From contig MWYX01000044.1 of NCBI GenBank assembly GCA_002050465.1, positions 1 to 32,757 on the forward strand: a stretch of 32,757 nucleotides of DNA, given 5' to 3'. Both the position numbers and the translations under genes were made by a program. This document shows, one piece after another, positions 1-32,757 of the stretch (positions are counted from its first letter, which is position 1; every line of letters begins with the position of its first letter). A model generated the notes under the pieces. The model was given only the letters and a program-made list of their open reading frames with translations. It was not told the DNA's origin and searched no databases. Source of the DNA: Chitinophagales bacterium 65-1 (GTDB lineage Bacteria > Bacteroidota > Bacteroidia > Chitinophagales > Chitinophagaceae).

Positions 1-227
1 CTATCTATCCTAATGCAAACTTTTAAAAAAGTATTGTGAACTGTTCAGCATCCTAGTAAGAAAGGGGACGGTGATAATCATGTTATGAAGGCTTAAATGC
101 CTATTCGGTTTTACCATCTTATTCCGTCCTCTGTTCTTTCAATATTTATTCTTTCTCAATTTATCGATTTATAAAAATGTAAACATAGGATTTGGTTTGC
201 TGCAAGGCGGCGTGACACATTCTAAGT

Positions 228-344
228 ATGCAATTAGACCGAATACAAGCGACACTTAAAACAGGAAATGAGCAATTGACTTGTAATGATAAGCTCTTAA
301 ACTTTTCATTGTTATGTAAGCTCCCCCGAAGTTGGTCCATTTAA
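228..344 (+). pseudogene. Short ORF running into the left end of an IS3-type element; possible interrupted gene start
   Basis: A 38-codon ATG frame starts MQLDRIQATLKTGNEQL. Its first 29 codons precede the apparent IS end near position 315; it then reads into the IS terminal repeat and stops at TAA 342-344. This is what an ORF cut by an IS insertion would look like. I do not recognise the peptide family and cannot find the missing 3' part beyond the IS remnant, so it may equally be a chance frame. No convincing promoter is visible. Confidence 0.2.
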
Positions 345-546
345 AAGTTGAATAAAATTCTAACTTTAAATGGATAATTATGAAAAAAACAAGATTCACC
401 GAAACACAAATTGTAAAAGCAATCCAGGTGCATGAGAACAGCAGGGATGCTAACATTTGCCGTGAACTGCAGATCACTACAGCAGCATTTTTACAAATGG
501 CGCCAGCGTTATGGAATATGAATGTAAGCGAACTCAAACCGGGCAT
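315..546 (+). mobile_element. Remnant of an IS3-family insertion sequence (left end plus start of orfA)
   Basis: The segment TGTAAGCTCCCCCGAAGTTG (315-334) followed by GTCCA has the look of an IS3-group terminal inverted repeat. It is followed after about 40 bp by the start of an orfA-type transposase gene at 380. An imperfect inverted repeat (337-349 with 362-373, one bulged base) lies between the end and the start codon. No orfB (DDE catalytic part) and no right inverted repeat are visible before the next gene at 585, so the element is a truncated relic. The right boundary near 546 is set only by where transposase similarity ends. Confidence 0.6.
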
Positions 547-577
547 CTTTTCCGGTTACAATTCCATAACATCATAA
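380..577 (+). pseudogene. Truncated, internally frameshifted IS3-type transposase orfA (HTH part)
   Basis: The 65-codon frame begins MKKTRFTETQIVKAIQVHEN and continues with a CRELQIT segment, the N-terminal helix-turn-helix typical of IS3/IS911 OrfA. After that the frame reads LQMAPALWNM, which is foreign to the family. Reading one base over at 489-516 gives FYKWRQRYG, the expected family sequence, and the original frame resumes at MNVSELK. A +1 change in the T run near 488-492 and a compensating change near 515-520 therefore scramble about ten residues. Similarity ends near 540 and the frame stops at 577, far short of a normal OrfA of roughly 90 or more residues. It is not expected to be functional. 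Confidence 0.7.
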
Positions 578-584
578 ACTCATC

Positions 585-1391
585 TCATCCTTTCCCTCTT
601 ACTTTAAATATCTCATTAAGCAATCCAGCTAAATGAACACCCCCTTTCAATAATTGTCTCTCCAATATTTGTATGTATTTAAAATTGTAATTGTATCCCA
701 ATTTCTCATCGGGTAATACATCACTATAAATTTTTTCTGCAATTTGATAGGATTCCCACATCCACTCACTAATGGGTTGCTTTTGCCACAGCATCCGCTG
801 TGCTTTAGTTGTATGATTAATAGCTTGAGTATATTCTGTATAGCTCAGCTGCTGAAAATCTATAAGCCTGCTATCCCACACCTGGTGCATATTTGAAGGT
901 GAATTAAACCATAATACCATTATCCTGTTGCCGCCCTGGTCGTCAGGCCTCCCTACATGCAGCGGCTGATGAATATCTCCTACAATATGTATAAGGAGCT
1001 TTAAATAAAACGCTTTCATTTCTTTTGTAAGCTGTTTATTTTTTAATTGCCTGGCTAAAAAATTCATCCTGGTATAAGCATTCACTGATGTGTCAGTTTT
1101 TAAAAAAGTTTGCACTTCCTTATACGTTAATCCCCCTTTCAGGTTTAAGTAATGCCAGGGAGAGAGATAATCGAATGTACTGTCAGACTTTATAAAATCA
1201 GACCAGTTACTCGCCATGGCAATAGATTCTGTTCCTAATATTCTTATCACTTCTTTTTTAGCATCAGATGTCAGATAGCTTTCGGCGATCTCACCAACTA
1301 TCCTGTGCCCCAGCACCCCCCATGCAATCGCATTAAAAGGCAGGTAAAAAAATAAACCAGCGATTAGTATTTTTTTTGAAAAATTTCTCAT
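585..1391 (-). CDS. Secreted S1/P1-type zinc nuclease
   Basis: This 268-residue protein belongs to the S1/P1 nuclease family: periplasmic or secreted single-strand-preferring nucleases with a trinuclear zinc site. A signal peptide covers residues 1-23, and cleavage before W24 would expose the Trp that supplies the N-terminal zinc ligand in this family. The other expected ligands are all visible: H29, D65, H80, H135, D139, H145, H169 and D173, in motifs WGVLGHR, SPWHYLNL, HIVGDIHQPLHVG and HQVWDSR. Length matches the family. It is the last gene of a closely spaced minus-strand group with a lipoprotein (43 bp gap) and malate dehydrogenase. A role in scavenging extracellular nucleic acid is family knowledge, not shown here. 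Confidence 0.9.
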   Translation of the reverse strand: MRNFSKKILIAGLFFYLPFNAIAWGVLGHRIVGEIAESYLTSDAKKEVIRILGTESIAMASNWSDFIKSDSTFDYLSPWHYLNLKGGLTYKEVQTFLKTDTSVNAYTRMNFLARQLKNKQLTKEMKAFYLKLLIHIVGDIHQPLHVGRPDDQGGNRIMVLWFNSPSNMHQVWDSRLIDFQQLSYTEYTQAINHTTKAQRMLWQKQPISEWMWESYQIAEKIYSDVLPDEKLGYNYNFKYIQILERQLLKGGVHLAGLLNEIFKVRGKG

Positions 1392-1434
1392 GTAAAAAGT
1401 TTTAATATAGTAATTTATAAGGCAGTAAATAATT

Positions 1435-2373
1435 CTATTTTTTTATTACTACTGTAAACAAACCGCTTGTCCCTTTATCATCATCCGAAACAAATACAAG
1501 CTGCATCTCTTTTTTATTTTCAGAAATAATACAAACTGATTCAATTTTATGTCCTTTAAATCTCTCATCCAGTTTTTCAAGATCAATTATTTTGTTTGGA
1601 TTAACCGCTATCAAATTTTTTTTTGCTGATATATTATTGATCATCCATAAATAGCTTTTGCCAATAGTTCCGTCGTCCACTGTATTGTAAGTATTCTCTG
1701 TGCTAACGGTTAGCAACAACTGATCAGAAAGCTTTGAATATTCGAGTCCGGAAACACCATTAAAAAAGGCCGTGTCAGTGTTTGATCCCACCTTGATAAT
1801 CTTAATTGCAGTGCTATCCTGGTTATTCCAGAAAGCATTTGAAGTAAATATTAAATGATTAGCGGGAATAGATTTATTGCCGCGGCTGGATAATACAATA
1901 CCAGCGGGAATGGAAGTTATTCCTTCTATATTTAAGGCATCAATTCCATCTTTTTTAAGGCGATCATAAAATGTGTTAAGATCCAGGCGGGTTTGTTGTT
2001 TATTGACAGGATTTATCAGCCACCCGGCATTACGATGTGGAGATAATGATCCGGAACCAACCAATAATATTTCATCTGCATTATTAATGGTTACTACAGT
2101 TGCTGCTTCCAGGTCAGGTTTTAATTCTTTTGATATTCTTTTTTGTTCTGATTCCAAAAGCCTGATACTGTCAGCAATCCGGAATGCAGTATCCATAATT
2201 AATAAATTGCCGGCATCATCACCAATTAAATAAATATTATTGTTGAAATATGTTATGCCGGAACCGGATGGATAATCGTTTAATAATTTGCTGTTCTTAA
2301 ATGTAAAATGGGGAGAGCAGCTTGTAAGCAAAAAAATAAATGCAATACAAAAGGCAATGGAATTAATTTTCAT
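1435..2373 (-). CDS. Lipoprotein of unknown function, probably beta-propeller-like
   Basis: A 312-residue protein with a lipoprotein signal peptide ending in the lipobox LLTSC (Cys19), so it should be lipid-anchored to a membrane. The mature part has recurring strand-like segments such as NNIYLIGDDAGNLLIMD and HKIESVCIISENKKEM, and conserved-looking acidic pieces (DLEAATVV, NIEGITS, VSGLEYS). This fits a beta-propeller, possibly of the esterase-like or phytase-like type or a DUF6929-like family, but I cannot name the family with certainty. The start lies 9 bp after the stop of mdh, so the two are probably co-transcribed; nothing in the sequence links the functions. Confidence 0.7.
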   Translation of the reverse strand: MKINSIAFCIAFIFLLTSCSPHFTFKNSKLLNDYPSGSGITYFNNNIYLIGDDAGNLLIMDTAFRIADSIRLLESEQKRISKELKPDLEAATVVTINNADEILLVGSGSLSPHRNAGWLINPVNKQQTRLDLNTFYDRLKKDGIDALNIEGITSIPAGIVLSSRGNKSIPANHLIFTSNAFWNNQDSTAIKIIKVGSNTDTAFFNGVSGLEYSKLSDQLLLTVSTENTYNTVDDGTIGKSYLWMINNISAKKNLIAVNPNKIIDLEKLDERFKGHKIESVCIISENKKEMQLVFVSDDDKGTSGLFTVVIKK

Positions 2374-2382
2374 CGTTCAAGC

Positions 2383-3318
2383 TTAAACATTCAGCGTTGC
2401 CAATACATTATTCATAGCTCTTACAGCATCTGCACTTTTATTAAATGCTGCCTGCTCTTCTTCATTTAGTTTGAAATCAATAATTTTTTCCCAGCCATTT
2501 TTGCCAACCACCACAGGTACACCAAGGCATATATCTTTTTGCCCATATTCACCATTAAGACTAACACAACAAGGCATTAACTTTTTTTCGTCCCGTATAA
2601 TTGTTTCAACCAATGCCGCACCTGCAGCGCCGGGTGCATACCAGGCTGATGTTCCCAATAAGCCTGTTAGTGTTGCGCCACCCACCATAGTATCAGATGC
2701 TATTTTTTTAAGTTGTTCTTCATTTATGATAGTACTAACCGGTGTTCCATTGTAAGTTGCCAGCCTTGTTAATGGTATCATGGTAGAATCTCCGTGCCCT
2801 CCAATAACCACTGCCTGCAGGTCAGCTGCAGAACAACCAATAGCTGTTGATAAATAATATTTAAACCGGCTGCTGTCTAAAATACCTCCCATCCCAATCA
2901 CTCTTTCCTTTGGTAAACCACTTGTCTGCAAAGCGAGGTGGGTCATTGTATCCATAGGGTTGCTGATAACAATAATTATTGCATCAGGCGAATGCTGCAG
3001 AATATTTTGTGTTACCCCTTTTACTATGCCAGCATTTATACCTATCAATTCTTCACGTGTCATGCCCGGCTTACGGGGTATACCGGAAGTAATAACCACT
3101 ACATTGCTTCCTTTTGTTTTTGAATAATCATTAGTACTGCCAACCACCTTTGTATCAAAGCCCAGTAAAGTGCATGTCTGCATCATATCAATAGCTTTGC
3201 CTTCTGCAAGTCCTTCTTTTATATCAAGTAAAACAAGTTCTTCGCAAAGTTCTTTTCTTGCAATATTATCAGCAGTGGTTGCACCCACTGCGCCTGCACC
3301 TACAACAGTTACTTTCAT
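2383..3318 (-). CDS. mdh: Malate dehydrogenase (LDH-like type)
   Basis: A 311-residue NAD-dependent malate dehydrogenase that interconverts malate and oxaloacetate in the TCA cycle (cytoplasm). The Rossmann motif GAGAVGATTADN is at residues 7-18. The substrate-binding loop SGIPRKPGMTREEL carries both Arg residues expected of malate rather than lactate specificity. ISNPMDTMTHLA and the catalytic-His motif GGHGDSTMIPL follow in the right order. Length is normal for the LDH-like MDH class found in Bacteroidota. It is the first gene of a minus-strand group and has a candidate -7 box upstream at 3357-3364. Confidence 0.95.
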   Translation of the reverse strand: MKVTVVGAGAVGATTADNIARKELCEELVLLDIKEGLAEGKAIDMMQTCTLLGFDTKVVGSTNDYSKTKGSNVVVITSGIPRKPGMTREELIGINAGIVKGVTQNILQHSPDAIIIVISNPMDTMTHLALQTSGLPKERVIGMGGILDSSRFKYYLSTAIGCSAADLQAVVIGGHGDSTMIPLTRLATYNGTPVSTIINEEQLKKIASDTMVGGATLTGLLGTSAWYAPGAAGAALVETIIRDEKKLMPCCVSLNGEYGQKDICLGVPVVVGKNGWEKIIDFKLNEEEQAAFNKSADAVRAMNNVLATLNV

Positions 3319-3356
3319 CTCTTAGTTATTTAATGTAAAAATCTTTAGTAGCGGAG

Positions 3357-3364
3357 CAAAGGTA
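3357..3364 (-). promoter_or_regulatory. Candidate Bacteroidota -7 box for mdh
   Basis: On the minus strand the sequence reads TACCTTTG, a full match to the TAnnTTTG consensus used by the primary sigma factor of Bacteroidota. It lies about 40 bases before the mdh ATG, leaving a plausible leader. No clear -33 TTTG is seen at standard spacing, so the call rests on the -7 element alone. Confidence 0.45.
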
Positions 3365-3459
3365 ACAGATTACAAATTTTATTTATAAAATTCTTAACTA
3401 CATTCCAAATATGTTTATTTATTTTCTACGGTCTATTCTTTTTAGATTGGCAATATCTC

Positions 3460-4143
3460 ATGAAAAGAATTGTATTGATTTCGTTGATTTATTCGGGTAT
3501 GGTTCTTTCTTCTTTTTCACAAAAAGTAGAACTTACTGCTGTTTATGATGGAAATAATGCTATAGTTAAACTTAACTGGAACATGGTGATGAGCAATTCC
3601 AAAACCAGCTATCTTTTACTAAGAAGTGCTGATGGTATTGCATGGACAGAAGCAGCAAGGGACCGCATGCTTAGAAATTACACTGAGGATGATATATTTT
3701 TTTTTAATGATAAACATTATTTCCCAGGTAAAAATCTTTACAGGATAAGGATATACGATGGAAATAATAATACAATTGCATTGTCCCCTATTGTTGCTGT
3801 AAATACTCAAATAATAAAACCAGCCAGCCCCGTAACTGCTGTAAAGGAAAATAATAAACAATCGCAACGTAATACAATTCCAAAAAGTAATAATGACTGG
3901 GTGATTTATCCTAATCCTGCAAAAGACTTTTTAAAACTTGCTTATAAAGGTTCGGCCGATTTAAAAGGAGTTGTAAATGTGCAGATACAGGATGCAAGTG
4001 GAAGGGTTGTAATCAACTACCGCTCAGGCTCTATGTACAGAACAATTGAAATTTCAATTTCCAATCTGCAAAAGGGTGCATACTTTATCCGCGTAACTGT
4101 ATTAAATGAATTAATGATGAGCCAAAAGTTTATTAAACAATAA
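3460..4143 (+). CDS. Secreted protein with T9SS type A C-terminal sorting domain
   Basis: A 227-residue protein with an N-terminal signal peptide (about residues 1-20). Residues 20-110 hold a beta-rich region (VELTAVYDGNNAIVKLNW, ending in LYRIRIYDGNN) resembling a fibronectin-like module. A Ser/Asn/Lys-rich linker follows. The C-terminal 80 residues begin DWVIYPNPAKDFLKLAY and end with GAYFIRVTVLNELMMSQKFI, the pattern of T9SS type A sorting domains (YPNP near the start, KG.Y.I.V near the end). Such proteins are exported by Sec, then moved across the outer membrane by the T9SS and usually cleaved or anchored. No enzymatic domain is seen, so its role is unknown. Confidence 0.8.
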   Translation: MKRIVLISLIYSGMVLSSFSQKVELTAVYDGNNAIVKLNWNMVMSNSKTSYLLLRSADGIAWTEAARDRMLRNYTEDDIFFFNDKHYFPGKNLYRIRIYDGNNNTIALSPIVAVNTQIIKPASPVTAVKENNKQSQRNTIPKSNNDWVIYPNPAKDFLKLAYKGSADLKGVVNVQIQDASGRVVINYRSGSMYRTIEISISNLQKGAYFIRVTVLNELMMSQKFIKQ

Positions 4144-4270
4144 GAATAAACAATCGCAGCCTATCAACTACCTATGCGTATCTTTTTAAGGTCTTCATGT
4201 GGATAATGATTTAGTTCCAAAATAAAGATTGATTAACTTCATCTTTTGTTTTGGAATTTTAATTTGTAAA

Positions 4271-4329
4271 ACGGTTGGTGAGGACACCAACCGTGGCAGG
4301 TAGCCGTGGTCGGTGTCCCCATCGACCAC
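4271..4329. repeat. Twin hairpins, REP-like, in the plsX upstream region
   Basis: Two hairpins lie side by side. The first is a perfect 10-bp stem (ACGGTTGGTG 4271-4280 with CACCAACCGT 4285-4294) around the tetraloop AGGA. The second is a 10-bp stem (4306-4315 with 4320-4329, one G:T) around TCCC. The two arms resemble each other (GGTTGGTG and GGTCGGTG), so they look like a related pair, as in repetitive extragenic palindromes. They end 24 bases before the plsX start and could also affect its mRNA leader. Whether the unit recurs in the genome cannot be seen here. Confidence 0.6.
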
Positions 4330-4353
4330 TTTTGAAGATTAACCAACGAACTA

Positions 4354-5289
4354 ATGAAGATAGCATTGGATATGATGGGCGGCGACTTTGCACCTCTGGA
4401 AGCCATAAAGGGTGTTGAAGAATATCTGCAAATACGAAATGCTGAGACTACATTACTTCTCATTGGTGATGAGCCGGCAATAAACGAATTGTTGGAGCAA
4501 CATAATATTTCAACAGATAACTTACAGATAATTCATGCCTCACAGGTTATTGAAATGCATGAGCATCCTACTAAAGCTTTAAAAGAAAAAAAGCATTCCT
4601 CCATAGCCATAGGTTTTCATTTACTGGCAAAAAGCAAGGCAGATGCATTTATCAGTGCAGGTAATACCGGGGCAATGATGGTAGGAGCACTCTTCAGTAT
4701 TAAAGCAATTGAGGGTGTGCTGCGACCAACCATTGGAGCTTATTTGCCCAGAGAAGATGGCACACTTGGCTTACTGGTTGATGTGGGATTGAACGGAGAT
4801 TGTAAACCTGAAAACTTATCGCAATTTGCATTGCTGGGCTCATTATTTGCAAAGCATATTTTAAACTTTGATAATCCACGGGTTGGTTTGATTAACCTTG
4901 GCGAAGAAGAAGGCAAAGGAAATATTTTAACGCAGGCTACTTATCCATTGCTTAAAGAAAATAAAAAAATAAATTTTATAGGCAATGTTGAAGGTCGCGA
5001 CCTGTTAACCGATAAAGCAGATGTAATGGTTTGCGAGGGCTTCACCGGCAATGTTATTTTAAAATTTGCAGAATCCATTTATGATATTGTTCGTCGCCGG
5101 CAAATTAACGATGCGCATTTTAACCGCTTTAATTTTGAAATATATGGAGGCGTACCTGTATTAGGTGTAAACAAACCTGTTATAATCGGCCATGGAATAT
5201 CGCATGCCATTGCTTTTAAGAATATGATATTGATGGCAGAAAAAATGTTGGAAAAAGATCTAACCGGTAAAATAAGAAACAGCTTATAG
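4354..5289 (+). CDS. plsX: Phosphate acyltransferase PlsX
   Basis: A 311-residue PlsX, which converts acyl-ACP and phosphate to acyl-phosphate, the acyl donor for PlsY in phospholipid synthesis (peripheral membrane enzyme). The start MKIALDMMGGDFAPLEAIKG is diagnostic. ISAGNTGAMM, LVDVGLN, LINLGEEEGKGN and VCEGFTGNVILKFAES follow in family order, and length is normal. In many bacteria plsX sits between rpmF and fabH; neither gene is adjacent here. The start codon follows the twin hairpins. The next gene is convergent. Confidence 0.95.
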   Translation: MKIALDMMGGDFAPLEAIKGVEEYLQIRNAETTLLLIGDEPAINELLEQHNISTDNLQIIHASQVIEMHEHPTKALKEKKHSSIAIGFHLLAKSKADAFISAGNTGAMMVGALFSIKAIEGVLRPTIGAYLPREDGTLGLLVDVGLNGDCKPENLSQFALLGSLFAKHILNFDNPRVGLINLGEEEGKGNILTQATYPLLKENKKINFIGNVEGRDLLTDKADVMVCEGFTGNVILKFAESIYDIVRRRQINDAHFNRFNFEIYGGVPVLGVNKPVIIGHGISHAIAFKNMILMAEKMLEKDLTGKIRNSL

Positions 5290-5345
5290 TACCGGATGCC
5301 ACAAAAATCTCTTACTCTTTTTTTAGCACAACATCTTATGCCCTG

Positions 5346-5876
5346 CTAACTGGTATCGAAGAGCTTTTTGTCCTCTTTTTTACGGAATATATTATCCAAA
5401 AATTTTTTAAACCCGCTTTTACGTTTTTTCTCTTTTTCTTCTTTCTGACCTGCCTTTTTATCTTTTAAGATCTTTAAAGAATCCTCTTTAATCCTGCCTT
5501 TTTTAGCATTTAATACCTTTAAAGAATCCTCAATAAACTTTTTATTAATTTCTTCCGAAGAACTATATAATACAGTACCATAAATTAACTGGTGATGATC
5601 ATTATCGAGGTATACCGGCAGGGATGGATTAGTAATCAAAACCTTTTTATTCAACAAAGAATTTTCCTCGCTGGTTAAAGTATTTTTTTGTTGCCATACA
5701 CCCTGCACGGAATCAAAAACGAAATAATATTTTTGTTCTATATCATAATAAATATTAGCCCGGGGATAATAATCATAAGTATTACCATGCTTTGTACCAG
5801 CCTGCGTTGATTTTTCCGCCTGCTGACAGGATAAAAAAAACAAAATGCATAAAAAAAATAATAGAGTGCTTTTCAT
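5346..5876 (-). CDS. Lysine-rich lipoprotein at the end of the kinase/SEDS-PBP operon
   Basis: I start the gene at the ATG at 5876 (176 residues) because MKSTLLFFLCILFFLSCQQ is then a clean lipoprotein signal with lipobox FLSC. The longer frame (start 5927) adds a second hydrophobic stretch and overlaps the kinase gene. The mature part contains ANIYYDIEQKYYFVFD, then a predicted globular region. The C-terminal third is strongly charged (Lys/Glu/Asp repeats such as LKILKDKKAGQKEEKEKKRK). The family is not recognised. It follows the kinase gene by about 34 bases and is probably the last operon gene. The YYD motif recurs in the small lipoprotein at 16130. Confidence 0.7.
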   Translation of the reverse strand: MKSTLLFFLCILFFLSCQQAEKSTQAGTKHGNTYDYYPRANIYYDIEQKYYFVFDSVQGVWQQKNTLTSEENSLLNKKVLITNPSLPVYLDNDHHQLIYGTVLYSSSEEINKKFIEDSLKVLNAKKGRIKEDSLKILKDKKAGQKEEKEKKRKSGFKKFLDNIFRKKEDKKLFDTS

Positions 5877-5910
5877 ATTAGTAAACTTATAAACGACCAG
5901 GAAAAATATC

Positions 5911-7812
5911 TTACTCAACTGTATCATTATTTTGGAATGATTGCCGGATGTTCAACTCATCAATCAACCTTTTTGCTAAAGTATCGCCCGCCATCATAGA
6001 TTCAGTAAGTAATTTTGTGCCCTTATAAACATCTCTTTTGTAACCGCAGTTATCATAATTATTAATTTCAAGTATATCCTGGTTATCTGCAAAAATGTAT
6101 AAAAAACCTAAGGTTCTTTTGGCAGGAATGTATCCTGAATTGGAAGCTTCCTCAATTAGGGTGTAGGCTTTAACACAATCAATGTTTGTATTTCTGCCTT
6201 GTAATCCAAGATTTCCATATTCGTACATGGCTTCAGGAACTTTTTGCTCAACGAGGTAACTGTAAATGTATAAAGCTTGTTTAGTTTTGCGTTCGTTCAT
6301 CAGCTTTCTTGCATCTGCAAGCTGGTTATTTACATCGTCGGCGGAAGATGAAATATTTAAGTCAGGTTCCCTGGTATTCCATTGATCGAGGGTCAACAAA
6401 TCTGATTTTCTTAGCCACCCTTTTGAAGTTTGCCCCCTGCTGTTGGTAAACTCTGTATAGATAAACCCGTTTTTTTCATTGAGCGAAGTAATGATATCAT
6501 TTGAAGGAACCATGTAGGCAGAACGCCTTGTTGCAACATCAGGCTGATCATAAAAATATGCCCTTGCGACTAACACTTTATATTGAGCTGTGGTTTTTTT
6601 GGCAGCCGCCGTTGGTATGGGGTCGGGGGATTTATTAATAGCCGGTTTATCTTTCTGATTATAATACCAATACATTCCTCCGGCCGTAAGGGCCATAAGC
6701 AAAAAGAAAAATAAAAAGGGAAAAGCACCCTTTTTTCGGCTTGGCATATATTCAGAACTGGTTTGTGAAATCCGTTGAGCATTATTATTTTCTCTTTGCT
6801 GAAATAATGATAATTGTTGCAGCAACGTATCTCTTTCCTCAATTAATTTATGTTTCTCCTGCTGTAATTGCAGCACTTCATCACTTATTGTAATAGAGGG
6901 GATAGCCTTTGTGTTTCTTAAAACAATATAATTATGTAATGCTTCGCCATCATTAAACCGTTGCTCAGGTTTTTTCTGCAGGCAGATATAAATTGTATTA
7001 ACCAGCCATTCGGGAACCTGCATTTCATTGGCTCTTCTTTCTTCGCTCCAGGTAGATGGCATTGCATTTTTTCGTAATGCAAGCACGTCCGGCGGTTCTT
7101 TTTCCATGTGGGCAAGCATCACATTATTTCTGGCTGTTTCACCTTTGTCAATTATAGGAAACGGAACCGTACCGCTCACCAGTTCAAACAATACTATTCC
7201 AAAACTATATACGTCTGTCTGCTTTAAAATATGGCCTTCATTTTGTTCGGGCGCCATAAATTCTATAGCACCGGCCTGGCGTAAACTGGTGCGTCTTTGC
7301 TCATCGGTCATAATTGCCATACCAAAATCCAGTAAAACATAATTCCCGGTATGAACGTTGAATTTAATATTATTGGCTTTAATATCCCCATGCTTTACAT
7401 CAGCCTTGTGGCAATGTAATAATGCATTGGATAACTGATCAGCAACTTTTATTACTTCTTTAATGCTGAAGATGGGGTCATTGGGACTTTGTAATAATTC
7501 TTCCAGGTCTGGTCCTTCAATATATTCCATTTCAATAAATGGAAGTGAACCGGTTTCGGTGATACCCGAACTTAAAATTTTTACAACATTTGGGTTAGGA
7601 TTTTTATTTACTCTTTTAAGCTTGTTTACTTCGTTTTCAAAATCAGTAAAATGTTTGTCATCGGGCGACTCACTGTAAATGGGTGTAGGCAACAGCTTAA
7701 CTGCTGTAATAATTTCACCGGTACGCCTGGCTTTATAAACTGATCCCTGGCCGCCTGTTCGTAATGCACCCAAATTCTCCAGCCCTTCAGTAATTGTAAA
7801 AACTTTAGCCAT
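5911..7812 (-). CDS. Transmembrane Ser/Thr protein kinase with SH3-like and Sel1-like extracytoplasmic region
   Basis: A 633-residue Hanks-type kinase. The cytoplasmic kinase domain (about 1-295) has the Gly-rich loop GGQGSVYKA, Lys39 in AVKLLP, HGDIKANNIKFN (catalytic D143, N148), LLDFGMA (162-164 DFG) and an APEQ motif (187-190). The residue before the catalytic Asp is Gly rather than Arg, so it is a non-RD type. A short coiled coil (about 312-340), one membrane segment (362-384), an SH3-like domain (about 411-475, ending KGWLRKSDLL) and Sel1-like helices (about 498-590) follow. The outside part replaces the PASTA repeats of PknB-type kinases. The start lies 8 bp after the FHA gene stop. 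It probably acts with the PP2C phosphatase of the same operon. Confidence 0.9.
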   Translation of the reverse strand: MAKVFTITEGLENLGALRTGGQGSVYKARRTGEIITAVKLLPTPIYSESPDDKHFTDFENEVNKLKRVNKNPNPNVVKILSSGITETGSLPFIEMEYIEGPDLEELLQSPNDPIFSIKEVIKVADQLSNALLHCHKADVKHGDIKANNIKFNVHTGNYVLLDFGMAIMTDEQRRTSLRQAGAIEFMAPEQNEGHILKQTDVYSFGIVLFELVSGTVPFPIIDKGETARNNVMLAHMEKEPPDVLALRKNAMPSTWSEERRANEMQVPEWLVNTIYICLQKKPEQRFNDGEALHNYIVLRNTKAIPSITISDEVLQLQQEKHKLIEERDTLLQQLSLFQQRENNNAQRISQTSSEYMPSRKKGAFPFLFFFLLMALTAGGMYWYYNQKDKPAINKSPDPIPTAAAKKTTAQYKVLVARAYFYDQPDVATRRSAYMVPSNDIITSLNEKNGFIYTEFTNSRGQTSKGWLRKSDLLTLDQWNTREPDLNISSSADDVNNQLADARKLMNERKTKQALYIYSYLVEQKVPEAMYEYGNLGLQGRNTNIDCVKAYTLIEEASNSGYIPAKRTLGFLYIFADNQDILEINNYDNCGYKRDVYKGTKLLTESMMAGDTLAKRLIDELNIRQSFQNNDTVE

Positions 7813-7820
7813 TACATTAA

Positions 7821-8600
7821 TTAACTTTCATTTAAATAACTAAATTCCAAAATGGCAGAATGCCCCAACATTATCTGATCACCTTCTTTTAATGCATATC
7901 CTATACGGGTGCTGTATAATTTTATCGGCGTGTCGGCTTCTAAAGTTCTTATCTTAATTTTATTTCGTGGAGGTATGCCATTTTCATCTGCGAATAAATA
8001 AAATTGTCCCGATTCGTTATCAAATTTTATATGGGCATGTTGCCTGCTTATAAATTTATTGCTCTCATGTGAACTATCACCGGGAAAAGCAATTGTATTT
8101 ACCCGGAAAAAGCCATCTTCACCCTGAACCTTTTTCTCACGTCCTATGGTAATTTTTCCATCCGAAGATCTTATGGTATAAACATCCTTTTCTGCTTCTC
8201 CATTCAATATCCTGATATATGCAGTAGCTGATTTTTGTAAAATATTTTTATGCGTTCTTATAAAAAGCCCGGCATGTATATCCGGAACAGGTATTACGTT
8301 TGAAGGAAGTTCATCAACAAAAGTTATATCCATATTCCATTCCTGTGGAAGTTCAATTGCGTAATCATCGCCAATACGTTGCACCTCATGTTTAAAACTA
8401 TCGGTGTTATCATAAAATACAGCAGATTCGTAGAGGTGTTTTTCTTCGTTTTTAGCAGAAATAAATAAATTTATGCCTTTAATATTTTTTCCTTCACCAC
8501 CTTCCAACTTACCTAACTGTTCCTTGATAAACAATAAAATGTTTTCACGAATCATTTTTACATCCGGTTTTTTATCAGTTTTATCTTTAAAAAAATTCAT
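7821..8600 (-). CDS. FHA-domain protein (FhaA-like arrangement)
   Basis: A 259-residue cytoplasmic protein. Residues 1-135 form an N-terminal region of unrecognised family. The FHA domain covers about 140-256, with the conserved GR (153-154 in KITIGREKK) and SRQHAHIKFD (185-194) that contact phosphothreonine in this fold, followed by FADENG and the final strand GDQIMLGHSAILEF. FHA domains bind phosphothreonine peptides, so the obvious partners are substrates of the neighbouring kinase. The gene lies 86 bp downstream of the SEDS-PBP fusion and 8 bp before the kinase. The domain order (unknown N-terminus, C-terminal FHA) recalls actinobacterial FhaA, but sequence homology of the N-terminus is not established. 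Confidence 0.88.
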   Translation of the reverse strand: MNFFKDKTDKKPDVKMIRENILLFIKEQLGKLEGGEGKNIKGINLFISAKNEEKHLYESAVFYDNTDSFKHEVQRIGDDYAIELPQEWNMDITFVDELPSNVIPVPDIHAGLFIRTHKNILQKSATAYIRILNGEAEKDVYTIRSSDGKITIGREKKVQGEDGFFRVNTIAFPGDSSHESNKFISRQHAHIKFDNESGQFYLFADENGIPPRNKIKIRTLEADTPIKLYSTRIGYALKEGDQIMLGHSAILEFSYLNES

Positions 8601-8686
8601 GCTTTTATAACAGCTTTAAGTATAGTCGTGTAAAAAATCAATTTTACTGGTTTCTAAGAATAATTCAGTGTTAAAATTACCTGAAT

Positions 8687-11600
8687 TCAATTGTTTATTA
8701 CAGAATCCTTTGCATTCTTATCCGGAAACCCTTTAATGTATCCATACTCCAATAATTTGGGTATAATTAAATCCCCGGACAGTGTAACTGCATCACCCGA
8801 TCCTTTGGTAGATTCAATGCGTACACAGGTTATAATATTACCCGGCCCGTTGATTTTTGGTGCATAAAAAACATACCATCCATCATTTATCCTTTGCCCT
8901 TTAAAAATTCTTTCAGGGGTACCTGTTTTACCGGCAACTGTTAAGTGGAGCTTATTTAATTTGCCTGCACTTTGCTTTTTCAAATATTCTGAAAGTTTAT
9001 CTGCATAATCCGGCTGTGTTATCGTAATTCCTTTTTCAATTTGGGCAGATGAATCACGGATCTTTAAAACAAACCGATTGGGAATCATTACTCCTCTATT
9101 GGCAATACCTGCCACCAATCTTGCAACTGAGGCAGGCGAAGCAATTAATTCTCCTTGTCCCCAGGCCATTCCGGAAATTCCTTTGGCCCTGGTTTTGCGA
9201 ATATCATTTTTATTATACCTTTTAATACTGGTAAATTCAGTTTTGCGCCATAACTTTCTCCATTCTTCTTCCTGTGTTTGATTGGTTACATTGTTTTGAA
9301 AAAAATAACCTCCAACGCCTTTTAAAAACATTCCTGACCTGATATAAACTGTTGCCATCTCTTCCTGCAATTTTTCTTCATTAGCAAGTTTGATAAAATA
9401 CGAATTGTTTGACTTAATTATAGCCCTCTCCATGTTTATATATCCGGGTTCATCAGGCTCAAGGCCTTTTACACGAATCAAATCGTGCCTCCGGATCAAA
9501 ATAATTTTACGTGCAGCAGAATCGCCCAGCTTATTGAAAGCAGCCAATGCTGTAGCAACTTTTGCTGTGGAACCCGGTTGTGTTGCATAAGTAAAGCCTA
9601 AATCATTTAAGGTGAGCCAGCCGGCATAACGATTTTGTTCGCGGCGGGTAAGTGTAAGTTTATCCCACTCCGTAACAGGAGGTAAAGGATAGGTTGCTGA
9701 TGCAATTACATCACCCGTAACATCTTCCATTATTACAATTGATACTCGTTTGTTTTTGATTGAATCATAAGTCTGCAATGATTGCTGTAAACGGGTTTGC
9801 AATGCAGCATCCACGGTAAGCGTTATATCACGGTTCTGTAGTTTAAATGAATCAACCTCCTTGCTGTTAATACCCGCAATAAGTAACGATGACAATGCAC
9901 TAAAATCTCTTTTACTAACTGACATCTCTTTAACTGATTGCGGTAAAAAACGATCTTCCCTAAAACGATGCGCTATAACATTGTAATTAACAGTTGGTGT
10001 TTTAAATCCTCTCAATTCCGCAATTAATTCATACTCTGCAAAATAACCATTGGTTGCACCCATGAACACACCTGTGTTGGCATCGCCTGTAAAAAAGAAC
10101 ATATGTTCTGCAAAAGGATAATACCGGTCTAATCTTTTTTTTGTAAGAGAAACTAATTTATCCTGTTGCAGTCCAGCCTTCATTAATAAATTGTTTTGAT
10201 CAAATACCATTTCCGGTTTGCTGGTAGCTAATAAATTCCCGTTACGATCGTATAAAGAACCAGCCTGTAAACGATTCATAAGAATAGCGATACGGGGATT
10301 ATAACTGAACATTCTTGCGCCGCTTCTATCAGCCACCAGGGCTGGCTGAACCACCCATTTTTTATTATTAAATAGATAACGGGAAACATTTACAGTTAGT
10401 AAAATGATGCCGATAAAAGCAGCTACTAATTCGGGTACCAGATTTTTATCATGCTGACTTGTAATAAAATTCATTTGCACTTTAGAACCTTTTACCGTAG
10501 AAGCAGAGAGCAGAAAGCCGGCAGCCAGTATATTAGAGATAAGTGAAGAGCCTCCATAACTAACAAAAGGAAGTGATACACCTGAGAGCGGCAGTGCACC
10601 CGTAGAGCCACCTGCAATTAGTATAAACTGAACAAAAGTGCCGATACCTATACCACTGCATAAATAAAAAAGAAATGGTCTGCCTGTTTGCCTGCCTATA
10701 AGTATAGAGCGATGCAAATAAACCATGAATAAAATAAACACACAAATAATTCCGGTCAATCCAAATTCTTCACCAATTGAAGGTAAGATCATATCAGTAT
10801 GAGCTTCGGGTATTGTTTTACCAAATCCCTCCCCTATCCCTTGCCCGCTTACTCCTCCACTTGACATTGCCCAAATACCGTTAGCTATTTGATCACCACC
10901 AAAAACTTCATTATCCCATGGATTTTGCCAGATGTCTTTTCTATCAACAAGGCGTTGCACAGGGCCTGGAATTAATTTGTTTAAAAATGGAATTTGATCT
11001 ACCAATAAAAAACCGGATATAACCACCAATGCCATTACTGAGGATTCGCTTAATTTTTTTCTCAAAAAAAACATCCAGGCAAATAATATGGTGATAGTAA
11101 CGGCAGTGGCGATCCAAAAATTTTTGAGCAGCCAGATCGCCAGTACATATAATACTACCGATGCAGCCATATTAATAAAATCTCCCCTGGAAAAAGAAAA
11201 CAGTATAATGAAAGTGAAACAAATAACTATGGCCGGCCCCAGATCACCCAATACCAGGAATAAAAGAATGGCAGAAGGAAGTGATACACCTGAGAGCGGC
11301 AGTGCACCCGTAGAGCCACCTGCAATTAGTATAAACTGAACAAAAGTGCCGATACCTATACCACTGCATAAATAAAAAAGAAATGGTCTGCCTGTTTGCC
11401 TGCCTATAAGTATAGAGCGATGCAAATAAACCATGAATAAAATAAACACACAAATAATTCCGGTCAATCCAAATTCTTCACCAATTGAAGGTAAGATCAT
11501 ATCAGTATGAGCTTCGGGTATTGTTTTACCAAATCCCTCCCCTATCCCTTGCCCGCTTACTCCTCCACTTGACATTGCCCAAATACCGTTAGCTATTTGA

Positions 11601-13480
11601 TCACCACCAAAAACTTCATTATCCCATGGATTTTGCCAGATGTCTTTTCTATCAACAAGGCGTTGCACAGGGCCTGGAATTAATTTGTTTAAAAATGGAA
11701 TTTGATCTACCAATAAAAAACCGGATATAACCACCAATGCCATTACTGAGGATTCGCTTAATTTTTTTCTCAAAAAAAACATCCAGGCAAATAATATGGC
11801 GATAGTAACGGCAGTGGCGATCCAAAAATTTTTGAGCAGCCAGATCGCCAGTACATATAATACTACCGATGCAGCCATATTAATAAAATCTCCCCTGGAA
11901 AAAGAAAACAGTATAATGAAAGTGAAACAAATAACTATGGCCGGCCCCAGATCACCCAATACCAGGAATAAAAGAATGGCAGCAATAATAGCACCCAAAG
12001 CGATATAAAAAAAATTCCAGCGTTTACGGAAAGTAGCATACCCTGAAATAAATTTTTCATTGGCTGCAAAAAAACCAGCCAAAAAAATTACCATTAAAAA
12101 CTTTACCACTTCGCTGGGTTGAAAACCAAACAGGTTAACTTTTACACCACTGCCTTCCGGGCCGGTGCCTAAAAAAATAGTTAGTAATAATAATGCCAGT
12201 GCAAAAGCGCCCCATTGCCATCCTTTAGCGCCTAACCGGTTTTTAAAAATAAACAACCTGTATAATCCTGAATCAGGTGTAAACCGCCGCAGGTTAAATA
12301 GGAGCATTACTATTAATCCTGCAAAACCCATAATAAAATACCATAAGGTACTTTTAGCTAAAAAGCGGTCACGCAAAGGATCCTGTAAACTTAAAAGGGC
12401 AAGCAGAGAAAGACCTGTGAGCAACATAACCACCGGTAAAATCAATTGATCTGCGGCAGAGAACTGAATGCTTAAGATAACGTGTAATATTATAAATCCC
12501 AATAAAAAACTTATAACAATTATCCAATACCACCTGGTAGCTTCCTGTGGTGTACGTACAATTAAAGCTCCTTCTTTTTTTAAGATATTAAAATCTTTGC
12601 CTGAAAACAATCTTAGTTTATGAGGTAATTGAATAAATGAAAAAGAAGCATCATTATTTAATTCCTGAACGCCTTTTGATTGCCCGAATTGATAACCAGG
12701 CTGTAATGGTATCACCTGGAAAGATTTACCGGAAGGCAACCCTTTAAAAACATAATTACCTTTTTCATCATTACGTGCATACGCAATAAACGATTGTAAT
12801 TGTTTTTGATCATTTAAATCTGTTGCATATACCTTATAAACAGATGGTGTGGATTCAACAATGCTATTTTCTACCTCTGAAAAATCTGAATGTTGTAAGC
12901 TGTCCTGAGGAATATTCATTTCCAAACGTACCAATACACCCGGTACAACTTTATTATCTCCAGAATATATGGTTCCCTTAATAATGTACTTACCTAAATT
13001 GATATTATTTACAGCAGGCATTGCAGGGGGATTATTTTTTTCCTGCAAATACCTGATGGAGTCCACATCAGAAAAGCCCAGTAACGAACGGGAAAGGCTC
13101 ACCCTTTTACGAAATGTTTCTCCTCCTTTCAGATACGCTTCTTCTGCATCAACATAGTATTTTGATTTATTTAATTCTCCAATATTCTCAATTTCATCAT
13201 CACTTTGTGCCAACCCTTTAGCAACTGAAGTTGTAATAACATCTATATCCCTGGCGTCTTCAAAATAATATCCTTTGGTCAATAAATTTTTAAACCCCGC
13301 GGCTGCATTAATATCATTTAAATTTACAATGGAGCCATCTTTAACCCGCGAGGGTACATTCTCAAATTCTTTTTGCAATATGGTGAATAAATAGAAAAAT
13401 AAACATGCCAGAATACCTGTTATGAAAAATAAAAAAGACCGTTCCAACATCCTTGAACGCTTCTGCATTTCTTCAGCCAT
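8687..13480 (-). CDS. SEDS (RodA/FtsW) polymerase fused to class B PBP transpeptidase, with internal 236-codon duplication
   Basis: A 1597-residue protein. One membrane helix (about 13-35) precedes an extracytoplasmic region with a prealbumin/carboxypeptidase-regulatory-like fold at about 165-270 (IIKGTIYSG...NYVFKGLPSG). A SEDS domain starts near 315, with motifs EAHTDMILPSIGEEFG and FVSYGGSS. The C-terminal penicillin-binding transpeptidase (about 1040-1590) has STAK (active Ser near 1304), SNN (about 1357) and KTGT (about 1519). SEDS proteins polymerise lipid II and class B PBPs cross-link it, so one chain could do both. Residues 501-736 are repeated as 737-972 with one difference (Ala/Thr), and FVSYGGSS follows only the second copy. 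Without the repeat the protein would have 1361 residues. The start is one base after the PP2C stop. Confidence 0.9.
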   Translation of the reverse strand: MAEEMQKRSRMLERSFLFFITGILACLFFYLFTILQKEFENVPSRVKDGSIVNLNDINAAAGFKNLLTKGYYFEDARDIDVITTSVAKGLAQSDDEIENIGELNKSKYYVDAEEAYLKGGETFRKRVSLSRSLLGFSDVDSIRYLQEKNNPPAMPAVNNINLGKYIIKGTIYSGDNKVVPGVLVRLEMNIPQDSLQHSDFSEVENSIVESTPSVYKVYATDLNDQKQLQSFIAYARNDEKGNYVFKGLPSGKSFQVIPLQPGYQFGQSKGVQELNNDASFSFIQLPHKLRLFSGKDFNILKKEGALIVRTPQEATRWYWIIVISFLLGFIILHVILSIQFSAADQLILPVVMLLTGLSLLALLSLQDPLRDRFLAKSTLWYFIMGFAGLIVMLLFNLRRFTPDSGLYRLFIFKNRLGAKGWQWGAFALALLLLTIFLGTGPEGSGVKVNLFGFQPSEVVKFLMVIFLAGFFAANEKFISGYATFRKRWNFFYIALGAIIAAILLFLVLGDLGPAIVICFTFIILFSFSRGDFINMAASVVLYVLAIWLLKNFWIATAVTIAILFAWMFFLRKKLSESSVMALVVISGFLLVDQIPFLNKLIPGPVQRLVDRKDIWQNPWDNEVFGGDQIANGIWAMSSGGVSGQGIGEGFGKTIPEAHTDMILPSIGEEFGLTGIICVFILFMVYLHRSILIGRQTGRPFLFYLCSGIGIGTFVQFILIAGGSTGALPLSGVSLPSAILLFLVLGDLGPAIVICFTFIILFSFSRGDFINMAASVVLYVLAIWLLKNFWIATAVTITILFAWMFFLRKKLSESSVMALVVISGFLLVDQIPFLNKLIPGPVQRLVDRKDIWQNPWDNEVFGGDQIANGIWAMSSGGVSGQGIGEGFGKTIPEAHTDMILPSIGEEFGLTGIICVFILFMVYLHRSILIGRQTGRPFLFYLCSGIGIGTFVQFILIAGGSTGALPLSGVSLPFVSYGGSSLISNILAAGFLLSASTVKGSKVQMNFITSQHDKNLVPELVAAFIGIILLTVNVSRYLFNNKKWVVQPALVADRSGARMFSYNPRIAILMNRLQAGSLYDRNGNLLATSKPEMVFDQNNLLMKAGLQQDKLVSLTKKRLDRYYPFAEHMFFFTGDANTGVFMGATNGYFAEYELIAELRGFKTPTVNYNVIAHRFREDRFLPQSVKEMSVSKRDFSALSSLLIAGINSKEVDSFKLQNRDITLTVDAALQTRLQQSLQTYDSIKNKRVSIVIMEDVTGDVIASATYPLPPVTEWDKLTLTRREQNRYAGWLTLNDLGFTYATQPGSTAKVATALAAFNKLGDSAARKIILIRRHDLIRVKGLEPDEPGYINMERAIIKSNNSYFIKLANEEKLQEEMATVYIRSGMFLKGVGGYFFQNNVTNQTQEEEWRKLWRKTEFTSIKRYNKNDIRKTRAKGISGMAWGQGELIASPASVARLVAGIANRGVMIPNRFVLKIRDSSAQIEKGITITQPDYADKLSEYLKKQSAGKLNKLHLTVAGKTGTPERIFKGQRINDGWYVFYAPKINGPGNIITCVRIESTKGSGDAVTLSGDLIIPKLLEYGYIKGFPDKNAKDSVINN
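10567..11982. repeat. Tandem direct repeat, 2 x 708 bp, inside the SEDS domain
   Basis: Positions 10567-11274 and 11275-11982 are head-to-tail copies. Reading both side by side I find one difference only, T11092 versus C11800 (Thr versus Ala in the protein). The unit is exactly 236 codons, so the frame is kept. The junction ATGGCAG|AAGGAAG shows no microhomology with the outer flanks. At protein level the junction joins GVSLP to SAILLFLVLG, whereas the outer end continues GVSLPFVSYGG. Either a very recent duplication or an assembly error explains this. Confidence 0.97.
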
Positions 13481-13481
13481 T

Positions 13482-14894
13482 CTATTGGTTTAAATTTTCT
13501 GATGAATCCTTATCTGCTACACCCATATCTTTTATACTACCTGAAAAGGAACCGTTTTTAAATTGATTTATAATTACAAGGTGGGCATTTGTAAATTGTA
13601 CATCTTTAAAAGAAAGTACATCCAAATTTTGTGCGTTAATAATAATGTCTGTATTCCGGATGTGAAGATTTTCAAATAATAAATACTTTACTGAGGGCGA
13701 AATAACAAGCGGAACTGCTTTTTTTGCCAACGTATCAGCTGTGATTATTGAGTTAATACCACCTGTAATATGGATGGAATCTTTATTAATGAAAACCGTA
13801 TCCTGTATAAATATGTTGCTGCCAAATAAAGAATCGGTTAACAATAATACAGTACCCAGTGAATTATTTATTGTATCCTGAAATGATTGATCATATACCT
13901 TATTTGATCCGGGTATTACATTTGCTGAATTTGCAATATTATTGGTTTTATCTTTTTTGAAATATTGCCATAAAAATGCTGCTGTAGAAAGTAATGCAAC
14001 CAAAGCAAGAAAAAAAATTAAACCTTGGTTTTTAGGCTTACTTTTTTCTGATGAAAAATCAATAGAATTATTTTCAGTTTCTGTTTCATTAACTTTTTGA
14101 GGGTTTTTTGTTCTGCCCCGTTTAGTGGCTAAATGATTTACAGATGTGAGATTATTTTGTACCAATACCACGGTGATATTGTCTTTTCCTCCGGTATTAT
14201 TAGCAGCATCAATCAATGCTTTCCCCTTTTCTTCCAGGCTTTTGTTTAAAGATAGAATGGCTGTAATGGCAGACTTATCTATCATATCTGTTAATCCATC
14301 ACTGCACAGCAGCAGCAGGTCGCCCGGTAAAAAAGGGGATTCGCCGGTTTCAAAATATTCCGTGGCATTTACTATCGGCGCCTCAAAACCCAATGCCTTA
14401 TTAATTTCATTTCTTTTAGGATGCGTCATTGCAGCTTCTTCATCCAGGCGGCCCGAATCTTCCAAAAGTCCTACGAATGAGTGATCCATGGTGATCTTCA
14501 CCAATGAATTATCACGAAATAAATAAAGCCTGGTATCACCTACATGGGCATAATAAAATTTATTGGCTTTGTTTTCAACCAAAACAACTGTTAGCACACA
14601 CGCCATTTTATTGTTACCAGTAACTTTTTGTTTTTCAATTAATATGTTTTGGTTAGCTGAAAGCAGCGCTTGCCGGAGCATTGTAATTGTATCCGGAATA
14701 GGATTTTTAAAATGATCTAATAAAGCATGCTTTGCTATATCTGCAGCCACTTCTCCTCCTTCGTACCCTCCCACCCCATCTATTACACAGGCTGCAATAA
14801 AACGGTTATTTAAAATAGTATTGGCTATGAAAGTATCTTCATTATTTTGCCTGTGCTTACCTATATCTGTAATGCCAAAATAATTTTCACCCAT
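13482..14894 (-). CDS. PP2C-family Ser/Thr phosphatase with membrane anchor and extracytoplasmic tail
   Basis: A 470-residue protein. The PP2C domain (about 1-245) shows all metal-binding motifs: HRQNNEDTF (D20), VIDGVGGYEGG (39-43), AHVGDTRLYLF (117-120), LLLCSDGLTDM (198-200) and GGKDNITVVLV (235-239). A charged linker leads to one membrane helix (about 290-311, LIFFLALVALLSTAAFLW). About 150 outside residues have a strand-rich, parallel-beta-helix-like look (VLLLTDSLF, ITGGINSII, LLFENLHIRN, LDVLSFKDVQF). This matches PstP-type phosphatases that reverse PknB-type kinases, with an unusual outside tail. It is one base upstream of the SEDS-PBP gene, implying translational coupling. Confidence 0.92.
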   Translation of the reverse strand: MGENYFGITDIGKHRQNNEDTFIANTILNNRFIAACVIDGVGGYEGGEVAADIAKHALLDHFKNPIPDTITMLRQALLSANQNILIEKQKVTGNNKMACVLTVVLVENKANKFYYAHVGDTRLYLFRDNSLVKITMDHSFVGLLEDSGRLDEEAAMTHPKRNEINKALGFEAPIVNATEYFETGESPFLPGDLLLLCSDGLTDMIDKSAITAILSLNKSLEEKGKALIDAANNTGGKDNITVVLVQNNLTSVNHLATKRGRTKNPQKVNETETENNSIDFSSEKSKPKNQGLIFFLALVALLSTAAFLWQYFKKDKTNNIANSANVIPGSNKVYDQSFQDTINNSLGTVLLLTDSLFGSNIFIQDTVFINKDSIHITGGINSIITADTLAKKAVPLVISPSVKYLLFENLHIRNTDIIINAQNLDVLSFKDVQFTNAHLVIINQFKNGSFSGSIKDMGVADKDSSENLNQ

Positions 14895-14985
14895 TTTTAT
14901 GATGTGTATTTTTTATATCCATAAAATGTGCAGCCAACAATGTTAAACATATAATCAATAGCGCAAAAGAAAGGAGGTGCGACAT
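14887..14985 (-). CDS. Possible 32-residue small membrane protein overlapping the PP2C start
   Basis: An ATG at 14985 opens a 32-codon frame. Its first 20 residues are almost entirely hydrophobic (MSHLLSFALLIICLTLLAAH) and its tail is polar. Its stop TGA lies within the first codons of the PP2C gene (shared ATGGGTGA), an arrangement typical of translational coupling. It would fit as a single-span membrane peptide of the operon and fills the only gap between the two flanking genes. It has no recognised family and short hydrophobic frames arise by chance, so confidence is modest. Confidence 0.35.
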   Translation of the reverse strand: MSHLLSFALLIICLTLLAAHFMDIKNTHHKNG

Positions 14986-14989
14986 AATG

Positions 14990-15937
14990 TTACGATTTAT
15001 AAACATTTATACCTACTATTCCATTCAGTATCAGCTTTGAATTAATGGGCAGTTCTGTCCATACCGGTTTATTAATATCACTTGCAATCAGGGGTTTTTC
15101 ATTCATGATAGTTTTTTCACCAAATGAGGTGATAAATAACACACCATTTTTTTTATCCATTTTAATACGTAGATGTGGTGAGTTAACCCACTCCGTGGGA
15201 ATTTTAAAAATATTGTTTGCTTCTCTTTTATCATCGCTTCCCGACACAATGATCTCATCATTCTTCATAATGTATTCAAGTTTTTTCCCAGCAAACGCTT
15301 TCTCCGGTAAAATTGCTTCAAACCTTGCCAACACAAATGATCCGGTTGCAGCCAGTTGTTTGTTATCATATGTAAGATCAGGTTGATACATTACTTCAAA
15401 ATAACCATCGCTGTAAAAAGTAAAATCTTTTAATATCTCTTCACTTATATCCGCGGTTTGTGCAATACCGGTTTGACGGGGAATAAAGGTTACCCGTAAA
15501 TTTTCATTTTTTTGATTTGTGCCGGGTAATAATTTGCCAATAAATCCTTTATCACCTTTGCCATAATCAGGATGTGAAACAAAGCGGAATACCCATTTAG
15601 AACTGGATGGCTCAACCGTTTTACCCTGCACCCGGTAATTTTTTAAAACCTCGTAAAAGTTTTTTACTGATTCCTGAACAATCAATCCAAAAATGCCTTT
15701 TTTGTAATCCATGAAAAGTTTGTAATCCTCCACATTAAATGCAATAATATATTCATGATAAAAAACTATCCTGTCAGAGAAGGATAATTCTTTAATTGAC
15801 TCATTAAATTTTTGAAGAATAAATTTATAAACAGAATCAGGAGTAATTGAGGGTGCTTTATTCGTCTCCGGTGTTTCTTTTTTCAAAAACCAATCATGCA
15901 GACCAATACGTTGCCAAAAAGATGACTTTGATTTCAT
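14990..15937 (-). CDS. FHA-like protein, divergent, first gene of the operon
   Basis: A 315-residue protein, predicted cytoplasmic. Residues 30-190 form an N-terminal region of unknown family (ends near SKWVFRFVSHPDYGKGDKGF). The C-terminal ~100 residues follow the FHA strand order: KLEYIMKNDEIIVSG, then SPHLRIKMDKKNGVLFITSF in the place of SRxH.xI, then KLILNGIVGINVY for the last strands. The GR pair is missing, so phosphothreonine binding may be lost. Overall architecture parallels the FHA protein at 7821-8600. It is upstream of the PP2C gene (about 95 bp, with a possible small ORF between) and divergent from the lipoprotein at 16130. The FHA assignment is by eye from weak motifs. Confidence 0.65.
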   Translation of the reverse strand: MKSKSSFWQRIGLHDWFLKKETPETNKAPSITPDSVYKFILQKFNESIKELSFSDRIVFYHEYIIAFNVEDYKLFMDYKKGIFGLIVQESVKNFYEVLKNYRVQGKTVEPSSSKWVFRFVSHPDYGKGDKGFIGKLLPGTNQKNENLRVTFIPRQTGIAQTADISEEILKDFTFYSDGYFEVMYQPDLTYDNKQLAATGSFVLARFEAILPEKAFAGKKLEYIMKNDEIIVSGSDDKREANNIFKIPTEWVNSPHLRIKMDKKNGVLFITSFGEKTIMNEKPLIASDINKPVWTELPINSKLILNGIVGINVYKS

Positions 15938-15957
15938 TTAGAGATTCATATGAAGCG

Positions 15958-15986
15958 TAAATGTAATTCATTCGATAATTTCAAAA
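15958..15986 (-). promoter_or_regulatory. Candidate promoter of the FHA/PP2C/SEDS-PBP/kinase operon
   Basis: On the minus strand TTTTG (15986-15982) is followed after 16 bases by TACATTTA (15965-15958), a 7/8 match to the Bacteroidota -7 box TAnnTTTG with a -33 element. The start codon at 15937 is about 20 bases downstream. The final base of the -7 box is not G and spacing is slightly short, so this is tentative. Confidence 0.35.
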
Positions 15987-16129
15987 CTATTATTTTCCGA
16001 TAAAAGTATTAATAGAATTGTAAATTTTTAAACGGATATTTCTTAGAAATTTATAAATACAATAAAGTAGCCGTTGCATAATACTTAACATATTCTGGTA
16101 GAATTTTTGAATAGGTATATGAAAGATTC

Positions 16130-16495
16130 ATGATGAGTAAATTTTCGATCGCCCTGTTTCTTATTATCACAATCACCAGCTGTGGAAGAAAACATGCCCC
16201 CAATAAAACAGACTCTATAACAACTACCGTAACATCTGAACCTAATACCGGAAACGTTACTTCAAAAAAGGCTGATACAATTGCAGTGGTAAAGAAAAAA
16301 ATATTTACTCCAAAAAAGAAAGATATAATTCCACCTTCCATTGTGGTTAATGACCAGGCCGCAAAAAAAGCAGTGGATGGCAGATTGTATTATGACCTGC
16401 TGGGCAACCGATACTGGAAGAATTATAAAGATGGAAGATATTATCTCTTTAACCAGAAGATGTATGATAACCCTGCATTTAAGCCACCGAAATAG
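16130..16495 (+). CDS. Small lipoprotein with YYD motif
   Basis: A 121-residue protein (or 120 from the second ATG at 16133). The signal peptide ends in the lipobox TITSC (Cys19 counting from the first Met), so it is a lipoprotein. The middle is Thr/Lys-rich and probably disordered (KKKIFTPKKKDIIPPS). The C-terminus holds DGRLYYDLLGNRYWKNYKDG, which is rich in Tyr/Trp and resembles ANIYYDIEQKYY of the lipoprotein at 5346-5876. It is divergent from the FHA/SEDS-PBP operon and ends 6 bases from the convergent SRPBCC gene. Function unknown. Confidence 0.7.
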   Translation: MMSKFSIALFLIITITSCGRKHAPNKTDSITTTVTSEPNTGNVTSKKADTIAVVKKKIFTPKKKDIIPPSIVVNDQAAKKAVDGRLYYDLLGNRYWKNYKDGRYYLFNQKMYDNPAFKPPK

Positions 16496-16501
16496 GATCA
16501 A

Positions 16502-16930
16502 TTACTTTTCTACAAACTCTTTCAAATTTTTTCCGATAATCTCTGTCCACCCTTGCGCAAAAGATTCTTTTGCAAAATCAGGTTTATTTTCAGGGAATGT
16601 TTCCAAACCGGCATGTGTAAGCTTTACTCTTGTTTTAACGCCTTCATCAAACAATTCAAAAGTTACATAACTCTTTCCTTGCAGGCCCTCATAGCTCCAG
16701 CTATAGGTAAGTTTTTTGTCAGGTATTACTTCGGTTATTTTACACAGGTGCAGGTATTCTGTTCCATCACTCCCACTTCCTTTAAATTGAAACTCAAAAC
16801 CTGCTTCAGGTTTAAAATCCGATAAGTCAAAATACCATTTCTTCATATCATCTTTATCTGTAATGGCTTTCCATACTTTGCTAATAGGAGCATTATAGGT
16901 GCGTTCAATTACAAATGGTTCTGGTTTCAT
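16502..16930 (-). CDS. SRPBCC (AHSA1-like) domain protein
   Basis: A 142-residue single-domain protein of the START/Bet v1-like superfamily, close to the AHSA1 (Aha1 C-terminal) type. Family-like pieces are IERTYNAPISKVWKAITD at the N-terminus, MKKWYFDLSDFKPEAGFEF, LTYSWSYEG in the middle and SFAQGWTEIIGKNLKEFVE in the C-terminal helix. These proteins form a cavity for small hydrophobic ligands or act as stress-related co-factors; the ligand cannot be told from sequence. Length is full for the family. The convergent lipoprotein gene ends only 6 bases away. Confidence 0.88.
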   Translation of the reverse strand: MKPEPFVIERTYNAPISKVWKAITDKDDMKKWYFDLSDFKPEAGFEFQFKGSGSDGTEYLHLCKITEVIPDKKLTYSWSYEGLQGKSYVTFELFDEGVKTRVKLTHAGLETFPENKPDFAKESFAQGWTEIIGKNLKEFVEK

Positions 16931-16982
16931 TTTTTTTTACTTTTAGTGTCCAAGATAATCCACGCAACTTATCCTGCACCGA

Positions 16983-17025
16983 GTCTCGCTTTGCACAGGT
17001 TCTACTGTGAAGATCTCGCTGAGAC
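16983..17025. repeat. Nested inverted repeat downstream of the toxin gene
   Basis: GTCTC (16983-16987) pairs with GAGAC (17021-17025), and inside it CACAG (16994-16998) pairs with CTGTG (17005-17009) around GTTCTA. The structure could be a palindromic repeat element or an RNA hairpin near the end of the toxin-antitoxin transcript. There is no U tract immediately after it on either strand, so it is a weak terminator candidate. Confidence 0.35.
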
Positions 17026-17036
17026 AAAGAAAATTT

Positions 17037-17335
17037 TTATTTTCTGAATCTTTTATCAGGATGTTTATAGGTGCAATGCACAGCATAAATAATTACAGCC
17101 TCATCCTCAATTTCATATACAATCAGGTAAGGAAACTTTTTAATGTAACATCACGTACGGTATGCGTTTCATCTATAAAACCATAATATTCCGGGTGCTT
17201 GCTGATGTCATTATACCGTTCAAGTACTTCTGATAAAAATCTATCCCCTAATCCAGGCTGCTTTTCTTCGTAATAGCAGTAAGCTTCCAGAGCATCATCT
17301 GCTGCAGATTTGAGAATGATTAATTTATAACTCAC
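17037..17335 (-). pseudogene. ParE/RelE-type toxin, frameshifted
   Basis: The open frame (17123-17335) starts with GTG at 17335 and encodes 70 residues beginning MSYKLIILKSAADDALEAYC, typical of the ParE/RelE mRNA-interferase or gyrase-toxin fold, then ends early after DVTLKSFLT. In the neighbouring frame the sequence continues KFPYLIVYEIEDEAVIIYAV and ends HPDKRFRK at a stop at 17037-17039, exactly the missing C-terminus of the family. Adding one A to the A5 run (17137-17141, plus-strand T5) restores a 99-residue protein. The gene is thus broken by a single-base deletion, unless this is a sequencing error or ribosomal slippage at the run. The GTG overlaps the antitoxin TAG by one base, as in bicistronic toxin-antitoxin pairs. 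Confidence 0.85.
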
Positions 17336-17565
17336 TACAATTTATTTTGGCGAACGTAGGCAACAAATTCTTCAGCAGCTAGAGTTTGTTCTTCGCCATT
17401 TTTATATTTAGTGCGACGGTTGTTTATTTCCTCAAGCTCATCCTCGCTATACTGGTAATCAGAAGTTATGCTGTCTTTAAGAATAGTATAAATAGCTTCT
17501 AACTTTTTATCGTCTGCAGTATCTATGTATTCATGCAGAGCTTGTTTTATTTGTACTTCCGCCAT
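17335..17565 (-). CDS. RelB-type antitoxin / addiction module component
   Basis: A 76-residue acidic protein (begins MAEVQIKQALHEYIDTADD) that is helix-rich: an N-terminal helical segment (LHEYIDTADDKKLEAIYTIL) and a second helix rich in Glu/Arg (SEDELEEINNRRTKYKNGEE), ending AEEFVAYVRQNKL. Small antitoxins next to ParE/RelE toxins in Bacteroidota have this form. It is directly upstream of the toxin with a one-base stop/start overlap, so the pair is translated together. Antitoxins normally bind both the toxin and their own promoter. It appears intact although the toxin is frameshifted. Confidence 0.8.
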   Translation of the reverse strand: MAEVQIKQALHEYIDTADDKKLEAIYTILKDSITSDYQYSEDELEEINNRRTKYKNGEEQTLAAEEFVAYVRQNKL

Positions 17566-17647
17566 AATTTTTTATTTATTCAAATTTACATTTTTTAAAA
17601 GAAAAAGAAAAGCATAGAATATCATCTCTCATTTCATAGTATCCCAG

Positions 17648-17710
17648 TTGGATCTTGTGTCCAAGCAGGTCTTCGTTGTATAGCTTTTGTGAGTTGGCAC
17701 GAGACCCTGC
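17648..17710. repeat. Inverted repeats upstream of the toxin-antitoxin pair
   Basis: TTGGA (17648-17652) pairs with TCCAA (17660-17664), and GCAGGTCT (17665-17672) pairs with AGACCCTGC (17702-17710) with one bulged base around a 29-base loop. The segment lies in the 275-bp gap between the antitoxin start and prfC, which otherwise holds only the prfC promoter candidate. Together with the repeat at 16983-17025 it brackets the toxin-antitoxin genes. Repetition elsewhere in the genome cannot be judged. Confidence 0.3.
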
Positions 17711-17802
17711 TGTTGAAAAGAACAAGAACTTTTTGGTTGCCGGTTTATCCTAAAGATGACTACCAAAAATAAAACACCCACCACTAATAAAACTTCAATA
17801 GT

Positions 17803-17810
17803 TATCTTTG
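17803..17810 (+). promoter_or_regulatory. Candidate Bacteroidota -7 box for prfC
   Basis: TATCTTTG is a full match to TAnnTTTG and ends 30 bases before the prfC ATG, leaving a short leader of about 25 bases. No clear -33 element is seen. Confidence 0.5.
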
Positions 17811-17840
17811 CGCACTCCGTAAAAATGGCGGGACAGGTTT

Positions 17841-19427
17841 ATGAAATACGCAAACGAAATAAGCAAACGGCGCACATTTGCCATAATCAGTCACCCCGAT
17901 GCCGGCAAGACAACACTCACAGAAAAATTTTTATTATTTGGCGGCGCCATACAAACTGCAGGTGCTGTAAAAAGCAACAAAATAAAAAAACATGCTACAT
18001 CAGATTTCATGGAGATAGAAAGGCAGCGGGGAATTTCTGTGGCAACATCCGTAATGAGCTTTGAATACAAAAATATGCTGGTGAACCTGCTGGATACTCC
18101 CGGCCACAAAGACTTTGCTGAAGACACTTACCGAACATTAACTGCTGTGGACAGCGTGGTGCTTGTGATAGACTGCGTAAAAGGCGTGGAAGAGCAAACC
18201 AAAAGGCTGATGGAAGTGTGCCGGATGAGAGATACACCTGTAATTGTTTTTGTAAATAAAATGGACCGTGACGGCAAAAACCCTTTTGATCTTTTAGATG
18301 AAATAGAAAGTGAACTAAGCATAAAACTTCACCCGCTAAGCTGGCCCATTGGCATGGGCAGGGATTTTAAGGGCGTATATAATTTATTTGATAAGAGTTT
18401 GCTGCTGTTCAATCCAAATCAAAAAGCTACAGAAGAAGATTATTTGCCATTGAAAGATTTGAATGATGATGTGCTGCAAAGAAAAATAGGTGAAAAAGAG
18501 GCAGGGCAATTAAGAGAAGATGTTGAACTGATTGAAGGTGTGTATGGTCCGTTTGATAACGAGCCTTATCTGCAGGGAAAAGTAGCACCTGTATTTTTCG
18601 GCAGCGCCATAAATAATTTTGGTGTAAAAGAATTATTGGAAACATTTCTGCAGATATCTCCCCTGCCTTTGCATCGTAATGCAACCACAAGAATTGTTGA
18701 ACCGACGGAAAATAAATTCAGTGGTTTTATTTTTAAGATACATGCCAACCTTGATCCCAAACATAGGGACAGGATCGCTTTTTTAAGAGTATGTGCAGGC
18801 AAGTTTGAACGCAACAAATATTTTCATCATGTGCGGCTAGATAAGGATGTAAGGTTCAGCAATCCCTATACCTTTTTGGCAAGAGATAAAGATGTGATTG
18901 AATCAGCATATCCGGGTGATGTGGTTGGTTTATTTGATACAGGAAATTTTAAGATCGGTGATACATTAACTGAAGGGGAGGACTTTTATTTCACAGGCAT
19001 TCCTTCCTTCTCTCCTGAGATATTTAAAGAAGTGCAGAACAAAGACCCGATGAAAACAAAGCAGCTTGAGAAAGGCTTGCTGCAATTGACTGATGAAGGT
19101 GTGGCACAATTGTTCACGCAGTTTGGAGGTAACAAAAAAATTATCGGTTGTGTGGGTGAACTGCAGTTTGAAGTTATACAATACCGTTTATTGCATGAGT
19201 ATGGAGCAAGTGTTCAATTAAACAATCTTCCTTTTTATAAAGCCTGCTGGCTTACCAGCACCGATCAAAAAAAGCTGGAAGAATTTATCCGTTTTAAACA
19301 AGCCAACATCGCTAATGATAAGGATGCGCATTTGGTTTATCTGGCACAAAGCGAATGGTTCTTAAATACCGAACAAAGAAATAATCCTGAGATTGAATTT
19401 CATTTTACCAGTGAGATACATAAGTAA
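17841..19427 (+). CDS. prfC: Peptide chain release factor 3 (RF3)
   Basis: A 528-residue translational GTPase that recycles RF1/RF2 from the ribosome after termination. The GTPase motifs are [13 protein letters not shown] (P-loop, residues 18-30), a switch I region around [32 protein letters not shown] (G3) and [18 protein letters not shown] (G4). The RF3-specific C-terminal part includes [20 protein letters not shown]. Length agrees with RF3 (about 525-530), shorter than EF-G. The start [20 protein letters not shown] is the usual RF3 N-terminus. Frames on the other strand across this gene are shadows. Confidence 0.97.
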
Positions 19428-19513
19428 GGGTGACCGTGCGTAATGAGTGAATTAATTATTGAAACGGCAGACGTAAGACTTGAAATAGTGCATTCCCAGG
19501 TTTGGCGATAGAT

Positions 19514-21472
19514 TTATTTCATTAGAACAACAGTTCCTTTTTTATTTACTTCACCACAGACTGTTATTGCTTTAATAACATACACATATGCACCAACATT
19601 CTGTAATTTACCTTTGTATATTCCGTCCCAGCATTTTGCAGGATCTTTCGTATAAAAAATTCTTTCTCCAAAACGATTATAAATACTAAAATCCAGGTTG
19701 GTTACTGTTCCCCAATATTTTAATCCAAAGCAATCATTTATACCATCATTATTAGGCGTAAAGGCGGTAGGCATATTGTAATTTCCCGTCTTATTATCAA
19801 TTCCAACATTCACAGTAACTGTATCAGTGTTTTTACATCCATTATTATCAAACCCTTTTACAATGTATAATGTGGTCTTTCGGGGTTTTGCTATAGGATT
19901 TGAAACAGTGCTATCATTCAGATCATTGCCTTGTTGCCAGAGATAACTTTTGCCACCAACAGCATTTAACTGTGTAAATGTTTTTGAACAGTCAATGTCA
20001 TTAGTTTTTGAGGCTTTAATAGCAGGCAGTGGTAAAACAGTAACTTTTGTAGATAACACCATCGAATCATTACACGTACTGTCTTTAATAGTAACGGAAT
20101 ATCTAATATTAGAGGTGGGTGTTGCAACTGGATTGCTGATATTCGGATTGCTCAAAAATGCAGCAGGCTGCCATAGATAAGAAGTACCTCCGGAAGCATT
20201 TAACTGGACAATACTTTTTTCACACACCGAATTATCGGGGGAAATAGTAAAAGTGTTTTGTGGCTTTGCTGTTGCTGAACCCGCCATGCTTTTACATCCA
20301 TTTACCGTTTGCGTTACTGTATAAATTCCGCCTGTTGTTACATTTATTGAAGGAGTTGTTGCATTGGTACTCCATAATAAAGCTCCTGTTGCTGTTGTGG
20401 AAAGGGTTGATGTTCCATTGCAGTTATCAACTACGGTAACAATGGGTTGGGGCGGCTGCTCTAATATAGTTACGTTAACAGGATCTACAGTTGTACAAAT
20501 ACCGGTTCCCGTTCCTTTTATATAATAGGTGCCACTTATATTTATTGCAGCCGGATTTGGTGTAGTGAGGGCATTTAACCCCATTGAATCTGTAAAGTAA
20601 GTAAAACTCAAATTAACGTCGCTGCCATTAGTGATTGCCGGTGCCTTCAAATTAATTGTTCCCGGTGAACATATTGGGGCTGGATTATTTGTTTTGCTGG
20701 TTACTATTTTACAACATCCGCCATATTCCATTACTTCGGTCTGGTTTATTGCGCGGTCATAAATTCTTATCTCATCCATCACGCCATTAAACCAGTAGGG
20801 GTATAGAGGGTTAAAAGTAGCTTTGCCTAAAAACAAATCATCAGGACTTGTCATACTCAGGCCTGGAATGTCCCTAGATATTATAAGTTTGCAATCCACA
20901 TAAAGTTTAGCTGTATTACCATCATAAGTATAAACTACACTATACCATCTATTTTGTATAATCCAAGGGTAATTATAATCTTGTAGACCTCCCTGGTTTG
21001 CCCTCCCTCCCTGTCCTTGGCCGTAAAAAAATTGATGAATGGTATCGCTACCAGAAGTCTCACAGCTAGAATTACCGGGATAAAGATTTTCATCGATTCT
21101 AAGTTTGTATGCCGGCGGATCTTCATCTGTATTCCCTTTCCATAGAATTGAAGTTCCACGGCACGGTCCAAGATAAAAGCCTTGTACTTTAACCCACGCA
21201 CAAATTGAAATTTGCGAAGATGGATTTAGAGAAGGTGAATTTGGGATTCTAATATAATTGCTTATCCCATTAAAAGAGTATGCACTATTTGCATTTCCTA
21301 ATCTATCAACTGTTAACGAGGCATTATTAAAAACAGGATGATTTCCATTACCACTGGCGTCTTTTGCATCGCCATTAAATGGATAATATGCAACCAGCCC
21401 TTTCGCTAAATCAATTTGAGAAAAACAAGCGTTACTTAATAGTAATAAAATTAGGAGCGGATATGTTTTCAT
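19514..21472 (-). CDS. LamG-domain surface protein with T9SS type B (gliding-motility-associated) C-terminus
   Basis: A 652-residue secreted protein. Signal peptide at 1-18. A LamG/concanavalin-like domain covers about 22-250: LVAYYPFNGDAKDASGNGNH, SICAWVKVQG and a closing segment DEIRIYDRAINQTEVMEY. Ig-like or PKD-like repeats follow, each with CxxS/VQLNASGGTSYLWQP-type motifs (about 255-565). The last ~85 residues start MPTAFTPNNDGINDCF and include DFSIYNRFGERIFY and CWDGIYKGKLQNVGAYVY, the type B T9SS sorting domain. LamG domains often bind glycans, so an adhesin or surface-binding role is likely but unproven. It lies 47 bp downstream of purB on the same strand. Confidence 0.9.
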   Translation of the reverse strand: MKTYPLLILLLLSNACFSQIDLAKGLVAYYPFNGDAKDASGNGNHPVFNNASLTVDRLGNANSAYSFNGISNYIRIPNSPSLNPSSQISICAWVKVQGFYLGPCRGTSILWKGNTDEDPPAYKLRIDENLYPGNSSCETSGSDTIHQFFYGQGQGGRANQGGLQDYNYPWIIQNRWYSVVYTYDGNTAKLYVDCKLIISRDIPGLSMTSPDDLFLGKATFNPLYPYWFNGVMDEIRIYDRAINQTEVMEYGGCCKIVTSKTNNPAPICSPGTINLKAPAITNGSDVNLSFTYFTDSMGLNALTTPNPAAINISGTYYIKGTGTGICTTVDPVNVTILEQPPQPIVTVVDNCNGTSTLSTTATGALLWSTNATTPSINVTTGGIYTVTQTVNGCKSMAGSATAKPQNTFTISPDNSVCEKSIVQLNASGGTSYLWQPAAFLSNPNISNPVATPTSNIRYSVTIKDSTCNDSMVLSTKVTVLPLPAIKASKTNDIDCSKTFTQLNAVGGKSYLWQQGNDLNDSTVSNPIAKPRKTTLYIVKGFDNNGCKNTDTVTVNVGIDNKTGNYNMPTAFTPNNDGINDCFGLKYWGTVTNLDFSIYNRFGERIFYTKDPAKCWDGIYKGKLQNVGAYVYVIKAITVCGEVNKKGTVVLMK

Positions 21473-21519
21473 CGGGATAATCAGGAGACTGGTTTTCCTT
21501 ACTAAAGATAATCTATTTA

Positions 21520-22863
21520 TTATAACGAAGAATGTCCTGTATAATTGTGCGGATTGAGTGCTTTTAACTCCTTTTTTATAGCAGACGAAACCTTGAGGGA
21601 ATCAATAAAAGTTTGAATACTGTTTTTATCTAAAACAGAGTTATTCCGGGTTAATTTTTTTAAAGCTTCATAAGGTTCCGGATAATTTTCTCTTCTCAAA
21701 ATTGTTTGTATTGCTTCAGCAAGGATCGACCAATTGTTATCCAGATCATCTTTTATCTTTTGCTCATTCAAAATCAATTTGGTTAACCCTTTTTGAATGG
21801 ATTTTATTGCTAACATAGTATGAGCAAAGGGCACTCCGATGTTTCTTATTACAGTTGAATCTGTCAGGTCTCTTTGCAACCTTGATATTGGCAGTTTAGC
21901 TGAGAAGTGCTCCAGCAATGCATTTGCAATTCCTAAATTGCCTTCTGCATTTTCAAAATCAATGGGGTTTATTTTATGAGGCATGGCGCTGCTTCCAACT
22001 TCATTCTTATTTATTCTTTGTATAAAGTAATTCATAGAAATATATTGCCATATATCTCTGCACAGATCTATCAAAATGGTATTAATACGTTTGATGTTAT
22101 CAAAATGCGCTGCGAGCATATCATAATGTTCTATCTGGGTAGTAAATTGCTGGCGCTTTAACCCTAATTTTTTTTCAACAAAATCATCAGCAAACCTCAG
22201 CCATTCTTTTTTAGGAAAAGCAGCAAAATGAGCATTAAAATTTCCTGTTGCCCCTCCGAACTTTGCCGTAAAAGGAATATGTTTAAACATATCCAATTGG
22301 TTTTGAATCCGTTCTGCAAAAACCATTATTTCTTTTCCCAAAAAAGTAGGTGAAGCTGGCTGCCCATGTGTATGCGCCAGCATTGTAATATCCTTCCAAT
22401 CTTTTGCTAATGCTTCAAGGCTATTTTTCAAAGCAGAGATCAGTGGTAAATATTCAAGTTCAACAGCATTTTTCCATAATATGGGAATAGCGGTATTATT
22501 AATATCCTGGGATGTTAATCCAAAATGTATCCATTCTTTTATATCACTTCCACCCGAGGCTTTTAATGCATCTTTTAAAAAATATTCTACAGCTTTTACG
22601 TCATGGTTAGTTGTGGACTCGATATTTTTTATTTTTTCTGCATCGTTTAGTGAGAAATTCCCGACAAGATCTTTTAAATGGCTTTTTGTTTTCGATGGAA
22701 TTGTAAAAAATTTTCTGTCAGCAAGGAAAAAAAAATATTCTGCTTCAATTACAACTCTTTGTTTAATGAGGGCAAACTCTGAAAAATAGGCAGAAAGGGG
22801 TTCGGATTGCTTTCTGTAACGTCCATCAATGGGTGAAATAGCTGTAAGTGGCTGAAGTTGCAT
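21520..22863 (-). CDS. purB: Adenylosuccinate lyase
   Basis: A 447-residue enzyme of purine synthesis that cleaves SAICAR to AICAR and adenylosuccinate to AMP, releasing fumarate. The N-terminus LQPLTAISPIDGRYRKQSEP is diagnostic of PurB. HTHGQPASPTFLGKE holds the catalytic His region, and the superfamily signature GSSAMPHKINPIDFENAEGN lies near residue 295. Length and order match the E. coli-type PurB. It is divergent from mqnA, with a -7 box unusually close to the start codon. Confidence 0.96.
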   Translation of the reverse strand: MQLQPLTAISPIDGRYRKQSEPLSAYFSEFALIKQRVVIEAEYFFFLADRKFFTIPSKTKSHLKDLVGNFSLNDAEKIKNIESTTNHDVKAVEYFLKDALKASGGSDIKEWIHFGLTSQDINNTAIPILWKNAVELEYLPLISALKNSLEALAKDWKDITMLAHTHGQPASPTFLGKEIMVFAERIQNQLDMFKHIPFTAKFGGATGNFNAHFAAFPKKEWLRFADDFVEKKLGLKRQQFTTQIEHYDMLAAHFDNIKRINTILIDLCRDIWQYISMNYFIQRINKNEVGSSAMPHKINPIDFENAEGNLGIANALLEHFSAKLPISRLQRDLTDSTVIRNIGVPFAHTMLAIKSIQKGLTKLILNEQKIKDDLDNNWSILAEAIQTILRRENYPEPYEALKKLTRNNSVLDKNSIQTFIDSLKVSSAIKKELKALNPHNYTGHSSL

Positions 22864-22867
22864 ATAT

Positions 22868-22875
22868 CAAAGATA
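22868..22875 (-). promoter_or_regulatory. TAnnTTTG box 4 bp before the purB start codon
   Basis: On the minus strand TATCTTTG is a perfect -7 consensus but ends only four bases before the purB ATG at 22863. If it is used, the transcript would have almost no leader. The protein start is well supported by family comparison, so either transcription is leaderless or the match is chance. Confidence 0.3.
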
Positions 22876-22925
22876 AAAAATTGCAGTAAGTCTTTTTAAT
22901 TTAATAAGCATCTGCTTCGATACAG

Positions 22926-22933
22926 TAAATTTG
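22926..22933 (+). promoter_or_regulatory. Candidate Bacteroidota -7 box for mqnA and the sugar genes
   Basis: TAAATTTG matches TAnnTTTG and ends 21 bases before the proposed TTG start of mqnA. The sugar-nucleotide genes that follow have small gaps or overlaps and could be read from the same start. Confidence 0.4.
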
Positions 22934-22954
22934 CAGACCTAAAAAATAGATGTA

Positions 22955-23716
22955 TTGAATAATAAAATAAGAGTTGGCGCAGTAAATTATCTCAATACCA
23001 AACCTCTTATTTACGGTTTTGAAATTGGCGGGATGAAAGATGAAGTTGATCTTTTTCTCGAATATCCATCCAAAATTGCTGTAATGCTTAAGGAAGATAA
23101 AATTGATATTGGATTGGTGCCGGTTGTAATTATCCCGGAATTAAAAGAACATTATCTTATCTCTGACTATTGTATCGGCTGTGATGGGGAAGTAGGCAGT
23201 GTATGTTTATTCAGTGAAGTCCCTTTAGTAAAAATTGAAAGGATTCTGCTGGATTATCAAAGCAGAACCTCAGTTGACCTTCTTAAAATATTAATAAAGC
23301 AATACTGGAAAATTGATCCCGAACTTATTACCACATCAGAAGATTACAGGAAAAATATCTCAGGTACTACAGCAGGCTTGATAATTGGTGACAGGGCATT
23401 GGAACAAAGAAGAATTTCTAATTATAAATATGACCTGGGATATGAATGGAAAAAATTTACAGGGCTGCCATTTGTTTTTGCAACATGGATAAGTAATAAG
23501 CAGTTAGATTACACATTTATTGAATCTTTTAATAAAACGAATTTAAGCGGCCTGAAAAATATAGACAAAGTGGTTTCTGAAAACCCCTATGCGTTATTTG
23601 ATCTGAAATCTTATTATACTTCTTACATAAATTACTATCTGAATGAGAAAGCAAAAAAAGGATTGCAGGATTTTCTTGATTTGTTGATCGCTGACCAAAA
23701 TCAGTATTTAAAATGA
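22955..23716 (+). CDS. mqnA: Chorismate dehydratase MqnA (futalosine menaquinone pathway)
   Basis: A 253-residue periplasmic-binding-protein-like enzyme that converts chorismate to 3-enolpyruvylbenzoate, the first step of the futalosine route to menaquinone. The N-terminus KIRVGAVNYLNTKPLIYG is typical, followed by DIGLVPVVIIPEL, AGLIIGDRALEQR and GLPFVFATWIS. No in-frame ATG is available near the start, so TTG at 22955 is used. Other mqn genes are not in the window. The 3' half (from about 23310) has a diverged second copy at 28253-28642, suggesting recombination at this locus. rfbF starts 40 bp downstream. Confidence 0.92.
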   Translation: MNNKIRVGAVNYLNTKPLIYGFEIGGMKDEVDLFLEYPSKIAVMLKEDKIDIGLVPVVIIPELKEHYLISDYCIGCDGEVGSVCLFSEVPLVKIERILLDYQSRTSVDLLKILIKQYWKIDPELITTSEDYRKNISGTTAGLIIGDRALEQRRISNYKYDLGYEWKKFTGLPFVFATWISNKQLDYTFIESFNKTNLSGLKNIDKVVSENPYALFDLKSYYTSYINYYLNEKAKKGLQDFLDLLIADQNQYLK

Positions 23717-23756
23717 ATATAATATTTTTGAAGTCTGTAGCTCTTAAATAATTTTT

Positions 23757-24533
23757 ATGAAAGTTGTAATTTTTGCCGGTGGTTTAGGAACACGAATAAG
23801 TGAAGAAACAGATGCCCGCCCTAAACCTATGGTGGAAATTGGGGGAAAGCCAATGATATGGCATATAATGAAAATATACAGTCATTTCGGCTATAATGAT
23901 TTTATTATTTGCCTCGGTTATAAAGGCTATATCATTAAGGAATATTTTATGAATTATTTTTTGCATAATTCTGATATTACCATTGAATTAAAAAACAATA
24001 AAGTACAAATACATGATTCAAGTTCAGAAGCTTTTACTGTTACATTGGTTGAAACCGGCCTGGAAACAAAAACAGCGGGAAGATTAAAACAGGTGGAAAA
24101 GTATATTGGTAATGAAGATTTTATGCTAACATATGGCGACGGTGTATGCGATGTAAATTTAAAAGAACTCGTAGAATTTCATAAAGCACATAATAAAATT
24201 GCAACCGTTACTTCCATTCAATTAGATTCAAGATTTGGAGGTATGGAAGTTAATGATAACGGAGAAGTTACAGCTTTTAGAGAAAAAGCACACGATGAAT
24301 GCAAATGGATTAATGGAGGTTTTTTTGTTTTGAAGCCTGATGTATTTAAATATCTTGAAGGTGATATGACAAATATGATGTGGGAAGACAGGCCACTTGA
24401 GAGGCTTACTACAGATAATGAATTGGTTGCTTACAGGCACAAAGGCTTCTGGAAATGCATGGATGCCTTGCGGGATAAGATAGAACTGGAAGAATTATGG
24501 AAAAATAATGAAGCTAAATGGAAGGTGTGGTAA
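23757..24533 (+). CDS. rfbF: Glucose-1-phosphate cytidylyltransferase
   Basis: A 258-residue nucleotidyltransferase making CDP-glucose from glucose-1-phosphate and CTP, the entry step to CDP-linked deoxysugars. The N-terminal motif FAGGLGTRISEETDARPKPM, with IGGKPMIWHIMKIYSHFG, is characteristic of RfbF/DdhA. LTYGDGVCDVN is the metal-binding region and WINGGFFVLKPDVF follows. Length is normal. The 3' end overlaps the next gene (rfbG) by 16 bases, indicating coupling. Confidence 0.95.
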   Translation: MKVVIFAGGLGTRISEETDARPKPMVEIGGKPMIWHIMKIYSHFGYNDFIICLGYKGYIIKEYFMNYFLHNSDITIELKNNKVQIHDSSSEAFTVTLVETGLETKTAGRLKQVEKYIGNEDFMLTYGDGVCDVNLKELVEFHKAHNKIATVTSIQLDSRFGGMEVNDNGEVTAFREKAHDECKWINGGFFVLKPDVFKYLEGDMTNMMWEDRPLERLTTDNELVAYRHKGFWKCMDALRDKIELEELWKNNEAKWKVW

Positions 24534-25603
24534 ATTATAATCTGGAAAAATGGTATCGTGGCAAAAAAGTATTTGTTACAGGTCATACAGGCTTTAAGGG
24601 TTCATGGCTGATTACATGGCTGCATTTTTTAGGAGCTACGGTAAAAGGTTATGCATTACAAGCCGAAAATGAAAAAGATATTTATAATATTATTTCTGCG
24701 CATTTGTCTATGGAAAGCGTTATTGCAGATATAAGAGATAAACAAAAATTAAAGGAAGAAATTATCTCTTTTCAACCTGATTATATTTTTCATTTAGCTG
24801 CACAGCCTTTAGTTCGCCGCTCTTATGAAATACCGGCAGAAACTTTTGAAATAAATGCAACTGGTACAGCTAATTTGCTTGAAGCAGTTACCCATCTTCA
24901 AAAAAAATGTACAGTAGTTATTGTTACAACTGATAAAGTTTATAAAAATAAGGAGCAAAATAAATCCTATAAAGAAAAGAACAGGTTAGGTGGGTATGAT
25001 CCATACAGTGCCAGTAAAGCTTGTACAGAATTGGTTACAGAATCTTTCCACCGATCTTTTTTCCATATTAAAAATATCGAAATCCACAATAAGGCATTAG
25101 CAACGGCAAGAGCCGGTAATGTGATTGGTGGTGGCGATTGGAATAAGGACAGAATAATTCCGGATATAATTAAACATTTAACTACGAATAACGCAATACC
25201 AGTGCGCAACCCAAATGCAATAAGACCCTGGCAGCATGTGCTGGAACCATTAAGTGGATATTTAGTTCTTGCGGGTTTGCTTAATGAAAATCCGGAAAAA
25301 TTATCTGCCTGTTACAACTTTGGACCAAATAAAAAAGATCACTTAACGGTAAAAGAGCTGGTGCGTATATCAATTGATTGCTGGGGAACAGGTAACTGGA
25401 TAGATATTTCTGATGCATTGCAACCACATGAGGCAGGGATTTTAAAATTAAACATAAGTAAGGCAAAAAAAGAATTAAACTGGAAGCCTAAATTAAACAG
25501 TACAGAAGCTATACGGTGGACCATTGACTGGTATAAGCAGCCACATGAAAAAATGTTTGATTATACCGTTGCACAAATTGAAAGCTACCAGCATGAAATT
25601 TGA
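24518..25603 (+). CDS. rfbG: CDP-glucose 4,6-dehydratase
   Basis: A 361-residue short-chain dehydrogenase/reductase that converts CDP-glucose to CDP-4-keto-6-deoxyglucose with tightly bound NAD. The nucleotide-binding motif is VTGHTGFKGSWLITWLH, where the GFKGSW form is typical of RfbG. FHLAAQPLVRRSYE, VIVTTDKVYKN and YDPYSASKACTELV (active-site Tyr and Lys) follow. ARAGNVIGGGDWNKDRIIPD is another RfbG hallmark. It overlaps rfbF at its start and the epimerase gene at its end (11 bases). Confidence 0.95.
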   Translation: MEGVVNYNLEKWYRGKKVFVTGHTGFKGSWLITWLHFLGATVKGYALQAENEKDIYNIISAHLSMESVIADIRDKQKLKEEIISFQPDYIFHLAAQPLVRRSYEIPAETFEINATGTANLLEAVTHLQKKCTVVIVTTDKVYKNKEQNKSYKEKNRLGGYDPYSASKACTELVTESFHRSFFHIKNIEIHNKALATARAGNVIGGGDWNKDRIIPDIIKHLTTNNAIPVRNPNAIRPWQHVLEPLSGYLVLAGLLNENPEKLSACYNFGPNKKDHLTVKELVRISIDCWGTGNWIDISDALQPHEAGILKLNISKAKKELNWKPKLNSTEAIRWTIDWYKQPHEKMFDYTVAQIESYQHEI

Positions 25604-26144
25604 AGAAACGAAACTTAGAGGAAGCCATACAGTAGATATACTGGCTGCTGCAGACGAACGGGGATGGTTTGCAAGAACTTTTGATAAGGAGGAGTTTAAT
25701 AAAATCGGTTTTAATTCCCAATGGGTACAGATCAATCATTCTTTTACAAATAAAGCAGGAACAATACGGGGAATGCATTATCAGTTATCACCTTTTGCTG
25801 AAGTAAAACTTGTAAGATGCGTTGCAGGAGTTGTATTTGATGTAATCATTGATCTTAGAAATGAATCTGATACTTTTTTACAGTGGTTTGGCACTGAACT
25901 TTCTGCAGAGAATAAAAAAATGATATTCATTCCGGAAGGATTTGCTCATGGGTTTCAAACCTTATCGGATAATTGCGAATTAATTTATCATCATTCGCAG
26001 TTTTATGAGCCTTCTTCTGAACGGGGAATAAAATATGATGATCCGATGATAAATATTGTGTGGATGAATAAGATAACAAATATCTCAAAAAGAGATAGTG
26101 AACATAGGTATATCGATGAAAAATTTGAGGGGATAAATATATAA
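25593..26144 (+). CDS. NDP-4-keto-6-deoxyhexose 3,5-epimerase-type protein (RmlC-like)
   Basis: I start this gene at ATG 25593 (183 residues), which gives the usual RmlC N-terminus MKFEETKLRGSHTVDILAAA; the longer frame from 25524 overlaps rfbG deeply. The cupin motifs are visible: GWFARTFDKEEF, INHSFTNKAGTIRGMHYQL (catalytic His region), VFDVIIDLRNESDTFLQW and IPEGFAHGFQTLSDNCELIY. In this context the substrate is probably CDP-4-keto-6-deoxyglucose rather than the dTDP sugar, with epimerisation at C3 and/or C5; the cluster suggests this but the sequence does not prove it. Confidence 0.88.
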   Translation: MKFEETKLRGSHTVDILAAADERGWFARTFDKEEFNKIGFNSQWVQINHSFTNKAGTIRGMHYQLSPFAEVKLVRCVAGVVFDVIIDLRNESDTFLQWFGTELSAENKKMIFIPEGFAHGFQTLSDNCELIYHHSQFYEPSSERGIKYDDPMINIVWMNKITNISKRDSEHRYIDEKFEGINI

Positions 26145-26146
26145 TA

Positions 26147-27394
26147 ATGAACTGCAGATATTGTAAAACACCTTTAGTACATGTATTTATTGATCTTAAT
26201 AATTCTCCGGCATCCAATTCGTTTTTAAGCAAAGAACAATTAAATGAACCTGAAATATTTTATCCTTTAAAGGTGTTTATCTGTGATAAATGCTTTTTAG
26301 TTCAGGTAGATGAATACAAAAAATCTGATGCTATTTTCAGCAGTGATTATGTTTACTTTTCTTCGTTTTCTACCAGCTGGCTGGCTCATGCAAAAGAGTA
26401 CACAAAAAAGATGACTGGCCGTTTCAAACTGAATACAGAATCAACAGTAATTGAAATTGCCAGCAATGATGGTTACCTGCTACAATATTTTAAAGAACAA
26501 AATATACCTGTCCTGGGTATTGAACCCACAGCCAATACTGCAGAAGCAGCTGTGAAAAAAGGTATTGAAACAATTGTTGATTTTTTTGGGGTAAAGCTTG
26601 CAAAAGAACTCGCAGCTAAAAAGATAAAAGCAGATTTGTTGCTGGGTAATAATGTATTGGCACATGTACCGGATATTGTTGACTTTGTTGGAGGGATGAA
26701 AATTTTGCTTATAGAAGGAGGTGTAATAACCATGGAGTTTCCCCATTTAATGCAGCTGGTTGATAATAATCAGTTTGATACCATTTACCATGAACACTTC
26801 TCCTATTTATCATTTCACACAGTAAAACAAATATTTGAATCTCAGGGCTTAAAAATGTTTGATGTTGAAGAAATACCAACCCATGGCGGATCATTACGCA
26901 TTTATTCTACTCACCAGGAAAATAACGAACACCTTGTATCAGGAAATGTAAATATGCTTTTGGAAAAAGAATATTCAAAGGGTATGAATGCACTTGGATA
27001 TTATAATAACTTTCCACAACGTGCATTAAAAGTAAAATTGGATATAACTGATTTTCTTATCAAACAAAAAAAAGAAAACGTGCTTACCGGACAGGCAGGT
27101 AAAAAGGTAGCTGCTTATGGTGCGGCGGCAAAGGGAAATACACTTTTAAACTATTGCGGAATTAAAAATGATCTTATAGATTTTGTTGTGGATGCCAATC
27201 CTAATAAGCAAAATAAATTTTTACCTGCCAGCCATATACCTGTTGTGAATGAAGATGAGTTGAAAATAAATAAGCCTGATTATGTCATTATTCTTCCATG
27301 GAATTTAAGAAAAGAAATTACTGAGCAACTGAGTTATATAAAAGAATGGGGTGGAAAATTTGTAGTGGTAATTCCAGAACTTGAAATTTTTTAA
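26147..27394 (+). CDS. Sugar C-methyltransferase (TylCIII/NovU-type)
   Basis: A 415-residue SAM-dependent methyltransferase with three parts: an N-terminal zinc-binding module (MNCRYCKTPLVHVFIDLNN, second pair CDKCF), a Rossmann SAM domain (VIEIASNDGYLLQYFKEQN, LGIEPTANTAEAAVKKG, LLLGNNVLAHVPD) and a C-terminal domain (VAAYGAAAKGNTLLNYCGI). This architecture is that of enzymes adding a methyl branch to C3 of NDP-4-keto sugars. FPHLMQLVDNNQFDTIYHEH is the conserved active-site segment. It starts two bases after the epimerase stop. Expected product: a 3-C-methyl-4-keto-6-deoxyhexose bound to CDP (inference). Confidence 0.9.
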   Translation: MNCRYCKTPLVHVFIDLNNSPASNSFLSKEQLNEPEIFYPLKVFICDKCFLVQVDEYKKSDAIFSSDYVYFSSFSTSWLAHAKEYTKKMTGRFKLNTESTVIEIASNDGYLLQYFKEQNIPVLGIEPTANTAEAAVKKGIETIVDFFGVKLAKELAAKKIKADLLLGNNVLAHVPDIVDFVGGMKILLIEGGVITMEFPHLMQLVDNNQFDTIYHEHFSYLSFHTVKQIFESQGLKMFDVEEIPTHGGSLRIYSTHQENNEHLVSGNVNMLLEKEYSKGMNALGYYNNFPQRALKVKLDITDFLIKQKKENVLTGQAGKKVAAYGAAAKGNTLLNYCGIKNDLIDFVVDANPNKQNKFLPASHIPVVNEDELKINKPDYVIILPWNLRKEITEQLSYIKEWGGKFVVVIPELEIF

Positions 27395-27395
27395 A

Positions 27396-28238
27396 ATGAA
27401 AATTTTAGTAACGGGAGCAACCGGGTTTGTGGGTAAACATGTAATAAAAGAATTATTAAAATATGAGCACGAAATAATTGCTGCCGGAAGAACTAATTCA
27501 GCTGACTTACCCCGGAAAATAAACACCATCAAGTTGGATCTTGATAATATGGATCCAAATAAAAATTACTTTTCCGAAACAGGTGAACCCGACTTATTAA
27601 TTCACCTGGCCTGGCAGGGATTACCTAATTATAAAGAAAAGTTTCACCTCGAAAAAAATCTTCCTTCTCATTCTGTCTTCTTAAAAAATATAGTAGATAA
27701 TGGTTTGCAAAATTTAGTTGTAACAGGCACCTGCTTTGAATATGGGATGAAGGAAGGCTGTTTATCTGAAGACATAGAAAGTGATCCCCAAAATCCCTAT
27801 GCAGCAGCAAAAGATGAATTACGAAAGTTTTTAGAGCAGTTACAGGCTGAGAAATATTATAATTTAAAGTGGTTACGCTTATTTTATATGTATGGGAAAG
27901 GACAAAATCCCAATTCATTACTTTCGCAACTGGAATCGGCATTGGAAAAAGGTGAAACAACTTTTAATATGAGCGGTGGCGAACAGTTAAGGGATTATTT
28001 GCCAATTGAAAAGGTTGCTGAATACATTGTAAAGATTGCCTTTAAAAAGAAATTAAACGGGGTTATTAATTGCTGCAGCGGAGTTCCCTTAAAAGTAAAA
28101 ACACTTGTTGAAAATTATCTGAGAAAAAATGATAAGAAAATAAATTTAAACCTCGGATATTACCCCTATCCTGATTATGAGCCTATGGCTTTTTGGGGAG
28201 ATGACACTAAACTTAAAAATATAATAATTAATGAATGA
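27396..28238 (+). CDS. NAD(P)-dependent epimerase/reductase of the CDP-sugar pathway
   Basis: Start chosen at ATG 27396 (MKILVTGATGFVGKH), one base after the methyltransferase stop; 280 residues. It is an extended SDR: GATGFVG binds NAD(P), then LIHLAWQGLPNYK, VVTGTCFEYGMKEG and NPYAAAKDELRKFLEQL (active-site Tyr-x3-Lys). In this setting it most likely reduces the 4-keto group as the last step, like RfbJ-type CDP-sugar synthases, but an epimerase role cannot be excluded. The stop overlaps an ATG at 28231 that opens only a 19-codon frame at the mqnA-like junction. Confidence 0.85.
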   Translation: MKILVTGATGFVGKHVIKELLKYEHEIIAAGRTNSADLPRKINTIKLDLDNMDPNKNYFSETGEPDLLIHLAWQGLPNYKEKFHLEKNLPSHSVFLKNIVDNGLQNLVVTGTCFEYGMKEGCLSEDIESDPQNPYAAAKDELRKFLEQLQAEKYYNLKWLRLFYMYGKGQNPNSLLSQLESALEKGETTFNMSGGEQLRDYLPIEKVAEYIVKIAFKKKLNGVINCCSGVPLKVKTLVENYLRKNDKKINLNLGYYPYPDYEPMAFWGDDTKLKNIIINE

Positions 28239-28252
28239 TCCTGTAAAACAGT

Positions 28253-28642
28253 TTGTTGAAGATCTCTCCGGAACTTATTACGACAACTGAAGATTACATA
28301 AAAAATATTTGCGGTAATACTGCCGGATTAATAATTGGCGACAGGGCACTGGAACAAAGAAAGGTTTCAGCGTACAGGTATGATTTAGGAATGGAATGGA
28401 AAAACTTTACGGGTCTACCTTTTGTTTTTGCGGCATGGGTAAGTAATAAAAAACTAAATTCATCCTTTATTGAAAATTTTAATAAAGCAAATCTGTCCGA
28501 ATTAGAACAGATAGATAAAGTTGTAAATGAGAATCCTTACAAACCATTTGATTTGGAAAAATATTATACTGAATATATCAGCTATGAATTAAATGAAGAA
28601 AAGAAAATAGCGATGGAAATTTTTCTTAATAAAATATTTTAA
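28253..28642 (+). pseudogene. Diverged C-terminal half of MqnA (truncated second copy)
   Basis: The 129-codon frame matches residues ~118-245 of the MqnA at 22955 along its entire length: PELITTTEDYIKNICGNTAG, IIGDRALEQR, EWKNFTGLPFVFAAWVSNKK, IDKVVNENPY. By eye roughly 70% of residues are identical, so it is not a fresh duplicate. The N-terminal half, with the substrate-binding N-lobe, is absent. Similarity can be followed a little upstream (VKQF versus IKQYW) only if a one-base shift near 28265 is allowed, so the junction with the sugar cluster lies around 28231-28265. It cannot be a working chorismate dehydratase alone. Confidence 0.85.
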
Positions 28643-28665
28643 ACCCCGGAATATTATAGTCTCGA

Positions 28666-29679
28666 ATGGATAACCTGATCACTCTTATTATAATTGTTCA
28701 TAATCGACATAGTAACGTAGAAAGGTTATTAAAATATTATGAAGGATTTTCGTCTTCTTTAATAATAGCTGACAGTTCTGAAAAAAAATATGTATATGTA
28801 AATTCATCGCCAGATTTAAAACACATATATACACCCGGTTTGTCCTTTACAGAAAAAATAAATCATGTTTTACAATATGTTCAAACACCTTATGTGGCAA
28901 TGTGTGCAGATGACGACTTTATTATTCCCGCTGCTATTTCAAAATGTATAGGATTTTTAGAATCTCATAAAGACTACTCTGTTACACAGGGAACCTGCCT
29001 CATGTATAAAAAAACAGACAATTATAGAAATGGTGTTGAGTTTGGATTATTATATAAGTTAAAAACTTACGACATAGAGCAGGCAAAACCGATTTCCAGG
29101 CTTGAACAGATGTTTCTAAATTATCGTTCTGTTTTATATGCTGTACATCGAACTGAAATTTTAAAAGCAAGTTTCAGAAATGCAGGAGATGTTGTTAAAA
29201 ATCTTTTTCTGAACGAATATCTAACAGTCTTTTACCCTATTATATCAGGCAAGTATAAAGAACTCCCTTTATTATACCAGGTAAGAGAATTTTCGGATTT
29301 TTCTGATGATAAAATAACCGATAATATTGATACTCTGTTCGCAAGTAAAAAACATGAAAAAGAACTCGAAGCATTTGTAAGTCTTATTGCTGAACAGATA
29401 TCGAATACCCTCCTTCTGGATGAAGAATTGGTAAGAAATAAAATTAGAATATTACTTAGCAAATTTTCTAAAAGCCCGGCTATTGGAAAAACGCCTGTAA
29501 AGAAAAGTGTAAAAAAGCGAATTGGAACAGTTGCGGCTGCTATACCGGTAATAGGCAAGTGGATGATCAATAAAAACAGGAAGATAGAAATCGCCTCCAA
29601 TTTAAAAAAAGCAGTAAGAACAGGAGGAGAAAAAGAAGCATTACTTAAAATAGAGAATCTATTAAAAAGTTATCCATAA
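28666..29679 (+). CDS. Glycosyltransferase (TIGR00180-type, GT-A fold)
   Basis: A 337-residue protein starting MDNLITLIIIVHNRHSNVER, the N-terminal strand and turn of a GT-A nucleotide-sugar domain. CADDDFIIPAAISKCIGFL contains the acidic metal-binding motif. The region up to ~180 fits the TIGR00180 glycosyltransferase family found in surface polysaccharide clusters. The C-terminal 100 residues are Lys-rich and helical with a hydrophobic stretch (IGTVAAAIPVIGKWM) that may attach it to the membrane. Acceptor and donor are unknown. It is convergent with the next glycosyltransferase. Confidence 0.8.
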   Translation: MDNLITLIIIVHNRHSNVERLLKYYEGFSSSLIIADSSEKKYVYVNSSPDLKHIYTPGLSFTEKINHVLQYVQTPYVAMCADDDFIIPAAISKCIGFLESHKDYSVTQGTCLMYKKTDNYRNGVEFGLLYKLKTYDIEQAKPISRLEQMFLNYRSVLYAVHRTEILKASFRNAGDVVKNLFLNEYLTVFYPIISGKYKELPLLYQVREFSDFSDDKITDNIDTLFASKKHEKELEAFVSLIAEQISNTLLLDEELVRNKIRILLSKFSKSPAIGKTPVKKSVKKRIGTVAAAIPVIGKWMINKNRKIEIASNLKKAVRTGGEKEALLKIENLLKSYP

Positions 29680-29698
29680 AAATATGGTGTTATCAGAT

Positions 29699-30550
29699 TT
29701 AATTCAATTTACCCATATTTCCTTTTTTAAAATCAATCAGTCCTTTAATTAGGTATTTTAAAACCTTTAACCTTTTATTATTATAAAGCAGGTTGTTTTT
29801 AATGCTGATCAAAATTGATTTTTTTATTTCTTTCATATCCAGTGAAAATTTTCCTGAATATTTTTTAGACAGATACAGGAAATTTCTAACTATGTAATAA
29901 ATGCGGTGTGGAGAATGTAACCCCCTTGAGGATCTTTTTAAATTTTTTATAGATCGGTAATCAGCAACAGTTCCTAACTGGTGTTGTAGTAAAATACTAT
30001 CAAATTTAATTATATCATAGCCTTGTAGCAAACACTGAAAACAATATTCATGGTCTACGTGATCTATAAAAAGTAATTCATCAAAGCCTTTTGTCTGTTG
30101 CCAAATATCCAAATTTATTATATTACCCGATGTAATTGCTTTATTAACCTTTTTATATGAACAGTCTTCTTTTCTTAATAATCTTTCATCATATTCCACA
30201 GTAAATAGGGCAACATTTTCTTTTTGTCCGAAGCTCTTGATGCATTCCAGGTATATATAAACTGTGTTATCGGGAAAAAACGAATCCTGATCCATTGTTA
30301 ATAACCATTCACAGTCATCATTAATAGCTAACTGAGCAGCTTCATTTAATCGTTTGGCAATCCCCTTATTTTCGCCATCCTGAATAATCAAAATGTTACC
30401 GCCAGATTGAAGTTTGGCTGTTAAAATTGTATCTACTACTTCGCTATTATTTATAATGATTAGCTTATCTAAATAAGATTTGTAGGAATCTAATCTTTTA
30501 AGAAAATCAGCATCCGGATAATATAAAATTGCAAGACCTGCTAATTTCAT
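29699..30550 (-). CDS. Family 2 glycosyltransferase (rhamnosyltransferase-like)
   Basis: A 283-residue GT-A enzyme. MKLAGLAILYYPDADFLKRL starts the fold; IIINNSE, GENKGIAKRLNEAAQLA and CEWLLTMDQDSFF (DxD-like metal site) follow. FIDHVDHEYCFQCLLQGYDI is the acceptor-side motif seen in RfbN/WbbL-like rhamnosyltransferases. The C-terminal region is basic and helical. It lies 16 bases downstream of the FkbM methyltransferase on the same strand, so the two are probably co-transcribed. The sugar transferred cannot be stated. Confidence 0.85.
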   Translation of the reverse strand: MKLAGLAILYYPDADFLKRLDSYKSYLDKLIIINNSEVVDTILTAKLQSGGNILIIQDGENKGIAKRLNEAAQLAINDDCEWLLTMDQDSFFPDNTVYIYLECIKSFGQKENVALFTVEYDERLLRKEDCSYKKVNKAITSGNIINLDIWQQTKGFDELLFIDHVDHEYCFQCLLQGYDIIKFDSILLQHQLGTVADYRSIKNLKRSSRGLHSPHRIYYIVRNFLYLSKKYSGKFSLDMKEIKKSILISIKNNLLYNNKRLKVLKYLIKGLIDFKKGNMGKLN

Positions 30551-30566
30551 TTTGCAGAATAATTTT

Positions 30567-31385
30567 TCAACTCCTAAATCCGAAAATATTTAATTGCACA
30601 TCATAATCGGGTGACGGTGCCCTCATAAAAGGTGTTGGGTATTTATTTGTCGCCTCTTTAATATAGTACTGAAAGCCAAATTTCGTAATAATCTGCAGCA
30701 TCTCATTTAACTCGTGATTCTGATTAAATTTACCATGATATTCCAAAAAAATATTTTTTACGAGATGTAGCCTTTCCTGAATATCAACCAGCACTTTATA
30801 TTCAGCCCCTTCAATATCAATTTTTAAAAAATCTATTTCCCCAATCATTACGTCTTTTAATCTTATCGCATCCACAATGGTAGAATTTGGGGATGTTTCA
30901 TAAGTTATTTTACTCATTAAAGAGCCTTCACTGTTAAAATTTAAAGAAGTATTTTTAATCCATACCGCTTGTTGTCTTATTTCTACATTGCTTAACCTAA
31001 ATGATTCAATATTTTTTTTCAATAATTCAAAGTTTACTTTATCAGGTTCGAAAGCAATAATCTCTGCATTTGGCATTAATTGCTTTAAATAAATAACGCT
31101 TAAACCAATATTAGCCCCACAATCAATAATGAATGGCGAATTTTGAACATTTTGCTTGTAAATCTCATCAACAAAAATTTCAGTTAAACTATGCAGTAAT
31201 TCTTCCCTAGAATAGAATGTCAATTCATTATTAAATAATTTTATTGTAAGCAGTTTATTTATTGGCAGATTTTTTATAATTTTTGATTTTAGCCAACTGA
31301 AGCCAATCTTTTTATATGGATTAAAAAAAAGTTTATTACTTCGCTGATAGACTCCTTTAATAATATTAACCAAAACATTGCTCAT
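30567..31385 (-). CDS. FkbM-family methyltransferase
   Basis: A 272-residue SAM-dependent methyltransferase of the FkbM family, commonly found in polysaccharide and natural product clusters where it O-methylates sugars. The SAM motif is PFIIDCGANIGLSVIYLKQL, followed by IIAFEPDKVNFELLKKNIES, and DFLKIDIEGAEYKVLVDI is the family's second signature. Residues 1-80 form a basic N-terminal extension. It is divergent from the glycosyltransferase at 31476. Confidence 0.88.
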   Translation of the reverse strand: MSNVLVNIIKGVYQRSNKLFFNPYKKIGFSWLKSKIIKNLPINKLLTIKLFNNELTFYSREELLHSLTEIFVDEIYKQNVQNSPFIIDCGANIGLSVIYLKQLMPNAEIIAFEPDKVNFELLKKNIESFRLSNVEIRQQAVWIKNTSLNFNSEGSLMSKITYETSPNSTIVDAIRLKDVMIGEIDFLKIDIEGAEYKVLVDIQERLHLVKNIFLEYHGKFNQNHELNEMLQIITKFGFQYYIKEATNKYPTPFMRAPSPDYDVQLNIFGFRS

Positions 31386-31475
31386 ATTTATTGTAAACTT
31401 AATACAACCTACAAAAGAATTCTATAATTCATCCGGGTGAACAATAAATTATAGAAAATATATACTTAGAAAAGA

Positions 31476-32492
31476 ATGCAACCGAAAAAAAAATACTCTA
31501 TCATATTACCTGTACAAAATGGCGGCGAATACGTAAAAGACTGTGTGCAGAGTATTCTTTCTCAAACACGTAATGATTTTAATTTGTTAGTTCTTGATAA
31601 TTGCAGCACTGATGGCACACTGCAATGGATACAATCACTCAATGACGAACGTATAGTTATCTATCCCTCAGAAAAGTCATTAAGTATCGAAGAAAACTGG
31701 GGCAGAATTATTTCCATCCCGAAAAATGAATATATAACACTGATTGGCCATGATGATATATTAAAGCCCGGCTATTTGAAATTAATGCATGCTCTGATTG
31801 AGAAATTTCCCAAAGCCACTCTTTACCAAACCCATTTTGCCTATATAGATTCGAATGGAAAACATATCCGCAGCTGTAAGCCTATGAAGGAAATAGAAAA
31901 TGGCACTGAATTTTTAAAGTCAATTCTGCAAAAAAAAATTGATATTGTCGGTACAGGTTTTATGATGCGATCAAAAGATTATGATGATTTAAAAGGCATC
32001 CCCATTTCTTACCCAAATTTATTGTTTGCTGATTTTGAACTATGGCTGAATCTTGCAGCAAAAAATTATAAAGCCACATCACCAGATCAGGGATTTTATT
32101 TCAGGCTTCATCAAAGTACAACCTCCATCTCAACTGATGAAAAATATCAACAGTCATTTGAGAAGTTTATTTATTTTTTAGAAGCATTGAAATTAAAAAG
32201 TACTTCTTTCCAAAAAGTTATTGAAGAGAACGCGGCTTTATTTCTTATGCATTATTGTAAAAGCTTATCGCATAGAATTCTTAGAACACCAAAGGAAAAA
32301 AGAAAAAATATAACTGTAATGTCGGTTATCCAAAAAGGAAAAGAATATTATTACCGGCTAACGTCCAATAAAAATTTTAATCCACTGTCTGATGTTTTTA
32401 TCCTGCTGGCAAAAATGATCGATAGTAACCCGGCCACCAGAAGCCTGTTTCTTTTATTCAGGAAAATTTACAGGAAACCAATTTTAAAATAA
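31476..32492 (+). CDS. Family 2 glycosyltransferase
   Basis: A 338-residue protein with a classical GT2 N-terminus: YSIILPVQNGGEYVKDCVQS, LLVLDNCSTDGTLQWIQ and LIGHDDILKPGYLKLMHALI (the metal-binding acidic pair). FADFELWLNLAAKNYKA is the catalytic-loop segment. The C-terminal ~120 residues are helical and basic, perhaps membrane-associated. It probably adds a residue to the surface glycan specified by this region. A hairpin follows the stop codon. Confidence 0.88.
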   Translation: MQPKKKYSIILPVQNGGEYVKDCVQSILSQTRNDFNLLVLDNCSTDGTLQWIQSLNDERIVIYPSEKSLSIEENWGRIISIPKNEYITLIGHDDILKPGYLKLMHALIEKFPKATLYQTHFAYIDSNGKHIRSCKPMKEIENGTEFLKSILQKKIDIVGTGFMMRSKDYDDLKGIPISYPNLLFADFELWLNLAAKNYKATSPDQGFYFRLHQSTTSISTDEKYQQSFEKFIYFLEALKLKSTSFQKVIEENAALFLMHYCKSLSHRILRTPKEKRKNITVMSVIQKGKEYYYRLTSNKNFNPLSDVFILLAKMIDSNPATRSLFLLFRKIYRKPILK

Positions 32493-32494
32493 AA

Positions 32495-32513
32495 AGCTCC
32501 GTATTACGAAGCT
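32495..32513. terminator. Possible bidirectional terminator hairpin
   Basis: AGCT...CGT (32495-32502) pairs with ACG...AGCT (32506-32513) around a 3-base loop with one C/A mismatch. Short A-rich and T-rich tracts lie on either side. It sits between the convergent glycosyltransferase gene and the partial gene at 32546. The stem is short, so the call is tentative. Confidence 0.35.
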
Positions 32514-32545
32514 AATTATTTATAAGTAAGTTACTATTAAACGTA

Positions 32546-32757
32546 TTAAACGTCCGTATCAGTTTTTACAGATTTTGTTACCGTAACCTTATCCGAACGG
32601 GTATCCGAATTACTACTATTTCCACGCATTAAGGCAACTATAAGTAATAATAATACTGCGCCACCTACTATCCATACCCATGGCTGAGTATACCAGGTTT
32701 CCTGAGTAGTAGTTGTAGTCGTGGATGATGACCTTGAACTGCTGCTTCCGCCTGTAC
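32546..32757 (-). CDS. C-terminal part of a small single-span membrane protein (runs off the window)
   Basis: Reading the minus strand from the window edge gives 69 complete codons to a TAA at 32546-32548. The peptide begins with a Ser/Thr-rich stretch (about 17 residues, mostly S and T), then QETWYTQPWVWIVGGAVLLL, a membrane segment of about 20 residues, and a polar Lys/Asp/Thr-rich tail (DTRSDKVTVTKSVKTDTDV). The start is outside the window. No family is recognised. Base composition and the clean TM segment support a real gene. Confidence 0.6.
   Translation of the reverse strand, partial: TGGSSSSRSSSTTTTTTQETWYTQPWVWIVGGAVLLLLIVALMRGNSSNSDTRSDKVTVTKSVKTDTDV

Follow-up and report, generated by a model that had tools for sequence, protein, structure and literature searches.

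The operon reported here is best compared with the actinobacterial fhaA-fhaB-pstP-rodA-pbpA-pknA-pknB locus, the conservation of which is described in PMC6554272 and for which Actinomyces oris (L182) and Tsukamurella (L183) were read as reference loci. The Bacteroidota operon resembles it in carrying a SEDS protein of the same side of the SEDS tree, a membrane PP2C phosphatase, an FHA protein of FhaA type (assigned by Pfam in one distant member from Bacteroidota) and the gene order FHA - PP2C - SEDS - PBP - kinase, except that in the actinobacterial order a second FHA gene lies in between. It differs in that SEDS and PBP are fused behind a periplasmic N-domain, the operon kinases lack PASTA, FHA2 is of another kind than FhaB and is placed after the PBP, and the fusion is accessory, with separate RodA and FtsW alongside it in Bacteroidota hosts.

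The canonical RodA-PBP2 and FtsW-PBP3 pairs resemble the fusion in combining a SEDS polymerase with a class B PBP and in their catalytic motifs, whereas their SEDS belong to other clades and their genes are separate; in the four mrdA-rodA loci that we read, no kinase, phosphatase or FHA neighbour was annotated. Engineered RodA-PBP2 fusions are active, as PMC6207328 and PMC10449877 state. A clostridial trio in Monoglobus pectinilyticus (L215) has, like the operon, an FHA gene immediately 5' of SEDS and PBP, and its SEDS lies with those of the fusions on one side of the tree, yet its SEDS and PBP are separate and neither a kinase nor a phosphatase is annotated in the 8-kb stretch. SEDS and PBP in one ORF are also found on Rhodococcus plasmids (L180, L220), with no kinase, phosphatase or FHA neighbour annotated in a gene table that is incomplete. 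As the SEDS of these plasmid-borne proteins, unlike those of the Bacteroidota fusions, lie among canonical SEDS, they derive from a separate fusion event.

In the window, by which we mean the whole 32,757-nucleotide stretch analysed, six ORFs at positions 5346-15937 form an operon on the minus strand, encoding FHA1, a membrane PP2C, a SEDS-PBP fusion, FHA2, a transmembrane Ser/Thr kinase and a lipoprotein. The original prediction of six same-strand genes was borne out, every ORF lying on the minus strand where it had been placed. The spacings between neighbouring ORFs, starting from the lipoprotein, are -17, 8, 86, 1 and 95 bp, so that the predicted gaps of 1 to about 95 bases hold for four of them and fail at the lipoprotein and kinase, which overlap by 17 bp. 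The proposed parallel between this kinase-phosphatase-FHA-wall-synthase operon and the actinobacterial locus stands as well, since the gene order was found in relatives, clearly contradicting the refuting outcome of an order conserved in no relative.

Conservation of the operon is well above chance. The five core genes are complete in 20/20 host-family loci, which are those taken out of 60 hits, and in 74 of the 80 named loci, among which PP2C, SEDS-PBP and FHA2 are each present in 80/80, FHA1 in 78/80 and the kinase in 75/80 (one kinase in 33 of the 75 kinase-bearing loci, two in 36 and three in 6). A locus from another class (L172) retains the order FHA1-PP2C-SEDSPBP-FHA2, one locus type carries a kinase-FHA fusion, and in one genome of that other class (L174) PP2C is fused to SEDS-PBP in a single protein. 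In the distant loci L169, L171 and L173 a kinase or PP2C ORF was not found within the 20 kb taken; the genomes of distant kinase-less loci (G550 and G457) have 17-18 kinases elsewhere. Within the host family the fusion occurs in 60/394 genomes and 15/101 genera, and phylum-wide in 15/395 genomes; one copy resides on a 136-kb Spirosoma plasmid with the annotated order FHA-PP2C-STPK-STPK-SEDS(-PBP)-FHA. A PP2C_2 match is found in 55/60 host-family genomes with the fusion as against 97/334 without it, in raw counts that ignore kinship, and in four of the 14 fusion genomes examined (G388, G026, G064 and G632) all detected Pkinase and PP2C_2 matches lie inside the operon.

The SEDS-PBP gene (8687..13480, minus strand) encodes 1597 aa as assembled and matches FTSW_RODA_SPOVE (2e-70) and Transpeptidase (1.3e-20) of Pfam in one ORF, with the layout TM, periplasmic N-domain, SEDS polymerase and class B PBP transpeptidase; SEDS and PBP are fused in the window and in 20/20 relatives taken. 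The catalytic motifs used, HTD of SEDS and SxxK, SxN and K[TS]G of the PBP, are present in 20/20 rows of an alignment that includes the window. The HTD aspartate of the fusion presumably corresponds to D262 of RodA. A D262A change blocks RodA activity, according to PMC6207328. The window gene also holds an in-frame 708-bp tandem repeat that the original prediction did not mention, with a 5' copy at 11275..11982 and a 3' copy at 10567..11274 (both minus strand) that are 707/708 identical, the single mismatch being 11092/11800; minus the duplication the protein is ~1361 aa. The duplication falls inside the SEDS membrane domain, and an internal 30-aa repeat is absent from the 101 other SEDS-PBP ORFs examined, which measure 1311-1443 aa except in L077, where the gene is split in two ORFs. 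It is either an assembly error or a fresh mutation, and because of it the window's copy of SEDS-PBP may be non-functional.

In an unrooted SEDS tree of 61 rows, a branch supported at 100/99 sets 21 fusions, five ActRodA rows and one Monoglobus row apart from the rest, and the fusions lie outside the BacRodA and BacFtsW clades. Four of the ActRodA rows come from fhaA-pstP operons; the RodA of the fifth, Embleya (L219), adjoins a kinase, and FhaA, PP2C and PBP matches were not found beside it. With AU groups chosen after the tree was seen, grouping of the fusion SEDS with Bacteroidota RodA (p 0.008) and with Bacteroidota FtsW (p 0.0008) was rejected; for the fused class B PBP, AU rejects none of the Act, BacPBP2 and BacPBP3 groupings. 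The Bacteroidota fusions form one clade with a long stem, spanning two classes and standing outside the actinobacterial clade. SEDS of the RodA and FtsW clades are also present in 9/9 fusion genomes examined for them, and in the window genome, a 79.5% complete assembly of 68 contigs, one further SEDS only was found, of the FtsW clade. A machine of independent build, as originally supposed, is not borne out, as the fusion SEDS groups with actinobacterial RodA and the BacRodA and BacFtsW groupings are rejected. The tree suggests a third SEDS lineage beside FtsW and RodA, in which, root permitting, the actinobacterial 'RodA' would be included, and both the gene order and the presence of an FhaA-type FHA1 in a distant member are consistent with descent in common with the actinobacterial operon.

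The Hanks-type Ser/Thr kinase (5911..7812, minus strand; 633 aa) has one TM at ~362-380 and matches Pkinase of Pfam (6.3e-33), with an HGDIKANN catalytic loop, DFG and APE present. Its outside domain is without PASTA, as had been predicted: zero PASTA matches were obtained in 11 operon kinases (that of the window and ten relatives'), and the window kinase scores 140.8 bits against the PknB_PASTA_kin model, the cut-off of which is 450. The SH3-like/Sel1-like labels given to this outside part gained no support, the window kinase being without any such Pfam match; a TPR_16 match (0.0018) occurs in one relative's kinase. Kinases of different locus types sit in separate clades. The PP2C phosphatase (13482..14894, minus strand; 470 aa; PP2C_2 of Pfam at 4.5e-11) consists of a cytoplasmic catalytic domain, one TM at ~291-309 and a variable outside tail, and five motifs of PP2C proteins are present in the window and in 78/78 relatives longer than 350 aa. 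The operon PP2Cs from the two classes cluster in a single clade at 100/100 (19 rows). A phosphatase of cyanobacterial type (4e-38) outranks PstP (3e-27) in a sequence search of the PDB. Behind the kinase domain a hydrophobic segment is present in 123/123 kinases, and behind the PP2C domain in 78/80. Kinase domains have a median identity of 67% and the window's outside domain is alignable in 15/123 kinases, and the PP2C core is 60% identical as against 23% for the tail; in both proteins the catalytic cores are thus conserved and the putative sensors variable.

FHA2 (7821..8600, minus strand; 259 aa) combines an alpha/beta N-domain, for which profile comparison gave no link to FhaA_N, with a canonical FHA domain (Pfam FHA at 4.9e-5 in the window, matched in 21/21 rows; model pLDDT 88), and its site has G, R, S, R and H in 21/21 rows and N in 19/21. 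Both the phospho-binding residues of FHA2 and the catalytic ones of the operon are intact. FHA1 (14990..15937, minus strand) is an FhaA-like soluble protein of 315 aa, modelled with a helix-strand-helix-helix-strand N-domain followed by a degenerate FHA domain that Pfam did not match in the window; residues ~200-315 are predicted to adopt an FHA fold (model pLDDT 79; MDC1 FHA at Z 14.2 over 101 residues, 1.9 A). In window-type rows the canonical R and S of the site are lost, with H in 21/21 and N in 20/21, the phospho-binding residues of FHA1 being degenerate. A distant FHA1 homologue (L169) has FhaA_N and FHA above cut-offs (9.7e-6, 26.5 bits, cut-off 25), and those of L172 and L174 score under the FhaA_N cut-off. 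In the window FHA1, FhaA_N was not matched; its N-domain has weak profile similarity to FhaA_N, and the whole-protein profile of window-type FHA1 matches the L169 group. Actinobacterial FhaA, taken as a control, scores 9e-38 and 2e-24 against FhaA_N.

Based on these data we propose that the operon is probably a Bacteroidota version of the actinobacterial one with a fused synthase; it would encode an accessory, third-type SEDS-PBP peptidoglycan synthase together with a phospho-signalling unit dedicated to it. A single polypeptide would unite the lipid II polymerase (SEDS) and the transpeptidase (class B PBP), with an extra periplasmic N-domain in front, fixing the polymerase to transpeptidase ratio at 1:1. 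One to three transmembrane Ser/Thr kinases would sense the envelope via outside domains that vary, and would phosphorylate their own threonines as well as those of operon partners. With its intact phosphothreonine site, FHA2 would dock on these phosphosites and, together with the FhaA-like scaffold FHA1, pass the signal on to SEDS-PBP at its cytoplasmic face, and the membrane PP2C would reset it. The operon would be a homologue of actinobacterial fhaA-pstP-rodA-pbpA-pkn with RodA and PbpA fused, acting beside ordinary RodA and FtsW. Gene content and order, their conservation, the intact catalytic and FHA2 residues and the SEDS kinship are what the data show directly; we infer phosphorylation control of the synthase, as we do synthase activity, phosphorylation targets, docking and direction of control.

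It is highly unlikely that the actinobacterial set was reached by convergence, with Bacteroidota adding a kinase, a phosphatase and FHA proteins to a RodA/PBP2 or FtsW/PBP3 pair of their own. The scanned kinases without PASTA, their separate clades in different locus types, the unrejected PBP groupings and an FHA2 N-domain unrelated to FhaA_N would fit such an assembly, whereas the 100/99 placement of SEDS with actinobacterial RodA, the two AU rejections, the FHA-PP2C-SEDS-PBP order (the same as the actinobacterial one bar the second FHA gene) and FhaA_N in the FHA1 of L169 speak against it. Linkage conserved over two classes, a PP2C clade co-inherited with the fusion, the PP2C-SEDS-PBP and kinase-FHA fusions and the four genomes with detected Pkinase and PP2C_2 matches only in the operon also make it unlikely that the kinase and the phosphatase serve general signalling, have their targets elsewhere and merely adjoin an unregulated SEDS-PBP, as the varying kinase number and sensors and the three distant loci without nearby kinase and PP2C might imply.

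The patchy distribution and the Spirosoma plasmid copy could instead reflect horizontal spread of the module, from Actinobacteria or among Bacteroidota via plasmids, as a mobile wall-remodelling cassette serving, for example, in envelope stress. Patchiness is equally well explained by gene losses, and since the fusions form one long-stemmed clade over two classes, outside the actinobacterial clade, any transfer from Actinobacteria would be old; we regard such spread as distinctly unlikely. A small but appreciable probability attaches to decay of the locus in the window's organism, in which the duplication, peculiar to the window and within the SEDS membrane domain, would break the SEDS fold; against this, the frame is open over 1597 codons, the remaining operon ORFs are intact and an assembly error in so incomplete and fragmented a genome would look alike.

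Extending the preferred reading of an accessory, phospho-controlled synthase, we put forward tentatively, as a serious possibility, an ancient third SEDS lineage, 'FHA-SEDS', common to Actinobacteria, Bacteroidota and at least one genus of the Clostridium class, which would have been passed down together with FhaA-type readers and PP2C and would be gated through phosphorylation on Ser/Thr. Its Bacteroidota form would be a single-chain, stoichiometrically locked polymerase-transpeptidase, a conditional synthase beside RodA/FtsW and in some genomes the sole client of all Hanks kinases and PP2C_2 proteins detected. If the preferred reading holds, phosphorylation-based control of wall synthesis, with kinase, PP2C, FHA reader and SEDS-PBP, extends beyond the PASTA-kinase world of Gram-positives to culturable Gram-negative bacteria, the named hosts being environmental, in which the synthase is one protein. 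With four genomes in which no Hanks kinase or PP2C_2 was detected outside the operon, this would provide a compact and self-contained system for studying how a phosphosignal acts as a switch on a SEDS-PBP synthase. Structural work would gain a family of naturally fused SEDS-PBP proteins.

The putative lipoprotein (5346..5927, minus strand; 193 aa), which in the window has no match in Pfam or NCBIfam, is an optional member of the operon. No other flanking family occurs in more than 3/20 relatives' loci, and a homologue of the lipoprotein is present in 7/20.

The window is an entire contig of 32,757 bp from a source genome of 1.96 Mb that is 79.5% complete. The operon lies on its minus strand at 5346-15937, and every ORF of the original prediction was found there. 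FHA1 (14990-15937) is followed by a PP2C phosphatase recognized by Pfam (13482-14894), by a SEDS-PBP fusion in which Pfam places a SEDS polymerase and a transpeptidase in a single ORF (8687-13480), by FHA2 with a Pfam FHA domain (7821-8600), by a kinase recognized by Pfam (5911-7812) and by a lipoprotein ORF (5346-5927). The spacings between successive ORFs are 95, 1, 86, 8 and -17 bp; thus the predicted gaps of 1 to about 95 bases hold for the first four, whereas the kinase and lipoprotein ORFs overlap. The FHA-like character assigned to FHA1 is borne out by its predicted model (pLDDT 79), in which an FHA domain is seen at residues ~200-315 (Z 14.2); Pfam FHA gives no match in the window protein and a weak one in 8 of 21 relatives.

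Using the PBP part as query at an E value of 1e-20, the fusion was found in 60 of 394 family genomes, representing 15 of 101 genera, and in 15 of 395 phylum genomes. All 20 regions taken from the family matches contain the five core families (FHA1, PP2C, SEDS-PBP, FHA2 and kinase), the lipoprotein is present in seven, and any other flanking family in at most three. Three layouts were observed: that of the window, FHA1-PP2C-SEDSPBP-FHA2-kinase(s); a second, FHA1-PP2C-kinase-SEDSPBP-FHA2; and a third, kinase-FHA1-PP2C-SEDSPBP-FHA2-kinase, one locus of which (L070) carries a kinase-FHA fusion. A further set comprised the best 80 of 486 relatives, Bacteroidota only, and is biased to close relatives because only these 80 were inspected; it includes Mucilaginibacter, Pedobacter, Flavisolibacter, Segetibacter, Ferruginibacter, Cnuella and others, and shares at least four genomes with the 20 family loci. 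PP2C, SEDS-PBP and FHA2 occur in 80 of 80, FHA1 in 78 and a kinase in 75, and 74 loci have the full five; every locus missing a part is less than 16 kb long, as against up to 22 kb for the set. Conservation of the locus in relatives, a check proposed with the original prediction, is upheld: the five core genes occur together in 20/20 family loci and 74/80 best relatives, on which ground an assembly artefact or a chance linkage is rejected for the operon. In Spirosoma oryzicola the whole operon resides on a 136-kb circular plasmid (L179), in the order FHA-PP2C-STPK-STPK-SEDS-PBP-FHA.

The original prediction further held it plausible that the locus was built independently of its actinobacterial parallel, and this part is not supported by the SEDS tree. 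The tree has 61 rows, of which 21 are fusions (11 of the 20 family loci and 10 others; L171, a near copy of L169 and L173, was omitted), and the window sequence is absent from it as from the PBP, PP2C and kinase trees. One branch separates the 21 fusions, five actinobacterial RodAs and one clostridial SEDS from 11 RodA and 11 FtsW proteins of Bacteroidota, with support of 100/100 on all columns. As the first tree kept extra N-terminal columns common to the fusions and actinobacterial RodA, it was rerun with only those columns that are occupied in 85% of the rows, yielding the same grouping at 100/99. Trees forcing the fusions with Bacteroidota RodA (p 0.008) or FtsW (p 0.0008) were rejected, the groups having been chosen after the tree was seen and long branches being present. 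Since the fusions group with actinobacterial RodA in this tree, independent build of the locus is rejected as unlikely. The transpeptidase tree, from which ActPbpA_Embleya and BacPBP2_L232 were left out for lack of a usable PBP domain, did not place the fusion PBP, kinship to PbpA included. In the PP2C and kinase trees L267 was dropped as a repeat of L071. The operon PP2Cs from both classes form one clade (100/100, 19 rows) and show no resolved link to PstP, and the kinase tree, likewise a check proposed at the outset, distributes the operon kinases over several clades: one group (94/90) holds most of them together with the kinase of the distant locus L174, and the upstream kinases of layout 3 fall outside it. 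For the SEDS gene at a minimum, and probably for FHA1, the best reading of the locus is homology to the actinobacterial operon, with the kinase side re-equipped.

The likeness of FHA1 to FhaA is seen in loci from another class of Bacteroidota, where FHA1 looks FhaA-type. In one of these, L169, it matches FhaA_N at 9.7e-6 (26.5 bits, cut-off 25) and FHA at 9.7e-12; in L172 and L174 FhaA_N stays below the cut-off (0.0011 and 0.0052), with FHA at ~1e-9 and 1e-8, respectively. Actinobacterial FhaA, used as control, matches FhaA_N at 9e-38 and 2e-24, and window FHA1 has no Pfam match to it. A profile of the window-type FHA1 aligns with the distant-group FHA1 along its length (probability 97.8, E 1.1e-12). 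When N-domain profiles were compared, three FHA1/FhaA pairs topped the 28 pairs, controls included; the window-group pairs are weak (P 0.0012 and 0.0042 versus 0.039 for the best controls) and weaker still once realigned (P 0.02 and 0.012, with controls left as first aligned). Among these distant members the order is FHA1-PP2C-SEDSPBP-FHA2 in L172 and FHA1-SEDSPBP-FHA2 in L169, L171 and L173, with no PP2C or kinase ORF within the 20 kb taken. Their FHA2 counterparts at L172:10935-12302 and L174:11979-13250 begin with a Swt1-like HEPN domain (Pfam 1.5e-25 and 7.4e-22), which is not matched in window FHA2.

The actinobacterial locus is conserved, FhaA and FhaB are phosphothreonine readers, and knockdown of the pstP operon alters the wall, according to PMC6554272, in whose text no word begins with 'bacteroid'. 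In Actinomyces oris the order is DUF3662+FHA, FHA, PP2C, SEDS, PBP, kinase, pknB, and Tsukamurella has the same order, its PP2C being present as an ORF that is not annotated. FhaA, PP2C and SEDS are present in the Nonomuraea and Nocardia regions; the Embleya region has SEDS and a kinase and no match to FhaA, PP2C or PBP. The five actinobacterial RodAs of the SEDS tree come from these five genera. In the clostridial Monoglobus pectinilyticus FHA, SEDS and PBP genes are consecutive (L215:2278-5263), and its SEDS falls with actinobacterial RodA, support within the group being weak. Rhodococcus plasmids carry SEDS-PBP fusions of ~941-946 aa (L180:7704-10544 and L220:4507-7332) with no annotated kinase, phosphatase or FHA neighbour; these are fusion events separate from those of Bacteroidota. 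Single-ORF SEDS-PBP fusions are said to exist in PMC10449877, and engineered ones are described as active in PMC6207328; a word search of PMC8406291 and PMC10920833 found no mention of such fusions. Among the matches listed from the literature, which leaves out most subscription journals and preprints, none describes the operon in Bacteroidota.

Conserved catalytic cores are combined with variable sensors. The SEDS HTD and the PBP SxxK, SxN and K[TS]G motifs are kept in 20 of 20 aligned SEDS-PBPs (the window included, L063 omitted), and all five PP2C motifs are present in 78/78 relatives longer than 350 aa. The 123 kinases have the HGD[IVL]K-type catalytic loop in 122 cases and DFG and an activation loop of 22 residues in all. 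At the FHA site of FHA2 the residues G, R, S, R and H are found in 21/21 rows and N in 19/21, and in window-type FHA1 the canonical R and S are gone. Median identity to the window is 67% for the kinase domain, 60% for the PP2C core, 68% for the FHA1 N-domain and 23% for the PP2C outside tail; the outside domain of the window kinase is alignable in only 15 of 123 kinases. As predicted, no PASTA domain was matched in any of the 11 operon kinases scanned. CarboxypepD_reg matches the N-terminal periplasmic stretch of the fusion in L169 (7.8e-11) and L172 (1.7e-11), lies below the cut-off in L170 (0.0014), L175 (1.1e-4) and the window (0.084), and at 0.01 gives no match in L174, L066 or L070. When FHA1, FHA2 and the PBP were compared with PDB sequences, no decisive relative emerged (best for PBP, 4ovd at 1e-7), and no relative of the FHA2 N-domain was found in fold searches, whose results were filled by FHA domains.

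Circumstantial evidence for joint action of the operon parts comes from co-occurrence and from the kinase-FHA and PP2C-SEDS-PBP gene fusions. PP2C_2 was matched in 55 of 60 family genomes with the fusion versus 97 of 334 without it (Fisher 1e-20, kinship ignored; both searches covered 394 family genomes, taken as identical sets). The five lacking a match are G174, G276, G315, G341 and G367; in two of them, G174 and G341, a contig end truncates the SEDS-PBP match. Half of the fusion genomes (30/60) have exactly one PP2C_2 match, in the operon or elsewhere, that of G364 being on another contig. Counting only these families, four genomes (G388, G026, G064 and G632) among the 14 with the fusion that were examined have no Pkinase or PP2C_2 match outside the operon; the distant genomes G550, G457, G454 and G597 have 8-18 kinase matches, mostly outside it. 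Among 27 genomes examined, 13 lack the fusion, and of these 8 have a Pkinase and 4 a PP2C_2 match. As all nine fusion genomes searched for SEDS also carry RodA-clade and FtsW-clade proteins, the SEDS-PBP synthase is an extra one; the incomplete genome of the window yielded, in addition to the fusion, one SEDS of the FtsW clade and no other. We infer every signalling step from family knowledge: the kinases would sense the envelope and phosphorylate threonines, their own or those of partners, FHA2 would read the phosphothreonines, FHA1 would act as a scaffold, PP2C would reset the signal, and the output would be the single-chain SEDS-PBP. In G597 a PP2C-SEDS-PBP triple fusion of 1384 aa (L174:7762-11913) has no CarboxypepD_reg match; as it is seen in one of six carriers among 195 genomes of the distant class, it could be a local deletion.

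The window SEDS-PBP gene contains a tandem in-frame 708-bp repeat (10567-11274 and 11275-11982; 707/708 identical, one mismatch), missed in the earlier reading of the sequence. Owing to this repeat the ORF measures 1597 aa, and the protein without it would be ~1361 aa. No such repeat was found in 101 other SEDS-PBP ORFs (81 from the 80 loci and 20 from family loci, at least four genomes being common to both), the unsplit ones among which measure 1311-1443 aa, and the duplication is either a misassembly or a recent mutation. The split gene is that of a Segetibacter MAG, where SEDS-PBP occupies two ORFs (L077:8190-12479). Elsewhere in the window, 19514-21472 on the minus strand encodes a Laminin_G_3 protein whose C terminus bears a CHU_C type IX secretion signal, and at 22955-32492 on the plus strand a menaquinone-biosynthesis-like gene is followed by genes for nucleotidyl transferase, sugar dehydratase/epimerase, C-methyltransferase and glycosyl transferase, which may form a surface sugar cluster.
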